A DNA stretch of 52,850 bases from a virus, in IMG/VR virus record IMGVR_UViG_3300048930_000349, positions 1-52,850 of that record. One strand, given 5' to 3'. This document shows, in pieces, positions 1-52,850 of the stretch; the stretch's first letter is position 1, and each line of letters begins with the position of its first letter. The position numbers were made by a program, and so were the translations under genes. Under the pieces are notes generated by a model. The model saw only the letters and a list, made by a program, of their open reading frames with translations. It did not search any database and was not told the origin of the DNA.

Positions 1-127
1 GGGGTGGTGGCCTGGGCGGGGACTTGCCCGTCCATGGCCTTCTCTGCCACGCTGGCCTCGGTTGCGTCCTCGAGGCCTTGCGTCTCGCTCACGGTGGGCT
101 GCTCGCCCTTCTGGATCTTGCGGTAGA
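1..127. repeat. Terminal direct repeat, left copy
   Basis: Bases 1-127 are identical to 52724-52850. A perfect 127-base end overlap is what an assembler using a 127-base word leaves on a circular or circularly permuted molecule. The unit genome is then 52,723 bp. It lies inside a gene, so it is unlikely to be a natural packaging repeat, although short phage terminal repeats cannot be excluded from sequence alone. Confidence 0.95.
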
Positions 128-2159
128 TCGAGGCGGCGAGATCCCCGATCTCCTTGTCCCTGACCGATTCCGCGATGGCGAAGGCGAGCACGTCCTGGGC
201 ATAGGGCCCATAGATCTCCTCCACCTGGTCGATGGTGGCGCGGATCTCGTCCTCGGCCGCCTTGCGGGCGGCCTTGGCCACGGTGCGGCGCTCGGCCGGG
301 GTCTTGGCCTTCGATTGCGCGGTGATGATGGCGGCGTCCACCTGGTCGATGATGGTCTGCACCGGCGCGATGATGGCATAGGCTTCCTTGCGGGTGACCG
401 GCTTCTGGATCGCCTTGGGGATGCCGACTTGCTCTTGAGCTGCGAGGCGGGCGCGGATCACGCCCTGAATGCTCTCGGGGCGGGCGGGGTTGTAGGCCTC
501 TTTCGCCTGGGCCACCATGGGCGAGTCCTCCACCGCCTTGGCCGGATCCTTGAGGCGGAGATCCTGGAGGGTCTTGGCGCGCTTCTCGGCCCTCTCATAG
601 ACGGCCTGGCGCCGGGCGAAGTTATCCGCCCCGGGCTTGGGCTCGAGCCCCTCGAGGTGCTCCTCGATCTGCTCGTTGGTCATCGAGTCCTGGACGGTGA
701 CGGCCTCGTAGATCTCCACCGCCTGCTGGCGCTTCTCGAGCCACTTGGCCGCGTCATCCTCGCCCAGGGTGTTGACCACCGTCTGGGGGTCCACGGTCCC
801 GGCCTTGCCGGTGGCCTCGATCTGGGCCAGGTCATCCTCGATCGCCTGCTTTACCTGGTAGCGCTCGAGGGCCGAGGCTTCCCGGGTTTCCTTCTCGCGC
901 GCCGCTCTCTCGCCATCGGCCTCCGCCTGGAGGGCCATGCGCTCATCGGTCTCGAGGATCGAGTAATATTCCGGGGGCGTGAGGTCCGCGATGTCATCGC
1001 CGCCCGAGAGGATGATGTCGGCCTCCTCGTTGCGGCGCCGGGCGTTGATTCCCTTGTTGTGGCCCTGCAAGCCGCGCACCGCTTCCGCCACCTGGCCGAG
1101 GTCGCCGCTCTTGATGGCGTTCACTACCGATCCGGGAAGGGATCCATAGTTGTAGGCGACCGAGGTCAGGGCGGCCTTGGCCGAGGCAGGCATGGCGCCC
1201 CAGGCATCAGGGCCGACATCGCGGACAATGCCGGACTGGAATTCACCAATGCGGCGGTTGAGGTCGCGCTCGGCATCGGCCCTTGTGATGACCATGCCCG
1301 GCTTGACCGGCAGAATCGTGCCGTCCTCGAGGGTCACGGTGTCGGATCCGAAGCCCACCCGATAGGCGTTCTCATCCCAATAGGGCCGGGCGCGATAGCC
1401 TTCCTGCTTGCGGATCAGGCCCACCGCACCACCTTCGCCACCCTCGAGCCACGCCGAAGCGGCGAGCGGGTTGTCCTGGATGTCCTGGGCCACCTTGGTC
1501 TTGGCGTACTTCTTCGCCAGGTTGCGGCGCAACTCGATCCCCTTGGCCGGGTCGATCAATCCCGCATCGACCATGTTGTCGATGTTGGCCCGCGCCTGGG
1601 CAATCATGCCCTCCGAGGTCTTGCGGTCGAGGCCCGGCCTGGTGGCGAGGGTGATGGTCTCGTCCAGACCATAAACCGCCTCGGTCACGCGCCGCTCGCG
1701 GTCGATCCCCTGGGCCCGGTTGCGGACATTGATCGAGCCGGAGACCACATCGTCGGAGGTCTCGAGTTCAAATTTCTCGCGGAGCTTCGGGCTGCGGATG
1801 AGCGCGGCCGATGTCCTGCGGTGCTTCTCGATGTTGGTGGTGTAGCCCTTTTCCCAGCCGTCATAGTTGGGATTCTTGTCGAGCTGATAGAGGTCATCCT
1901 CCTCGAGGCGGCGCTTGTTCCAATCGGCCCGGGCCCGCGCCAGGTCGAGGGCATCGTCCTCCTTCTTCTGCCGGAGCGCGAGATCCCGATCGAGTTCAAG
2001 GTTGCGATCGGCCTCGTCCGAGACCACGCGGCCCGCCCCCTCGATGGCTTGGCCCGCCCGGCTGACGGCGCGGCCGATGATGTCCTCCTGCTGGCGCGGC
2101 ACATCCCGGCTGCGCGGGAGGTTGAAACCGAGGGCTTCCTCTGTCGGCATCCTCGGCAT
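1..2159 (-). CDS. Internal virion protein with GH24 lysozyme domain (N-terminal part; continues at 52723)
   Basis: The minus-strand frame opens at an ATG at 2159 and runs off the left edge without a stop. Joined across the terminal repeat to 52723-52498 it makes one 794-residue protein. Around residues 245-345 there is a phage lysozyme (GH24) domain: KQEGYRARPYWDENAYRVGFG gives the Glu253 and Asp262 that match Glu11 and Asp20 of T4 lysozyme. The position of T4 Thr26 is Arg267. The rest is alpha-helical and charged. Its neighbours are other ejected or internal virion proteins, so it probably degrades peptidoglycan as part of the virion during DNA entry rather than causing lysis; a separate amidase lies at 34 kb. 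Its stop (TAG, 52498) sits just before the start of the 1506-aa gene. Lysozyme domain sure; virion role inferred. Confidence 0.88.
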   Translation of the reverse strand, partial: MPRMPTEEALGFNLPRSRDVPRQQEDIIGRAVSRAGQAIEGAGRVVSDEADRNLELDRDLALRQKKEDDALDLARARADWNKRRLEEDDLYQLDKNPNYDGWEKGYTTNIEKHRRTSAALIRSPKLREKFELETSDDVVSGSINVRNRAQGIDRERRVTEAVYGLDETITLATRPGLDRKTSEGMIAQARANIDNMVDAGLIDPAKGIELRRNLAKKYAKTKVAQDIQDNPLAASAWLEGGEGGAVGLIRKQEGYRARPYWDENAYRVGFGSDTVTLEDGTILPVKPGMVITRADAERDLNRRIGEFQSGIVRDVGPDAWGAMPASAKAALTSVAYNYGSLPGSVVNAIKSGDLGQVAEAVRGLQGHNKGINARRRNEEADIILSGGDDIADLTPPEYYSILETDERMALQAEADGERAAREKETREASALERYQVKQAIEDDLAQIEATGKAGTVDPQTVVNTLGEDDAAKWLEKRQQAVEIYEAVTVQDSMTNEQIEEHLEGLEPKPGADNFARRQAVYERAEKRAKTLQDLRLKDPAKAVEDSPMVAQAKEAYNPARPESIQGVIRARLAAQEQVGIPKAIQKPVTRKEAYAIIAPVQTIIDQVDAAIITAQSKAKTPAERRTVAKAARKAAEDEIRATIDQVEEIYGPYAQDVLAFAIAESVRDKEIGDLAASIYRKIQKGEQPTVSETQGLEDATEASVAEKAMDGQVPAQATT

Positions 2160-2161
2160 GG

Positions 2162-2710
2162 TCACTCTCCCATTGCATAGTCATAGGACCGGCTCGCGCG
2201 CTTGCGCTTGCCATAGTCGGAATAGATGGTTCCGGCGGTCCCGAGGAGGCCGGTTCCTGCATTGATGAAGCCTGCCGTTTTGGCCTGCTTGCCTTCGGCC
2301 TTGGTGATGGCGGCGCTGGTGTAGAGGTCATTGCGCGCCACGGACCCGCTGTAGAGATCGGTCAGGGCGTTGTACTCGCCGCGCTGCTCGATGCCGGTCA
2401 TGATGTCGGTGACGGTATCGCCGGTGCCTCCGCCCGAGGCCGCCGCCACCGCCTGGGTGCGCCCGAGAGCGAGCTGCTTCTGCCGCCTGGTCTCCATGGC
2501 GCGGCGCTGGGCGATGGCATATTCCTGGTCGCCCTTCTCCTTCATCGCCTTGGATTGGGCCTTGGCGGAGGCTTCGGCCTGCATTCCGCTATAGACCGAG
2601 CCACCCGCTCCAAGGAGAGATCCGCCTACTGTGAGAGCCGTTCCGATGGCGCCAGCGTTGGCGCTCAGAAACCCGCCAACCGCGCCGAGTGCTGCCATTA
2701 CGGGAGCCAT
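2162..2710 (-). CDS. Internal virion protein (T7 gp14-like position)
   Basis: A 182-residue protein with a glycine/alanine-rich N-terminus that could insert in a membrane (about residues 3-40: runs of GAVGGF, GAIGTALTVGGSLLGAGG), followed by a charged helical stretch rich in Gln, Lys and Arg and a C-terminal Gly/Thr-rich segment. Podovirus genomes carry such a small core protein after tail tubular protein B, where it is ejected with DNA. The ATG at 2710 has AAAGGG six bases upstream; a second ATG at 2698 overlaps the preceding stop as TAATG and is the alternative start. A longer upstream open frame is just read-through of the neighbour. Family assignment rests on composition and position. Confidence 0.75.
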   Translation of the reverse strand: MAPVMAALGAVGGFLSANAGAIGTALTVGGSLLGAGGSVYSGMQAEASAKAQSKAMKEKGDQEYAIAQRRAMETRRQKQLALGRTQAVAAASGGGTGDTVTDIMTGIEQRGEYNALTDLYSGSVARNDLYTSAAITKAEGKQAKTAGFINAGTGLLGTAGTIYSDYGKRKRASRSYDYAMGE

Positions 2711-3066
2711 TTGAAAACCCTTTCGCCGTTGATCTTCTCGCCTGTCGGCTTGAACCCGAGACGCAACAACCACCGCTCCGCCGTGGGCTCGGTCTTGGCC
2801 TCTATGGCATAAAGTTCCCCGAGCTGCGAGACACCCGCCGCCACCATCTGCTTGGCCAGCCGGTGCATGAGGAGCGGGAAGCGGCGCAACTCCTCGGCCA
2901 TGTCGAGGTTGAGGAAGGGGCGGTTGCCCTGGCCGATGACGATCGAGGCGGCGCCGATCTCGCGGCCGTCCAACTCCGCCACCAAGCCGAAAAACCTGGG
3001 CACGATGTAGCGCGAGTGCTTCACCATGTCCCGCGCCCGCATTTCCCGAACCCTAAGCGCGCTCAT
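2698..3066 (-). CDS. GNAT-like acetyltransferase fold protein
   Basis: This 122-residue protein ends in a pattern typical of GNAT acetyltransferases: a beta strand (ELYAIEA) followed by a helix (AERWLLRLGF) where acetyl-CoA-binding enzymes have A..LY.K.GF. Related GNAT-like proteins sit between tail tubular protein B and internal virion proteins in many podoviruses, at the position of T7 gp13. It overlaps the end of tail tubular protein B by 14 bases and its stop overlaps the next start. I see no substrate clue. It may act on a virion or host protein, or may have only a structural role. Confidence 0.72.
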   Translation of the reverse strand: MSALRVREMRARDMVKHSRYIVPRFFGLVAELDGREIGAASIVIGQGNRPFLNLDMAEELRRFPLLMHRLAKQMVAAGVSQLGELYAIEAKTEPTAERWLLRLGFKPTGEKINGERVFKWLP

Positions 3067-5758
3067 GGCTCTCCACCTCCAGCACCACGCCGAGCACGGT
3101 GGCCGGGAGCGGCGAGCGGAATTTCATGCACAGCCGGGAGTCGGTGCTCCAGGATCCGGGCAGGGTGAACCCATCCGAATCATAGTCCTCGAGGAAGGCA
3201 TTCACGCCCTGGTCGGCGCCGCGATAGAACCGCGGCAGGGGATCCATGCGGGTGAAATCCTGACCGAACAGCACCGCGCGCATGTGGGCCTTGTAGAGCA
3301 GCGGCGAAACCCGGCTGACAATCTTGCGCTGGGTGACGGCGGTGCCCGTCTGGGCAGCATAGGCCAGCTTGGTGGACTTGAACCTTCCCTCGTAGGGGAT
3401 GCCCACCATCACGTCGCCGGTGAAGGCGGAAGGCAGCGTGATCTGCCCGCCCGAGACCTGGAAGGTGCGGGGTTCCCCGGCGTCGGTGAGGAGAGGGGCT
3501 GTGCCCTGCCACACCACCACGGTCTCGCCCTCGAGATGGGAAAGCCCGGTGACGGTGGCCGAGGCCGCGAGGGTGACCACCTTGTAGCTGTCGGCCATCC
3601 GGCAGGAGGCCCCACCCTCGGCGTTCTGCTCATAGGCCAGGCGCTCACGGTAGCGCTTCGGCGTGCCGTCGATGTTGCGGGCCACGATGAGGAACACGTC
3701 ATCGCCCTCGGTGTTGGGCAGGACGCACACGTCCTCGATGTCGCCGTCGGTCTCGAAGGTGGTCCAGGCCAGCACGTCCTCGGCGGGCTCATAGGTCAGC
3801 ACCGCGGCCGTGCCGTCCTCGAGCACAAACCACACCCTTGTGTCGGGCTGGCGCTGCACCGCCATCACCTTCACCCCGGAATCGAGAATGGAGGGGTTGT
3901 AGCGCGAGAGTTCGCTGGCCGTGTAGTCCTGGGCCTCGACCGAATAGCTCAGGATGTGGGAGCGCTTGCCGGAGCGATTGACGAACACGCCGGAGCGATC
4001 GACCTTCACCGCCTGGATGTCGGCGGAGCCGATGGTGGAGGCGTCCTTGATCGAGAAATTCGTTGGGGTGATCGGCTCATCGAAGCTCGAGGAGCGGGCC
4101 GAGGATTCCGCCCCGGAGGTGCCCACCAGCAGCCGCGCCAGGCCCATCAGCCATTGCACCCGGTTGACCGGGCCCGCCGCCACGGAGCGCACGATCGGGG
4201 AGGCGTCGGTGATCTCCTCCTCGTAGAAGGTCTCGAAATCGTCGGAGGCGCTGCCCACCAGCTTGTCGGCCGAGCCGAACCACAGGCGCCCCTCGAAGAT
4301 CTCCACCGCCGAAGGCCAGCCCTGCTGGTTTGACCACAGGCCCTCGCGCCAGTTGGAGCAGTTGTCAGAGGAGTGCAGCCGTGAGAGGACTTCGATCGAC
4401 ACCGAGGTGGGGCTGGTGTAGCCGGTCACCCGGACCACGCCGGTGCCGCCGCCGCCCTGCACTTCGAGATTGACCACCGCCACGCCGCTGGAATGGGCGT
4501 CGGGGCCGAAGCCCATGCGGTAATAGGTGATCTGGCCATTGGACCCGACGTTGCGGTTGTAGTTGCCGTTGTTGTCGGAGAACGACAGTGCCTCGACCCA
4601 CGGGCCATCGGGGGAGTCGGCAGAGTATTCGCGCAGCGTGCCGCTCCACGTCCCCGAGCGGCTCATGGTCACGCGGCGCTCGTTGACGGCGGTGTTGCTG
4701 GCGTTGGTGGTGTAGCCCGCCACCCGCACCCAGTCGGAATAGGTGTCATCTCCCCCGAGGCGGTTGGAGGCAGTGGTCTTCTCATAGGTGAGCTCGAACA
4801 GGGCCCCCACCATGTCGGGGGTGAAGAAGGCCGCGGAGGCCGTCATGGTGCCGTTGCCGGTCCTCACGTTGGGGTCGAGCGTGACGTTGGCGGTCTTGCC
4901 CTTCCACGGCCCATTGGTGATCTGCTGGATGGTGAGCGACCAGGAACGGATGCCGCGGCGCTCGATGCGGCGGGGCGCGTGATCCTTGTGAACGACGAAA
5001 ATCACGTCGCCCGACTGCACATAACGGAGCTCGAACAACTGCGCCGCCGACCATGGCGAGGTGAGGGAGAGTTCGCCTGCCGCCTCGATCTGGATCTCGT
5101 CCACCACCACCTGGGTCTCGGCGGCGGAGTTGAGCTGGATGAAAACGGTGGCGGCATTGGGCGTGAAGGCGAGGCTATGCACGCCCGGCCCGAGTTCGGT
5201 CTCGGCAAGGATGTCCTGGCCGCCGGAGGAGGTGCCCAGCTTGAAGCGCACGATGCCGCGGGTGACGGTAATCCGCACCGCGTGTTCCGTGGCCTGGTCG
5301 CCCGCCGAGACGTTGAACGAGCGCGAGGCCGAGGCGGTGCGGCCGCGCGCGTCGGGGATCAGCACCAAGGCGCCGGAGACGGTGGAATTGACGTTGGCAT
5401 CGACCAGCGTCCAGCCGGTGCCGCTGGAGAAGTTGCCGTTGGTGATGCTGGTCGAGACCGAGGCCCGGGAGATGGGCGAGCCGTTCACCAGCGGGCGGAT
5501 CCTGAGATCGGTCAGTTCCACCAGGGCGGTGTCCTCGGCCGAGAAGATGAAGGGGAGATGCCGCCCCGCGAGATCGTTATAGGTCGAGCCGTCATGCTCG
5601 AGGCCCGGCCGGAACTGGAGCGGGCCGATCACCTTGGGGAAGCAGTTGTGGAATTCCTCCGCCGTGATTCGCATCCGGGCGAGATCGGTGCGGCCCAGCG
5701 CGAGGGGCGAGACGGCGCCGCCGTTGAGGGCGAAAAGGTGGGGGCGTTCCCGGGCCAT
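3053..5758 (-). CDS. Tail tubular protein B (T7 gp12-like)
   Basis: A 901-residue, beta-rich protein in the place and size range of podovirus tail tubular protein B, which forms the nozzle of the short tail. The N-terminus (MARERPHLFALNGGAVSPL) resembles the family start, where a short strand packs on the tail adaptor. The body is rich in Gly, Thr and Val with RVTGYT-type strands. The start at 5758 overlaps the stop of tail tubular protein A as TAATGG, indicating translational coupling; a 20-residue upstream extension in the same frame lies inside the neighbour and is not used. Confidence 0.92.
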   Translation of the reverse strand: MARERPHLFALNGGAVSPLALGRTDLARMRITAEEFHNCFPKVIGPLQFRPGLEHDGSTYNDLAGRHLPFIFSAEDTALVELTDLRIRPLVNGSPISRASVSTSITNGNFSSGTGWTLVDANVNSTVSGALVLIPDARGRTASASRSFNVSAGDQATEHAVRITVTRGIVRFKLGTSSGGQDILAETELGPGVHSLAFTPNAATVFIQLNSAAETQVVVDEIQIEAAGELSLTSPWSAAQLFELRYVQSGDVIFVVHKDHAPRRIERRGIRSWSLTIQQITNGPWKGKTANVTLDPNVRTGNGTMTASAAFFTPDMVGALFELTYEKTTASNRLGGDDTYSDWVRVAGYTTNASNTAVNERRVTMSRSGTWSGTLREYSADSPDGPWVEALSFSDNNGNYNRNVGSNGQITYYRMGFGPDAHSSGVAVVNLEVQGGGGTGVVRVTGYTSPTSVSIEVLSRLHSSDNCSNWREGLWSNQQGWPSAVEIFEGRLWFGSADKLVGSASDDFETFYEEEITDASPIVRSVAAGPVNRVQWLMGLARLLVGTSGAESSARSSSFDEPITPTNFSIKDASTIGSADIQAVKVDRSGVFVNRSGKRSHILSYSVEAQDYTASELSRYNPSILDSGVKVMAVQRQPDTRVWFVLEDGTAAVLTYEPAEDVLAWTTFETDGDIEDVCVLPNTEGDDVFLIVARNIDGTPKRYRERLAYEQNAEGGASCRMADSYKVVTLAASATVTGLSHLEGETVVVWQGTAPLLTDAGEPRTFQVSGGQITLPSAFTGDVMVGIPYEGRFKSTKLAYAAQTGTAVTQRKIVSRVSPLLYKAHMRAVLFGQDFTRMDPLPRFYRGADQGVNAFLEDYDSDGFTLPGSWSTDSRLCMKFRSPLPATVLGVVLEVESHERA

Positions 5759-6393
5759 TAGGCGTACCTGTGTCCGCCGGAGGATCCGCGGTAGCCGCTG
5801 AACCGGGCCTTGTTCCATCGCCCGTCCGGCGGCCGCCTGGTCGGCTCGCGCATGGCCTCGAAGGTCAGGGCTTCCTTGAGCGCGTTGTCCGCGTCAGCCT
5901 TGAGGTTGCCCTTGGCATTGTCCGAGGCGCCGGTGATCTTGGGCGCGATCGAGTGCGCCAGGCGCCAGGAGAAGGCCTCGATGAAGCGGGCCGTCCACCG
6001 CGTCATGTCCATGCCATAGCCGGTGTCGGAGTTGGAGACGTAGCGCACATAGATCGGGGTCACGTCCGCGATGAAGGTGTTGCCCTCCTCAAGCCACTCC
6101 TCGAGTGGCGGGTCAAGGCGCTCGGAGCCCGAGACCAGATAGGTGCGAACCCAATCCTCGGGCTTGTTGAACACCCTATTGGCGCCGAATGCGGTGGCCG
6201 TGTCGGGGTCATAGTCGATCTTCACCGTCCGCATGGCGAATTTCCAGAACCCCGCCTCGAGCATCCAGCGGAGATCCTGGTCATAGTGGGTGTCGAGCAC
6301 ATAGCGCGCCTCGCGGGCTTCATCCACGGCGGCGAGTTGGCTCTCCTTGATATGGGAGAGGGCCAGGTTGTAGATCTCGAGCTGGGTGGTCAC
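5758..6393 (-). CDS. Tail tubular protein A (T7 gp11-like)
   Basis: A 211-residue protein beginning MTTQLEIYNLALSHI, followed by a helix containing RYVLDTHYDQDLRWMLEAG. This N-terminal signature (LEIYN.AL......A..LD..YD......L..G.W.FA) is characteristic of the podovirus gatekeeper that joins portal to nozzle. Length matches the usual 190-220 residues. It lies directly before tail tubular protein B, with a 3-base overlap. It is an essential virion component in related phages. Confidence 0.93.
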   Translation of the reverse strand: MTTQLEIYNLALSHIKESQLAAVDEAREARYVLDTHYDQDLRWMLEAGFWKFAMRTVKIDYDPDTATAFGANRVFNKPEDWVRTYLVSGSERLDPPLEEWLEEGNTFIADVTPIYVRYVSNSDTGYGMDMTRWTARFIEAFSWRLAHSIAPKITGASDNAKGNLKADADNALKEALTFEAMREPTRRPPDGRWNKARFSGYRGSSGGHRYA

Positions 6394-6411
6394 GGCCTGG
6401 CCCTCCTGGCG

Positions 6412-6888
6412 CTAGTGCTTCATGTCTTCGAGGTAGAGGTCGAGCGCCTTTTCGGCGTCCGCCTTCTGCGGCAGATCCTTGGCGATGATCTTGCCCGAGG
6501 CCTTCTCGATCAAGCGCCAGCCGCGGGCGTTGGGCTCGATCTTGAAATTGTCGCGCTTGGGCGAATAGTCGGCATCGGCACGCTCGGCACCATCGCGCTG
6601 GTTGAGGATGAACCACACGCACTTGGCCCAGGTATCGGAGGCCTGGATCACCAGCAACTCGCCGTCGAAGGAGCCATCCTCGGCCCTGACCCTGATGAAA
6701 TAGTTCGGGCGCAGCTTGCGCGCGGCGTGCATCCAATACTCGGGCTGGAGCAGATCCTCCGGCGTGTGCCCGATGGGGATGAGGGTGAAATAGCTCTGCG
6801 ACACATATTGCGCGAGCGAGAGGTATGTCGCCGGGAGGGCGATCCTGCGGGAGGCGGGGGCTTTGATTTCGAGGGCCGGGGTCTGCAT
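6412..6888 (-). CDS. Hypothetical protein between capsid and tail genes
   Basis: A 158-residue soluble protein of unknown function, rich in Lys, Asp and aromatic residues (YFTLIPIGHTPEDLLQPEYW, then a WAKCVWFILNQ strand). The start at 6888 (MQTPALEIK) is preceded by AGGAGAAACCC, a good ribosome site; a longer open frame begins inside the upstream hairpin and is unlikely. It is expressed in the late block after the capsid genes, so a head or head-tail completion role is possible, but nothing in the residues proves it. Confidence 0.72.
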   Translation of the reverse strand: MQTPALEIKAPASRRIALPATYLSLAQYVSQSYFTLIPIGHTPEDLLQPEYWMHAARKLRPNYFIRVRAEDGSFDGELLVIQASDTWAKCVWFILNQRDGAERADADYSPKRDNFKIEPNARGWRLIEKASGKIIAKDLPQKADAEKALDLYLEDMKH

Positions 6889-6906
6889 GGGTTTCTCCTG
6901 TGATAA

Positions 6907-6930
6907 GGGCGGGGGATTGCGCCCCCGCCC
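6907..6930 (-). terminator. Strong GC hairpin downstream of the capsid gene group
   Basis: GGGCGGGGG (6907-6915) pairs perfectly with CCCCCGCCC (6922-6930) around a 6-base loop. On the minus strand it is followed by TTATCA, so the U-tract is weak. It probably attenuates transcription or stabilises the abundant capsid mRNA, leaving less expression for tail genes. Confidence 0.55.
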
Positions 6931-6958
6931 CACCATCTAGCACAACCGGAGAAAAAAG

Positions 6959-7219
6959 TTATGCCAGGATTGCGGGTGCCATGGTTGCGGCGCCACCGGC
7001 CGTCACGGTCGTGACAACGTGGATGGTGGCACCAATGGTGGCGGAGGTCTTGACGTAGATCACCACATCGTTGACCCGGAAGCCCTTGGCGGCGCCATCG
7101 GCAATGAACCCGGCCTCGTCGGCATCGGTGTGGATGTCGGTGCCGTAGCCGAGCCAGATCGAGGGGGCGTCACCGACACCCGCCACCATGAGGTTCCATT
7201 GTGCAGAAACGTAAGCCAT
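6959..7219 (-). CDS. Small virion-associated protein, head region
   Basis: An 86-residue protein starting MAYVSAQWNLMVAG and containing DIHTDADEAGFIADGAAKGF then VNDVVIYVKT. Small proteins of this pattern (NLM..G.......Y...D..TDVD...YF.DG...G..VNDVV) follow the capsid gene in many podoviruses and are probably head or tail accessory proteins. It is placed 66 bases after the capsid stop, separated by a hairpin. Function is unproven. Confidence 0.75.
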   Translation of the reverse strand: MAYVSAQWNLMVAGVGDAPSIWLGYGTDIHTDADEAGFIADGAAKGFRVNDVVIYVKTSATIGATIHVVTTVTAGGAATMAPAILA

Positions 7220-7256
7220 TTTCGTGCTCCTATTGAGCGTTGAAGGGAGAGGGGAG

Positions 7257-7277
7257 AGGCGGGATCACCCCGCCTCG
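7257..7277 (-). other. Hairpin immediately after the capsid gene
   Basis: GAGGCGGG (7257-7264) pairs with CCCGCCTC (7270-7277), loop ATCAC. It lies 8 bases past the capsid stop on the minus strand. There is no T run, so it is more likely an mRNA-stabilising or partial-attenuation structure than a full terminator. Confidence 0.5.
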
Positions 7278-7285
7278 CTCAATCG

Positions 7286-8149
7286 TTAGGTGGCGACGAA
7301 GGCCGAGCCGTCATGGATCATGCGAACCACACCGGCGTTCTGCAGCAGCTTGGCGCCGTGGAACACCGAGCACCGGGCCCAGCTCATCTGCTGCTTCTCG
7401 TCGTAGCCGATGGCCGAGTCCACGCCCTTGGTGTCCACCGCGTGGCCGATGGCCGAGCGGTGATACATGAGACAGGTCTCGGAGTTGGTGCCGATGCCAG
7501 CGATCTGGTTGCTGACGATCCACTTCACGCCCATCCACTCGTACCAGCCCTGGCCGGACTGCTTCTCGGAGGCCGCGCTCCAGCCGGGGAAGCTGACGAA
7601 GGGCTTGACCGTGACATAGTCGGCGCTGGCGAAGGAAGCGATCGCCATGAGGTAGAGCAGGAACGCCGGGGAGACCACGGCATAGACGTTGCCGTCCCAG
7701 GCCACGCCGTTGATCTGGAGCTGGGCAATGGCCTTGGAGACCATGGTCAGCGAAGCAGTCGCGGCGGAGCCGGTGTCGAGCGAGGTCGTGGCCAGCTCGG
7801 TGAGGATGACCGAATCCATGTCGCGGTTGATCACCGACATGGTGTTCATCTGCATGATGGCCCGCTGATCTCCCTGCGACTGGAAGATGTTGAAGCCGGT
7901 CATCTCGCGGAGGTCATGCTTTTCGACCACCGTGCATTCGACCTGCGTGTTGCTGTTGTCGCTCGACGGGATCAGGCCGTTGACGCCGCGGGTCACGGCG
8001 GCGCCGGACGAGGAGGCGATAAGGAACGTGGCCTTGTTGCCCTTGATCATCGACTCCTTGGTCGTAGTCTCCTTGAGGAGGCTCTGACGCTGGCCGAAGG
8101 CGGCAATGAATTCGTCACGATATTGAATCTGGGGGGCTGCACCGGGCAT
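7286..8149 (-). CDS. Major capsid protein (T7 gp10-like fold)
   Basis: A 287-residue protein with the layout of podovirus major capsid proteins: N-terminal helix region (RDEFIAAFGQRQSLLKETTTKES), an E-loop-like strand segment (KGNKATFLIASSSG), a long spine helix (DRVQ-like stretch replaced by QGDQRAIMQMNTMSVINRDMDSVIL), and P-domain strands ending VVRMIHDGSAF. The shape and its place after scaffold and decoration genes make the call firm. A near-consensus sigma-70 promoter lies upstream (8317-8345) and a hairpin follows, consistent with the highest expression in the late block. The ATG at 8149 is preceded by AGGAGCATTTCCG. Confidence 0.9.
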   Translation of the reverse strand: MPGAAPQIQYRDEFIAAFGQRQSLLKETTTKESMIKGNKATFLIASSSGAAVTRGVNGLIPSSDNSNTQVECTVVEKHDLREMTGFNIFQSQGDQRAIMQMNTMSVINRDMDSVILTELATTSLDTGSAATASLTMVSKAIAQLQINGVAWDGNVYAVVSPAFLLYLMAIASFASADYVTVKPFVSFPGWSAASEKQSGQGWYEWMGVKWIVSNQIAGIGTNSETCLMYHRSAIGHAVDTKGVDSAIGYDEKQQMSWARCSVFHGAKLLQNAGVVRMIHDGSAFVAT

Positions 8150-8316
8150 CGGAAATGCTCCTGTTATGGGTTACCGTTTGATCTGCCGTGATCAGCGGTT
8201 GGCCATTTCGGAGCCTCGGGTTGGCCTTGCGGGGCCGAGGTGGTTCCTGCCTGGGGCGCGATAGTCCGGCTCGAGGATGCTGGGGCCGCCGGAGCGGGTT
8301 GGCCAGCACAGCCGCT

Positions 8317-8345
8317 CTTATATCGCAGCGTGTATTTTCACGCAA
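8317..8345 (-). promoter_or_regulatory. Sigma-70-type promoter for the capsid gene
   Basis: Read on the minus strand: -35 TTGCGT (8345-8340), 17-base spacer, -10 TATAAG (8322-8317). It lies in the 235-base gap between the decoration protein and capsid genes, the longest non-coding gap in the late block. The rest of the gap shows no credible gene. The spacing and boxes match a strong host promoter, so the capsid gene appears to have its own transcript. Confidence 0.72.
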
Positions 8346-8384
8346 TCCGAGTGATTTTCTGCCAACGAGGGCAACAGTTTCTTA

Positions 8385-8867
8385 TCAGAGATCGCGCTGG
8401 ATGCCGAAGCGGAGGATCACATCGGCGGTGGCCGCCGGGGTGTAGGCGCCGCGGGCGATGAGGCAGGCGAACAGCGAGCGGGAATCTGCCGCGGACTGCA
8501 CAACCATGTCCACGTTATAGGCCCCGGCCACCACCGGCGTGCCGATGTCGAAGCGGGTGGCGAGCTGGACGGCGCCGAGCACCTTGGCCACGTCCGTGGT
8601 GGCGATGGCAACGGCGTTGTTTTCGGAGAAGGTCGTGCCGGACGGATCCTCGGAGAACAGCACCAGGTCCATGTTGACGGTGAGATCCGCCTTGGAGCAG
8701 AGCAGCACCGACTTGAGCAGGCCGGAGCCGCCATCGCGGGCCATGGCCTTGGGGATGGTGATCTTGCCGCCGATGATCTCGCCGGTGGCATAGGCCGCCG
8801 CCTGGACAGTCAACTGAACGTCGATGATCTTGTTGGTCCCGCCGACATTTCCAATCACGTTCTGCAT
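8385..8867 (-). CDS. Probable head decoration or minor structural protein
   Basis: A 160-residue beta-rich protein (MQNVIGNVGGTNKIIDVQL, then alternating strands with FSEDPSGTTF and ending VILRFGIQRDL). Proteins of this type follow the scaffold gene in several podoviruses and are annotated as structural. Its start is preceded by AGGAGGCGGCG. A 9-bp hairpin separates it from the scaffold gene and the capsid promoter lies downstream. I infer a capsid-associated role from place and composition only. Confidence 0.7.
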   Translation of the reverse strand: MQNVIGNVGGTNKIIDVQLTVQAAAYATGEIIGGKITIPKAMARDGGSGLLKSVLLCSKADLTVNMDLVLFSEDPSGTTFSENNAVAIATTDVAKVLGAVQLATRFDIGTPVVAGAYNVDMVVQSAADSRSLFACLIARGAYTPAATADVILRFGIQRDL

Positions 8868-8887
8868 CGCCGCCTCCTATGGGTGTG

Positions 8888-8908
8888 GGCGGGTGTAGCA
8901 CACCCGCC
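8888..8908 (-). other. Perfect hairpin between scaffold and decoration genes
   Basis: GGCGGGTGT (8888-8896) and ACACCCGCC (8900-8908) form a 9-bp stem with an AGC loop, directly after the scaffold stop on the minus strand and just before the next ribosome site. No T run follows. It is probably an attenuator or processing/stability element. Confidence 0.5.
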
Positions 8909-8916
8909 GTTCAGTG

Positions 8917-9891
8917 TCATCGTCCGCCGCGGGCGGCCTTCTTCTCGAGGAGCTGGGCATATTCAATGTCCAGGCCTTTCGCGTGATATTCGTTGATGTT
9001 GGTGCTCATCACCTGGCGGATCTGCTCGAGGCGGGCGTCGATCGAGGTGCCGCCCGAGGCATCGCCTTCGAACATCACATCATTGCCGCTGGCCCGGGCC
9101 ATGGCATTGAGGAACTTGCTGAACGCCGGGTTATCGGCCAGGCGGGTGCCGTCCGGCATCCGGGCCTTGAGCACGGAGTCCATGTCCTCCCCGAAGTGCT
9201 GGGAAAGCAGGGCGCCGTTCATGTTGAGATTCTTGCGGTAGTCCGCGCCCCACTCCGCCCGGAGGGTGTCCTCGACGGCATCCATGCGATTCGCGTCCGC
9301 CTCGGCGGTGCGCTGCATCTCCATCTGGGCCACCTCCTGGAGGAGGGTCGCCACCACGGCCGCCTTGCCCTTGTCGAAGTTCTCGCCATGCAGCCGGGTG
9401 CGGATGTGGTCGATCGCCGCCCTGGCCTCGGGCTCGACCTGGGAGAGGTCCACGCCGGGGATCTCGTAGCCGTCCGGCGTCTCGGGGATGTCCTGCTCCT
9501 CGCGCCAGGCCTTGATCTCCTCGGGGTTGTCGGCCGGAGGTGCGGCGCGCTTGTACTCGCCCGAGCGGATCTTCTGCTGGGCGGCGTATAGCGCCTTGGC
9601 CATTTCGGGCACGTTCTGGAAGCGCTCGAGCATCTTGCTCGCCTTGGGGTCGCCAATCGCTGCGACCGACTGCTCGCGCCAATCGGTGGGCCAGGCGGAA
9701 GAACCTTCCTTGCCCGGCTCCAGCTCGCCTACGTCCTCGTAGATCGAGCCTGCCTTGGGCTTGGGATCCGCGGGCGTTGCCTCACCGGCAGGCGGATCAC
9801 TCGGCGGCGGGGCGGGCGGGCTTGCCGCGGCGGGCGGGGGGCTTGGGGTTGCGGCGATCGGGTCGGGCAGTTTCGGGGCCGGTGCGTTCAT
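8917..9891 (-). CDS. Scaffold (capsid assembly) protein
   Basis: A 324-residue, highly charged helical protein. The first 50 residues are a Pro/Ala-rich disordered tail; then comes WPTDWREQSVAAIGDPKASKML, KALYAAQQKIRSGEY and a helix-rich C-terminus. The motif LP.DWR......D.K....L.RF.....A.AL...Q..IR.GE is shared by podovirus scaffold proteins. It is encoded between portal and capsid, as expected. Scaffold guides capsid shell assembly and exits before packaging. It overlaps the upstream gene by 95 bases in another frame. Confidence 0.88.
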   Translation of the reverse strand: MNAPAPKLPDPIAATPSPPPAAASPPAPPPSDPPAGEATPADPKPKAGSIYEDVGELEPGKEGSSAWPTDWREQSVAAIGDPKASKMLERFQNVPEMAKALYAAQQKIRSGEYKRAAPPADNPEEIKAWREEQDIPETPDGYEIPGVDLSQVEPEARAAIDHIRTRLHGENFDKGKAAVVATLLQEVAQMEMQRTAEADANRMDAVEDTLRAEWGADYRKNLNMNGALLSQHFGEDMDSVLKARMPDGTRLADNPAFSKFLNAMARASGNDVMFEGDASGGTSIDARLEQIRQVMSTNINEYHAKGLDIEYAQLLEKKAARGGR

Positions 9892-10171
9892 CTTGTTTCT
9901 CCTGTCGTGGGGGCAATGGACGGTCGATGGCGTTCAATATCCGGGCGCCCACGAATCGCTTGCCCTCCGCGAAATCGCTGGCTCGGGCGCCGTCCGGGCC
10001 CGGCCGGAAACTCATGTCATAGACGCATGAGAACTTGGTGAGGATGGTGATCAGGGCGATCCGCTGCTGGGGCGCGGAGGCCGTGCCGGTGGAAAGCGCC
10101 TTGATGGCGAGGATCTCGGCCTCGCCCAGCTCGGGCGCTTCCCAGGGATTGACCGGCGGCTTGAACTTCAC
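9797..10171 (-). CDS. Bbp19-like phage protein
   Basis: A 124-residue protein whose central part (residues about 40-80: ILTKFSCVYDMSFRPGPDGAR then DFAEGKRFVGARIL) fits the Bbp19-like family of small phage proteins found between portal and scaffold genes, named after Bordetella phage BPP-1. The C-terminal third is basic and proline-rich and overlaps the scaffold start region in another frame. It overlaps the portal stop by 4 bases, indicating coupling. Function is unknown; it is probably a virion or assembly factor. Confidence 0.78.
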   Translation of the reverse strand: MKFKPPVNPWEAPELGEAEILAIKALSTGTASAPQQRIALITILTKFSCVYDMSFRPGPDGARASDFAEGKRFVGARILNAIDRPLPPRQEKQDERTGPETARPDRRNPKPPARRGKPARPAAE

Positions 10172-11799
10172 GCGGCCACCGGCTGGGGCATCTTGCCCGC
10201 CATCTCAGCCATGGCGCCCATCTCGCCCATGGCCTGACCGGCGATCTGCGACTCCTCCTCGAGCTGCTGGTCCTCGGCCGCCTGGTCGGGATCCTTGAGC
10301 CAGTTCGGCGGGGCCACGCCCGCGATGGCATCGCGGAAAGCCTGGGTTTCGTCAAAGTGCTCGGTCACGCCCGGTTTGAGGAGCTGCTTGGCCTGGCTCA
10401 CGATGCCCATGCTGGTGTTGAAGGCGAAAGCCTTGCTCTGGCGCTGGGCGTCCTGGAGCGGGTTGTCGAAGGTGTATTCCACATCGCGGCCACGCAACTC
10501 CTGGGGCATCTCATCGAGCGGGCCCCAGAGCTTCATGCGGATGGCCATCTCGACGGCAATGTCCAGGATCGAGGCGTTGCGCTCGCTCTCGGCCGGAGCA
10601 ATCACCGGCTGGGCCACGCGGAGGAATTCCTCATGGCGCCGTTGCACCTCCTCCGCCGTCATCTGCGGGTTGTTCTGGGGGAGGAACAGCTTGGAGAGAT
10701 AGAACGCATCCTTGAGGTTGCCGGTGATGCCCTGGCGCAAGGCCTCCCCGAATTCCGGGGTCGCACCCAGCTCGAGGGCGCGGATCGCCTCGCCGGTGCG
10801 CTCGTCATAGCGCTGGTCCACCCAGGTCACCATGCCGGAGCGGATGTCCACGCCCGAGAGGATGGCCTCGGATTGTGCCACCAGCGGCGGCTCGACGGCC
10901 TTCTCGCCTGCCTCGATGATGCTCCAGGTCATGGTCTGCAGTGTGCGGCCGTCCGGCAGCGCGATGATGGTGCAGGGTGACAGGGCATAGGGCGAGGAGT
11001 CGATTCGGAACCAGCGCGACACTGAATAGTTGAACACATATTCCGGCTTTGCCGAGATCTCCCATTGCATGTCCGGCATGAGATAGCAGGAATACCAGCC
11101 TGCATCGGTCTTCTTGTCCGGGGCATATTCCATCGACGGCACCAAGACATGGTAAATTTCAACCATGTCGTTGGGGGTCTTGGCCAGCTTCTCCTTGACC
11201 TTCGGCGGGATGCTCCAGTTCTTGGAACGCTCCTGGGAACACAGGTTGCGCACCGACACCTTGATCTTGCGATAGAAGGTGTCCACTTCGCCGTCATAGT
11301 TCTCGCGCCACGCGCAATCGCGGAGATGCCAGGTGCGGAAGCGCAGGCCCATGCCATCGCTCCGCCCCTCGACCGAGGTCACGGCATTGCCGAAGGTCAC
11401 CCAATCATGGTCCCCGGCGCGCACCGCGTTCGAGAAATTCGAGCGCCGGTCCTTGAGGAGCTGCATGGTCATCTCGGAGCGGGTCTCGAGGTATTGCTGG
11501 ACCGAGAGCACCTTGCGCAGGCGCGGATCCTGGGCGACGATCTTGAACCAGTCCCGCCCCCAGGGCCTCAATGCCGCGTCGATGTAGTTGCCGAAATCCC
11601 GGCGGAACAGGCTTGGCTCGGAGGCGTAGAGCCGCGAGGCGAAGTCCTCGCCCAGGCTATGCTCAATCGTGAAATCCGCGCGCTCGGGATAGAAGTGCTC
11701 GCTGATGTCCTGAAAGAAGCTCATCAGGGAGTCGCGCTTGGTGAAGGCATCGAGAACCTGTTGGCAGACGAGCTGTCCGTGCGCGCCGAGTACCGGCAT
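10168..11799 (-). CDS. Portal, head-to-tail connecting protein
   Basis: A 543-residue protein of the podovirus head-to-tail connector family (twelve subunits form the DNA channel at one capsid vertex). Visible features are the N-terminal helix with FFQDISEHFYPERADF, an SLFRRDFGNYIDAALRPWGRDWF segment, and a long helical C-terminal region with Met- and Gln-rich tail. Length fits the usual 520-560. It lies directly after the terminase, as is standard. The ATG at 11799 is preceded by AGGAGGCCCCC. Confidence 0.93.
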   Translation of the reverse strand: MPVLGAHGQLVCQQVLDAFTKRDSLMSFFQDISEHFYPERADFTIEHSLGEDFASRLYASEPSLFRRDFGNYIDAALRPWGRDWFKIVAQDPRLRKVLSVQQYLETRSEMTMQLLKDRRSNFSNAVRAGDHDWVTFGNAVTSVEGRSDGMGLRFRTWHLRDCAWRENYDGEVDTFYRKIKVSVRNLCSQERSKNWSIPPKVKEKLAKTPNDMVEIYHVLVPSMEYAPDKKTDAGWYSCYLMPDMQWEISAKPEYVFNYSVSRWFRIDSSPYALSPCTIIALPDGRTLQTMTWSIIEAGEKAVEPPLVAQSEAILSGVDIRSGMVTWVDQRYDERTGEAIRALELGATPEFGEALRQGITGNLKDAFYLSKLFLPQNNPQMTAEEVQRRHEEFLRVAQPVIAPAESERNASILDIAVEMAIRMKLWGPLDEMPQELRGRDVEYTFDNPLQDAQRQSKAFAFNTSMGIVSQAKQLLKPGVTEHFDETQAFRDAIAGVAPPNWLKDPDQAAEDQQLEEESQIAGQAMGEMGAMAEMAGKMPQPVAA

Positions 11800-11829
11800 G
11801 GGGGCCTCCTGAAAGTGAAGGGGCGCCCG

Positions 11830-12054
11830 TTACTGAGCGCCGCCGAGGGACTGGTTGGAGTAGCTGGTGCCGCCGCGGCTGTAGATTGTGCCCTCGCGGC
11901 CGCGCTCGCGCTTCTTCTCGATCTCCTTGCGCGCCGCCAGCCGGGCGGCGGGGGCGGCAGGGTCCGGCATCCGGGGCATGGCCGCCGCGGGGGCGGCCTT
12001 CGGCATCTGGGGCTTGGGCATAATCGAACCAATCGCTTTCATGACACCAGACAT
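11830..12054 (-). CDS. Small hypothetical protein between terminase and portal
   Basis: A 74-residue protein, MSGVMKAIGSIMPKPQMPK at the N-terminus, then an Ala/Pro/Met-rich linker, a basic helix (ARKEIEKKRERGREG) and a Gly/Ser tail. Its start is preceded by CAGGAGGTAGC. Small Pro/Ala proteins with a basic helix often sit between the terminase and portal genes of podoviruses, but no function is known. A longer frame reading into the terminase gene is not used. Confidence 0.7.
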   Translation of the reverse strand: MSGVMKAIGSIMPKPQMPKAAPAAAMPRMPDPAAPAARLAARKEIEKKRERGREGTIYSRGGTSYSNQSLGGAQ

Positions 12055-12056
12055 GG

Positions 12057-13643
12057 CTACCTCCTGGGTTTGCGCGATGACGTGATTGCTCGCGTCATGC
12101 TGCCCCCTATACCACCGGATGCAACCGTTGTCTTGCCCCTCGCATAAGCCGCCATGATGATGGCGTCCGCCTTGTCCGGGGAGCGGCCGAGGAGATCCTT
12201 GATCTGGTCCTTGGACTTGACGAACACCTTCGACCCCGGCCGCATTTCCCAGCGGAACGCCGCCAGCTCGGCCCGCAATTCGGGATCCGGTGGAAGGGCG
12301 AGGTTGGCCCCGGTCTCGGGGTCGAGCTGCTCGCGGAAACTCCAGGCGGAGGCGGCCCGGAGGTTGGTGAACATCAGACGGCCGGTGCGGTCGCGGATGC
12401 CCTCGGCCGTCGCGGCGCCGGAGTACAGGGTGGGGCGAATCGGCAGCGAGGTCTCGGCGTCGTTGCTGGTGAGGTGGTCGCGGGTGGATCCGCCATAGCC
12501 GCCTCCCATGTCGATGATGATCTCCGCCCCGTTGCGGCGGTGCATGACAAGGAGCCCGGCGACGATCGAGCCGGTGGGGGTCTCGCGCCCCGGCCAGGTC
12601 AGGAGCTGGTCGAACCACTTGCCATGGCGCCGGGCGAAGACGGTGCGATCGGCCCCGCCTTGGGCGATGTCCGCGGCGATCACGTCCATCTCGCGCTGGC
12701 GGCCCTCCTCCTTCCACCGGCCCATGGCGGCCTCGATCCAGGAGGACGGGAACACTTGGAATTCGGCGTCCACCTGGGAGACCGAGAAATCACCTTTCAT
12801 CGAGCGGCGCAATTCCTCGGGGAGGCCGGAGAGGGTGGCGGCATAGCCGGTCTCGGCCAGGTCGGGGTTGTCCTCGAGACTCGCCGGGATGAACGTCCTC
12901 GACTTGGGATAGACCGGCTGGCCCTTCTCATCGAGGAGTTGCTGGCCGTCGATCATCACCGGGCCGGGCCCGTCCACCTCGTAGTCGTGGCCGCGAAATG
13001 TCGTGTACCAGCGCAGCTCCCCCGGCAAGGCGGGGTTGGGGTGATTCGGATCCAGCCAGGCGCCCCAGCGCTCGAGCACCCACATGCCGTCCGCGGTGGT
13101 GGGGGGATTGCCGGTGGCGATGACCCGCACCCGCTGGCCCGGGGTGGTCGAGCGGGCCCAGCCGATGATGAATTCATATTGGCTCTTGAGGAAGTTGGTC
13201 ACCTCATCGAAGCCGATGAAGTCCTTCGGCACGCCCCTATACTTTTCGCGGTCCTCGAGATGCTGGCACCCGCCGAACATGACGAGCTGATTCGGGAATT
13301 TCCACCGGGCCGGAGGGTTGCGCTTGAGGCCGCGGTTATGGCCGAGGATCTCCTCCATGCGGTCGATCAATCCGTCCACCTCGCCATTGAGGCGCCGGAG
13401 GATCAGGCTTCGCCGGTGGTTGGCGATGGCCGTGCCGATGAGAAGGTCCGTCTTCCCGCCCCCGGCCTCGCCCCCATAAAACAGCTCGTCCGCCTCGGTC
13501 TCGAGGGCCTCAGTCTGGGGGCCGCTGTTGGGGATCCAGTGCTGGCCCTTGAAGGCGGGGCGGATGGCTTGGGCGATCTCGCTCCGCCGCTCGGGTGGGA
13601 GCCCGGCTATCAGTTTCTCGAGTTCGGCCTGGAGGTTTGTCAT
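12057..13643 (-). CDS. Terminase large subunit
   Basis: A 528-residue packaging motor. The ATPase domain has Walker A GGEAGGGKT (57-65), Walker B FIGFDE (142-147) and the coupling motif ATGNP (176-180). The C-terminal RNase H-like nuclease shows Asp325 (AADIAQGG), Asp378 (IIIDMGGGYG) and a late Asp in DKADAIIMA (about 497-501). It translocates DNA into the prohead and cuts concatemers, docked on the portal. The order small subunit, Tad2-like gene, large subunit, portal is intact except for the inserted Tad2-like gene. Confidence 0.96.
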   Translation of the reverse strand: MTNLQAELEKLIAGLPPERRSEIAQAIRPAFKGQHWIPNSGPQTEALETEADELFYGGEAGGGKTDLLIGTAIANHRRSLILRRLNGEVDGLIDRMEEILGHNRGLKRNPPARWKFPNQLVMFGGCQHLEDREKYRGVPKDFIGFDEVTNFLKSQYEFIIGWARSTTPGQRVRVIATGNPPTTADGMWVLERWGAWLDPNHPNPALPGELRWYTTFRGHDYEVDGPGPVMIDGQQLLDEKGQPVYPKSRTFIPASLEDNPDLAETGYAATLSGLPEELRRSMKGDFSVSQVDAEFQVFPSSWIEAAMGRWKEEGRQREMDVIAADIAQGGADRTVFARRHGKWFDQLLTWPGRETPTGSIVAGLLVMHRRNGAEIIIDMGGGYGGSTRDHLTSNDAETSLPIRPTLYSGAATAEGIRDRTGRLMFTNLRAASAWSFREQLDPETGANLALPPDPELRAELAAFRWEMRPGSKVFVKSKDQIKDLLGRSPDKADAIIMAAYARGKTTVASGGIGGSMTRAITSSRKPRR

Positions 13644-13685
13644 GCGGCTCCCTGGGGCGCGGGCGGCGGGGGATCATGGGGGCGC

Positions 13686-13955
13686 CTACTGGAGGAGCAC
13701 CCAATCCTCGGCAAGGAGATCTGTCTGGGAGGCGAGCCATGGCACGCGCGCCCCATTCGGGTAAGCCTGAGACCCCGCGGGGTAGTTGAGGAACAGATAT
13801 GGCAGGGTCATCTTGCTTTGAGCATTGGGCTCCTGGAGTTCGATCCACATGCCCTTGCCATTCCAGCCCAGGCGCGCCACGCGCCAACCCTCCTTGAGGT
13901 GCATCAGGGCGTTGGAAAATGGCATCAGTTTAGGGGTGAACGGGGTGTCAGTCAT
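13686..13955 (-). CDS. Tad2-like (DUF2829) anti-Thoeris protein
   Basis: This 89-residue protein carries the hallmarks of the DUF2829/Tad2 family: an N-terminal FSNALMHLKEGWRVARLGWNGKGM (the family pattern is F..AL..LK.G..VAR.GWNGKGM), and a C-terminal VPWLASQTDLLAEDW. Characterised Tad2 proteins form tetramers that bind and sequester the cyclic ADP-ribose-type signal made by Thoeris TIR enzymes; some homologues bind other cyclic nucleotides. The gene lies between the two terminase genes and overlaps the small-subunit stop by 4 bases, so it would be made with packaging genes. Family is clear; ligand here is inferred. Confidence 0.88.
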   Translation of the reverse strand: MTDTPFTPKLMPFSNALMHLKEGWRVARLGWNGKGMWIELQEPNAQSKMTLPYLFLNYPAGSQAYPNGARVPWLASQTDLLAEDWVLLQ

Positions 13956-14464
13956 TGCGTTGTCTCCTTGCTGGCGATGTGGAGGAGCCGGGCGACCTGG
14001 CGCGCGAGCTGGCGCACCTCGACCGGCTTTTCGTCGGGGGTCTCGGTGGTAATCGGGGCCGCGTCATCGGTCCATTGCATCTTGTGCCGGGTCCACATGG
14101 CCGCGGCGGAGGCGTTCGGCGGGTAGTAGCGGCGCACCGGCACCCGGACCACCTCGCCGTCAATCACCTTGATGTCTTCCTCGTCGCGCTCGTAGCCGAT
14201 CGCCATCTGGTAGACGGCCAGCTCCACCCGGCCATTGGCTGCTTCATGGCCGATGACGAGGGCCTGGGCCACGCCGGGTTCCATCGCGCGCCAGCGCCAC
14301 ATGGTCATGCGGGAAATGCCGAGGATGTCCGCAATCTCATTGGCCAGGAAGCCCTTGGCCGCCAGTCGTTTGATGACATCGAGCTTCTCGGGGGTGCAGC
14401 CGAGCGCGGGCTTGGAGGTGGTGCGCTTGCCCTTCTTCGCGGGCTTGGCCTTCGCCCGGGGCAT
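13952..14464 (-). CDS. Terminase small subunit
   Basis: A 170-residue DNA-recognition subunit. After a basic tail (residues 1-20) comes a helix-turn-helix: CTPEKLDVIKRLAAKGFLA followed by EIADILGISRMTMWRWR, a pattern seen in phage small terminases, then an oligomerisation region with YPPNASAAAMWTRHKMQW, a signature of this family. It binds the packaging start site and activates the large subunit. The gene starts at the last base of the preceding stop region (14464 shared). Confidence 0.88.
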   Translation of the reverse strand: MPRAKAKPAKKGKRTTSKPALGCTPEKLDVIKRLAAKGFLANEIADILGISRMTMWRWRAMEPGVAQALVIGHEAANGRVELAVYQMAIGYERDEEDIKVIDGEVVRVPVRRYYPPNASAAAMWTRHKMQWTDDAAPITTETPDEKPVEVRQLARQVARLLHIASKETTQ

Positions 14465-14778
14465 CAGCGCTTGGCGGCCTTCCGGGGCCGCAGCGGGATG
14501 GGCGGCGGGGGATCATCGGCTGGGGGCGTCATGTCCACCTGGTCCGGCGGGGGCGGCAGTTCCGTGGGGAATATCTCGCCGGTGTCGATGTGGGTCACCT
14601 TGGCCGACTGGAAGGCGGCGAAGACGCCCGCGAGGCGCTGGGCCACCTCGCCGGGTACAAGGCCCTGGCATGTGGCAAGGGCCTGCTGGAGTGCCACGGC
14701 ATCGTGAGCCGAGCACTGGATGATGTCGGAACCGATGGCTCCGCCTGTCTCGATCGAGATCATGATCGCCGCGTTCAT
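14464..14778 (-). CDS. Hypothetical protein, first gene of the packaging block
   Basis: A 104-residue protein with a folded N-terminal half (MNAAIMISIETGGAIG, then AVALQQALATCQGLVPGEVAQ) and a Pro/Asp-rich, then basic, C-terminus. I do not recognise a family. It lies just after a rho-independent terminator (14827-14855) and directly before the small terminase gene, with a 1-base overlap, so it probably starts the late transcript. The ATG is preceded by CCGGAGAACCACC. Confidence 0.65.
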   Translation of the reverse strand: MNAAIMISIETGGAIGSDIIQCSAHDAVALQQALATCQGLVPGEVAQRLAGVFAAFQSAKVTHIDTGEIFPTELPPPPDQVDMTPPADDPPPPIPLRPRKAAKR

Positions 14779-14826
14779 GGGTGGTTCTCCGGTTGCAATG
14801 CGCGGACACTACAGCATCGGGGGCAC

Positions 14827-14855
14827 AAAAAAAAGAGCGCCAGGTTGAGCGCTCT
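14827..14855 (-). terminator. Rho-independent terminator, minus strand
   Basis: On the minus strand AGAGCGC (14855-14849) pairs with GCGCTCT (14840-14834) around an 8-base loop, followed by an unbroken T run (14834-14827). It ends the transcript of the small regulatory genes at 14.9-17.3 kb and separates it from the packaging and structural block. Confidence 0.9.
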
Positions 14856-14905
14856 AGTTTATGGGGGGAAACGCCTGGGTTACTTGGCGACCCGGGGCCA
14901 CTGTG

Positions 14906-15196
14906 TCACGGTTTCACGGTTTCCGCAACCGCCTTCCGCCTGCGCGCGAATTGCTGGCGGTGGTGCGTGCCCGAGCGCATTTTCTCGGTCAACACCGTCA
15001 CGACACACAGGCCGCCGGAGGGCAGGGTCTCGAGGACATAGGTCACGCCGCCCGAGGTGAAGGTCTTGGCGCCGGTGCCTGCCACCCGGCCCACCTCCTT
15101 GGTGAGCTTCTGGCGGAGCACCTCCATATCGAAGCCGAGGATTCGCTCCATGTATCTCAAGATGGCATGGTCAGAGATGATGATGGGTTTCTGCAT
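14906..15196 (-). CDS. Conserved hypothetical phage protein
   Basis: A 96-residue protein beginning with an ISDHAILRYMERILGFDMEV helix. The pattern DHA..RY.ER..G.D is common among small phage proteins of unknown function. A beta hairpin (GVTYVLETLPSGGLCVVTVL) and a basic tail (HHRQQFARRRK) follow. It is the last gene before the terminator. The role is unknown. Confidence 0.65.
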   Translation of the reverse strand: MQKPIIISDHAILRYMERILGFDMEVLRQKLTKEVGRVAGTGAKTFTSGGVTYVLETLPSGGLCVVTVLTEKMRSGTHHRQQFARRRKAVAETVKP

Positions 15197-15244
15197 CCGT
15201 TGGCCGTCCTCCGGAGTGATGGTGGGGGATTATGGGGAAGGTGT

Positions 15245-15532
15245 CTAGTCCTTGATCATCGCACGGATGGCGGTGGCGATTTCATTCGGGTACATCGGGA
15301 TCACATTTGGACTGCCGCAGCATTCTGGAAATGTTGAACCATCCGCCACAAGGTTCCCACAACACTCCTGTTTGACGCAGCCTTCCGCCACCTTCGCCGC
15401 CTCCTCCAGCGCGAGGGCGATGGCCACTTTCGCTTCCGGTGAATATGGGTGTGCGTCCAGAGGGGTTGTGCCGCCTTTGATAAGGCTCTGTTCTATCGCC
15501 CGCGCCACGCGCTCGACCAGATCATCAGCCAT
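15245..15532 (-). CDS. Hypothetical protein with Cys pairs
   Basis: A 95-residue protein: an N-terminal amphipathic helix (DDLVERVARAIEQSLI), a helix ALALEEAAKVAEGC, then a cysteine-rich loop (CVKQECCGNL and PECCGSPN) and a C-terminal IATAIRAMIKD helix. The cysteines could bind zinc. The helix-loop pattern is seen in many small phage early proteins with no assigned function. Confidence 0.6.
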   Translation of the reverse strand: MADDLVERVARAIEQSLIKGGTTPLDAHPYSPEAKVAIALALEEAAKVAEGCVKQECCGNLVADGSTFPECCGSPNVIPMYPNEIATAIRAMIKD

Positions 15533-15544
15533 CGTTCTTCTCCA

Positions 15545-15916
15545 TCATCGCCTGCTGATCGTCGTCATGTTTCCGCAATGGGTGCATTTGGTCTTGCTCC
15601 GTTCTTTCAGGCGCTTCATTTCGTCAAGGTATCTCTCGCGGCCTCGGTGCCATTGTGTTTCGTGGTGCGCCATTTGGCGAAGCACGAACATAGGATCAAG
15701 GCGCGTCCCACAAAGCCCACACTCAACCTCCGTCTCACCTTCACGGATGAGATACTGTGCATTTTGTATCTTGGAACCAGTCATGCGCCATTTGTGATTG
15801 CACCCTTCACTTGAAGCCCACGAGTCCACGACGGTCAGCATCGGCCCATTCCCATCGCGCTTAACCTTCGCTTTGATGGGCAACTCGACAACGTTATCTT
15901 CGTCTGTGGGATTCAT
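15545..15916 (-). CDS. Hypothetical zinc-finger-like protein
   Basis: A 123-residue protein with candidate zinc ligands: Cys and His in GCNHKW, CGLC later, and a C-terminal CTHCGN pair. A charged helix (HRGRERYLDEMKRLKERSK) lies between the last two. No family is recognised. It belongs to the run of small genes downstream of the XRE regulator. Confidence 0.6.
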   Translation of the reverse strand: MNPTDEDNVVELPIKAKVKRDGNGPMLTVVDSWASSEGCNHKWRMTGSKIQNAQYLIREGETEVECGLCGTRLDPMFVLRQMAHHETQWHRGRERYLDEMKRLKERSKTKCTHCGNMTTISRR

Positions 15917-15969
15917 GCCGCCGCTCCAAACCCCGGATCACTTTCCATCGTTCTTCTCCATCAGTTTCT

Positions 15970-16287
15970 CTATGGCGTGTGCAGGGCGTTGCGGTGCGGC
16001 TTGACCGGCTTCGCTGCCAATGCCGCCCGCAGCCGCTCCACCTCGGCTTCAGCCTTGAGTGTGCGGCCTTCCCAATGACGCATGTAATCCATGACGGAGG
16101 GATTGTGCGCGGCCACCTCTGCTATACCGCTGGTCTTCAGCCGCTCCACCTCGGCGGTGAGGCGGGTGATGATAGCCTCTGGTGTTTCCTGTGCGTCTTT
16201 GATCACGTCATCAAGCCATCCCTCGCGCAATTCTAGCTTTTTCAGATCAGGTGCGGGAGCCTCCGCAGATGGGAGCGACTCGGACAT
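15970..16287 (-). CDS. Hypothetical coiled-coil protein
   Basis: A 105-residue acidic helical protein with two heptad-like stretches (ITRLTAEVERLKTSG and EAEVERLRAALAAK), the style of small phage coiled-coil proteins. The ATG at 16287 overlaps the stop of the gene before it as TGATG, which favours this start over a GTG nine bases upstream. Function is unknown. Confidence 0.6.
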   Translation of the reverse strand: MSESLPSAEAPAPDLKKLELREGWLDDVIKDAQETPEAIITRLTAEVERLKTSGIAEVAAHNPSVMDYMRHWEGRTLKAEAEVERLRAALAAKPVKPHRNALHTP

Positions 16288-16490
16288 CAGATCCACCCCT
16301 TTTCTGCCAGCAGGCGGCGCATGGCCTTTTTCATCTTGGCCAGGCGCTTCTTCTGCGCCCCGGCTGTTTCTGCCGCGCCCTCAACCGGCTCGAAAACAGA
16401 ATAGCTCATGGTGACAGGTCCGGGACTGGCTATGCCGCCCACAACCCGGGTGACTTGAACGGTCATCGTCCAGCAAATGCCATCCTTCAT
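16287..16490 (-). CDS. Small hypothetical protein
   Basis: A 67-residue protein: an N-terminal beta segment (CWTMTVQVTRVVGG, then PVTMSYSVFEPVEG) and a basic helix (QKKRLAKMKKAMRRLLAEKG). It overlaps both neighbours (4 bases upstream, 3 downstream), so it is translated as part of the operon. No family is recognised. Confidence 0.58.
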   Translation of the reverse strand: MKDGICWTMTVQVTRVVGGIASPGPVTMSYSVFEPVEGAAETAGAQKKRLAKMKKAMRRLLAEKGWI

Positions 16491-16699
16491 TCGTCTATAT
16501 CCTCGAGGCGCGTCCCGCCGCGGGCTGTGTATTCCCGGAGCGCTTTCTGGGCCTCAACCAGGTCGAGGCGGTCCTCCTCGGCCGCCCGGTCAAAGGCCGC
16601 GAGGAAGTCGGTGGGCCAGCGCGGATTGCGCTCCTTGCCGCTCATGTAGGCCTGGCGGCCCTGACGCTCGGCCTCGCGGCGCCGGATCTCATCGTCCAT
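16487..16699 (-). CDS. Small hypothetical helical protein
   Basis: A 70-residue highly charged protein starting MDDEIRRREAERQGRQAY, with SGKERNPRWPTDF after it and an acidic C-terminal helix. The QGRQAY.SGKERNPR portion slightly resembles ribosome modulation factor, but the match is too short to name it. The chosen ATG (16699) overlaps the end of the upstream gene. Confidence 0.55.
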   Translation of the reverse strand: MDDEIRRREAERQGRQAYMSGKERNPRWPTDFLAAFDRAAEEDRLDLVEAQKALREYTARGGTRLEDIDE

Positions 16700-17102
16700 T
16701 ATGAATAATCTCCCTGGGGTCAACGGTTGGGGGCTCAAAGCCGAAGATTCGGGCCACGGCTGCGAGTTGTGTGGCGTCACGGCACAACTCGACCTCGCGC
16801 CTGATCCGGTGTTCGTGTTCTTTCATCCATTTTTCGACCTCGCCCATGGCATAGTCGGGCGGCCGGAAGTCGTTGACGGAGCGCGCTATGCCGGTGCCGA
16901 TCTCAAAGTCCTGGGTTGCTTCGAACTTTGCCTCCTTCACCGTGAAGTACTTGCGCGCAATTCTGACCACTTCGCGCAAGTGCCAGGCGCCGCGGCCTTT
17001 GTACTCCCTGCCCGGGCCAAAAACGGTTTCATTGCCGCACAGGACCCACACCCGGTCCCCCACCCTAGCCTCTCTGATGCAAGCGATTGTTGCCTTTTCC
17101 AT
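16689..17102 (-). CDS. Hypothetical protein with N-terminal beta-barrel-like region
   Basis: A 137-residue protein, start at 17102 after GAGGAGGGGACGC. The first third (EARVGDRVWVLCGNETVF) is strand-rich and may form a small barrel; a linker (YFTVKEAKFEATQDFEIG) and a charged helix (EVEKWMKEHEHRIRREVEL) follow. It is the gene directly after the XRE regulator. The longer frame upstream covers the regulator gene in another frame and is not real. Confidence 0.62.
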   Translation of the reverse strand: MEKATIACIREARVGDRVWVLCGNETVFGPGREYKGRGAWHLREVVRIARKYFTVKEAKFEATQDFEIGTGIARSVNDFRPPDYAMGEVEKWMKEHEHRIRREVELCRDATQLAAVARIFGFEPPTVDPREIIHNGR

Positions 17103-17113
17103 GCGTCCCCTCC

Positions 17114-17344
17114 TCAGTTGGGCAGCAGCACATCGCCGCCGCGGTTGAACGTGATGCCCATCTTCGCCACCTGGCGCGCGATCATGTCGAGGCTCGCAGG
17201 CAACGCCCGGCGGCGGCCGGTCTCGTAGTTTACCAGGGTGGTGAGCCCGATGCCGCAGGCCTCCGCAAAAGCGGGCTGGCTGAGATCGAACCAAGCTCGG
17301 ATGGCGCGCACCTGGCGCGGGCTGGGGATTGTAAACTCGTCCAT
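17114..17344 (-). CDS. XRE-type helix-turn-helix regulator (candidate repressor)
   Basis: A 76-residue DNA-binding protein. Residues about 8-60 are an XRE helix-turn-helix: VRAIRAWFDLSQPAFAEACG, then IGLTTLVNYETGRRRALP, the recognition and scaffold helices. It lacks a separate dimer or cleavage domain, so it is a minimal Cro/repressor-like protein. It is divergently placed to the early plus-strand genes; the shared control region (17345-17536) contains a palindrome that recurs before other early genes, making it the best candidate for their repressor. ATG 17344 gives better spacing to AGGAG than the adjacent ATG at 17347. Confidence 0.82.
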   Translation of the reverse strand: MDEFTIPSPRQVRAIRAWFDLSQPAFAEACGIGLTTLVNYETGRRRALPASLDMIARQVAKMGITFNRGGDVLLPN

Positions 17345-17366
17345 CATTTTCTCCTGTGTCCGGCGG

Positions 17367-17400
17367 CAGAAAATTTGCACCGGCCAAATCTTCCCGTCAA
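17367..17400 (-). promoter_or_regulatory. Candidate promoter and operator of the regulator gene
   Basis: On the minus strand TTGACG (17400-17395) is followed 17 bases later by CAAATT (17377-17372), a weak -10. Overlapping it is ATTTTCTG (17374-17367), the core shared with the plus-strand operators. Together they suggest autoregulation. A more AT-rich alternative -10 (TAATAT, about 17407-17402) lies upstream. Confidence 0.4.
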
Positions 17401-17475
17401 CATATTATTATCACGTAACACGGCGCAAAGCCTTTGTTTGCTGGATTGGTGCGTCAAACCGCCTCACCACGACAG

Positions 17476-17515
17476 CAACATTTTCTGTTGTGCCCTGATG
17501 CGGGGTGATTATGTT
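17476..17515 (+). promoter_or_regulatory. Early promoter 1 with palindromic operator
   Basis: CAACATTTTCTGTTG (17476-17490) is an inverted repeat (CAACA/TGTTG, spacer TTTTC). It overlaps a -35 TTGTGC (17488-17493), with TATGTT 16 bases later. It reads toward the gene at 17537. The same palindrome starts the promoters at 18208 and 19419. Confidence 0.62.
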
Positions 17516-17536
17516 GGAAATGAAAGGAGAGCGTTG

Positions 17537-17782
17537 ATGGTTGGAATGAACAGGCAGGACATTGAGCGGATTGGGGTTGGCCAGACTGGCCTCTATCCGT
17601 GGAATAAGGATCTCCCTGTGTGTGAGGTGGGACAGGTGCGGGAGATTGCGGCGGGCCCGAAGGCCGGGAAGGTGTTCCGGTATATTCAGGTCCAGGCGCC
17701 CAAGGCGACGATCGGGTTCATTGTGGCCGAGGATGACGAGGTTCCCATGAGCAGCAGGCAGGCATTTAAGGAGGCGATATGA
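17537..17782 (+). CDS. Early hypothetical protein
   Basis: An 81-residue protein: a polar N-terminus (MNRQDIERIGVGQTGLYPW), strands with EVGQVREIAAGPKAGKVFR and IQVQAPKATIGFIVAEDDEV. No family recognised. The ATG at 17537 has AAAGGAGA six bases upstream. It is the first gene of the plus-strand early region and overlaps the next by 4 bases. Confidence 0.62.
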   Translation: MVGMNRQDIERIGVGQTGLYPWNKDLPVCEVGQVREIAAGPKAGKVFRYIQVQAPKATIGFIVAEDDEVPMSSRQAFKEAI

Positions 17783-17976
17783 GGTCGGGTTGGTTTTACA
17801 CCTACGAGGATCGCTATGGGTGGCGGATTGCGGCGAAGACCCACGCGCCTGAGAGCGAGAGTTGGGCGGCCTACCACTCGCCGGAGGTCTTTGACCGCAG
17901 GCCGGAGGCGGAAGCGCACATTGCGGCGCTGGTCGCAGAGGGGGCGAGCTGGGGCCCGGGTGGGAGGAGGAGCTGA
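17779..17976 (+). CDS. Early small hypothetical protein
   Basis: A 65-residue aromatic-rich protein (SGWFYTYEDRYGWRIAAKTH, then AAYHSPEVFDRRPEAEAHI). The layout, a short beta sheet packed with Trp/Tyr and then a helix, is shared in style with the proteins at 17976, 19484 and 19951. It is coupled by a 4-base overlap upstream and 1 base downstream. Function is unknown. Confidence 0.58.
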   Translation: MRSGWFYTYEDRYGWRIAAKTHAPESESWAAYHSPEVFDRRPEAEAHIAALVAEGASWGPGGRRS

Positions 17977-18194
17977 TGGCGGCGACCATTGTCCGGGAGC
18001 ACCGGATCTCGATCGACGGGGCGGAGTGGGTGGTTTTCTCCGAGGTGCGCAACGGCGCCCCGGCGGAGCGCTGGCGCCTGGCGGCGGTGCTGGGCAACGA
18101 TTGGCGGGTGTGCCCGACATCGCATGTCAGCCGCAAGGAAGCGTTCGACAAGCTCTATCTGGTGGCGCTGTCGCCCCAGAGTGCGGCGCCCTGA
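17976..18194 (+). CDS. Early small hypothetical protein
   Basis: A 72-residue protein (ATIVREHRISIDGAEWVVFS, then AERWRLAAVLGNDWRVCPTS and a KEAFDKLYLVAL helix). Its antiparallel strands with paired Trp look like a small beta-alpha domain. No family recognised. It ends the first early cluster before promoter 2. Confidence 0.58.
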   Translation: MAATIVREHRISIDGAEWVVFSEVRNGAPAERWRLAAVLGNDWRVCPTSHVSRKEAFDKLYLVALSPQSAAP

Positions 18195-18207
18195 CGCAGG
18201 CACGCGA

Positions 18208-18247
18208 CAACATTTTCTGTTGACGGCGCGGGGGACGGTTCTAATAT
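18208..18247 (+). promoter_or_regulatory. Early promoter 2 with palindromic operator
   Basis: CAACATTTTCTGTTG (18208-18222) overlaps -35 TTGACG (18220-18225); -10 TAATAT follows after 16 bases (18242-18247). It is the best promoter of the three. The leader TGCAAGAGAGGAGATAC (18254-18270) is shared base for base with promoter 3. Confidence 0.72.
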
Positions 18248-18273
18248 CAGAGCTGCAAGAGAGGAGATACGAA

Positions 18274-18840
18274 ATGCCGAGACTGATGACCAAGGAAGAC
18301 CGGGCCGCCTACAAGGCCTCGTTCATCAAGGGCAAGACCAAGATCCAGCCCAAGGGCCTCGAGATCGAGTTCTACCTGGAGGACAAGTTCGGAAAGTTCT
18401 ACCTGATGGCCTTCCAGGGCACCGCCGGGAAGCCCTGCGCTCACTACTCGTTCAAGACCGCGGAGCAGCGGGCCGCCTACATGAAGCGGATGACCGAGAG
18501 TGCCAAGCTCTCCGCGGACTACAAGGCCAAGCGGAAGGCCGAGACCAAGAAGCCCCGGAAGCTCGAGGTTGGCCACATCCTCTATACCTCCTGGGGCTAT
18601 GACCAGACCAACGTCGATTACTACCAGGTCACCGCCTTGAAGGGCGAGACCATGGTCATTGTCCAGAAGCTCGAGCAGAGTTGCCCGGAAACCGGCTTCA
18701 TGTCGGGCAAGGCGCTCCCCGCGGAGAAGCTGATCGGCAAGCCGATCGCCTGCCGGGCCACCGGCGACCGGATCACCGTCGAGGGACATGCCGCCTGGAT
18801 CTGGGACGGCCAGCCCAAGTACTCGAGCTGGTACGCCTGA
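18274..18840 (+). CDS. Conserved hypothetical protein of mobile elements
   Basis: A 188-residue protein in two parts: a basic N-terminal region (MTKEDRAAYKASFIKGKTKI) leading into a strand/helix section with YLMAFQGTAGKPCAHYSF, a Lys-rich linker, and a C-terminal domain with HILYTSWGYDQTNVDYYQVT. Proteins with a SWGYDQTN.DYYQV core are recurrent on phages and other mobile elements, without a known function. It has its own promoter and a strong ribosome site (AGAGGAGATACGAA), so it is probably an abundant early protein. Confidence 0.68.
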   Translation: MPRLMTKEDRAAYKASFIKGKTKIQPKGLEIEFYLEDKFGKFYLMAFQGTAGKPCAHYSFKTAEQRAAYMKRMTESAKLSADYKAKRKAETKKPRKLEVGHILYTSWGYDQTNVDYYQVTALKGETMVIVQKLEQSCPETGFMSGKALPAEKLIGKPIACRATGDRITVEGHAAWIWDGQPKYSSWYA

Positions 18841-18849
18841 GTTGAGAAG

Positions 18850-18869
18850 GCCGCCCCTCCGGGGGCGGC
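18850..18869 (+). other. Hairpin with TCCG loop between early genes
   Basis: GCCGCCCC (18850-18857) pairs perfectly with GGGGCGGC (18862-18869), loop TCCG. It follows the 18274 gene by 10 bases. There is no T run, so it likely tunes read-through or mRNA stability toward the 18892 gene. Confidence 0.55.
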
Positions 18870-18891
18870 TCACTGAACTGAGGAGGAAGAC

Positions 18892-19230
18892 ATGGGCACA
18901 CCACACCCCCCCGGCGCCCCGGCCTGCCGCGATTGCGAGGGCTCAGGCACCATGATCGGCGTCATTGAGCAGGACGGGTTTATCCGCGGGCGCTGGCGCG
19001 AGAGGTGCGACCGCTGCGAGGGCACCGGCTACGAGCCCCAGCCCTACACCTTGAGGCATGAGGCCATCGACTTTCGGATCTGGCGCGACACCCCGAAGCG
19101 GGGCGAGACAGACGCCGGGTGGTGCTTCTCCCGGAGCAGCGGCGGCCATGTGATCGAGACCCGCACCGGCTTTGAAACCCGCGACCAGGCCGAGGAGGCG
19201 GCGCGCACCATGGCCATGGAGGAATCGTGA
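18892..19230 (+). CDS. Early protein with DnaJ-like Cys motif
   Basis: A 112-residue protein with CRDCEGSGTM near the N-terminus and CDRCEGTGYE about 30 residues later, the CxxCxGxG pair of DnaJ-type zinc fingers. The second half (WCFSRSSGGHVIETRTGFET) is a small beta domain with a terminal helix. Zinc-binding is very likely; a chaperone role is not implied. Its ribosome site GAGGAGGAAGAC is strong. Confidence 0.66.
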   Translation: MGTPHPPGAPACRDCEGSGTMIGVIEQDGFIRGRWRERCDRCEGTGYEPQPYTLRHEAIDFRIWRDTPKRGETDAGWCFSRSSGGHVIETRTGFETRDQAEEAARTMAMEES

Positions 19231-19391
19231 TGGACAACAGCTCAACACAGGCCCTCGAGGACGCGCTGCGCTGGCAGGAGTACATCGCCAGGGCCGGAAA
19301 GACCCCGGAACGGCGGGAGGTGGCTCTGGAACGGATCAAGCGACTCAAGGCCTGCCTCGAGATCCGCAAGGGGTTCCTGGACGGCCGCTAA
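19230..19391 (+). CDS. Early small hypothetical protein (53 aa)
   Basis: A 53-residue helical protein (SSTQALEDALRWQEYIARAG, then ERREVALERIKRLKACLEIR). The ATG overlaps the previous stop (TGATG), so it is translationally coupled. The two amphipathic helices suggest a helical hairpin. No family recognised; small size makes it easily missed. Confidence 0.55.
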   Translation: MDNSSTQALEDALRWQEYIARAGKTPERREVALERIKRLKACLEIRKGFLDGR

Positions 19392-19418
19392 GTGCGACCG
19401 CCTGCCACACCTCGGCAT

Positions 19419-19459
19419 GAACATTTTCTGTTGACGTATGAACCGAAAATGATCATCTT
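19419..19459 (+). promoter_or_regulatory. Early promoter 3 with palindromic operator
   Basis: GAACATTTTCTGTTG (19419-19433), one base different from the other two operators, overlaps -35 TTGACG (19431-19436). The -10 is weak (CATCTT at 19454-19459 after 17 bases, or GATCAT at 19451). The leader TGCAAGAGAGGAGATAC (19465-19481) equals that of promoter 2. Confidence 0.6.
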
Positions 19460-19483
19460 CGAGGTGCAAGAGAGGAGATACCA

Positions 19484-19678
19484 ATGATCAAGATCGTCCA
19501 CAACAAGTTGCTCGGCGGCTGGTACATCGTCCGCGGCCCCCACCAGGCCCCGATCGGCGGCCGCTTCGATAGCAAGGCCGAGGCCCGGGCGGCGCTGGCC
19601 GCCCGGCGGAAGCGCGATCGGGAGGACGAGGCCGCCCTGAATGATTTCAACTATGTCGGATCCCGGCATCATTACTGA
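19484..19678 (+). CDS. Early small hypothetical protein
   Basis: A 64-residue basic protein: strands IKIVHNKLLGGWYIVRG and a helix with SKAEARAALAARRKRDREDE. The strand-turn-strand-helix arrangement with a GGWYIVRG core resembles small early phage proteins of unknown role. It is first in the third early unit, with a ribosome site in the shared leader. Confidence 0.56.
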   Translation: MIKIVHNKLLGGWYIVRGPHQAPIGGRFDSKAEARAALAARRKRDREDEAALNDFNYVGSRHHY

Positions 19679-19690
19679 GGAGAAAGCTAG

Positions 19691-19954
19691 ATGAGTGAAG
19701 TCCAAGCCTTTGACGCCCGCCGCTACCCGATGCCCCAGGGCGAGGAGATCGGCGGCGCCATCCTGCTCACCGTCCTCGTCAAGCGAGTCGAGGGCACGGT
19801 GAAGGCCTACGCGGCCATCGTCCCCGACACCTCGAGGCAGGATCCGCAATACCGCGAGCCCGGCCAGTGGGTCCGCCGGAACGGCAACCCGCTTTCCTAC
19901 CGCGAGGCGATCAAGGTCTGGCCGGGGCTCGAGGCAGGGGAGTATGCGCGATGA
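19691..19954 (+). CDS. Early hypothetical protein
   Basis: An 87-residue protein (MSEVQAFDARRYPMPQGEEI, then a strand AILLTVLVKRVEGTVKAYAA and an EAIKVWPGLEAGEYA helix). It overlaps the next gene by 4 bases (ATGA). No family recognised. Confidence 0.56.
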   Translation: MSEVQAFDARRYPMPQGEEIGGAILLTVLVKRVEGTVKAYAAIVPDTSRQDPQYREPGQWVRRNGNPLSYREAIKVWPGLEAGEYAR

Positions 19955-20136
19955 AATGGCGGGAGGGGCACGGCGGCCCCTTCCTCCGCACCGCCTGGGG
20001 GACGATCGTCGCCCGGGTGAACCACACCGGCCAGCTCTGGCGCGGCACCGTCTGGACCCGATCGGGATCCTCGAGCACCACCTGGCACTCGCTCACGGAG
20101 GCCATCGACTGGTGCGAGGGGGAGCTGGGCCGATGA
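19951..20136 (+). CDS. Early small hypothetical protein
   Basis: A 61-residue protein rich in Trp (five) and beta strands: KWREGHGGPFLRTAWGTIVA, then GQLWRGTVWTRSG and a SLTEAIDWCEGEL helix. The ATG at 19951 overlaps the preceding stop. Similar in style to 17779 and 20133, suggesting a shared small fold. No family recognised. Confidence 0.56.
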   Translation: MKWREGHGGPFLRTAWGTIVARVNHTGQLWRGTVWTRSGSSSTTWHSLTEAIDWCEGELGR

Positions 20137-20588
20137 GGTGGCAGCTCGAGCACCGCCCGGAGAACCGGGAAGGCCACCGCGCCTTGCGGCCCTGGCGGGT
20201 GCTGGACGGCAGCGGACGATTATTCCGGGCCTACACCACCCACCAGATCGCCATCGCCGCCCTCGACCTCCTGCAGGACGGGGCACCCTATTCCAGACAT
20301 GACATCTACAGGAGGATTGGAACCATGGGCCCCAAGGCCGCCACCGTCGCCAAGGTGAAGGAGCTGGAGCGCGAGCGCCATCTGATGAACCTGGCCAACC
20401 GCTATCTCAAAGCCGGGCACCCCGAGCGCCTGGGCGAGATCGGCCTCCCCCAGGCCGAGATCCGGCGCCTCATCAAGGCCGGAGGCTACAGCTCGGCCGA
20501 GCTGACGCGAATGCGCGATCTGCTCCGCTACTATCGCCACAAGTCCAAGCGCCGTCTATGGCTCCCGGATCCTGGAGGAAAGCAATGA
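20133..20588 (+). CDS. Early hypothetical protein, possible two-start gene
   Basis: A 151-residue protein starting at an ATG that overlaps the preceding stop. Residues 1-60 repeat the Trp-strand style of the neighbour (MRWQLEHRPENREGHRAL, then VLDGSGRLFRAYTTHQIAIAAL). Residues 65 onward are helical (KVKELERERHLMNLANRYLK, GLPQAEIRRLIKAGG). An internal in-frame ATG at 20325 is preceded by CAGGAGG nine bases away, so a separate 87-residue product is likely. Alternatively the two parts were once separate genes. No function assigned. Confidence 0.58.
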   Translation: MRWQLEHRPENREGHRALRPWRVLDGSGRLFRAYTTHQIAIAALDLLQDGAPYSRHDIYRRIGTMGPKAATVAKVKELERERHLMNLANRYLKAGHPERLGEIGLPQAEIRRLIKAGGYSSAELTRMRDLLRYYRHKSKRRLWLPDPGGKQ

Positions 20589-20866
20589 TCCCCTCGTTTC
20601 TCGCCGTGTGCATCTCGGCCGCCCTGCCCTATTCCCTGACGCTGGGAGACCAGACCACGCAGGGCACCATCGTCTATCGGACCCCGCCCCATTGTGCGGC
20701 CGGGATGCTCCCCGAGCGGCAGGGCCCGCCCGCTCCCACGGCGGCGGCGCCAGCGGCCAAGTCCGCGGCGGCCGCTACCCCTGCCAAGGCCAAGAAGAAG
20801 GCCGCCCAGCGCCCCTGCAAGAAGGGCAGGACGCGGAACTCACGCGGGGTCTGCGGGCGCTGGTAA
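20585..20866 (+). CDS. Small exported or membrane-anchored protein
   Basis: A 93-residue protein with a hydrophobic N-terminus (MIPSFLAVCISAALPYSLTL) like a signal peptide or anchor, then a Pro/Ala/Lys-rich linker (AAATPAKAKKKAAQRPCKKG) and an Arg/Cys tail. It is the last gene of the early plus-strand run and overlaps a minus-strand gene tail to tail (20840-20866). The ATG follows GGAGGAAAGCA. An early envelope role such as superinfection exclusion is possible but unproven. Confidence 0.55.
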   Translation: MIPSFLAVCISAALPYSLTLGDQTTQGTIVYRTPPHCAAGMLPERQGPPAPTAAAPAAKSAAAATPAKAKKKAAQRPCKKGRTRNSRGVCGRW

Positions 20867-21088
20867 GGGGGATTCCGGGGTCGCGGCCAGTACCCAGGCG
20901 CGATTATCCCGGAGCCAGGTCAGTGTCGTGAATGCAGCTTCCAGCCGGGCGAGGTGCTCATCCGCCTCGCCCTGGCGCATTTTGCCCTGTGCAACCATGC
21001 GCGGATAGACGTTGCGCCGGAGGCCGATCTCCCGGCCCACCTCGCTGATCTGTTGCTCGAGGGGGATTTTGCGCTTTTCCGTGCTCAT
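20840..21088 (-). CDS. Conserved small phage protein next to replication genes
   Basis: An 82-residue helical protein: IPLEQQISEVGREIGLRRNV then PRMVAQGKMRQGEADEHLAR, ending in a flexible Pro/Ala tail. The pattern QI.EV.REI.LR..VYP..V..G.....EAD.H is shared with small proteins beside replication genes of several phages. The ATG (21088) overlaps the upstream stop by 4 bases. Function unknown; the tail overlaps the plus-strand gene. Confidence 0.65.
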   Translation of the reverse strand: MSTEKRKIPLEQQISEVGREIGLRRNVYPRMVAQGKMRQGEADEHLARLEAAFTTLTWLRDNRAWVLAATPESPLPAPADPA

Positions 21089-21558
21089 GGCTGCTTCGGC
21101 CCCAGCAGGGCCGCCACCTGGGCTGCGCGCCGCTCCATATCCTCCGGCGAGAGGTGCGCCCAGCGCTGCCGCTCCTCGGCCTCGGCCTTGCGGCGGTCGT
21201 GCTCGCGCAGCATCCACTGAGCCGTGAGTTGGATGGTCTGTCGGCGCAACCGTTCGGCGGCGATTGCCTCATTGACCTCGGCCACGGTCGGCAAAAACTT
21301 GCACCGGCTGGGCAGGCCATTGATCGGGTCCACCACCCGGCGCACAAAGTCAGGATCCGATGCCATGAACACCGCCGTGAGGGCCCGGGCATAGGTCTCC
21401 GGGTCATGAGGCGGTCGGGCTGGGTACATGCCGAGCAACATCTTGACGGCCTCGGCGGCCTCAACCTCCGACATCAGCCGCGCACCGCGGCGTTCGATCT
21501 CCGAGAGCACGGCCTCGCAGTCAGTACGAGACAGCAGGATCGTGTTCGATCCAATCAC
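21085..21558 (-). CDS. Replication-associated protein (loader-like)
   Basis: About 157 residues from a GTG at 21558 preceded by GGAGAG; an ATG at 21681 would add 41 residues but would overlap the upstream gene by 161 bases. The core (MYPARPPHDPETYARALTAV, then VRRVVDPINGLPSRCKFLPT) matches small phage proteins found after DnaD-like or DUF1376 initiators. Placement after an initiator suggests a helicase-loader or replisome role; this is inference. The C-terminus is a charged helix (REHDRRKAEAEERQRWAHL). Confidence 0.62.
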   Translation of the reverse strand: MIGSNTILLSRTDCEAVLSEIERRGARLMSEVEAAEAVKMLLGMYPARPPHDPETYARALTAVFMASDPDFVRRVVDPINGLPSRCKFLPTVAEVNEAIAAERLRRQTIQLTAQWMLREHDRRKAEAEERQRWAHLSPEDMERRAAQVAALLGPKQP

Positions 21559-22408
21559 CCTCTCCGATTCCTTGATCAGGTGCTCGATCGCCAACGCGAG
21601 CCTTGGCCTCCCGGATGAGATCGTCGCAGGCGTCCATAAGCTCGGACTGCTTCCGCCGTCCGGTGCCGGTTGTGTATTCATCTTTCCATCCTTCCTGAGT
21701 GATCCACGTTTGAGCCTGTTTGACGTACTGCGTGCCGATCTTCCCGGTTGCCGTGAGGTGTGCGGCATAGGCCCGAGCCGCCCCGATCAGCACCTCCTCG
21801 GGAATCCCGGCGGCGACAAGGGCGGTATATTTCCGCTCCGCCACCGGCCAGCCCTGTCCCCCCTCGCGTTTGGGATAGGCCGCCCTGAATTCGAGCCATC
21901 GCCCGGCCTTGGCCTTCCGCTCCACCGCCTCGGCCCTGAGTGCCGCCACACCGCGAGGCTCGGGAGCAGGGCGGAGTTCCACCACCGTCGCGGGGGATAT
22001 AGGGGGTTTCCCCCTATCTATATCTCTATCTCTATGGTTCGATTTCGGTTCAGGCCTCTGTTCGTCTAAGGCATTTGTTTTGCTGCGAGCAATACCAGAC
22101 TTGCGGCCTTTGCTAGCGTTTACGTCCGCCGCAGCTACGGCTTGGCTAAGTACCAAGCTAGCCGTTACGTTCCTGATATATCCACCCTCAAGTTGGATCT
22201 TCTCCAGATCAATCAGCCGGGCTTTGATGCGCCGCCACACCCGCAGATCGCAGCCCATGTGTCCGGCCAGGAATCGGTCATCGTCGCGCACCAGGTTGTC
22301 GGACCTATAGATGAGGTCGAGCACCGTGTTGTAGGCACCACGTTCCTCGAGAGTGAGGATTTGCATGCCCCGGAGTGCCGCCTCCGGGTCGCGCTTGTAC
22401 CACTTCAT
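21521..22408 (-). CDS. DUF1376/YdaU-type replication initiator
   Basis: A 295-residue protein. The N-terminal 85 residues fit DUF1376: MKWYKRDPEAALRGMQILTL, EERGAYNTVLDLIYRSDN, FLAGHMGCDLRVWRRIKARL. A charged linker (about 100-150) and a C-terminal block (WLEFRAAYPKREGGQGWPVA then WITQEGWKDEY) of the phage initiator O/DnaT-like type follow. Such proteins bind the replication origin and recruit the host helicase. In agreement, the phage lacks its own polymerase. The origin itself is not evident by eye. Confidence 0.82.
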   Translation of the reverse strand: MKWYKRDPEAALRGMQILTLEERGAYNTVLDLIYRSDNLVRDDDRFLAGHMGCDLRVWRRIKARLIDLEKIQLEGGYIRNVTASLVLSQAVAAADVNASKGRKSGIARSKTNALDEQRPEPKSNHRDRDIDRGKPPISPATVVELRPAPEPRGVAALRAEAVERKAKAGRWLEFRAAYPKREGGQGWPVAERKYTALVAAGIPEEVLIGAARAYAAHLTATGKIGTQYVKQAQTWITQEGWKDEYTTGTGRRKQSELMDACDDLIREAKARVGDRAPDQGIGEGDWIEHDPAVSY

Positions 22409-22644
22409 GGCTGGGCCTTTCTCTTGCGAAGGAACGGTTCAGCCGCGCGAAGAATCATGTTCACCACGGTGATGGGTATGTCGAGATCGCGGGAGATCAG
22501 ACGAGGAGATCGCCCGGTGTTTCTCATCACGCATACCGCAACGGCTGCGGCCGGAGGACATTCAATAGTTCTGGCCACATAGAGGTATTTGTCCAAGCGG
22601 CGAAAGGTTGATTTCGGCGCTGCCTTCGGTATAGTCCGTCCCAT
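22405..22644 (-). CDS. Small helix-turn-helix-like protein
   Basis: A 79-residue basic protein from the ATG at 22644 (AGAGGAAATC upstream, spacing long); an upstream ATG at 22704 would add 20 residues within the terminator hairpin and is less likely. The core SPRLISRDLDIPITVVNMIL looks like a helix-turn-helix. It overlaps the initiator start by 4 bases, so it may regulate replication. Function inferred only. Confidence 0.58.
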   Translation of the reverse strand: MGRTIPKAAPKSTFRRLDKYLYVARTIECPPAAAVAVCVMRNTGRSPRLISRDLDIPITVVNMILRAAEPFLRKRKAQP

Positions 22645-22685
22645 CGGCGTTGATTTCCTCTTGCAAACAGTTGTCCGTCGATCTG

Positions 22686-22720
22686 GGCCCGGGCTGACCG
22701 TCATCAGCGCCGGGCCTTTT
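22686..22720 (+). terminator. Rho-independent terminator, plus-strand orientation
   Basis: GGCCCGG (22686-22692) pairs with CCGGGCC (22710-22716), extended inward by GCTGA/TCAGC with one bulged G, followed by TTTTCT. All flanking genes are on the minus strand, so it would stop antisense or read-through transcripts from the early plus-strand genes that end at 20866. On the minus strand it has no T run. Confidence 0.75.
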
Positions 22721-22729
22721 CTCTACTCG

Positions 22730-23023
22730 CTACTCTCGCCCGTTGCGGCTGGCTGTGTCAAGGCGAGCCTTGAGCGCATAAACGAGCTTTACATTCGCGC
22801 CATAGTAGCCGGTTCGGCAATAGATCTCCTTGGCGATGTCGGCCGCCGAATGGTCCGCCCACATCTCCCGGACGGTGGCCAGCGCGGTGTCGAGATACCA
22901 GGCATCGATGTGGGCCTCGGTGTCCGCAAATCGCCCCTTGGGCGGGCGCCGGTGGCGGGTGACCGGCGGGCTCTGGGTGACGCCGGTGGCGGGTTTATAG
23001 GGGGGGATGATCGGGATCTTCAT
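22730..23023 (-). CDS. Small hypothetical DNA-binding-like protein
   Basis: A 97-residue protein: a Pro-rich N-terminus (IPIIPPYKPATGVTQSPP), then TALATVREMWADHSAADIAKE and YYGANVKLVYALKARL, a helix-turn-helix-like layout. It overlaps the C5-methyltransferase stop by 4 bases. Similar small HTH proteins sit beside phage methyltransferases. Function is unproven. Confidence 0.58.
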   Translation of the reverse strand: MKIPIIPPYKPATGVTQSPPVTRHRRPPKGRFADTEAHIDAWYLDTALATVREMWADHSAADIAKEIYCRTGYYGANVKLVYALKARLDTASRNGRE

Positions 23024-25272
23024 TTCAGGGCCTCCACGATTCTCCGGCCGATCCAGCGCATACAGGGCACGGCCATCGAGTTGCCGAGCGCCTTGTACCT
23101 CGGGCCGTCAGGGGCCTCTGGCTTCCCGCGCCACGGGATGTTGGTGTAGCCGTACTCTCGCACGATTTGCCCGATGCGGCCCTTCGTGAGGCCGTAGCGT
23201 TCGGCAAGTTCTGAATAGCTTACTCCCCCAGCTTGGTATTCCAGAAAGATACGTTCTCGGACCTTGACCGTTGCCTTGGTCAGAGGGTGGTCATCCTTGT
23301 GGTACAGCCCGTCATCGCGTGCCTTGTATGAGTTCTCGCGGGCCGTCAGCAGTTGAAGGTTGGCAATGCGATTGTCGGTCTTGTCGTTGTTGATGTGGTC
23401 GATCACCAGCCCATCTGGGGGCATGCCGTTTTCGGCTATCCAGATTACGCGGTGCAGATAGACTTGCTTGCGAACCTTTCCCACACACACTGACGCCACG
23501 ATGTAACCGCCTTTTCCTACGCCGCCGATCTCCACGGGAGTGATTGGAACCCCGCCGGGGCCTCGCGTGCAATAGGCCTTGCCAAGACCAGTGTCAGCCG
23601 TGATGTGCCCTGCGGCCAAGGCCAAGGCGATGATTTCGTCGCGTGTCATGTCATCCTCTGGAAATTCTACAACCGAAGGAAATCCCTGCAGTCTTTCGCA
23701 CTCGACGGGGGTCAGGCGGCGCACGGCCATGTGCTGGTGAAGCATCTGCCCGTCCATCTGTGTCTTGACCGGCTTGGCGATGCCGCTGTCGTCATAGCCG
23801 ATGGTGCCCTTGCCCTTCATGCTCGACTGCTGAAAGGTCGCCGCCAGCACATGCGGCTTGTCGCCACCGCCTTGGGAGGCTCTGAGCGCGTTCTGGATGT
23901 CGCCGCCCAGCTCTGCGGTGCCGCCGCCATCGCGGCCACGGAGGGAGACCGACAGCGCCACACCATGCTGCGCCCCGGCCTGCAGCGTGAACATCGGATC
24001 TCCGTCCTGCCCGATGCCGATGCCGGCGCGCGGGTCATCGGTCGAGACGCCTGTGCGCTTGCCGACCTCGAGGAGTGGCACGGCCACCGCCATCTGTCCG
24101 CCGCCATTGGCGTGGCTGCCGTGATGCGGCATCGCTCGCAGAGTCGGCGAAAGATCCTCAGAGGCATCGGCGCCGTGATCCTTGGCCGAGAAGGCGACCG
24201 GCACCAGCGGCGTACCTCTGCCCGTACCATCTTCACTGCCATCGAAGCCCTCGCCGCGAAGCGCGTGGGTGACCAGCGTCTCGGTCTCGTAATCCTGTCG
24301 CCCCATGCCGCCGGCGTTGAGGCAGTGGGAGATATCGCCGGTCGAGGCCTCGCCGACGAGTCCCGCGCCGCGCTGGCTGAAGAGCTCCTGGTTGCTGTAA
24401 CCGATGGCCCCGGTATTGAACGACTGGTTCAAGGTCGGATGGGGATTCTCCATCCCGTCCCAGTGACTGCGCTGCCCCGTGCCGCCATGCACCAGGGTGT
24501 CCGCCTTGGCGATGCTGTCCTGCGCCCGCAGGGTCGCTCCTAGGCCGCTGCTGTCGGACCACCATCCGCTGCCGCTACTGACCGAAGCGCGGCATTCAGT
24601 GCCGGAGGCAGCGTCTTGCCCCGTTTCTCGGCGCGGCGGAGTATCCCGGCGCAGGCCTTCGAACTCAAGAAGAATCGCTGCGGGATCGAACCCTGCTCGA
24701 GCACTTGCGACAACGAACACACGACGGCGGCGTTGGGCCAGTCCGAAATATTGGGCATCGAGGATCCGCCACGCGATTGCTCGCGCGGGTCCAAGAGCCA
24801 CACCCGCGTTCGTCCATTTTCCCCCTGTCGGGAGGAGTGGGGCATCCTCTCCAGCCAGTGCTGCGAGGAAGCATCCGAAGGCGTTGTCCTTGACGGAGAG
24901 GACGCCGGGGACGTTCTCCCAGACGGCGATGACTGGGGGCCTTCCGGCGGCGGATCGAACATCGTCAATTGCATCTGCGAGCCTCACATATTCGAGTGAA
25001 AGGTTGCCGCGGTCATCCGCGAGGGAGTTGCGTAATCCGGCCACACTGAAGGCCTGGCAGGGGGTGCCGCCGACGAGGACATCGGCGTCCACGATCCACG
25101 GCTGGTCCTTGAGCACGGTGAAATCCCCATGCAGCGGAACGTGCGGGTAATGGTGGGCGAGGAGGGCGCGCGGGAAGGGTTCGATGTCCGCGAAGGCCAA
25201 GGGCTCCCAGCCCAGCGGGTGCCACGCCACGGTGGCGGCCTCGATGCCGGAGCATACGGATAGGTATTTCAT
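23020..25272 (-). CDS. DNA (cytosine-5) methyltransferase with inserted HNH endonuclease
   Basis: A 750-residue protein. Methyltransferase motifs in order: I SVCSGIEA (5-12), IV with catalytic Cys72 in GGTPCQAFS, VI ENV (119-121), VIII QRRRRVF (180-185), IX RRLTPVECERLQGFP (ending at 532), X RYKALGNSMAVP (about 725-736). It methylates DNA cytosines and probably protects phage DNA from host restriction. Between IX and X there is an in-frame insert of 176 residues (533-708) containing an HNH endonuclease. The variable region (about 200-510) is long. The start at 25272 has GGAGGG four bases before it. Whether the HNH part is removed, translated separately or fused is open. Confidence 0.9.
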   Translation of the reverse strand: MKYLSVCSGIEAATVAWHPLGWEPLAFADIEPFPRALLAHHYPHVPLHGDFTVLKDQPWIVDADVLVGGTPCQAFSVAGLRNSLADDRGNLSLEYVRLADAIDDVRSAAGRPPVIAVWENVPGVLSVKDNAFGCFLAALAGEDAPLLPTGGKWTNAGVALGPARAIAWRILDAQYFGLAQRRRRVFVVASARAGFDPAAILLEFEGLRRDTPPRRETGQDAASGTECRASVSSGSGWWSDSSGLGATLRAQDSIAKADTLVHGGTGQRSHWDGMENPHPTLNQSFNTGAIGYSNQELFSQRGAGLVGEASTGDISHCLNAGGMGRQDYETETLVTHALRGEGFDGSEDGTGRGTPLVPVAFSAKDHGADASEDLSPTLRAMPHHGSHANGGGQMAVAVPLLEVGKRTGVSTDDPRAGIGIGQDGDPMFTLQAGAQHGVALSVSLRGRDGGGTAELGGDIQNALRASQGGGDKPHVLAATFQQSSMKGKGTIGYDDSGIAKPVKTQMDGQMLHQHMAVRRLTPVECERLQGFPSVVEFPEDDMTRDEIIALALAAGHITADTGLGKAYCTRGPGGVPITPVEIGGVGKGGYIVASVCVGKVRKQVYLHRVIWIAENGMPPDGLVIDHINNDKTDNRIANLQLLTARENSYKARDDGLYHKDDHPLTKATVKVRERIFLEYQAGGVSYSELAERYGLTKGRIGQIVREYGYTNIPWRGKPEAPDGPRYKALGNSMAVPCMRWIGRRIVEALK
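23149..23676 (-). mobile_element. In-frame HNH homing-endonuclease-like insertion in the methyltransferase
   Basis: Bases 23676-23149 (528 bp, 176 codons) interrupt a run that in relatives reads LQGFP directly to YTNIPWRGK. The insert encodes MTRDEIIALALAAGHI, an HNH core (YLHRVIWIAENG, VIDHINNDKTDNRIANLQLL) and a C-terminal helix-turn-helix (YSELAERYGLTKGRIGQIV). Its ATG (23649) has AGAGG seven bases upstream, so it may be translated alone. There is no intein-like Cys/Ser start or His-Asn end. It is probably a mobile HNH that settled in frame. Confidence 0.75.
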
Positions 25273-25880
25273 GCATCCCTCCGCAACCATGAGATCTCCG
25301 GCCGCCCGTCGAAATCAATCTGCCACACGTACCATGCGAAGTCTTCCTTGCCGTTGCCCGGCTTCTCGCCAGCGTCGATGACATGGCCGGGCGGCATCGA
25401 CGGTCGGGGGGATAGGATCCACACCCGGCGGAGCGGGGATTGCTCGAGCCAGTGCGAGCGCTCGGCGCCGGTTAGCCAGGAGAGGGGCAGGAGCAGGGCC
25501 ACCTTGCGCTCGGCCCGCTCGAGGCAGCGCTCCACGAAGGGGCGGGTTCCGGCGCGGCGATCGTCGCACAGCTTGAAGGGGGGGTTGCTGACGATGTTCT
25601 CGAAGCGCTCGGAACAAGCCTCGAGCCAGTCGCGTTCTGTTCCGACGAGAGCCGGGTTGCGAATCACCAGATCCGAACCCTCAACCCGGTAGCCCGCGGC
25701 CAGGGCGGAGCGGAGGATGGCCCCGCTCCCGGCCGCGGGGTCGAGGATGCCGCCCCGGAACGGCTCCACGTGGAACAGGCGCTCGGAGCACCAGTCCGGT
25801 TCGCGGTAGTAATCATAGGGGTCGCGCTTCCACACCTTGGCATCGCGCGTGCGGAGTGCGCCCGCTGGTAGATCTGTCAT
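25269..25880 (-). CDS. SAM-dependent DNA adenine-type methyltransferase
   Basis: A 203-residue protein with AdoMet motif I DPAAGSG (47-53) and catalytic motif IV NPPF (99-102), the signature of N6-adenine or N4-cytosine methyltransferases. No target-recognition domain is obvious, so it may be a compact solitary enzyme. It overlaps the C5-methyltransferase start by 4 bases. The ATG at 25880 is chosen; a longer open frame continues through unrelated gene shadows and is not likely. Role: modification of phage DNA against restriction, inferred. Confidence 0.85.
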   Translation of the reverse strand: MTDLPAGALRTRDAKVWKRDPYDYYREPDWCSERLFHVEPFRGGILDPAAGSGAILRSALAAGYRVEGSDLVIRNPALVGTERDWLEACSERFENIVSNPPFKLCDDRRAGTRPFVERCLERAERKVALLLPLSWLTGAERSHWLEQSPLRRVWILSPRPSMPPGHVIDAGEKPGNGKEDFAWYVWQIDFDGRPEISWLRRDA

Positions 25881-25900
25881 GTGCCGCCGTCCTCTTGTTG

Positions 25901-26101
25901 TCAGGCCTTGCCCATTTGCTTGCGCCGCCGGGCCATCTCGCGCTCGCCCTGGTGCGGCATGTAGCGAGAGGTGCGCTTGGCATATTCCCGCTTCTGGGCT
26001 GTGTCGCGGCCAATCCAGTGGTGGGCCGAGGTGGGGGCCATCTGCGCGATGGAGGCGCTGAGAGCGGACATTAGTGAGGGCAACATGTAGGCGTGACGCA
26101 T
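25901..26101 (-). CDS. Small hypothetical protein
   Basis: A 66-residue protein: a short hydrophobic N-terminus (MLPSLMSALSASIAQMAPTS) and a basic C-terminus (HQGEREMARRRKQMGKA). It lies between the methyltransferase and the paralogous small pair. No family recognised; coding potential is moderate. Confidence 0.45.
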   Translation of the reverse strand: MRHAYMLPSLMSALSASIAQMAPTSAHHWIGRDTAQKREYAKRTSRYMPHQGEREMARRRKQMGKA

Positions 26102-26113
26102 CAGTGTTTCCTT

Positions 26114-26302
26114 TCAGTTCTGGTTGTGGATCATGGTGATCACGTCGCCATAGGCGCCGATGAGCCGGGCCCATTCCTCGCGGGTCAGGGCCACGGAAAC
26201 GATGTTCTGGCCCGCCTCGGTGATGACGAGGTGCGCCTGCTTGCAGCTCGAGCACACCGCAACGGAAACCCCCGGGCGCTTCTCCCCGTGCTGGTGGGTC
26301 AT
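26114..26302 (-). CDS. Small Cys-pair protein, paralogue of the next gene
   Basis: A 62-residue protein with a CSSCKQAHLVI beta knuckle, then EEWARLIGAYGDVI. The same arrangement (C..C....H..V then .EW..LI..Y) is present in the gene at 26299, so the two are tandem paralogues. A zinc-binding role is likely. It overlaps its neighbour by 4 bases. Confidence 0.58.
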   Translation of the reverse strand: MTHQHGEKRPGVSVAVCSSCKQAHLVITEAGQNIVSVALTREEWARLIGAYGDVITMIHNQN

Positions 26303-26487
26303 TGCAGATCCGCCCCGCTCGCCATGCGCCGATAGTCAGCGATGAGCTGCTCCCATTCGGTGTCATAGAGGGCCCAGGTGAAGATCGTATCGCCGTCCGG
26401 GCCGGTGACCGTGAAATGAATCTCCGGGCATTTCTCGCAGCGGCACACGGTCACCTTGCACTCGTCGGGGTCGATCTCTGCCGTCAT
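26299..26487 (-). CDS. Small Cys-pair protein, paralogue of the previous gene
   Basis: A 62-residue protein (VTVCRCEKCPEIHFTVTG, then ALYDTEWEQLIADYRRM). It aligns with the 26114 protein over its whole length with changes in most surface positions, which indicates an old tandem duplication. Overlaps the resolvase stop by 4 bases. Function unknown. Confidence 0.58.
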   Translation of the reverse strand: MTAEIDPDECKVTVCRCEKCPEIHFTVTGPDGDTIFTWALYDTEWEQLIADYRRMASGADLQ

Positions 26488-27086
26488 CGCAGGCTCCTCT
26501 CCTCATTCTCGCATTTCATCTCGGCCCGCCGGAACAGGGCGCCTTGCTGGATGGCGAAGGCGGGATCTATGGCGCCGCACGCATAGGCGAGGATGCCCAA
26601 TGCGTCGGCGGCATCATTGCCCTCAACGAGCCACCCGCGAATGTGGCATTCCGCCACACACCTCTCCTTGAGCCATGTCCTGCGTTGTGCCTGCACCAGG
26701 CCCTTGGGCGGATCGGCGGCGCCGAGGAAGGCCTTGCGCCATTGCCCGGGGGTGACCACGCTAAACTCCACCGGCTGGCCCTTCTGGGTTGTGCAGAGGT
26801 GGGCCACCGCCGAGGCCATGCCGAGCTGGCCATATTGGGCGATGCGGTTGGTGAGGCCCTCATTGTGCAGCGGAATGAACGTGTTTTCGAGGATGAGGGT
26901 GGTGGCCTGGGTCTCCACCACCTTTTCCCCGAGCCAGCTAAACCATTTCCACAGGCACTCCCCCTCGCGGTCATGCCAGGAAGGGAGGGTAAACCTCCCC
27001 CAGGTGGGGGTGCGCTGGCCCTTCTTGAGGTGCGCCCAGCCGGTCGAGGTCATGGACTGGTCGATGGCGAGGACGCTCCAGCTCAT
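26484..27086 (-). CDS. RuvC-like Holliday-junction resolvase
   Basis: A 200-residue RNase H-fold nuclease. Catalytic acids are visible: Asp9 in VLAIDQSMTSTGWA, Glu67 in TLILENTF, and Asp158 with Asp161 in EGNDAADALGI. This set defines RuvC-like resolvases, which cut four-way junctions; phages use them to resolve recombination intermediates and clear branches before packaging. It overlaps the next gene's start by 4 bases. The neighbouring recombination genes (27.97-31.7 kb) fit this role. Confidence 0.86.
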   Translation of the reverse strand: MSWSVLAIDQSMTSTGWAHLKKGQRTPTWGRFTLPSWHDREGECLWKWFSWLGEKVVETQATTLILENTFIPLHNEGLTNRIAQYGQLGMASAVAHLCTTQKGQPVEFSVVTPGQWRKAFLGAADPPKGLVQAQRRTWLKERCVAECHIRGWLVEGNDAADALGILAYACGAIDPAFAIQQGALFRRAEMKCENEERSLR

Positions 27087-27637
27087 TGCACGGTCTCGCC
27101 CTGGGGCGCCGGTTGCTTCGCCAGGAAGCGCTCATGCAGCACACTTTGGCCCCTGTTCCAGCCGCGGAGCCGGGCCTGGCCGATCTCCGAGGTGGTGTCG
27201 TAGCGCTCGGGCTCGATCGCCGGGCCGCCGTTGGCCTCGATGCCTGCCCGATAGCCATCATCTTCCGCAGCCTGTTCGGCGTCCACCTTCGGGGCAACGT
27301 CCCGGAAAAGATCCGGTTGCGTCCCGGGGGCGAGCCCGACCCATTGGGCATACTGCACCAGGCGGGAGATGTCGGCCTGCACCGTCTCCGGTTCCAGCTC
27401 CCGCATCTTGATGATCGTGTCGAGATCCCGGAGGTTGAGGCCCGCGTCCATGGCGGCGCGGCGGATCTCTTTCAGCTCCTTGCGGTGCGCCTGGATGGTG
27501 GCGTTCTTTCGAACGATGGCACCGAGGTGATAGTGGAAGGCTTCCGCGTCCGGCTGATTCGATACGGGCGCGGCCTTGACCGGGGCGGTTTTGTCCTTGA
27601 GAACGCGCGGTTTCTTTGGCTCCAGGCTCTTGACCAT
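27083..27637 (-). CDS. GapR-like (DUF2312-type) and RMF-like fusion protein
   Basis: A 184-residue protein. Residues about 30-110 have the feel of GapR/DUF2312: HYHLGAIVRKNATIQAHRKE, LKEIRRAAMDAGLNLRDLDT, IIKMRELEPETVQADISR. GapR binds overtwisted DNA and is found mainly in Alphaproteobacteria. The C-terminal part (AEDDGYRAGIEANGG then TSEIGQARLRGWNRG) resembles ribosome modulation factor. Both are similarities of pattern. It starts at 27637 after AGGAGAAAGCCC and is the first gene of the minus-strand replication/methylation operon. A host-takeover factor is plausible. Confidence 0.68.
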   Translation of the reverse strand: MVKSLEPKKPRVLKDKTAPVKAAPVSNQPDAEAFHYHLGAIVRKNATIQAHRKELKEIRRAAMDAGLNLRDLDTIIKMRELEPETVQADISRLVQYAQWVGLAPGTQPDLFRDVAPKVDAEQAAEDDGYRAGIEANGGPAIEPERYDTTSEIGQARLRGWNRGQSVLHERFLAKQPAPQGETVQ

Positions 27638-27679
27638 GGGCTTTCTCCTGTGAGGTTGAAGGCCTTCACAATCCCACGG

Positions 27680-27695
27680 TGCGACAAATTGCGCA
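27680..27695. repeat. 16-bp direct repeat, copy A, in the divergent control region
   Basis: TGCGACAAATTGCGCA. With copy B (27740-27755) it differs by one base over 16 and lies 60 bases apart. Its ends (TGCG/CGCA) are inverted, so it could be an operator half pair. It sits upstream of divergent genes at 27637 and 27767. Confidence 0.7.
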
Positions 27696-27706
27696 ATCAG
27701 TTTATG

Positions 27707-27736
27707 TTGCCCGCGTTGCAAGTTTCTGTTCATTAT
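27707..27736 (+). promoter_or_regulatory. Candidate promoter for the recombination operon
   Basis: TTGCCC (27707-27712) and CATTAT (27731-27736) with an 18-base spacer read toward 27767. It lies between the two TGCGACAAATTGC repeats, so regulation by a protein binding them is likely. Confidence 0.42.
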
Positions 27737-27739
27737 GGC

Positions 27740-27755
27740 TGCGACAAATTGCACA
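27740..27755. repeat. 16-bp direct repeat, copy B
   Basis: TGCGACAAATTGCACA, one base different from copy A. It overlaps the ribosome-binding leader of the gene at 27767 (CACAGGAGAAACCCC), so a bound protein could block both transcription and translation of the recombination operon. Confidence 0.7.
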
Positions 27756-27766
27756 GGAGAAACCCC

Positions 27767-27967
27767 ATGACGGAAGATGAAGCCAAGCGGAAGTGGTGCC
27801 CGTTTGCGCGCTCCAATGACGGGGAAGGCAACGCCTACAACCGCACCTATGAAGGCGAACCCGATCGGGGGACCATGTGCATCGCCTCACGGTGTATGTC
27901 CTGGGATGTGACCTGGAGCCGCGGCGATCGAGTTGACGGTGACTGTAGACTGATGAGGAAAAACTGA
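27767..27967 (+). CDS. Small Cys-rich phage protein
   Basis: A 66-residue protein with KWCPFARSNDGEGNAYNRTY, then CIASRCMSWD and GDCRLM: four to five cysteines in a pattern (WCPF......CI.S.C..W.......C) shared with many small phage proteins beside recombination genes. A structural metal site is likely. It is first in the plus-strand recombination operon, 2 bases from the exonuclease. Confidence 0.66.
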   Translation: MTEDEAKRKWCPFARSNDGEGNAYNRTYEGEPDRGTMCIASRCMSWDVTWSRGDRVDGDCRLMRKN

Positions 27968-27968
27968 C

Positions 27969-28970
27969 ATGGACAACATTCCCGACCGCCTCCCTCTGGC
28001 GACGAACATCACACCCGGCATCTATTTCGGGTTGGACGAGGACACCTATCACGCGGCGCCGTGGATCGGGTCGAGCAGCATGAAGAATCTCTATGCCTGC
28101 CCGCCGGATTACTGGTTCGAATCGCACATGAACCCGCTCCGCCCAGCGGATGAGCCGACGATGGCCCAGACCTTCGGCCGCGCGCTGCATCACCGGATCC
28201 TGTACGGGGTCGAGGCTTTTGCGCGGGACTATACATTCATCGGCGGGACCACCGGCGATTCGGTCTCGGCCGAGGATCTCAAGACATGGATCAAGGAGCA
28301 GGGGTCGGTCCCCCAGAAGCTCAAGGCGGACAACGAGCGCATGGTCCGGGAGATGGGGGTCAACCTCCTCACCGAGACCACCTATGAGCGCATCATGGTG
28401 GCGGCCGCGCACATCACCAAGAACCCGAATCTGGCGAACGCCTTCACCGGCGGTTTCCCGGAGGTGTCGGTGTTCTGGTACGAGGACGGCGTGCCGTGCA
28501 AGGCGCGGTGGGATTACTGGAAAAGCCGGGCCATCGTGGATCTCAAGTCGTTCCGCTCGAAGGACCGGATCCGCTCACTGGACGAGACCGTGCTGCAAGA
28601 CCTGTTCAACTATCGCTATGACATCCAGGTCGCCCACTATCTCAATGGGCACGTTGCCGCGGCCAAGCTGCTCGAGGAGGGCGCGGTCCATGTCGCCCCC
28701 GGCTGGTCGGCGCCGACAAAAGAGTGGATGCTCAACGCATTGGTAAACCCGGCGCATTGGGCGTTCGTGTTCTTCCGGGCCGATGGGATGCCGGTGGCCA
28801 AGTCCTACCAGATCCCCAATGGAAGCCCGGCCCATGCCTCCGGGCGCTATGCCGTGAACACGGCGCTGGCGGCCTACAAGGACCACCTCGAGCGCTTCGG
28901 CACGGACGCATGGGTGAACACGGACGAGCCGTTCACCATTGCCGACGAAGACATGCCAAAATGGCTCTAA
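27969..28970 (+). CDS. PD-(D/E)XK exonuclease (RecE/DUF3799-like)
   Basis: A 333-residue nuclease. The N-terminus has a DEDTYHAAPWIGSSSMKN pattern typical of phage exonucleases; TFGRALHHRIL gives the conserved helix; the active site is the FWYEDGVPCKARWDYW segment (Asp182) with DLK (Asp191, Lys193). It resects double-stranded DNA ends 5' to 3', creating single strands for RecT. Its coupling to the RecT gene downstream is the classic phage pairing. Starts at the ATG 27969, after CCGGAACC-like weak ribosome site, possibly coupled. Confidence 0.85.
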   Translation: MDNIPDRLPLATNITPGIYFGLDEDTYHAAPWIGSSSMKNLYACPPDYWFESHMNPLRPADEPTMAQTFGRALHHRILYGVEAFARDYTFIGGTTGDSVSAEDLKTWIKEQGSVPQKLKADNERMVREMGVNLLTETTYERIMVAAAHITKNPNLANAFTGGFPEVSVFWYEDGVPCKARWDYWKSRAIVDLKSFRSKDRIRSLDETVLQDLFNYRYDIQVAHYLNGHVAAAKLLEEGAVHVAPGWSAPTKEWMLNALVNPAHWAFVFFRADGMPVAKSYQIPNGSPAHASGRYAVNTALAAYKDHLERFGTDAWVNTDEPFTIADEDMPKWL

Positions 28971-29031
28971 TTGCCGCATTCCTCTAGCATTTGCAGGAGG
29001 TTAGTATTGTCGACCAACCAGGAGAAAACCG

Positions 29032-30003
29032 ATGCCGAACGATTCAAAGATGCTGCCCGCACAGGTGGGCGCCAAGGTGGGCCACGATCTGAGCCTGACC
29101 GATGGCGGGGTCATCATGCCCGAGCGGCTGGGCGACATGATCGAATTCGCACAGGTGATGTGCAAGGCCGATGTCGCCATCCCCAAGCACCTCCGGGGCA
29201 ACCCCGGTGCCTGCCTCGCCGTGGCCATGCGGGCCCGCGCCTGGCGGATGGACCCCTTCGCGGTGGCCACCAAGACCTACGCGGTCAACGACATCCTCGC
29301 CTATGAGAGCCAGCTTGTGACATCGGTGATCAACCGGCACGCCCCGATCAAGGGCAGGCTGGTGCCGCGCTATGTGGGCGCCGGGCCCGATCGCCAGTGC
29401 ATCCTCGAGCCGGAGACCCATGACGGCCAACTCCTCCCCTATGAGTCCCCGAAGGTGAAGGACATCGGGGTGAAGAATAGCCCGCTCTGGAAGAACGACC
29501 CGGACCAGCAGCTATTTTATTCCAGCGCGCGAGCATGGGCGCGGCGCTATTTCCCGGAGCTGCTGCTCGGCGTCTATGATCCCGAGGAGGCCCGCACCAT
29601 GCGCGATGTCACGCCGCGCGAGGAGCAGCGGGTGGACAATTTCCTCGAGGATGACACGCCCTCAAATGTGGCGGAGGAAATTAACATGGACCCCGGGGCG
29701 GTCAATGTTATCACGCCAGAGCAGATTGCCGTTAACCTCCGCAACTCGTTAAACCCGGGCTCCGCGAAGCTGTCAGACTATGACCCTGAAACCGGCGAGA
29801 TCGAGGAGGGCAAGGCCGAGCCGGTGCCGGTCGAGGTCCAGGTGGCCAACATGATCAAGGCGGCCAAGAGCTGGTCCTCGGCCACCCTCCTCGAGCAATG
29901 GCTGGAGGATAGCCGGTCGGATCTCGCGGCCCTGCCCGAGGCGGCGCGGGCCGAAATCCAGAACGCCATCAACGCCCACCGCAACGATCTCGAGGGGCTG
30001 TGA
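29032..30003 (+). CDS. RecT-type single-strand annealing protein
   Basis: A 323-residue protein. The region 28-150 (MPERLGDMIEFAQVMCKADV, AIPKHLRGNPGACLAVAMRA, WRMDPFAVATKTYAVNDILA) carries the RecT pattern, in which cells promote annealing and strand invasion. The C-terminal 130 residues are acidic and low in order. The gene follows the exonuclease and is followed, by a 4-base overlap, by a nuclease. It promotes homologous recombination and concatemer formation. Confidence 0.9.
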   Translation: MPNDSKMLPAQVGAKVGHDLSLTDGGVIMPERLGDMIEFAQVMCKADVAIPKHLRGNPGACLAVAMRARAWRMDPFAVATKTYAVNDILAYESQLVTSVINRHAPIKGRLVPRYVGAGPDRQCILEPETHDGQLLPYESPKVKDIGVKNSPLWKNDPDQQLFYSSARAWARRYFPELLLGVYDPEEARTMRDVTPREEQRVDNFLEDDTPSNVAEEINMDPGAVNVITPEQIAVNLRNSLNPGSAKLSDYDPETGEIEEGKAEPVPVEVQVANMIKAAKSWSSATLLEQWLEDSRSDLAALPEAARAEIQNAINAHRNDLEGL

Positions 30004-30419
30004 AACATCCCAAGCCAGCGAAGCGGCGGAAGATCCGGGCCGGATCCTCCCCCACCTATCTGGACCTGATCCGGCAGCTCCCCTGCATCCTGTCGGGCCG
30101 TCCGGCGGAGGCGGCCCACATCCGCTATGCCGATGCCAAGCACGGCAAGCCGGAGACCGGGGCGGCGCGGAAGCCCGATGACAAATGGTGCCTGCCTCTG
30201 GCGCCGGAGCTGCACCGGCTGAACACCGGGTGCCAGCACGATGCCGGTGACGAGCGCGCATGGTGGGCGCAATGGGGGATAGATCCCCTCGAGATTTGCG
30301 CCAGATTGTGGGGAAAATCCCGGATTCAAATGGAGCGGGTGATCATCATGGCCACACCCTGGGATCCGCAGATTCGGGCCAGAGTGCTGGGAATTCTGAA
30401 AAACGAACGGAGGAAATGA
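30000..30419 (+). CDS. HNH-like recombination nuclease (DUF968-like)
   Basis: A 139-residue basic protein starting at a GTG that overlaps the recT stop. The segment QLPCILSGRPAEAAHIRYAD, then KWCLPLAPELHRLN and ERAWWAQWGIDPLEICARLW resembles the small His-Cys/HNH-type proteins (DUF968 or Ref family) found after phage annealases. One expected Cys of the zinc knuckle (usually CxxC in LPCVVC) reads C-I-L-S here, so metal binding may be altered. Nuclease role is inferred. Confidence 0.68.
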   Translation: MKHPKPAKRRKIRAGSSPTYLDLIRQLPCILSGRPAEAAHIRYADAKHGKPETGAARKPDDKWCLPLAPELHRLNTGCQHDAGDERAWWAQWGIDPLEICARLWGKSRIQMERVIIMATPWDPQIRARVLGILKNERRK

Positions 30420-30420
30420 C

Positions 30421-31707
30421 ATGCACATCGTTGAACTGAGGGCGGAGAACATCAAGCGGTTGTCCGCCGTCACCATCCGGCCCGAGGGGTCGGTGGTCGA
30501 GATCACCGGCCGCAACGAGCAGGGCAAGAGTTCCGTGCTCGATGCCATCTGGATGGCGCTGGGCGGTGCCGAGGTCATCCCGGTCGAGCCGATCCGCACA
30601 GGCCAGGACGAGGCCATGGTAAGCCTGGACCTCGGGGATTTCATCGTCACCCGGAGGTTCCGCCGCGTCGAGGGCAACAAGTTTTCGACATTGCTCCAGG
30701 TCCAGACCCCCGACGGTATGCGGCCCAAGAGCCCGCAGACCCTTCTCAATGAACTGGTGGGGCGGTTTACCCTGGATCCGCTGGCCTTCTCGCGCATGAA
30801 GCCCGGCGAGCAGTTCGATGCCATGAAGGCGTTGGTGCCTAACTTCGATTTCGATGCCTCGATCGCCGCGGACAAGGCGGACTATGAGCGCCGCACCGGC
30901 CTGAACCGCCGGGCCAAGGAGACCCGGGTCGCGGCCGAGGCGATCGCCGTGCCGCTGGAGCCAGTCCATCGGGTGGACGAGGCCCCGATTCTCGCGGATC
31001 TGGCGCGGGCCAGCGACCACAACACCGCCATCGTGGAGCGCAAGGGGCGGCGGGCGCAGGCACAGAAGCTGCTGGAGAACTACCGCTTTGAGATTGCCGA
31101 GACCGAGGCCGAGATTCTGGAGTTGGAGAAAACGATCGGTCGGCTCCGCGACCGGATCGAGATTACCGAATCCAAGGCCAAGGAGATCGAGGAGAAGATC
31201 GCCGCCGCCCCGCCCCTGCCGGAGCCGCTGGACACCGCCGCACTGGCCGCGGACCTTGAGCTGGCCAAGCGCGCGAACGCCCTCCACGCCGCGCAGGAGC
31301 AGAGCCGGGCCCTGTTGAAGCAGGCCCAGGACTTCCACACCCAGGCCGAGGCCCTGACACAGGCGATGGAGGATAGGGCCAGGACACGCTCAGAGGCCAT
31401 TGCAGCGGCCAAGCTACCGGTGGAGGGTCTCACCCTCGGGGAGGGCGAGGTGCTGGTGGACGGCCTCCCCTTCGCGCAGGCGGCGGCTTCCAAGAAGATC
31501 AGGATATCGGTCGCCCTTGCCATGGCGCTGAACCCCCGGATCCGGGTGCTCCGCATCATGGACGGGAGCCTCTTGGATTCGGACGCCATGAAGGTGGTGG
31601 CCGACATGGCCAAGGAGCATGACTTCCAAGTTTGGATCGAGCGGGTGGATGATCGCTCTCCCTCGGCTATCGTGATTGAAGACGGGCATGTGAAGGGGCC
31701 AGCCTGA
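30421..31707 (+). CDS. SMC/RecF-like ATPase
   Basis: A 428-residue ATPase. The N-terminus has MHIVELRAENIKRLSAVTIR and a P-loop GRNEQGKSS (30-38), followed by long helices (about 165-330) that could form coiled coil, and a C-terminal region with IRVLRIMDGSLLDSDAMK and WIERVDD, the position of the Walker B/D-loop half. Such phage ATPases sit with RecT and exonuclease in many genomes and may act as an end-processing or bridging factor. It is not a complete SbcC, being half its length. Confidence 0.82.
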   Translation: MHIVELRAENIKRLSAVTIRPEGSVVEITGRNEQGKSSVLDAIWMALGGAEVIPVEPIRTGQDEAMVSLDLGDFIVTRRFRRVEGNKFSTLLQVQTPDGMRPKSPQTLLNELVGRFTLDPLAFSRMKPGEQFDAMKALVPNFDFDASIAADKADYERRTGLNRRAKETRVAAEAIAVPLEPVHRVDEAPILADLARASDHNTAIVERKGRRAQAQKLLENYRFEIAETEAEILELEKTIGRLRDRIEITESKAKEIEEKIAAAPPLPEPLDTAALAADLELAKRANALHAAQEQSRALLKQAQDFHTQAEALTQAMEDRARTRSEAIAAAKLPVEGLTLGEGEVLVDGLPFAQAAASKKIRISVALAMALNPRIRVLRIMDGSLLDSDAMKVVADMAKEHDFQVWIERVDDRSPSAIVIEDGHVKGPA

Positions 31708-31856
31708 TGGATATCGTCGAGAGAACGTGCTGGTTCTATTTTTTGCTCGGCGCCTCCTTGCTGCTGGCGGGCTACCTCATAGGAGAGCCAATCATCGGCG
31801 CTGCCGGAGGGGGTTTCATGGTTGGCGGCGGCGTGCATTTGATCAATTGGAAATAG
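31707..31856 (+). CDS. Tiny membrane protein (49 aa)
   Basis: A 49-residue protein starting at an ATG that overlaps the ATPase stop. Hydrophobic stretch WFYFLLGASLLLAGYLIGEP (about 9-28) and GAAGGGFMVGGG form one or two short membrane helices. A GG-rich C-terminus is unusual. Function unknown; could be an early membrane effector. Confidence 0.5.
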   Translation: MDIVERTCWFYFLLGASLLLAGYLIGEPIIGAAGGGFMVGGGVHLINWK

Positions 31857-31866
31857 GAGAGAGACC

Positions 31867-32187
31867 GTGCAGAACGCATATCTTGAAATGATGGAGGCCA
31901 CCCAGCGGGCGATCTCCCGGGCCAGTGACATCTCGGCCGTGGCCGAAAAGGTGATCGACATGCTCGGTCTCCACAAGAAGGATGTCGAGGCCATGCGGGT
32001 GAAGCTCGCTGCCCGCTTTACCGAGATCCGAACCATCCTCGATGAGGATGAGAAGTTATTTGTCGCGCATCTCGACCAACTCGGCAAGGAGCTGGACGAG
32101 GCCATCGCGGCGCTGCAAGGCAAGGTGGCCCCAACCGAGGCGGCGCAACTGGCCGAGGCCATCACAGGGGGCGGCGATGGGGCTTAG
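31867..32187 (+). CDS. Hypothetical helical protein
   Basis: A 106-residue protein with a GTG start preceded by AGGAGAGAGACC. Helices: ATQRAISRASDISAVAEKVI, DVEAMRVKLAARFTEIRTIL and EKLFVAHLDQLGKELDEAIA; likely a helical bundle. No family recognised. It overlaps the next gene by 11 bases. Confidence 0.58.
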   Translation: MQNAYLEMMEATQRAISRASDISAVAEKVIDMLGLHKKDVEAMRVKLAARFTEIRTILDEDEKLFVAHLDQLGKELDEAIAALQGKVAPTEAAQLAEAITGGGDGA

Positions 32188-32512
32188 GGCGGCGCAGACG
32201 GTGAGGCAACTCAGGGAGCAGCTTGACCAAGCACTCGAGGGGCGGAAGGCGTCTTTGGCTCAGGCTCAAGACTATCTCGACAGGTTGGAGAGCGCAGGGC
32301 GCAGGATAACCATCCTGGACACCGCCGTGACCGAGCTTCGCAAGTCCCTCGAGGACATGCGGCGCCAGCGTGACATGGCTCAAGCCCGAGAGGAGAACGA
32401 GCGCGAAAAGCGCATCGTCGCCCAGAAGAACCTCTATCGCGTCATGGGCTGGGTCGATGCTAGACTGGACAAGCCTCCGCTGCTGGAGGATTTCGGGGAG
32501 GTGCCGTTTTGA
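32177..32512 (+). CDS. Coiled-coil hypothetical protein
   Basis: A 111-residue protein made of a nearly continuous charged helix (VRQLREQLDQALEGRKASLA, LRKSLEDMRRQRDMAQAREE). The ATG at 32177 overlaps the preceding gene. The C-terminal 25 residues end in an acidic DFGEVPF. Similar phage coiled-coil proteins have no assigned role. Confidence 0.58.
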   Translation: MGLRAAQTVRQLREQLDQALEGRKASLAQAQDYLDRLESAGRRITILDTAVTELRKSLEDMRRQRDMAQAREENEREKRIVAQKNLYRVMGWVDARLDKPPLLEDFGEVPF

Positions 32513-32925
32513 CCCAGCTCGATTTCTCAATCGACCAGACCAGCGAGCGCATGAAGATCGAGATCACGCCGGAGGGTGACAAGCCCGCTGCCGAGATCGT
32601 CCTCTCGACCTATGAGCTGGACACGGTAATTCTCAACCTGGCCAAGGCCCGAGCGAAGATGAAGCCGGAGATCCCGCGCACGCTGGACCCGCGGCCGGTC
32701 TTCAAGAATGTGGTCTCGGGCGCGATGTTCCACATTTCGCCCGGCGCCTCCGGGCCACAGGCCAAGGTCGATGTGGTGATTGCCGTGGCGCACCCGGGCA
32801 TGGGGTGGATCGCCTTCCCCATGCCGGTGGCCGATGCCTTGAAGCTGAGTGAGGCCATTGGCCTGATGGCGCTCAAGGTCAGCCAGCGGGCGCCGCTGGT
32901 CGGCCCGGACGGCAAGCCGCTGTAG
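32509..32925 (+). CDS. Hypothetical protein, last gene of recombination operon
   Basis: A 138-residue protein starting at a TTG (32509) preceded by GGGGAGGTGCCG; an ATG at 32551 is the alternative. It has strands (KIEITPEGDKPAAEIVLS) and a beta-helix section (VVSGAMFHISPGASGPQAKV, DVVIAVAHPGMGWIAFPM). No family recognised. It is followed by two hairpins and a terminator. Confidence 0.55.
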   Translation: MTQLDFSIDQTSERMKIEITPEGDKPAAEIVLSTYELDTVILNLAKARAKMKPEIPRTLDPRPVFKNVVSGAMFHISPGASGPQAKVDVVIAVAHPGMGWIAFPMPVADALKLSEAIGLMALKVSQRAPLVGPDGKPL

Positions 32926-32929
32926 AGAT

Positions 32930-32945
32930 CCGCCCTGCCGGGCGG
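32930..32945 (+). other. Short hairpin after the recombination operon
   Basis: CCGCCC (32930-32935) pairs with GGGCGG (32940-32945) around a TGCC tetraloop, 5 bases past the last stop. It has no T run and probably protects the 3' end of the transcript ahead of the terminator at 33021-33055. Confidence 0.5.
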
Positions 32946-33020
32946 TAGGGTCAGCGCGTCATCGGACGGAGGGCTTTCGGCCGCTTTGGCCCCGGAGACC
33001 GAGAGTAGCGCAGGCCCGAG

Positions 33021-33055
33021 CGGGCGACTGGTCCCCTGGTCGCCCGTTACTTTTT
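33021..33055 (+). terminator. Rho-independent terminator of the plus-strand operon
   Basis: CGGGCGAC (33021-33028) pairs with GTCGCCCG (33039-33046), followed by TTACTTTTT. It sits between the convergent recombination operon and lysis genes. On the minus strand the same hairpin follows the Rz1-like stop but lacks a T run. Confidence 0.85.
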
Positions 33056-33241
33056 GGGGCAGAGCTTGCGATAGGTGGTGTTGTGCTGGAGCACCTGGCG
33101 CTTGGTGCCGGGGGTGTCGGCCTTCGACGGCCGGATCACCTCGAAGGCCACGCACGCCGAATCGCGCGCCTCGGGCGCCTGCCGCATGGCGCAGCCGCTA
33201 ATCGCGGAAGTCACCAGCAAGAGCGTCATCAACTTGAGCAT
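33047..33241 (-). CDS. Rz1-like outer-membrane spanin
   Basis: A 64-residue lipoprotein. The N-terminus MLKLMTLLLVTSAISGCAMR has a lipobox with Cys17, so it is exported, lipidated and placed in the outer membrane. Length and shape fit Rz1 proteins, the outer half of the spanin that fuses membranes at lysis. It starts at 33241 in another frame inside the Rz-like gene, a 44-base overlap, as in lambda-type Rz/Rz1. The longer open frame upstream is not used. Confidence 0.75.
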   Translation of the reverse strand: MLKLMTLLLVTSAISGCAMRQAPEARDSACVAFEVIRPSKADTPGTKRQVLQHNTTYRKLCPKK

Positions 33242-33422
33242 CGGTGAGCTTCTCAATTTCAGCCTTTGTTTCGATGGCGATCTGGGCAGAAGCGGCGATG
33301 GCGGCGAGGGATTTGGCCACCTCCCGCCGCTCGCCCTCTTGGATGGCTGCGCGGCGCTCGAGATAGTCCATGATCGAACGGACAATCTGGAGGAGCGCCA
33401 GCGCGGCCTTGATCCAGGTCAA
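33198..33422 (-). CDS. Rz-like inner-membrane spanin (small)
   Basis: A 74-residue protein, TTG start at 33422 overlapping the holin stop by 4 bases. An N-terminal hydrophobic helix (WIKAALALLQIVRSIMDYL) is followed by a periplasmic-type charged helix (ERREVAKSLAAIAASAQIAI). It is shorter than typical Rz (about 150), so it may be a reduced inner spanin. Its place before the overlapping Rz1-like gene supports the pair. Confidence 0.6.
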   Translation of the reverse strand: MTWIKAALALLQIVRSIMDYLERRAAIQEGERREVAKSLAAIAASAQIAIETKAEIEKLTDAQVDDALAGDFRD

Positions 33423-33739
33423 GGTGTCTTCACCTGTTCCGGCGTGACAGTGCCCGGCCCGGAGAGCGGGCTGGTGTCGGGGACGATCACCGCCGTGCCG
33501 CCGAACAGGCTATGCAGCCAGCCGCCGGGGCGCAGGGCCTTGCCCGCCAGGGTGAGCACGCCGAAGATGCCGGCGAGGATCGGCATCCAGGACGGCGGGA
33601 GCCACGGCACGGCACAGGTGGCCGCGAAGTCCGTGGCGCCCGGCGCGCAGCCGATGCTGACCATGAAGGCCGAGAGGGCCGTCAGGATGCCGGTGATGGT
33701 GCCGAAGGAATTGGTGAGCTTGCCGAATATCTCTTTCAT
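33419..33739 (-). CDS. Holin-like membrane protein
   Basis: A 106-residue protein with two membrane segments: ITGILTALSAFMVSIGC (about 15-31) and WMPILAGIFGVLTLAGKAL (about 51-69), then a polar C-terminal tail. Size and location between amidase and spanin genes make it the best holin candidate, which would permeabilise the inner membrane to release the amidase. Overlaps the Rz-like gene by 4 bases. Confirmation would need lysis tests. Confidence 0.68.
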   Translation of the reverse strand: MKEIFGKLTNSFGTITGILTALSAFMVSIGCAPGATDFAATCAVPWLPPSWMPILAGIFGVLTLAGKALRPGGWLHSLFGGTAVIVPDTSPLSGPGTVTPEQVKTP

Positions 33740-33751
33740 GGTCGTTCTCCT

Positions 33752-34189
33752 TTAGATTGGGAATCCGTTCTTGCGTGCCCACGTCTTCGCGTTGAAACAA
33801 GGGCAGGCTTTACTCACGGCCGGGAAATCCCGGTGACCCCACACCTTGGCGCGGGGATAGTCCTTCACCAGCTTGGCCACAAGCACCTTGAGGCTGGCCC
33901 ATTGTGCCGCCGTGAAATTATCCGTGGGCTTCCAGGTCTTGTCATCCAGCCCACCGGCCATGCACACGCCCACCGAATTGTGGTTGTACCCTTTGACATG
34001 GGAGCCGATGTCGCCCTGGGGGCGCCCGAGTTCCACCTTGCCATTGCGGCGGATGACGAATGCATAGCCGATGTCCTTCCACCCCTGGGCCTTGTGCCAG
34101 CGGCGGATGTCGGCGGCGCCGATGTCCTGCACGCCGCGGGTGGCGCTGCAATGGATGACGATGAAGTCCGTGGAACGGCGCTTTGCCAT
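33752..34189 (-). CDS. Endolysin, N-acetylmuramoyl-L-alanine amidase (T7 lysozyme-like)
   Basis: A 145-residue amidase. Zinc and catalytic residues match T7 lysozyme: His13 (VIHCSA), Tyr42 (GYAFVI), His119 (WGHRDF), Lys127 and Cys129 (SKACP). It cuts the bond between MurNAc and L-Ala in peptidoglycan during lysis. There is no signal peptide, so it needs the holin. Length is close to the T7 enzyme (151). ATG at 34189 after AGGAGAGACC. Confidence 0.92.
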   Translation of the reverse strand: MAKRRSTDFIVIHCSATRGVQDIGAADIRRWHKAQGWKDIGYAFVIRRNGKVELGRPQGDIGSHVKGYNHNSVGVCMAGGLDDKTWKPTDNFTAAQWASLKVLVAKLVKDYPRAKVWGHRDFPAVSKACPCFNAKTWARKNGFPI

Positions 34190-34198
34190 TGGTCTCTC

Positions 34199-34621
34199 CT
34201 ATGTGTTGCCGGGGGCCCAGAAGCAATAGACAGAGCCGCGTTCCGTGTCGGGTTCGCCCGATGGCATGCGGGCGTCATGGGTGCGAAGGCAGACATGATA
34301 GTTGCCGTCCCAGCTATCCTGCACCCGGTCGTAGGTGATGATGGTGTCCACCGGCTTGGCCCGGTACGGGTTGATTTCGCGGGCCTCCTCGAGGGTCATG
34401 CGGAGGCGGAGATCGTCGCCCTCGCCGGTGAGCATCCCGGGCTTGACCTTGAGCACGGCGCAATCGCTCCCGCCGCAACACCCGTTCTTGAACTTGCTGT
34501 CGATCTTCCCGGTGTAGGGGTCATGGGCATGGGCCGGGCGCACCGCCAGCATCAGGAAGATCATCAGGCAGACAATGGCCGCGGTGATCAGGCATCCAAG
34601 AATAATCTCGAAGCGGGTCAT
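34199..34621 (-). CDS. Secreted or membrane-anchored Cys-rich protein
   Basis: A 140-residue protein with an N-terminal hydrophobic segment (LGCLITAAIVCLMIFLML, residues 8-25) that ends in AHAHD, a probable signal cleavage or anchor. The mature part has KFKNGCCGGSDCAVL and paired Cys later (HVCLR, VYCFW). This CC..DC pattern occurs in small secreted proteins of rhizobia and their phages. It sits in the lysis block and could be envelope-modifying, but the activity is unknown. Confidence 0.66.
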   Translation of the reverse strand: MTRFEIILGCLITAAIVCLMIFLMLAVRPAHAHDPYTGKIDSKFKNGCCGGSDCAVLKVKPGMLTGEGDDLRLRMTLEEAREINPYRAKPVDTIITYDRVQDSWDGNYHVCLRTHDARMPSGEPDTERGSVYCFWAPGNT

Positions 34622-35088
34622 GGCACCTCCAGATGGAACGGGACATCAGGCACGGCGGCGTCGATCTCAACTCCAGAGGGACAATAGCGCGTTATCAGGT
34701 TGCGGTAAATGTGCCGCCCGGTTCTCAAGGGAGCGAGGCCCGGGTCCGATTGCAACGGCACCACCAGCCGCACCCGGATCTCGGTGGGCCCCTCGGTGGG
34801 GCGGGTGTAGCCGCCGGAGATGACGGGGAACCTGATGGGAACAGTGCCATCGGGGGCGAAGATAAACCCCCGGATGTCGGCTGGGCATTGCCGGTGGACA
34901 TTGGCGGTGTAGGTGATCTCGAAGGAATCGCCGGGGCGCACCGTCGCGGGCGAGGCGCTGGCCCCGTACCAGGTGATGGCCGGACCCCGGCCCTCCCACC
35001 ATTTATGGATGACATCGGCGGAGTTGATCGCCACCATAAACAGCAGGATGGCAATGGCGGCGGGCATGACGTTGCTGAGAACCCTCAT
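34618..35088 (-). CDS. Membrane-anchored beta protein
   Basis: A 156-residue protein with an N-terminal membrane segment (MPAAIAILLFMVAINSADVI) and a periplasmic beta domain (YGASASPATVRPGDSFEITY, VPIRFPVISGGYTRPTEGPT). It starts at 35088, overlapping the upstream stop by 4 bases. It overlaps the Cys-rich gene downstream by 4. The extracytoplasmic beta domain suggests an envelope interaction such as exclusion of other phages; unproven. Confidence 0.6.
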   Translation of the reverse strand: MRVLSNVMPAAIAILLFMVAINSADVIHKWWEGRGPAITWYGASASPATVRPGDSFEITYTANVHRQCPADIRGFIFAPDGTVPIRFPVISGGYTRPTEGPTEIRVRLVVPLQSDPGLAPLRTGRHIYRNLITRYCPSGVEIDAAVPDVPFHLEVP

Positions 35089-35357
35089 GACTCGCCTGCC
35101 CGGTTGATCTTCACGATGCCCTCGACCACTACCCACCAGGCTGCGACGAGACCGGCGAACCACACCAGAATTTTCCCGAGGATGATGACGGCTCGCCGGG
35201 CGCCGCGGCCAATGCGGCCCATCAGCTCGAAGGTCTCCCAGAGATCGACCATCTCCTCGAGCTTCTTGGTGTTGCCCTGTTCCCATTGTTCTCGCAACCA
35301 TTTCAGGGAGGGATGGTTTTCATCGTCGGGGGCGTAGTCGCGCGGCGGGTCTGTCAT
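35085..35357 (-). CDS. Small membrane protein, possible second holin or pinholin
   Basis: A 90-residue protein: a charged N-terminal helix (SLKWLREQWEQGNTKKLEEM) and a C-terminal membrane helix (AVIILGKILVWFAGLVAAWW). Such phage proteins are often annotated as holin-like; here a better candidate lies at 33419, so this could be an accessory or antiholin. Located at the fibre-to-lysis boundary. Confidence 0.58.
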   Translation of the reverse strand: MTDPPRDYAPDDENHPSLKWLREQWEQGNTKKLEEMVDLWETFELMGRIGRGARRAVIILGKILVWFAGLVAAWWVVVEGIVKINRAGES

Positions 35358-35366
35358 GCCATCCCC

Positions 35367-36227
35367 CTATGATGTCCGAAGCGCGATCGACATGGCGGCC
35401 CAGCAGCCGAAGGAACCGCCCGCATGGGTGAAGGCAGCGGCATCGAAAGGTCCGCTCGTCCAGTCCGGTTTGTGCCCGATTCCCAGGCTGACCATGTTCG
35501 TATCTGAAGCCCCGATGGTCAGGAAGTCCGTGAGATCGGAGCTGGAGAAAGTGAGCGTCCCGGAGACATGGCCGGTGGATCCGGCGCACACGATATAGGA
35601 GCCATCCGTCGCCGGGGTGATGCTCGGCGGATTCGCGGCGGAGTTCGATGCCTGGGTTGCCGTTGTGGTGGTCACGTCGATCGGGGTCGATACGTTCACC
35701 CCCCGGAACACATAGGCCGCCATGGTCCCGGCGTCAGAGGTGCTGCCGGTCGGGCCGAAGGTGATGGTGGTGTCGCCCGTGATGAACTTGTAGGCCACCC
35801 TGAAATTGGTGCCGCCGATCGAATTGGTGATGAACAGCTCGCTGCCGATCAGCGTGTAGTCGGTTGACCCGTCCGTGATGGCCAGCGTGCGATCGGCAAG
35901 AGAGCCGGTGCCGAACACCCCAATGACGAAATCACCGCTTGAGGCGGAGCTGGCGATGCCTCCCGTCAGCCCCGAATTCAGGGCGATGGTGCTGTTCCCG
36001 CTGGTGGCGCCGAGCTTCGATGCCGTGGCCCCGCCAACGAACTGGATGTTAGAACCGGCGGGCGCGTCCGCTGGTTGCCGGGCATCAAACCCGCCCAACT
36101 GGTTGACCGTCAGGGCCGCGCGGGCGGGGCGGATGATGGCCGGAGCGCAGGGGACGAACAGACCCACACCGGCCTTGAGCAGGGTGCGCCGCGAGAGCTT
36201 GGGGAGGATCAGCCCCATGTCAGTCAT
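35367..36227 (-). CDS. Tail-fibre-region protein with a Tat signal peptide
   Basis: A 286-residue protein. Residues 12-18 read SRRTLLK, a twin-arginine motif, followed by a hydrophobic stretch (AGVGLFVPCAPAII) and a cleavage-like ARAAL at 35-39. The rest is a beta-sandwich-like protein (GDFVIGVFG, YTLIGSELFITNSIGGTNF, GCWAAMSIALR) that resembles the N-terminal half of the 676-aa protein at 43027. Tat signals are rare on phage structural genes. It overlaps the fibre gene upstream by 8 bases. An adhesin or secreted role is possible. Confidence 0.7.
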   Translation of the reverse strand: MTDMGLILPKLSRRTLLKAGVGLFVPCAPAIIRPARAALTVNQLGGFDARQPADAPAGSNIQFVGGATASKLGATSGNSTIALNSGLTGGIASSASSGDFVIGVFGTGSLADRTLAITDGSTDYTLIGSELFITNSIGGTNFRVAYKFITGDTTITFGPTGSTSDAGTMAAYVFRGVNVSTPIDVTTTTATQASNSAANPPSITPATDGSYIVCAGSTGHVSGTLTFSSSDLTDFLTIGASDTNMVSLGIGHKPDWTSGPFDAAAFTHAGGSFGCWAAMSIALRTS

Positions 36228-38847
36228 CTACCAGAGCGTTTATGCCATACAGCACCTTGACGCCGATCAACCGGGCATCGGCGGAGAAGGTGTCGGAGCC
36301 GTTGTCGGCGTCCCGATAGACCCGGCACCACACATTGTCGTTCTCCGCCGGGCTTCCCCCGACCGTGATGGCCGAGGTGGCGCTGGAGATCATCAGGTCG
36401 CCGGTCGCCGTGAGGCCATCGGTCACCGTCTGGGCCGTGCCGAAGGCGGTGTCGAGGGCATCATCGTCGCCCCGCGCCAGGCACTGCATCCCCCACACCA
36501 CATTCCCGGAGCCGGAGGCGGCGGTCCACGAGAACTGCGCGGTGATGGTCCCCTCGTTCCAACTTTTTGGCATCCCCACCAGGAATTGAGCGGCCTCGTC
36601 CGTCGCGGCGTCATAGTCGCAGACGTTGAGCATGATCTTGTTGGTGGTGGTCTCGGTCGTGGCCGCCGCGCAGCCCGAGGTCGTGTTGGGCGTCATCGAG
36701 GCGGCGGGAATCCAGATGGTCTCCACCCCGGAAACCCCCAAGGTTGTGCCGGAGATCGAGAAGCCGGTGCCGGGGGTGAGATATTCATAGACCCCGGCCG
36801 AGTCATCCCAGAACAGGAAGCGGTCGGCATTGGGATCCGCAAGGGCGCCGAGGGCCTGGAGGTCCGGGTCATAGGCCAGAACATTGGTGCCGATCGCCAG
36901 CCCCAGACTGGTGCGCTGGGCCGAAGCATTTGCCCCGCCGATGAGATCGCGGCCTGCCGAAGTGAGCGAGGTGGTCGCGGCCGTGCCCGAGCCGGTGAAA
37001 TAGCCCAGCGTATCGGCCGCCGAGGTGAGCCCGGCAAGGGCGGCAAGCTCGGCGTCATAGCCCTGCACGTCCGTCCCAATCACCGTGCCGCTGGCCGTCC
37101 GCACCGCCGCCGCATCGGCCGCGCCGAGGATGCTCAAGCCGGTGGCGCTGGGGGTGGTGGCGCGCACCGTGTCGGCGTCGAGGCCGGAGCCTGACCCGTC
37201 ATTGTCGGCCCGCCAGATGGTGGACCCCTCGAAGGTCAAGCCGCCGGACCCCTTGGCCTCGAGGCGGAGGTCTACGTTGGTGTCATCGCCGGTGGCCCGG
37301 AGGATCGCGGGCGAGCCGGTGGCGTTGTTCTCCACCTCGATGTGGTTGACGGCGGAACCATCCTCCACGAAGGAGAGCAGCTCGCGCGTGCCGTCCCCGA
37401 GGGCGAAGGTGTTGACATCGAGCTGGCCGCCGAGCTGGGGCGTCGAATCCTCCACCAGGTTGGAGATGCCGCCCCCCGCGCCGGGGAGGTCGCTGAACGC
37501 GCAGGCCTTGATCACGCCGCTCTCGAAGCACGGGAAGGTGTCGCCGGAGCCGAATGCCGTCACCGGGGTGGCCATGTCCAGAGACCACACGGCCCCGGAG
37601 GAGGAGACCACGATGTCGCCCTTGTCGCCGTCCGAGACGCCGCCGCCGGAGGGGAGCGAGGACCAGTTCACCTTGGAGAACACGCCGCCCGCGTCCATCA
37701 TCAGGAGGAAGTCGCCGGTCGTTGGCGAGGCCTCGGTGGCGATATCGGCCAGCGTCATGAATTCCATCGTGCCATCCGAATCGTCCCACCACAGCAGCCG
37801 GTCGGCGTTGGGATCGGACAGGCTGGCGCCGGTGCCGCCATCGGCGAGGGCGAGGTCGGTGATGCCGGTGATCGAGCCGCCGGTGATCGACACAGAGGAC
37901 GAGGCCTGGGTGGAGATGGTCCCGAGGCCGAGGGTGGAGCGCATGGTCGAAGCGTCGGCATCGTCCAGCAGATCGCGGCCCGCGCCGGTGATGGTGGTGA
38001 CCGAGGCGGTGCCGCTGCCGGTGAAATAGGGCAGGGCATTGGCGGCCGAGGTCAGCCCCGCAATGGCCTGGAGTTCGGCGTCGTAGGCCTGGACGTTGGA
38101 ACCGATGGCCAGCCCGAGCGTTGTGCGCTGGGCCGAGGCGTCGGCGTCATCTATGAGGTTGCGCCCGGCGGTGGTGAAGGTGGCGAGGGCTGCTGTCCCG
38201 CTGCCGGTGAAGTAGGGAAGCCGGTCGCTGGCGCTGGTCAGGCCCGCGATGGCCAGCAGCTCGGCGTCGGAGATTGAAAGCGTATAGGTGGAGTTGGCCC
38301 CGGCATCGGTGCCGGAGAGGCCCGTTCCCGGCGTGAACACGCGCTCGTTGGTGTTGGTGCCATTGCCGGAGAGCTGGAGATAATCGGCGCCCACCGCCGC
38401 GCCGCCGCCACCACCCGCCGCTCCTGAACTGACCACCCGCCATTGTGTGCCGGTGGTGCGATACTCGAGGGTGTAGAGCGTGCCGGAGACCAGATCGCCG
38501 GAACCGATGGCGGAGCCTGCCGCGTTGGTGACGGAGCGCGCCCCGAGCGAATCGAGGTTGAGGGTCACGGCGCCGGTGCTCGAGCCCGCGGCGATGAAGC
38601 TCACCGTCATGCCGTCCACATAGGCGGTGGCCGGGGCGCTGGGAGAAGCGCAGGCGATGGTGTTGGTGCCGGTCGCCGTGCATTTGATCTTGGCCCGGTT
38701 GTAGAGTTCGGACACCTCGGTGGTGGCGTCGGCCGCGAGGCTGCGGAGGTTGGTGCCGCCGGGGTCGTAGGAGATGCTGCGGTCCTGGGCGAAGGCCGCC
38801 GAGGCCAGCATCAGGAGCATGAGGAGGGTGACGGGGAGATGACGCAT
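36220..38847 (-). CDS. Tail fibre with Sec signal and internal repeats
   Basis: An 875-residue protein. It begins MRHLPVTLLMLLMLASAAFA, a Sec signal peptide, then beta-rich sequence with at least three repeats of about 50 residues around YDAELQAIAGLTSA, YFTGSGTA and DADASAQRTTLGLAIG. Such repeats are typical of phage tail fibres, which bind host receptors. The C-terminus has a separate globular domain with cysteines. A signal peptide on a fibre is unusual. The gene is in the fibre block and just before the Tat protein. Confidence 0.75.
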   Translation of the reverse strand: MRHLPVTLLMLLMLASAAFAQDRSISYDPGGTNLRSLAADATTEVSELYNRAKIKCTATGTNTIACASPSAPATAYVDGMTVSFIAAGSSTGAVTLNLDSLGARSVTNAAGSAIGSGDLVSGTLYTLEYRTTGTQWRVVSSGAAGGGGGAAVGADYLQLSGNGTNTNERVFTPGTGLSGTDAGANSTYTLSISDAELLAIAGLTSASDRLPYFTGSGTAALATFTTAGRNLIDDADASAQRTTLGLAIGSNVQAYDAELQAIAGLTSAANALPYFTGSGTASVTTITGAGRDLLDDADASTMRSTLGLGTISTQASSSVSITGGSITGITDLALADGGTGASLSDPNADRLLWWDDSDGTMEFMTLADIATEASPTTGDFLLMMDAGGVFSKVNWSSLPSGGGVSDGDKGDIVVSSSGAVWSLDMATPVTAFGSGDTFPCFESGVIKACAFSDLPGAGGGISNLVEDSTPQLGGQLDVNTFALGDGTRELLSFVEDGSAVNHIEVENNATGSPAILRATGDDTNVDLRLEAKGSGGLTFEGSTIWRADNDGSGSGLDADTVRATTPSATGLSILGAADAAAVRTASGTVIGTDVQGYDAELAALAGLTSAADTLGYFTGSGTAATTSLTSAGRDLIGGANASAQRTSLGLAIGTNVLAYDPDLQALGALADPNADRFLFWDDSAGVYEYLTPGTGFSISGTTLGVSGVETIWIPAASMTPNTTSGCAAATTETTTNKIMLNVCDYDAATDEAAQFLVGMPKSWNEGTITAQFSWTAASGSGNVVWGMQCLARGDDDALDTAFGTAQTVTDGLTATGDLMISSATSAITVGGSPAENDNVWCRVYRDADNGSDTFSADARLIGVKVLYGINALVDD

Positions 38848-38856
38848 GGTGCCCTC

Positions 38857-39201
38857 CTAGAAGCCCGAGCCGATGATTCGCAGATTGGAGCCGTCGTAGC
38901 GCATCAGCACGTCGAGGCCGACCTGGATGTCTCCCGATGCGAGGGAATCACCGTTGGGCTTGGTGATTGACTGAGACCCCGACACCCCGGTGATGGTCAT
39001 GGTCATGGGGCCGGTGTTGGCCGCCGTGGGGCGCCAGGCGAAGATCTGGTTCACCTCCCATGAGGGGACCAGGGGGAAGGCGGTGCATACCGCAGCGTTG
39101 GTGCCGGAGGTCTGGGTCAGGGCGACCACGCCCGCCCCGGCGATCTGGACGGGCACCCCATCCACGGCGGCGGAGAGCCTGTCGGTGATTGTGCTGACCA
39201 T
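38857..39201 (-). CDS. Small fibre-region protein
   Basis: A 114-residue beta-rich protein (VPVQIAGAGVVALTQTSGTN, MTMTITGVSGSQSITK, GLDVLMRYDGSNLRIIGSGF). The C-terminal motif is shared with fibre-base or baseplate-like adaptor proteins. It sits between the giant polyvalent gene and the fibre, so it may join fibre to tail; inferred. Confidence 0.65.
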   Translation of the reverse strand: MVSTITDRLSAAVDGVPVQIAGAGVVALTQTSGTNAAVCTAFPLVPSWEVNQIFAWRPTAANTGPMTMTITGVSGSQSITKPNGDSLASGDIQVGLDVLMRYDGSNLRIIGSGF

Positions 39202-39205
39202 CTGC

Positions 39206-42200
39206 CTACTCCATCCCGATGAGCAGATCCGAGAAATCGGCCTCCTGCCCGTCCTCCAATACCCTATTTTTCACCTCGGGCCAAACCTCTCGCACGCTCT
39301 GGTCATCGTTGACCTTGCGCTTGCTGTAGCGCGCGAGCAATTCCTCGCCCAATTCGGGTGCCAGGGTTGTGATGTCCTGGATGAGGCTCTCGGTTTCCAT
39401 GTACTCTTTCCCGGCCCAGCCGGGGATGCCGGTGGTGATCAGGGCGTTGCGCGCCTCCACCATCGCCAAGCGCGCGAGAAGCTCCTGGGCGCCGTGGCGC
39501 TGGTCCGGCGTGAGGGTGATGAGTTCTGGCTCCTCCTCATCGCTCTCGATCATCTTCACCCGGTTTCCGGCGATCTCCTTGCGCAAGGCAGAGATGGCGG
39601 CCACAGCATCCTTGGCCCGGCGCATCGGGTGCAGCCGTTCCACCTTGGCCTCGAAATGCGTGGTGAGCTTGGCATAGGCCTTGAGGTTCTCGTCCCGGCC
39701 GTCGAGGAAGGCATCGGCCGCCGTGGCCCCTTGCGACTCGAATATCTCCTTGTAGGTGTTGGCGCCCTGGGCCAGCGGCCCGGATGACTCCGACATCTGG
39801 GCCCAGAATTCCCGGCTCGAGGTCGCCCCGGAGGTCACTTGCTTGAGGAAGCGGCGGGAGATCGCCCCGCTCATGGTCTCGAGCACCGGGCGCTCTTGGG
39901 CGGTGTCGCGGGAAATGTCGGTGATGATCTTGCCCCAGGACGCGCCGAAGCCCTGGATGGCGTGATCAATCATCGCCGGGCTCATGCCGGTCACATAGCC
40001 CATGCCCTTGGCAATTTCCGAGGTCTGGGCGGTGTACTGCCGCCACGGCTCGAAGCCTGCAATATCCCGGCCCACGATCGGGCGGCCGAAGGAGTCAACA
40101 TTGTGGGCGAGTTGGTAACCGACATTGAAGATCGGCACCTCCATCGGAGGTGCGGTCACCTCGAACAGGCCGGACCAGAACGACTCCATCGCCACCGGGT
40201 TGCGCTTGTAAACCGCCTCGAAACCGCGCTCGAACAGGTTAGAGATGAACCCCAGCTCGAAGGGCTTGGGAATGGCGATCCAGTCGCCCGGCCCGCGCTT
40301 CACCATCCAATGGGTGGCGCGGAGATATTCCGAGATCTCCTCATGTTCCGGGTCATCGCGGTAGAGATAGGACAGGCCGAGGCCGAAGACGCCGATCGCC
40401 GCCACCTTGGCCCAGGCCTTGGCCGCCTTGCCGAGGTTGGCCTTGTCCCGGGCCGAGAGCGGCCGCCCTGCCCGGTGGTTGATGTAGGGGGTGATGGCCT
40501 TGCGGATGGCGCCCTCGCCAGTGAGCACGCGCACCGTCTTGTCGAGGCCCTGGAGCGAGGCGTTGAGGAAGGTCACCAGGCGCCGCGCCGCGTGCGTCCT
40601 CGAGCCATGGCGGCCAAAGTCGATATAGTCCCGGGACTGGAAAGCCGCCTCCACCGCGGCCTCGTAATCGTTCAGCCCCTCGCGCTTGGCGCGGTCGAAG
40701 GCCGAGCGGAAGATCCCCAGCCTTGTGCCGGTCTCGGTCAGCTCGGTGAATTCCGCAAAGCCGCGGATCGAGGCGAAGCGCTTGATGGCATAGCCCTTCT
40801 TCTGGAGGGCGCCGAGATCGCGCTTGGCCCGGCCGCGATCGAGGGCCGCGACATTGGCGCCGCCCATGATGCCGCCGAAGGAGTTGTAGATCTGGGTGAT
40901 CTCGCGCTGGGTGATTTCGTCGTAGAGGCCGCGGGCGCCTGTCACGAAAGGGATGAAGGTCTCGCCCGAGAGAACCCAGGCGGACATTTGGTCACGGACA
41001 TAGTTGGCCAAGACGAAAGGCGGCGCGGTGGTGATCGAGTAGCGCAGCGCTGTCGTGGGAAGCGCTAGGGTGGCGGTGAACAGATCCCGCGACTCCTTGT
41101 TCATGCCGGTCATGGCGTCGTAGAGATCCTTACCGAATTCGCCATCCGCCAGGCGCAGCGCGTGCTTCTTGCCATCGCGCCAGGAGTAGATGATCGGCTC
41201 ACCCTTTTCGTTGATCTCGCCCGCCCGGAACACCGTGGCATTGGCGCCCTCGCCCATCATGTCATCGACCAGGGTGGTGAGCGCGTCGATGTCACCGGGG
41301 TTGAGACCGGCCTCCTTGCCTGCCGTGCGCAGCACCTCGTTCACATCCACCGATGTGCCCTTGAGTTGGGTGGACGGAATGCGCTCCAGGATGGCGCCGC
41401 CGCCCGGGCCCGCCTGGCGCGCCAGATCCTCGAGCGCCTTGAAGACATCGTTGCGGCGCATCAGGGCGTTGAAGTGATAGGCGTCCGCCATCATGGACTC
41501 GATCGGGTTGATGATCGAGCGCTTGGACCCCTTGAAGGCCTTGATGATCGAGTTGCGCAGCACGCGGTTCGGCTCGGCGCCCGCCTCCCGGTCGAGGTCG
41601 GTGAGGTCGCGCATGAAGGGCACATAGTCCTTGCGCTGGATCAGCTCCTCGTAGAGTTCCTGGGTGATGAAGCCTGCCTCGTATTTCTTCTTGAGGAGGT
41701 TCTTCTGCCAGCCATAGACCATTTCGGCGGCCTGGATGAAATTCGGGTTTGCCGCCTCGAGTTCGGCAATCGTCACCTCATAGTCGCCGCGGGTGAACTT
41801 GCCCGGCGGGTTGGGAATCTCGCCCGCCAGAAAGCGGTCATACTCGAGCACCGCCCGCCGAGAGATGAGATAGGAAGCGAAGTCCGCGACCAGCGCGTCA
41901 TCCCAGCCGGTCCACTTGTCGCCCCAGGCCACCGCCAGGCCATCCGCCAGGGCCGGGCCCTCGGGGCGCACGCCGCGATAGGGCACGACACCGTGCATGA
42001 GATCCATGTGCCCGGCGGAATAGCTGTCCTGCAGCAGCCGCGCCAGGCGGTAGGGATCCTGGGCGGAGGTGATGTCGAGCGCCTTGCCGGTGCGCTTCTC
42101 GTAGACCTTGAGCAGCTCGTCCACCGCCCGGTTGATCGGGTTGAGCTTGTCCAGGAAGGTGGTGTAGGCGGTCGAGGCGTAGTTGCCGATGGTGGCCCGG

Positions 42201-43030
42201 ATGCCATTCTTCTCGGCCTCCTTGATCACCTCGGTCACGGCATTGCCGCGGCGGGTCGAGACCACATCCCCGGCCACCGCGGCGCGCGAGGGGGCGGTGA
42301 CATGGGCGAGATAGGCCGCCTGGATGCCCTGGATCTGGCGGAGCTGGTCCGGCGCCCGGGTGCGCAGCATGTCCTCAAAGGCCTGGGTGAAGGCCGGAGC
42401 CTGGGCGCGGGCATAGTTCGGGGTGGTGACGTAGTAGCGGAACCACTCGGCAAAGCCCTCGGAAAGCTCCTGGCGCGGATCCGCCCCGGCATAGGCGAGG
42501 GGTTTCAACTCCGCCTCGTTGGCCAGCTTGATGGTGTTCAGCGTCCGGCCCCATTCGGTCTCGAGCGAGTGCGCGGTCTCATGAGTCTGGGTCTCGAAGT
42601 CCGACACCTCGCGGAGGCGGATGACGCCCTGGCCGCGGTCGTATTGGCCTGCCACCTTGCCGCCGCCTGCCGGGGCGCGCTGTAGCCTTCCCTGCCGGAC
42701 GGGGGCGCCGGTCAAGGCCTGGAGATCGGCCGCGATGTCCTCGAGGCGCGGCGCTTCCACTGGCCGGGCCGCCTGGCCCTGGGTGACGGTGCCGCCCTGG
42801 GGGCGGTTGACCGGCATAGCGCCTTGCTGTTGCGGGCGGCGGGCGAAGGCCACGCCCTGGCTGGAGACCGGGAAGCCCTTGGCCTGGATTTGCCCGCGCA
42901 AGCCTTCCAGCTCGGCCGTCAGCTCATCGGCATAGGACTGGATCGCGGTGGCGTCGGACCCGCGCTCCCGGATTTCTGCGATGTCATCGGGAAGGACGCG
43001 GATCGAGGCAAGGCATTTGTTCAGGCTCAT
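39206..43030 (-). CDS. Giant virion polyvalent protein with HExxH motif (LPD38-like)
   Basis: A 1274-residue protein. Residues 150-154 are HETAH, with Glu191 and Glu195 in SEGFAEWF 37 residues later, the arrangement of gluzincin-type zinc metalloproteases. The C-terminal third (NHRAGRPLSARDKANLGKAA, then RDDPEHEEISEYLRATHWMV and DWIAIPKPFELGFISNLFE) resembles the large polyvalent domain (LPD38) of phage ejected proteins. The middle has long helices. Ejected polyvalent proteins enter the host with DNA. The protease motif could act on host proteins. Active-site identity inferred by motif. Confidence 0.82.
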   Translation of the reverse strand: MSLNKCLASIRVLPDDIAEIRERGSDATAIQSYADELTAELEGLRGQIQAKGFPVSSQGVAFARRPQQQGAMPVNRPQGGTVTQGQAARPVEAPRLEDIAADLQALTGAPVRQGRLQRAPAGGGKVAGQYDRGQGVIRLREVSDFETQTHETAHSLETEWGRTLNTIKLANEAELKPLAYAGADPRQELSEGFAEWFRYYVTTPNYARAQAPAFTQAFEDMLRTRAPDQLRQIQGIQAAYLAHVTAPSRAAVAGDVVSTRRGNAVTEVIKEAEKNGIRATIGNYASTAYTTFLDKLNPINRAVDELLKVYEKRTGKALDITSAQDPYRLARLLQDSYSAGHMDLMHGVVPYRGVRPEGPALADGLAVAWGDKWTGWDDALVADFASYLISRRAVLEYDRFLAGEIPNPPGKFTRGDYEVTIAELEAANPNFIQAAEMVYGWQKNLLKKKYEAGFITQELYEELIQRKDYVPFMRDLTDLDREAGAEPNRVLRNSIIKAFKGSKRSIINPIESMMADAYHFNALMRRNDVFKALEDLARQAGPGGGAILERIPSTQLKGTSVDVNEVLRTAGKEAGLNPGDIDALTTLVDDMMGEGANATVFRAGEINEKGEPIIYSWRDGKKHALRLADGEFGKDLYDAMTGMNKESRDLFTATLALPTTALRYSITTAPPFVLANYVRDQMSAWVLSGETFIPFVTGARGLYDEITQREITQIYNSFGGIMGGANVAALDRGRAKRDLGALQKKGYAIKRFASIRGFAEFTELTETGTRLGIFRSAFDRAKREGLNDYEAAVEAAFQSRDYIDFGRHGSRTHAARRLVTFLNASLQGLDKTVRVLTGEGAIRKAITPYINHRAGRPLSARDKANLGKAAKAWAKVAAIGVFGLGLSYLYRDDPEHEEISEYLRATHWMVKRGPGDWIAIPKPFELGFISNLFERGFEAVYKRNPVAMESFWSGLFEVTAPPMEVPIFNVGYQLAHNVDSFGRPIVGRDIAGFEPWRQYTAQTSEIAKGMGYVTGMSPAMIDHAIQGFGASWGKIITDISRDTAQERPVLETMSGAISRRFLKQVTSGATSSREFWAQMSESSGPLAQGANTYKEIFESQGATAADAFLDGRDENLKAYAKLTTHFEAKVERLHPMRRAKDAVAAISALRKEIAGNRVKMIESDEEEPELITLTPDQRHGAQELLARLAMVEARNALITTGIPGWAGKEYMETESLIQDITTLAPELGEELLARYSKRKVNDDQSVREVWPEVKNRVLEDGQEADFSDLLIGME

Positions 43031-45057
43031 CCCTCATCCTCCAGGTAAAATCCGACGATGGCCATCACCAGATCATCGTCGTTCTTGCGTAGCATTATAG
43101 GCGGTTCGATGAGTTTCGCGGGCTTCTTTTTCTTCCGCCGCCCCATGAAGGGGCCTTCCGGCTCAAGGGGGGTGGCGACCACCACAATCAAGGTGGCATC
43201 CGTGCCGGTGAAGCTGTAACTCCCGGCCTCCGCGACCAGCGTCAGGGCCGAGAGCTTCTGCAGCGTGGCGTCTTCGCCGGTGAACAGATAGGCCCCGGCG
43301 TCGGCGGATATCTCGACACCGCGCTCCAGGCTGGCATCGGTCCCGTTGATGGCGTAAGCGCCGCCATCGGCGGCCATCTCGCGGCCAAGCTCGAGGAAGG
43401 CATCAACGCCCGAGACGGTGAAAGACCCCGGCTCTGCGAGAACCTCGCGCGCCAGTTCCAGCCCGGCATCGGTGCCGGTGAACAGGAACGCCCCGGAATC
43501 CGCCCCAATGACCTTATCGGCACCGGACTTGATAAGAGTGGCATCGGTGCCTGTGAATGCGTAGGTTCCGCCGTCTGCGGCTAGTTCGCGGCCATACTCA
43601 AGCGATGCGTCGAAGCCGGTGAAGGCATAAGACCCGGCATCCGCTGCAATCTCGCGCCCGTATTCGAGACTGGCATCCACGCCAGTGAAGACATATGAGC
43701 CCGCGCCCGCAAGGACTTCTCTGCCATATTCAAGGCTGGCATCCTGGCCGTTGAAAGTGAACGCCCCGGCCTCGGCAATGACCTTCCGGCCATATTCGAG
43801 AGATGCGTCTGTTCCGGTGAACGTGTAGGTTCCGGCCCCTGCCAGAACTTCACGCCCCAGTTCGAGGTTGGCGTCCGTCCCTGTGAACAGGAACGATCCC
43901 GCCCCTGCCGTGACCTCACGGCCAAACTCAAGATTGGCGTCCGTGCCGGTGAAGGCGTAGGAGCCAGCCCCGGCGAGAACCTCACGGCCATACTCTAGAG
44001 AAGCGTCCTGTCCTGTGTAGGCATAGGAGCCTGCGTCTGCTGCGACTTCCCGGCCATACTCAAGGTTAGCAGCGGTCCCTGTGAAGGTGAACGCGCCCGG
44101 ATCGGCTGCAATCGACCTGTTGACAAGGGCGGAAGCAGCGCCAGCGAGGGGCAATCCCGCGACCGGACCCAAGCCCGAGTCGAAGATGCCGACAACAGGA
44201 ACAACTGCCGCCGCCTTTTCCAGCGTGGCGGCGGTGCCGGTGAAGGCAAAGGAACCAGCCTCGGCTACTACCTCACGGTTAAACTCTAGATTTGCATCGG
44301 TGCCGGTGACGGTAAAACTGCCCGGATCGGCAACCACCGTGCGGAGCGGTTCTTCCTTGAACGCTGCCGCAACGACGACATGCCTTGCCGATGTGGAGGC
44401 GGTGACGGTGAGGTTGCCGGTTGCGCCTGCCGTGGCCCTGAGAGCATCACCGATGGCCAGCGAGGCGTCCGCGCCCGTCGTGGTGCCGCTGTCGCAGCGT
44501 TCCTGCCACGTGCCTTCGGCGGGGTTGCCTGTTTGGTTTGAGTTGGTGCCGCTGGCCGTGGTCGGGTCCGTTGCGGCGTCAAAATTGGTAACAGTGCTGT
44601 TGCGTGCGCCGCAGAAGCCGAACACCACAAGGTCGCGGGCGTTGGCCGTGGTAAGTCCGGTGACACTGACCGCCGTTGCCGCCGTCGCCAGCGTGGTCGA
44701 GGTCGAGGTTACAAGAACGTCAGATGAACGGTTATTGCCGCGATAGGCGACGATACGCCCAAGGGCCACATTGCCAGCGGTGCGCGTGAATGTCAGTCCC
44801 GGAGCAGACGAGCCCCGGATGCAGTAGAACATATGGCCCGAGCCGATAGAGCCCGTGCCGTTTGCTGTGGTATTGCCAGTGTTCTGGCTGGTGATGCTAA
44901 CCCACGGCGAACCGGGGGAAGAAAATGCAGCGTTTGAGCGGTAGGAGATGACACAGACGAGCAGATCGCCCTGCTGGACGCCCGAAGGCTCCGTGAGCGT
45001 GAGGTTGCCGCTGGCGGCAGTCGCTACCGATGAGACGCCAACGTAACTCCAAGCCAC
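43027..45057 (-). CDS. Tail-fibre-like protein with 16 tandem repeats
   Basis: A 676-residue protein. Residues 1-240 form a beta-sandwich-like domain (YVGVSSVATAASGNLTLTEP, GRIVAYRGNNRSS, RDLVVFGFCG) related to the Tat-tagged protein at 35367. Residues 241-630 are a tandem array of about 16 units of 22 residues, core AGSYAFTGTDANLEFGRE. A basic RRKKKKPAK segment and a short acidic tail end it. Such repeats form extended beta structures. The stop overlaps the polyvalent gene by 4 bases. A receptor-binding or stalk role is likely. Confidence 0.72.
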   Translation of the reverse strand: MAWSYVGVSSVATAASGNLTLTEPSGVQQGDLLVCVISYRSNAAFSSPGSPWVSITSQNTGNTTANGTGSIGSGHMFYCIRGSSAPGLTFTRTAGNVALGRIVAYRGNNRSSDVLVTSTSTTLATAATAVSVTGLTTANARDLVVFGFCGARNSTVTNFDAATDPTTASGTNSNQTGNPAEGTWQERCDSGTTTGADASLAIGDALRATAGATGNLTVTASTSARHVVVAAAFKEEPLRTVVADPGSFTVTGTDANLEFNREVVAEAGSFAFTGTAATLEKAAAVVPVVGIFDSGLGPVAGLPLAGAASALVNRSIAADPGAFTFTGTAANLEYGREVAADAGSYAYTGQDASLEYGREVLAGAGSYAFTGTDANLEFGREVTAGAGSFLFTGTDANLELGREVLAGAGTYTFTGTDASLEYGRKVIAEAGAFTFNGQDASLEYGREVLAGAGSYVFTGVDASLEYGREIAADAGSYAFTGFDASLEYGRELAADGGTYAFTGTDATLIKSGADKVIGADSGAFLFTGTDAGLELAREVLAEPGSFTVSGVDAFLELGREMAADGGAYAINGTDASLERGVEISADAGAYLFTGEDATLQKLSALTLVAEAGSYSFTGTDATLIVVVATPLEPEGPFMGRRKKKKPAKLIEPPIMLRKNDDDLVMAIVGFYLEDEG
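43181..44337. repeat. Tandem array of about 16 x 66-bp units
   Basis: Sixteen units encode the 22-residue repeat of the fibre-like protein. Most copies are 66 bp; units 2-3 are separated by about 30 residues of non-repeat sequence and units 11-12 and 15-16 have small insertions. Copies are diverged at the DNA level but still close enough to permit slippage or recombination between them. Confidence 0.8.
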
Positions 45058-45068
45058 GGGCTAACCTC

Positions 45069-45545
45069 CTATCGCTTGGACGCCGCGATGAAGAACTGAT
45101 CCACCTGCGTTTGCGTGAAATTCTGAGCCGTCACGAATGCCTGAAACTCCTGATCAGTCATGCGGATGATGTCGGTGAACTGGAAATATTCCTGCACACC
45201 CTCGCTGGCCGTCGAGAGCCAGTTGAGGAACTGCGTCTTGCGGTTCCGCGCCCTGACTTCGCGGCGGAACTGGAGCGACGTGATGCGCGGCGGGGCGATG
45301 GCTACAGCCAGCGTCCATTGCTTGCGCCATGCGCCGTCCGAGAACATTGGCAGCGCCTCGACTACCCGCTCAAACTCTCCCGGTGTCGGCTGTTCCGTGT
45401 CGAGGACAGGATAGACACCAAATTCAGCCAGCAGTTCATCGGACACTTCGCGCGGGAAGGACGTGTTTGGGTTATCGGCCTTCAGCTTGGCGAGGCTGTA
45501 GGGGTATTCAACGATGGTCTGACCGGAGGCTTTTACGTAAGACAT
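45069..45545 (-). CDS. Tail fibre assembly-like protein
   Basis: A 158-residue protein: MSYVKASGQTIVEYPYSLAK, with DNPNTSFPREVSDELLAEFG and a C-terminal helix EFQAFVTAQNFTQTQVDQFF. The N-terminal pattern (YPYSL..L..DNP..SFP) is shared by small proteins encoded with phage fibres, some of which help fibre trimerisation. It lies directly before the repeat protein. Function inferred. Confidence 0.66.
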   Translation of the reverse strand: MSYVKASGQTIVEYPYSLAKLKADNPNTSFPREVSDELLAEFGVYPVLDTEQPTPGEFERVVEALPMFSDGAWRKQWTLAVAIAPPRITSLQFRREVRARNRKTQFLNWLSTASEGVQEYFQFTDIIRMTDQEFQAFVTAQNFTQTQVDQFFIAASKR

Positions 45546-45556
45546 TCTGCGCTCCG

Positions 45557-45937
45557 TTACTTGATTTCAAAGAGGTAGGTGCCGCTGGTAATGCCGATGG
45601 TCACAGTTCTATCCAGCGTCGTGTAGCCAGCAATATCGGTGTTATAAACCCATGAGCCCGAACCGCCACGATTGACGCCATCAATGTAAACATTCAGGCT
45701 ACTGACAAGAGACAAGCAGTCGCCAATAAACCAAACTGCAAGATCCGTTCCCGTCCATGATGCGCTGGCCATCGTGAAGCTCGGAACTGGTTCCGCATCT
45801 ATGCTTCCTATGCTGACGCCCTGACCCGCAGGTGTGTCGTACCCGTACAATATGCCGCTGAAGTCCCCAACGGTCAGATTGCACGAATATCCACCCGAGA
45901 CGGCGGGCGCATTCATCAGTTTTTGCCAGATCAGCAT
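45557..45937 (-). CDS. Hypothetical fibre-region protein
   Basis: A 126-residue beta-rich protein (YSCNLTVGDFSGILYGYDTP, TDLAVWFIGDCLSLVSSLNV, TLDRTVTIGITSGTYLFEIK) with two cysteines. Composition suggests an antiparallel beta domain. It overlaps the upstream fibre gene by 1 base. No family recognised. Confidence 0.58.
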   Translation of the reverse strand: MLIWQKLMNAPAVSGGYSCNLTVGDFSGILYGYDTPAGQGVSIGSIDAEPVPSFTMASASWTGTDLAVWFIGDCLSLVSSLNVYIDGVNRGGSGSWVYNTDIAGYTTLDRTVTIGITSGTYLFEIK

Positions 45938-46752
45938 CAGGCAACGTCCCCGATGTGCTTGCCATAGATCGCGTCAGCGTCTCGCCACAGCGCCACCACA
46001 GTCCAGCCGGTGGTCGCCAGCGTCGGCGGCGAGCCGCCCACCCACGTCACGCCCAGCGTTGACCAGGTGATCGAGTAGGCTGAGCCGTCGTTGATCTTGA
46101 GCAAGAGCCCCTTGCCCGCTGTCCAACCGCCCGGTGCCGCCGCAGGCGTACGGTTCGCCCCAAGCGTGATTTTCTGCAAGCTGCCGTTCGACGGGTCGAT
46201 CACGAAGGCCGCGCCGTCCGTGATGGTGAACTCCTCCTCGTCAAGCGCACCGTCGAGGATCAGGTCGGTTATCGTCTTGCCCGAGAGCGTCTGCGTGCGC
46301 GAGAGCGTGACAACCTCAACGCCCTCAATCGTCATCACGCCAGCGGCAGAGCGTGCGAGGGTCGTGTCTGTGGCGTGCCCAAGTTCAATTGTTGAGAATT
46401 GCTGTGCCGCCGTCCACGACTGAACCCGGTCGAGAAGACCAACATCGGCCATCGAAATGGTCAAGAACACTTCAGCGGTTCCAGACAGGTTGATCTTGGA
46501 CGTTCCCGCCGTGCCGCCGATCTTGGACGCAATCACCGTGTCACGGCTCATCGTCGTGCCGGAAGTCGTGTAGGTCCCGGTGCCGATCTCGAAGTCGTTT
46601 CCGTCCGTGATGACATACGTCACCGTGTTCGTGTTGGCCACGCCAGCCTCGGCAAACGTCAGATAACCAGCCTTTGCCGTCCCGAGCGTAATTGTGCCGG
46701 TTCCGGTCGTGGCCGTGGTCATCCAGGCGCGGTTTGCATAGGCTTTGGCCAT
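45937..46752 (-). CDS. Tail fibre protein
   Basis: A 271-residue protein. N-terminal part (MAKAYANRAWMTTATTGTGT, then GYLTFAEAGVANTNTVTYVI) resembles phage fibre tail-attachment domains with TGTG repeats, followed by DRVQSWTAAQQFSTIELGHA and a C-terminal beta domain with SAYSITWSTLGVTWVGGSPP. Both features are common in fibre and tail proteins of short-tailed phages of Alphaproteobacteria. Function as receptor-binding or adaptor is inferred. Confidence 0.68.
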   Translation of the reverse strand: MAKAYANRAWMTTATTGTGTITLGTAKAGYLTFAEAGVANTNTVTYVITDGNDFEIGTGTYTTSGTTMSRDTVIASKIGGTAGTSKINLSGTAEVFLTISMADVGLLDRVQSWTAAQQFSTIELGHATDTTLARSAAGVMTIEGVEVVTLSRTQTLSGKTITDLILDGALDEEEFTITDGAAFVIDPSNGSLQKITLGANRTPAAAPGGWTAGKGLLLKINDGSAYSITWSTLGVTWVGGSPPTLATTGWTVVALWRDADAIYGKHIGDVA

Positions 46753-47121
46753 CTATCGGACTTCCCAAAATGGACGGGGATGCGTGATCTCGCCCGTCAC
46801 AGGGTTCTTTGACCCGCCAACGCAAAACGATACATGGCAGCGCCCGCAGGAGCAGTGCAGCTTGTACACGTCAGGAATGCCCTTGGCCTGTTCGCTGGCC
46901 TTGGAATACCACGCCTCTATTTCGATGTTCGCCACCTGATGGCAGCACTCGTTCGGGGCGTTGTTGACCACCTTGTCGTGGAACCGCTGAACGGTCGGAC
47001 ACAGCCTCAACGCCCGCTCCAGCGGAATGCGGGGGCAGGCGAGGATGTGTTCGCAGTCCAGGGGTTGCCACGCCAGCGTGCGCGGCTGGTTGCCCCATTC
47101 GATGGCGTCAGTGTACATCAT
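46753..47121 (-). CDS. Cys-rich hypothetical fibre-region protein
   Basis: A 122-residue protein with several cysteines: LACPRIPLERALRLCPTV, NECCHQ, LHCSCGRCHVSFCVGG. The last cluster looks like a compact zinc site. It lies in the fibre block between the fibre at 45937 and a structural protein at 47118. No family recognised. Confidence 0.58.
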   Translation of the reverse strand: MMYTDAIEWGNQPRTLAWQPLDCEHILACPRIPLERALRLCPTVQRFHDKVVNNAPNECCHQVANIEIEAWYSKASEQAKGIPDVYKLHCSCGRCHVSFCVGGSKNPVTGEITHPRPFWEVR

Positions 47122-47534
47122 GCAAAGGTCGCGAGGCTCGCGCCAAAGTCAACGGTAAACGTCTCGCCGTTGCCCACGGTGAACGATGAACCATAGTCGT
47201 AGGAGTTCATCAAGATGTCAGTGGTGGCCGTATCGTCATGGATGGACACATAGCGAGCGGAACCCCAGTCGCCAGCGGTCGCGGTCCAAACCACGTCAAC
47301 GGCCGTCATGGTGACAGTGCCGCCCGCGCGGGTGCCATCGTTCTGGATGTCCTCGCCCCCCGCCGTGTAGCCGGTGCCGGTGACCTGGGTGAGGTCGGCC
47401 AGCTCGTCATCCGTGGCCACAACGGGGGCATCCGAGTGGATGACGGCCCGGAACGTGTCGGTGGTGCCGAACACATCCACCTCCTCATTCACCAGGGCTT
47501 CGATGAAATGCTCGTACTTAACAAAGGTTGCCAT
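47118..47534 (-). CDS. Structural fibre-region protein
   Basis: A 138-residue beta-rich protein (VKYEHFIEALVNEEVDVFGT, DTFRAVIHSDAPVVATDDEL, GYTAGGEDIQNDGTRAGGTV, WGSARYVSIHDDTATTDILM). The pattern T.D.....V.....P...D.....V.E...GNGY..GG is shared with phage tail or fibre-associated proteins. Overlaps the Cys-rich gene by 4 bases. A virion role is likely. Confidence 0.66.
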   Translation of the reverse strand: MATFVKYEHFIEALVNEEVDVFGTTDTFRAVIHSDAPVVATDDELADLTQVTGTGYTAGGEDIQNDGTRAGGTVTMTAVDVVWTATAGDWGSARYVSIHDDTATTDILMNSYDYGSSFTVGNGETFTVDFGASLATFA

Positions 47535-47582
47535 CGTCGTGGGCTCCCGCTCAGGTTGGGGTTACAGGGTGAATGCTTAACA

Positions 47583-47984
47583 TCATTTAACGCTCGCATA
47601 AATGGTGGACCCGACCAGCGGCCGGGCCACGATGCGCTCGATGTCGCCCGCCGCATTGCGGACCACATCGAACTGGTAAGGCTGCTTCGGCTGGGGCGGA
47701 GCGGGAAGCGGCTGAGCTTTGGCCGCTTGCTCCACCTTCGCGGCCAGGCTGTCAAGGCGCGCGAGGATCTCGAGGGTCTTGGGATCCGGCTCCTCGGGGC
47801 CCTCATCGGCGGCCTCGTTTGCGATGATCTCGCGCACCAACGTCTCGATCTGGGCCAGGCGCTTGATGACGATCGGGTCGGTGAGCACTCGCTCCACGGT
47901 GCGGGGGACAATCTTCTCCACCACCCGCTCGATGACTTTCGGCTGGGGCAACTCATTGGTGAGGTATTCACGCTTAACCCGCAT
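47583..47984 (-). CDS. Hypothetical helical protein
   Basis: A 133-residue protein with a VIERVVEKIVPRTVERVLTD and IKRLAQIETLVREIIANEAA helix pair, a Pro/Asp-rich linker, then LEILARLDSLAAKVEQAAKA and a C-terminal QFDVVRNAAGDIERIVARPL strand pair. It overlaps the end of the giant gene by 11 bases. The layout suggests a trimeric coiled coil with a small beta end, possibly a tail component. Confidence 0.6.
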   Translation of the reverse strand: MRVKREYLTNELPQPKVIERVVEKIVPRTVERVLTDPIVIKRLAQIETLVREIIANEAADEGPEEPDPKTLEILARLDSLAAKVEQAAKAQPLPAPPQPKQPYQFDVVRNAAGDIERIVARPLVGSTIYASVK

Positions 47985-50900
47985 TGATACACTCCAGGAG
48001 TTGCCGCAATGACTGGATCCGCGTTAGCATGAAATCGACTGCATCTCCAGCGTTCACCGGGATGGCCTTGCCGGTCTCGTCCACCGCCATGACCGTGGCA
48101 TCCCGCCAGGGGCCGGGTTGCATCAGGGGATCGGAAGCCGTACCCTGTGACAACGTGCCATCTTGAGCCGCGGCCTGGTCTGCACCAGGTCTGTTATTAA
48201 AGGAGGGATCCGTGAAATTCGTAGATTGGGAGAGCCGCCCGGCGCTTTGGTCGGTGGGCAAGGCCTGGGCCATATTGGCGCCGGGAGAAGACTGGACCCC
48301 CGTTGACTCCATCGAGGTCGGGGAGTCGGGGAAAGTCCTGCCCAGCGCGGAGTCGCTGGCGGAGACCTTCTCGAGCACCTTCGGCGCGCTGCCGCCATTC
48401 CCCAGCACCACGGCGGACCAGGACGGCGGGAGCGAGTCCACGATCGGCGCGTAAAGGTCGATCATCGCCTGCTCGAGTTGGGCCCGCTCCGGGCCTTCCG
48501 GCATGGAGCGCGAGGCCGTGTAAAGCTCGGTGCCGCCGCCCTTCATCTTGGCATAGGCAAGCTGCGGCTCCCACACCTGAACCTCGCCGATCGTCCCGTC
48601 ATAGAAGCGCACCGCCACCTTGCGGTCGAAATAGCCGTGCGGGGTGACGATCCAGCCCTCATCAAGGACATCGAAGAATTCCGCCAAGCGTTGCACCAAG
48701 GCATCGGCCTGTTGCGGGGTCTGCACCTCGAAGCCGGAGCGCACCAGGTCACCGAGCTGCTTGGTCGAGCGGTAGCCCTTGCGGCCAATCTTCTCCTCGG
48801 TGGTGGCGCGCTTCTTGATGCCGGGGTTCTTGAAGGTGATGCCCAGATCCTGGGCGATCTCCTGACCGGCGGCGACCAGCTCGTCCTGGCGGCGCTGCAG
48901 GATGCCGCCCTCATAAAGCTCGTCGAGGCTGCGTTCGGGCTGGCTGTCCATGAACGCTTTGCCGATCTCCTTGGCCGTGGCCGGAGGATGATTCGGCGCC
49001 GAGAACGCAAAACCCTGCTGGTCGGCGTCATCGCTGAACAGGCCGAGGTCCATGGCCTTCTGGGGGCGCTTCGGGCGGAGCGGGGCGGCGGCGCGCATTT
49101 CCGCCAAGCGCTTGTCGCCTATGCGCTCGGCGCCGGGGATGACGGCCTGGGGTTTGTTGTCGGCGCCGGTTTCAAACAGCCCCGGTCCGGCCTGGACGGG
49201 GCGGCGGGAGAAGGCGATGTTGGGCTGGCCTTGGAGGGCCTCGTCAATCGCCTCACCGATCGCCTGGGCCGAGAGAAGGTCACCGGCCTCATCGAAGGAT
49301 CCGCGGCTCTGCGGATATATGCGGGAGAGTGCCTCCTTGGCCTTCTCGAGCGGCACCTCGGTGATCAATTCCTCGGTGAAATTTGCATCCTCCCCGAAGG
49401 AGTAGGCAATCCGCGCCTTGCCATCCGGCCAGGGCGTGAGATCCACGCCGATCTCGGATGATGTCGCTTGCCCCCCCACCTTGTTGGAGCGCTCATATTT
49501 TCCGGCCTTCTGGGGCGGCGCGGTGATCTTGTACACCGCGATTGAGTTGCCCGATCCGCCTGCAAAAGCCGGGCTATCGAAATCGTCCAGTTGCCCGGCA
49601 TGGCGAGCCACGCCCCCGAGGTTTCCGGCATTCTTGCCGCGCACCGAACGCGAGCCCTGGCGCTGGATCCGCGCCACATAATAGGTGCCGGACACATCGT
49701 CATTGACGCGGAACGCCGGAGCGCCAGGCTCTAGTCTTGCGGCAATGCCCGTTTCACTCTCGCGTCCAGCCGCGCCAGGGATACCCCCGTCCGCACCAGT
49801 TGCCGGACCCGATCGGCGGAGCTGGTCGAGAAAATCTCGGACAACGACCTGTCGGGAACCGCCGTCTTTAAGTCGCTTTGCGGCGGCGGCGAGGGCGTCG
49901 GCAACGGGGCCTTTGCGCCGCGCTTGGGCTTGGAGGGTTGCGAGGATTTCGGCATCTTGGGTGGCCCTTTTTGCATTGGTCTGGGTGGCGAGCTTGTTGC
50001 CTGCTCCGGTGAGGCGGGCCTCCTCGCGCACCAGGGTGGCGAAGGCGGCGCGGTCCTTGCGGATGGCGGTGGCGGCGGCGCTCAAGACCTGGGCGCGCTC
50101 CTTGAAAAGGATCTGCGTCACCTCGGCCGAGCCGAACATATCCTCCATGGTGGACTGCACGGCCGGGGCCTCGAGGGCATCCCGGATCATGCTCTCCGCC
50201 TCAATCGCATTGTCCGGCTGCTCTTTGGCGAGGAGCCCGAGCAGCTCGGCATGGGTCTTCGGATCCGGCGCCAGGCGGCCCACCTGGGCGGCATAGCCTG
50301 CCGGAACTTTCTTGTTGATAACCATCCCGAAGGCGTCATCCGAGAGGCTGGCGAGCCCCTGGGCATCGCGCACCAGGGCGGAAGTCGGAGGGAGATCGAC
50401 CCCCATGTCCGGCCGCGAGCGCAGGATTTTGGCGGCGTCGATCGCGTTGCCGGTGCCCTCTGCGATGTTCTTGGCGGCGGCGATCGCCCGGGCGTCCTCG
50501 GCCGTCACGCCGTCCGCTTCCCGGAGGACCACGGCGCGGATCTTCGGATCCTGGCCTTCCTTCTCGAGGCGCGAGGCGAGGCCATGGCGCTGGTGGCCAT
50601 CGGCAATGAAGAAGTTGCCCTCGAGATCCTCCCACACCAGGGTCACGCCGGACTTGATCGGGTCCCATGTCTTCACGCCCTTGAGGCGATCGGTGACTCC
50701 GGCCTCGTCGCCGCCGTCCTTGAACTGGAAGCGCTTGGCGTCAACCTTGAGATCGGAGGGGCTGAACTGGCGCTCGGTGCGGTCGATCGGCAGGGGCGCG
50801 GGCGGGGCCTGGCGCGGTGCCGGGGTGGTGACTTCAAACATAGATTCGCGAGCGGGGTTGGCCTCGAAGCCCGGGCCCTGGAGCATGGTGGGGGTCTCGA

Positions 50901-52494
50901 GCTGCACCTTGCCATCGGGGAGCACCACGGCGCGGCGGCCGTCATCCCTGCCCCTGTCCCACACCTGGTTCCCGTCCGCGTTGACGCCGATCTGCTTGGC
51001 ATCCGGGCCCAGGGGTTTTGGGGGGGCAAGTTCAGCGGCAGGCGTTGCCTCGGTGACCAGCTCGGCGGTGGGCGGCGCATCGGGGGCGGTGCCGCCGGTG
51101 AGGTCGGCCCATTCCTGGTCAACCTCGGCGGCGCGCTGGCTGGCGATCGCCTCCTTGACGCCGCGGCCATCGTCGCCGCTGATGCCAGGGCGGAATTCAC
51201 CGGAGGAGAACAGGCCGCCGGGATTGAGAATCCCCAAGTGCTTGGTGGGGTCCGCGTCGATCGCCTGGATCTCGGGGCTGTCGGCGCCGAAGGTCTTGAT
51301 TGCCTTCTCGAGGGCGTCGGCATGGCGCTCGCCGGTGAAAATCTTGCCGCCTGCCATGAGGGCCGGGGTCTTCTCGCCGCGATACTTGGCCGGGTCTACC
51401 GAGAGATCCGCGGCCTCCTGCTGCACGATGAAATCACCGATCGGGTTGCCGGGGAGATCGAGAGGAACATCCTCATTGGTCAGCCCGCCCGGGGTCTCGG
51501 GCTCGGCCTGGGGAATATCCCCCGCGCGCCCGGCGTTGAGGTAGTCATCGAGTTGCGCCGCCTGCTCGGGGGTGAGATTGCGCGTGCCCACCACCTCGCC
51601 AAAGAGATCCTCCTGGGCCTGGGCGAGATCCTGGGCGCTGTACTCCGCTTGCAGCTCTGCCGCGGTGGGGGGCGCCATGGTCTGGGGCGGCGGGGTTTCA
51701 GCTTGCGGCTGGCGCGGGGCCATCGGGCCGGGGGCGGGAGGAGCGGACGCGGCGCGGGCGGCTTCCCGAGTGTAGAAGTCGGCGGCGGCGCGGCCGTCGA
51801 GGTAACCGAAGGGGATGCCAAAGGCACCACCGGCCAAGGCATCGACACCGAGCGAGAGCCAGTCCACCTCATCGCGCATATCGGCGCCGAATTCCTCCGC
51901 CTGGACGGCGCCGTTCAGCGCCACGTTCATGGCGGCATTGGAGACGCCGTGATCGAGGAGCCGTGAGAGCATCGGATAGGCCATGCGCCAGCCGGTCGTG
52001 CCGATCTTGACCACCGGCCCGACGAGGGAGAGAGGATCCGTCACGGCACCGGCAACAGCACCACCCACCGCGGCGGCATAGTCGCCAGCCGTTTCGGCGG
52101 GTTTCATGCCCTCGAATTGCGCTTGGCGCTCGCGGCGCATGTCGCGGAGGAAATCCGCTGTCTGCTTCCCGGCCTCAGGGCCGACACCGACACCACCGAC
52201 ATAGCCCATGTCGGCGTCCTGGATCTCGCCCAGGTCATTGAGGCCCGGCGTGCCGTATTGCTGGGCGTTGCGGAAATGCTGGACGAACCGCTCTTTCCAA
52301 TCGACATCGGCGGGAGCGGATCGCTCCGCGAAATCCGTATCGGCGCGGAAGGCCTCATAGGGATTCTGGTCCGGCTTCACCTGGAGGCCCATGTCCGGCT
52401 TGTAAGGCACCGGCTCGCGCGCCGTGATGGCGCGGGTCTGGGCCTCGCCTTCAGGGCTCCAGCTATCAGTCGGTGTGCCGGGCATCGTGACCAT
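47974..52494 (-). CDS. Giant polyvalent virion protein with ParB-like and RelA/SpoT-like domains
   Basis: A 1506-residue protein. The N-terminal 250 residues are helical with an Ala/Gly-rich membrane-interacting stretch (AAVGGAVAGAVTDPLSLVGP). A ParB-like domain is around 590-710, with ADGHQRHGL (631-639). A C-terminal segment about 1225-1330 resembles RelA/SpoT synthetases: basic KKRATTEEKIGRKGYRS, Asp1249 in LGDLVRSGFEV, GYFDRKVAVRF, and Glu1304 in GEVQVWEPQLAYAK, then KGGGTELY. The gene lies with the lysozyme-domain virion protein and the second polyvalent giant, so the product probably enters the host with DNA. Domain matches are by pattern. Confidence 0.8.
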   Translation of the reverse strand: MVTMPGTPTDSWSPEGEAQTRAITAREPVPYKPDMGLQVKPDQNPYEAFRADTDFAERSAPADVDWKERFVQHFRNAQQYGTPGLNDLGEIQDADMGYVGGVGVGPEAGKQTADFLRDMRRERQAQFEGMKPAETAGDYAAAVGGAVAGAVTDPLSLVGPVVKIGTTGWRMAYPMLSRLLDHGVSNAAMNVALNGAVQAEEFGADMRDEVDWLSLGVDALAGGAFGIPFGYLDGRAAADFYTREAARAASAPPAPGPMAPRQPQAETPPPQTMAPPTAAELQAEYSAQDLAQAQEDLFGEVVGTRNLTPEQAAQLDDYLNAGRAGDIPQAEPETPGGLTNEDVPLDLPGNPIGDFIVQQEAADLSVDPAKYRGEKTPALMAGGKIFTGERHADALEKAIKTFGADSPEIQAIDADPTKHLGILNPGGLFSSGEFRPGISGDDGRGVKEAIASQRAAEVDQEWADLTGGTAPDAPPTAELVTEATPAAELAPPKPLGPDAKQIGVNADGNQVWDRGRDDGRRAVVLPDGKVQLETPTMLQGPGFEANPARESMFEVTTPAPRQAPPAPLPIDRTERQFSPSDLKVDAKRFQFKDGGDEAGVTDRLKGVKTWDPIKSGVTLVWEDLEGNFFIADGHQRHGLASRLEKEGQDPKIRAVVLREADGVTAEDARAIAAAKNIAEGTGNAIDAAKILRSRPDMGVDLPPTSALVRDAQGLASLSDDAFGMVINKKVPAGYAAQVGRLAPDPKTHAELLGLLAKEQPDNAIEAESMIRDALEAPAVQSTMEDMFGSAEVTQILFKERAQVLSAAATAIRKDRAAFATLVREEARLTGAGNKLATQTNAKRATQDAEILATLQAQARRKGPVADALAAAAKRLKDGGSRQVVVRDFLDQLRRSGPATGADGGIPGAAGRESETGIAARLEPGAPAFRVNDDVSGTYYVARIQRQGSRSVRGKNAGNLGGVARHAGQLDDFDSPAFAGGSGNSIAVYKITAPPQKAGKYERSNKVGGQATSSEIGVDLTPWPDGKARIAYSFGEDANFTEELITEVPLEKAKEALSRIYPQSRGSFDEAGDLLSAQAIGEAIDEALQGQPNIAFSRRPVQAGPGLFETGADNKPQAVIPGAERIGDKRLAEMRAAAPLRPKRPQKAMDLGLFSDDADQQGFAFSAPNHPPATAKEIGKAFMDSQPERSLDELYEGGILQRRQDELVAAGQEIAQDLGITFKNPGIKKRATTEEKIGRKGYRSTKQLGDLVRSGFEVQTPQQADALVQRLAEFFDVLDEGWIVTPHGYFDRKVAVRFYDGTIGEVQVWEPQLAYAKMKGGGTELYTASRSMPEGPERAQLEQAMIDLYAPIVDSLPPSWSAVVLGNGGSAPKVLEKVSASDSALGRTFPDSPTSMESTGVQSSPGANMAQALPTDQSAGRLSQSTNFTDPSFNNRPGADQAAAQDGTLSQGTASDPLMQPGPWRDATVMAVDETGKAIPVNAGDAVDFMLTRIQSLRQLLECINAG

Positions 52495-52497
52495 GAG

Positions 52498-52850
52498 CTA
52501 CTCCTGCGGGGCCTTGGGCATCCACTTACCGGCGGAACCGGGTCCATAGATGGCATCGAACTGAGCGGTGGAATTCGGGTTGTTGATCAGAAAGTCAACG
52601 GCGCGGCGCGAGGGAGCGGGCCATCCGCCCTCCGGCTCTTGGGGCTTGGGCTGTACGGTGCGCGGGCCCGGCCGTCCGGTCTGCGCAGGCGGGGCGCCAG
52701 CAGCGGCGGGCGGGGTGGGGGCTGGGGTGGTGGCCTGGGCGGGGACTTGCCCGTCCATGGCCTTCTCTGCCACGCTGGCCTCGGTTGCGTCCTCGAGGCC
52801 TTGCGTCTCGCTCACGGTGGGCTGCTCGCCCTTCTGGATCTTGCGGTAGA
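52498..52850 (-). CDS. Lysozyme-domain internal virion protein, C-terminal part (gene continues at 1-2159)
   Basis: This is the end of the 794-residue protein that starts at 2159. The open frame enters at the right edge and stops with TAG at 52498-52500, four bases before the start of the 1506-aa gene. Bases 52724-52850 duplicate 1-127 and are the same codons. The residues here are a Pro/Ala-rich linker (TTPAPTPPAAAGAPPAQTG) and a small terminal domain (RRAVDFLINNPNSTAQFDAI). Confidence 0.88.
   Translation of the reverse strand, partial: YRKIQKGEQPTVSETQGLEDATEASVAEKAMDGQVPAQATTPAPTPPAAAGAPPAQTGRPGPRTVQPKPQEPEGGWPAPSRRAVDFLINNPNSTAQFDAIYGPGSAGKWMPKAPQE
52724..52850. repeat. Terminal direct repeat, right copy
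   Basis: Identical to bases 1-127. Removing one copy gives the 52,723-bp unit and restores the lysozyme-domain gene as one open frame of 795 codons, which supports the circular join. Confidence 0.95.

Follow-up and report, generated by a model that had tools for sequence, protein, structure and literature searches.

The locus and its carrier protein

The window analyzed here is the whole 52,850-nucleotide virus record IMGVR_UViG_3300048930_000349. An identical 127-nt repeat occupies its two ends (1-127 and 52724-52850) and one open reading frame (ORF) spans the contig ends, so the contig probably represents a whole genome; an integrase was looked for in the window and not found. The features that bear on the analysis are as follows.

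3..2165, continuing at 52498-52848, minus strand: lysozyme/endolysin-domain protein, directly upstream of the polyvalent gene across the contig ends (phrog_3572/phrog_7)
3056..5818, minus strand: podovirus-type tail protein (phrog_376, E=5.8e-147)
10171..11799, minus strand: head-tail adaptor, portal type (phrog_332, E=3e-66)
39206..43030, minus strand: 1274-aa protein with LPD38, C-terminal half of the giant protein (PF18857, E=1.8e-29)
43027..47984, minus strand: genes between the two halves, encoding small, tail-like and repeat proteins (ORF list)
47974..52494, minus strand: 1506-aa polyvalent protein, N-terminal half of the split giant protein (ORF; homology to the L001 and L106 proteins)
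48427..48945, minus strand: predicted RSH (RelA/SpoT-type) synthetase domain, residues 1184-1356 (profile, AlphaFold2, Foldseek)
49003..49317, minus strand: middle block, residues 1060-1164, edge of the cargo slot (shared with L001 and L106)
50092..50769, minus strand: DdrB-like ParB region, residues 576-801 (phrog_10691, E=1.4e-65 over 582-895)

The 1506-aa protein is homologous to a 3293-aa protein of the relative L001 (across the N-terminal, ParB and middle blocks) and to a 1448-aa protein of the relative L106. The scaffold is one 3293-aa protein in L001 and is divided into an N-terminal and an LPD38 half, with other genes between, in both the window and L106; in L106 the halves lie about 2.7 kb apart; the 1274-aa protein is 77% identical to residues 2076-3292 of L001. 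We rejected an assembly error as the origin of the split because L106 has the same one. The middle block is 47.6% identical to L001 residues 1686-1779 and 71% identical to L106 over 1091-1159. The wider middle region (49003-49705, residues ~930-1164) belongs to no family, shares its stretch 1091-1159 with L106, and yielded no further relatives in the relative search.

The lysozyme-domain gene lies directly upstream of the polyvalent gene, and genes for the tail, head-tail adaptor, major head protein and terminase lie further upstream. With ParB and RSH regions sharing an ORF, LPD38 encoded by its partner and virion genes around them, the locus has the composition of a polyvalent protein, and regions of the same type in L049 and L064 match PF18763 (ddrB-ParB). 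From this gene context the 1506-aa product is probably a virion protein. Two further ORFs can be noted: the 676-aa protein at 43027-45057 contains in its translation many near-identical repeats of ~18 residues (xAxAGSYxFTGTDAxLEYGREV), and in a 756-aa ORF at 23020-25290 the first part matches DNA methyltransferase families, while HNH endonuclease families match close to the end.

An RSH synthetase domain beyond the reach of family libraries

The first-pass annotation proposed a RelA/SpoT-synthetase-like domain in the 1506-aa protein. The family libraries are blank over this region, so that call came from motif reading alone: Pfam, NCBIfam and PHROGs returned nothing useful for the RSH domain by itself, the full protein matched zero Pfam families at E<=10 (MuF included), and phmmer of the domain against the PDB gave a chance hit only. 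A sequence profile, the predicted fold and residue conservation now bear the proposal out. Profile A2, built from 8 phage relatives with the window left out, scored the window domain at 59.9 bits, and at 66 bits in a dedicated control in which other parts of the 1506-aa protein reached at most 5.5 bits. A chance motif match was ruled out by 500 shuffles in the same control, the best of which scored 3.0 bits. Profile A2 also matches E. coli RelA (34.5 bits) and SpoT (26.1 bits), and the best sequence-profile match is Tas1 (E=8e-25 with profile A1, 3e-13 with A4). An hhalign comparison of a 30-sequence alignment with E. coli RelA/SpoT gave 87% (4e-6); the same comparison of a 7-sequence alignment with the two E. 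coli sequences gave 0.3%, which is not significant.

A search with Pfam RelA_SpoT had been among the suggested checks; PF04607 matches neither the window nor any of 7 members of the window clade. It does match 6 of the 9 sequences in the wider set A1 (best E=3.5e-8). The miss reflects the reach of one model, which does not define the RSH superfamily, and fold and profile assign the domain to it.

The AlphaFold2 model of residues 1165-1366, computed from 30 sequences, has a pLDDT of 95.4 and a pTM of 0.89. When it was compared with the PDB using Foldseek, all 50 matches listed were RSH enzymes, beginning with Tas1 (PDB ID: 6ox6, E=1.8e-6) and the exported alarmone synthetase SaEAS (PDB ID: 8vx3), followed by Rel, RelP, SAS1/2, SpoT and CapRel; the TM-scores between Tas1 and the model are moderate (0.63/0.65). 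Among viral models, polyvalent phage proteins came out on top, one of them named RelA/SpoT. The predicted fold is that of the SYNTH nucleotidyltransferases of the RSH superfamily, and the unrelated fold that the first-pass annotation had named as grounds for abandoning its proposal did not appear. By the agreement of profile and predicted fold, residues ~1184-1356 of the 1506-aa ORF are an RSH synthetase domain.

Active-site residues

Conservation was counted over 99 sequences, window included, and the predicted catalytic positions are these.

48583..48585, minus strand: Glu1304 of ExQ, predicted catalytic Glu (E in 99/99 and in E. coli RelA and SpoT)
48631..48633, minus strand: Tyr1288 of GYFDRK, predicted acceptor-base stacking residue (Y in 98/99 and in RelA and SpoT)
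48748..48750, minus strand: Asp1249, predicted Mg2+ ligand (D in 99/99 and in E. coli RelA and SpoT)
48790..48816, minus strand: K1227-x3-T1231-x3-K1235, predicted ATP donor phosphate-binding residues (conservation and FaRel2 spacing)

The motifs quoted in the first-pass annotation are present as given: EEKIGRKGYRS at 1233-1243, LGDLVRSGFEV at 1247-1257 (with Asp1249), GYFDRKVAVRF at 1287-1297 and GEVQVWEPQLAYAK at 1303-1316 (with Glu1304). Loss of the two acidic residues among homologues would have counted against the domain; instead both are invariant in the 99 sequences and align with their counterparts in RelA and SpoT. The conservation of G, Y, D1290 and E is partly circular because these residues were in the retrieval patterns, whereas Asp1249 was in no pattern; Glu1304 is nevertheless kept in all 43 relatives retrieved by GYFDRK alone, a pattern without the Glu. 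Gln1306 is found in 97 of 99 sequences and Arg1252 in all 99. Two details of the annotation needed revision. Its RSH motif, given as 'D..G.R', is correctly D-x-x-A-x-R, and the window has D-x-x-R; its 'basic entry segment' does exist as a sequence, but phosphate binding is better placed at K1227, T1231 and K1235. In FaRel2, K66, S70 and K74 hold the ATP phosphates (PMC11782079), and the spacing of the three window residues is the same; Lys1227 occurs in 99/99 sequences, Lys1235 in 97/99, and position 1231 is mostly T, S or R.

On the donor side, the position three residues after the Asp is Arg (R1252), which is the Tas1/Apk state, and Ala in RelA and SpoT; of the Tas1/Apk syn2 motif R-x-T, the Arg is present (99/99) and Gly1254 stands where the Thr is expected. 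Acceptor motifs have been described as SxH in GTP-using RSH enzymes and GxN in Apk enzymes (PMC12226406). The window has D1290-R-K where Tas1/Apk syn3 has GxN, and we rejected a full assignment to the Apk/Tas1 family because GxN is missing. The His of GH-x-LY is Thr1322 in the window (His in 71 and Thr in 15 of the 99 sequences). With this DRK motif and Thr1322, the acceptor is not readable from sequence. The catalytic residues of the RSH domain are intact, and a catalytically competent enzyme is predicted.

Relatives, clade and exchange of cargo

Relatives were retrieved only through degenerate DNA patterns of GYxD...E[IV]Q in IMG/VR and of GYFDRK, so retrieval is biased; most relative records are fragments, and the E-values of local searches refer to small sets. 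The first pattern search, based on the window domain, found no relatives, and tblastn of the window domain against phages and plasmids gave nothing even at E<=1. Against 50,697 phage records, tblastn with three clade members gave no match and with a fourth gave one distant match, to Bordetella phage PHB04. The clade alignment found matches in 120 virus contigs, of which 80 were kept, and in 11 genome contigs, where two of the matches are weak; the genome-contig matches came with alignment A4, a query with a single relative having been unsuccessful. Named genomes among the matches are mostly Rhizobiales and Rhodobacterales. In the tree, 87 rows including the window form one clade (100/98) with the GYFDRK motif, and L073/L106 is sister to the window (100/99). 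No description of this GYFDRK clade, which numbers at least 87 members in the set examined, appears in the databases and literature searched.

The ParB regions of the window and L001 are 93.9% identical, and in the slot of the window's RSH domain L001 has a Zeta_toxin-type kinase (PF06414, E 3.7e-14, residues 1872-2025), which sits between its middle block and its LPD38 half; L001 also carries an ART domain. On the same scaffold L106 has ART, GNAT and RSH domains. A different effector in the same slot beside a near-identical ParB points to swappable effector cargo. ParB and RSH share an ORF in 57 of 101 relatives, and in the Salipiger prophage L101 a transglycosylase of the tail-injection type, ParB and RSH are combined in one 1272-aa ORF with a tail protein nearby. 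In two relatives, a single giant polyvalent protein contains both an RSH synthetase and an HD_4 domain: L092 (a 4466-aa frame; residues ~1598-1808 and ~3680-3835, HD_4 E 2.4e-18) and L093 (residues ~1060-1269 and ~3177-3311, HD_4 E 4.9e-18). From its sequence, this HD_4 domain appears to be alarmone-hydrolase-like; no HD_4 hydrolase was found in the window.

Comparison with known systems

Work published in 2012 and 2017 described RelA/SpoT domains in polyvalent and MuF proteins (PMC3482391, PMC5512222), and the idea of an injected RSH domain in a phage polyvalent protein is already in Iyer et al. 2017 (PMC5512222). The polyvalent proteins in that work have the same combination of RSH, DdrB-ParB and other conflict domains and were predicted to be injected; their lineages are phages of spirochaetes and epsilonproteobacteria and MuF fusions. 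The clade of the window is distinct: its phages are short-tailed, its genome hits are mainly alphaproteobacterial, and in L101 it includes the fusion to an ejection-type transglycosylase. What is new here is a clade missed by Pfam, its short-tailed phages and alphaproteobacterial genome relatives, the Tas1-like donor residues and the unusual acceptor motif.

Among characterized enzymes, the T6SS effector Tas1/Apk1 (6ox6) shares with the window the Arg at Asp+3 and the conserved Asp, Glu and Tyr, but identity is ~20%, the acceptor motif is GxN rather than DRK, and delivery is by T6SS rather than by a phage protein, as predicted for the window. The Apk2 MuF toxins of temperate phages, members of which have been assayed, likewise place an RSH-type pyrophosphokinase domain in a phage structural protein; they differ in their MuF scaffold and in the adjacent immunity genes iapK and aph1, the window having neither HD_4 nor MuF (PMC12226406). 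The second-best fold match, SaEAS (8vx3), is likewise an RSH enzyme delivered outside the cell that makes it; it depends on bacterial secretion, and DdrB-ParB polyvalent phage proteins are not among the export domains named in the passages considered (PMC12691689). In Bordetella phage PHB04 (MF663786), a protein of the 494-aa type has an RSH domain scoring 111 bits with profile A3 and adjoins the portal gene. The order there (L185, 5077-7342) of portal, RSH protein, 69-aa ORF and alarmone hydrolase resembles that of Apk2, IapK and Aph1, an arrangement the window lacks.

Proposed role and alternatives

We consider it reasonably probable that the domain is a catalytically competent RSH pyrophosphokinase carried as ejected effector cargo, with an adenine nucleotide as its most likely acceptor. 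The polyvalent protein of this short-tailed phage would be packaged in the virion and leave it with the DNA at ejection. In the cytoplasm of the host it would bind ATP through K1227/T1231/K1235 and R1252 and hold Mg2+ with Asp1249; Glu1304 would promote pyrophosphate transfer from ATP to a purine acceptor, at its 3'-OH, with Tyr1288 stacking against the acceptor; both this transfer and the roles given to single residues are our inference. With an adenine acceptor, which is a guess based on the likeness to Tas1, the product would be (p)ppApp and ATP would be drained, as in Tas1 and Apk2, so that host metabolism and purine synthesis might be slowed at entry and takeover favoured. Packaging and ejection are proposed by analogy with phage P1, which processes its DdrB and builds it into the head (PMC5512222), and with the podovirus JC1, in whose virions a DarB-like giant protein was detected by mass spectrometry (PMC9144972). 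The suggestion in the first-pass annotation that such an enzyme is injected, though still an inference, is strengthened by the ParB region in the same protein, the ejection genes upstream and the L101 fusion. The phage probably introduces an enzyme that alters host metabolism into the bacterium along with its DNA. Several observations weigh against this reading: DRK is neither SxH nor GxN, the GH-x-LY His is Thr1322, and phage growth itself would suffer from a strong toxin, with no HD_4 domain found in the window.

The same ejected enzyme could instead use GTP or GDP, making (p)ppGpp and triggering or mimicking the stringent response. The fold family includes Rel, RelP and SAS1, and L092 and L093 have their alarmone-hydrolase-like HD_4 domain in the same giant protein; however, the window has DRK instead of SxH and Arg instead of Ala at Asp+3, and it is Tas1, a (p)ppApp enzyme, that leads both the sequence and the fold comparison; this makes GTP/GDP an unlikely acceptor. 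Slightly less likely still, in our view, is a tRNA pyrophosphokinase of the toxSAS type, which would arrest host translation at entry by blocking the 3'-CCA end. Foldseek does list CapRel, DRK is unlike the motifs of nucleotide-using enzymes and the basic motif could bind RNA, yet CapRel ranks 22nd, a long way after Tas1 and SaEAS, and the donor-site Arg pattern resembles that of Tas1 and not that of FaRel2, whose R64 and R95 correspond to G1225 and G1254 in the window.

A domain that has lost its activity and survives as an RSH relic with a structural or binding function would suit the Thr in GHxLY and the unusual acceptor motif, but it is improbable given that the Asp, Glu, Gln, Gly-Tyr pair and both Lys are near invariant in 99 divergent sequences, including the 43 not selected for the Glu, and that Thr1322 recurs in 14 other members. 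We regard as equally improbable a protein that is expressed late and retained where it is made, for instance to counter competing phages, without ejection. Conflict-type domains do also serve competition between elements (PMC5512222); against this, the gene adjoins tail and lysozyme-domain genes, in L101 the RSH domain is fused to an ejection-type transglycosylase, and other giant polyvalent proteins are present in virions (PMC9144972).

If the ejected-pyrophosphokinase reading is true, an alarmone-type enzyme would be delivered with the genome before any phage gene expression, which bears on phage control of host metabolism in the first minutes. With 7 tested members missed by Pfam RelA_SpoT and one distant tblastn match among 50,697 records, automatic annotation appears to miss a common effector. 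We suggest more tentatively, as a possibility that on balance we doubt, that the GYFDRK clade forms a class of its own among RSH pyrophosphokinases, distinguished by its acceptor specificity and widely ejected by short-tailed phages to set host nucleotide signalling at entry. Where synthetase and alarmone-hydrolase domains occur in the same giant protein, as in some relatives, the phage could increase the signal as well as clear it.
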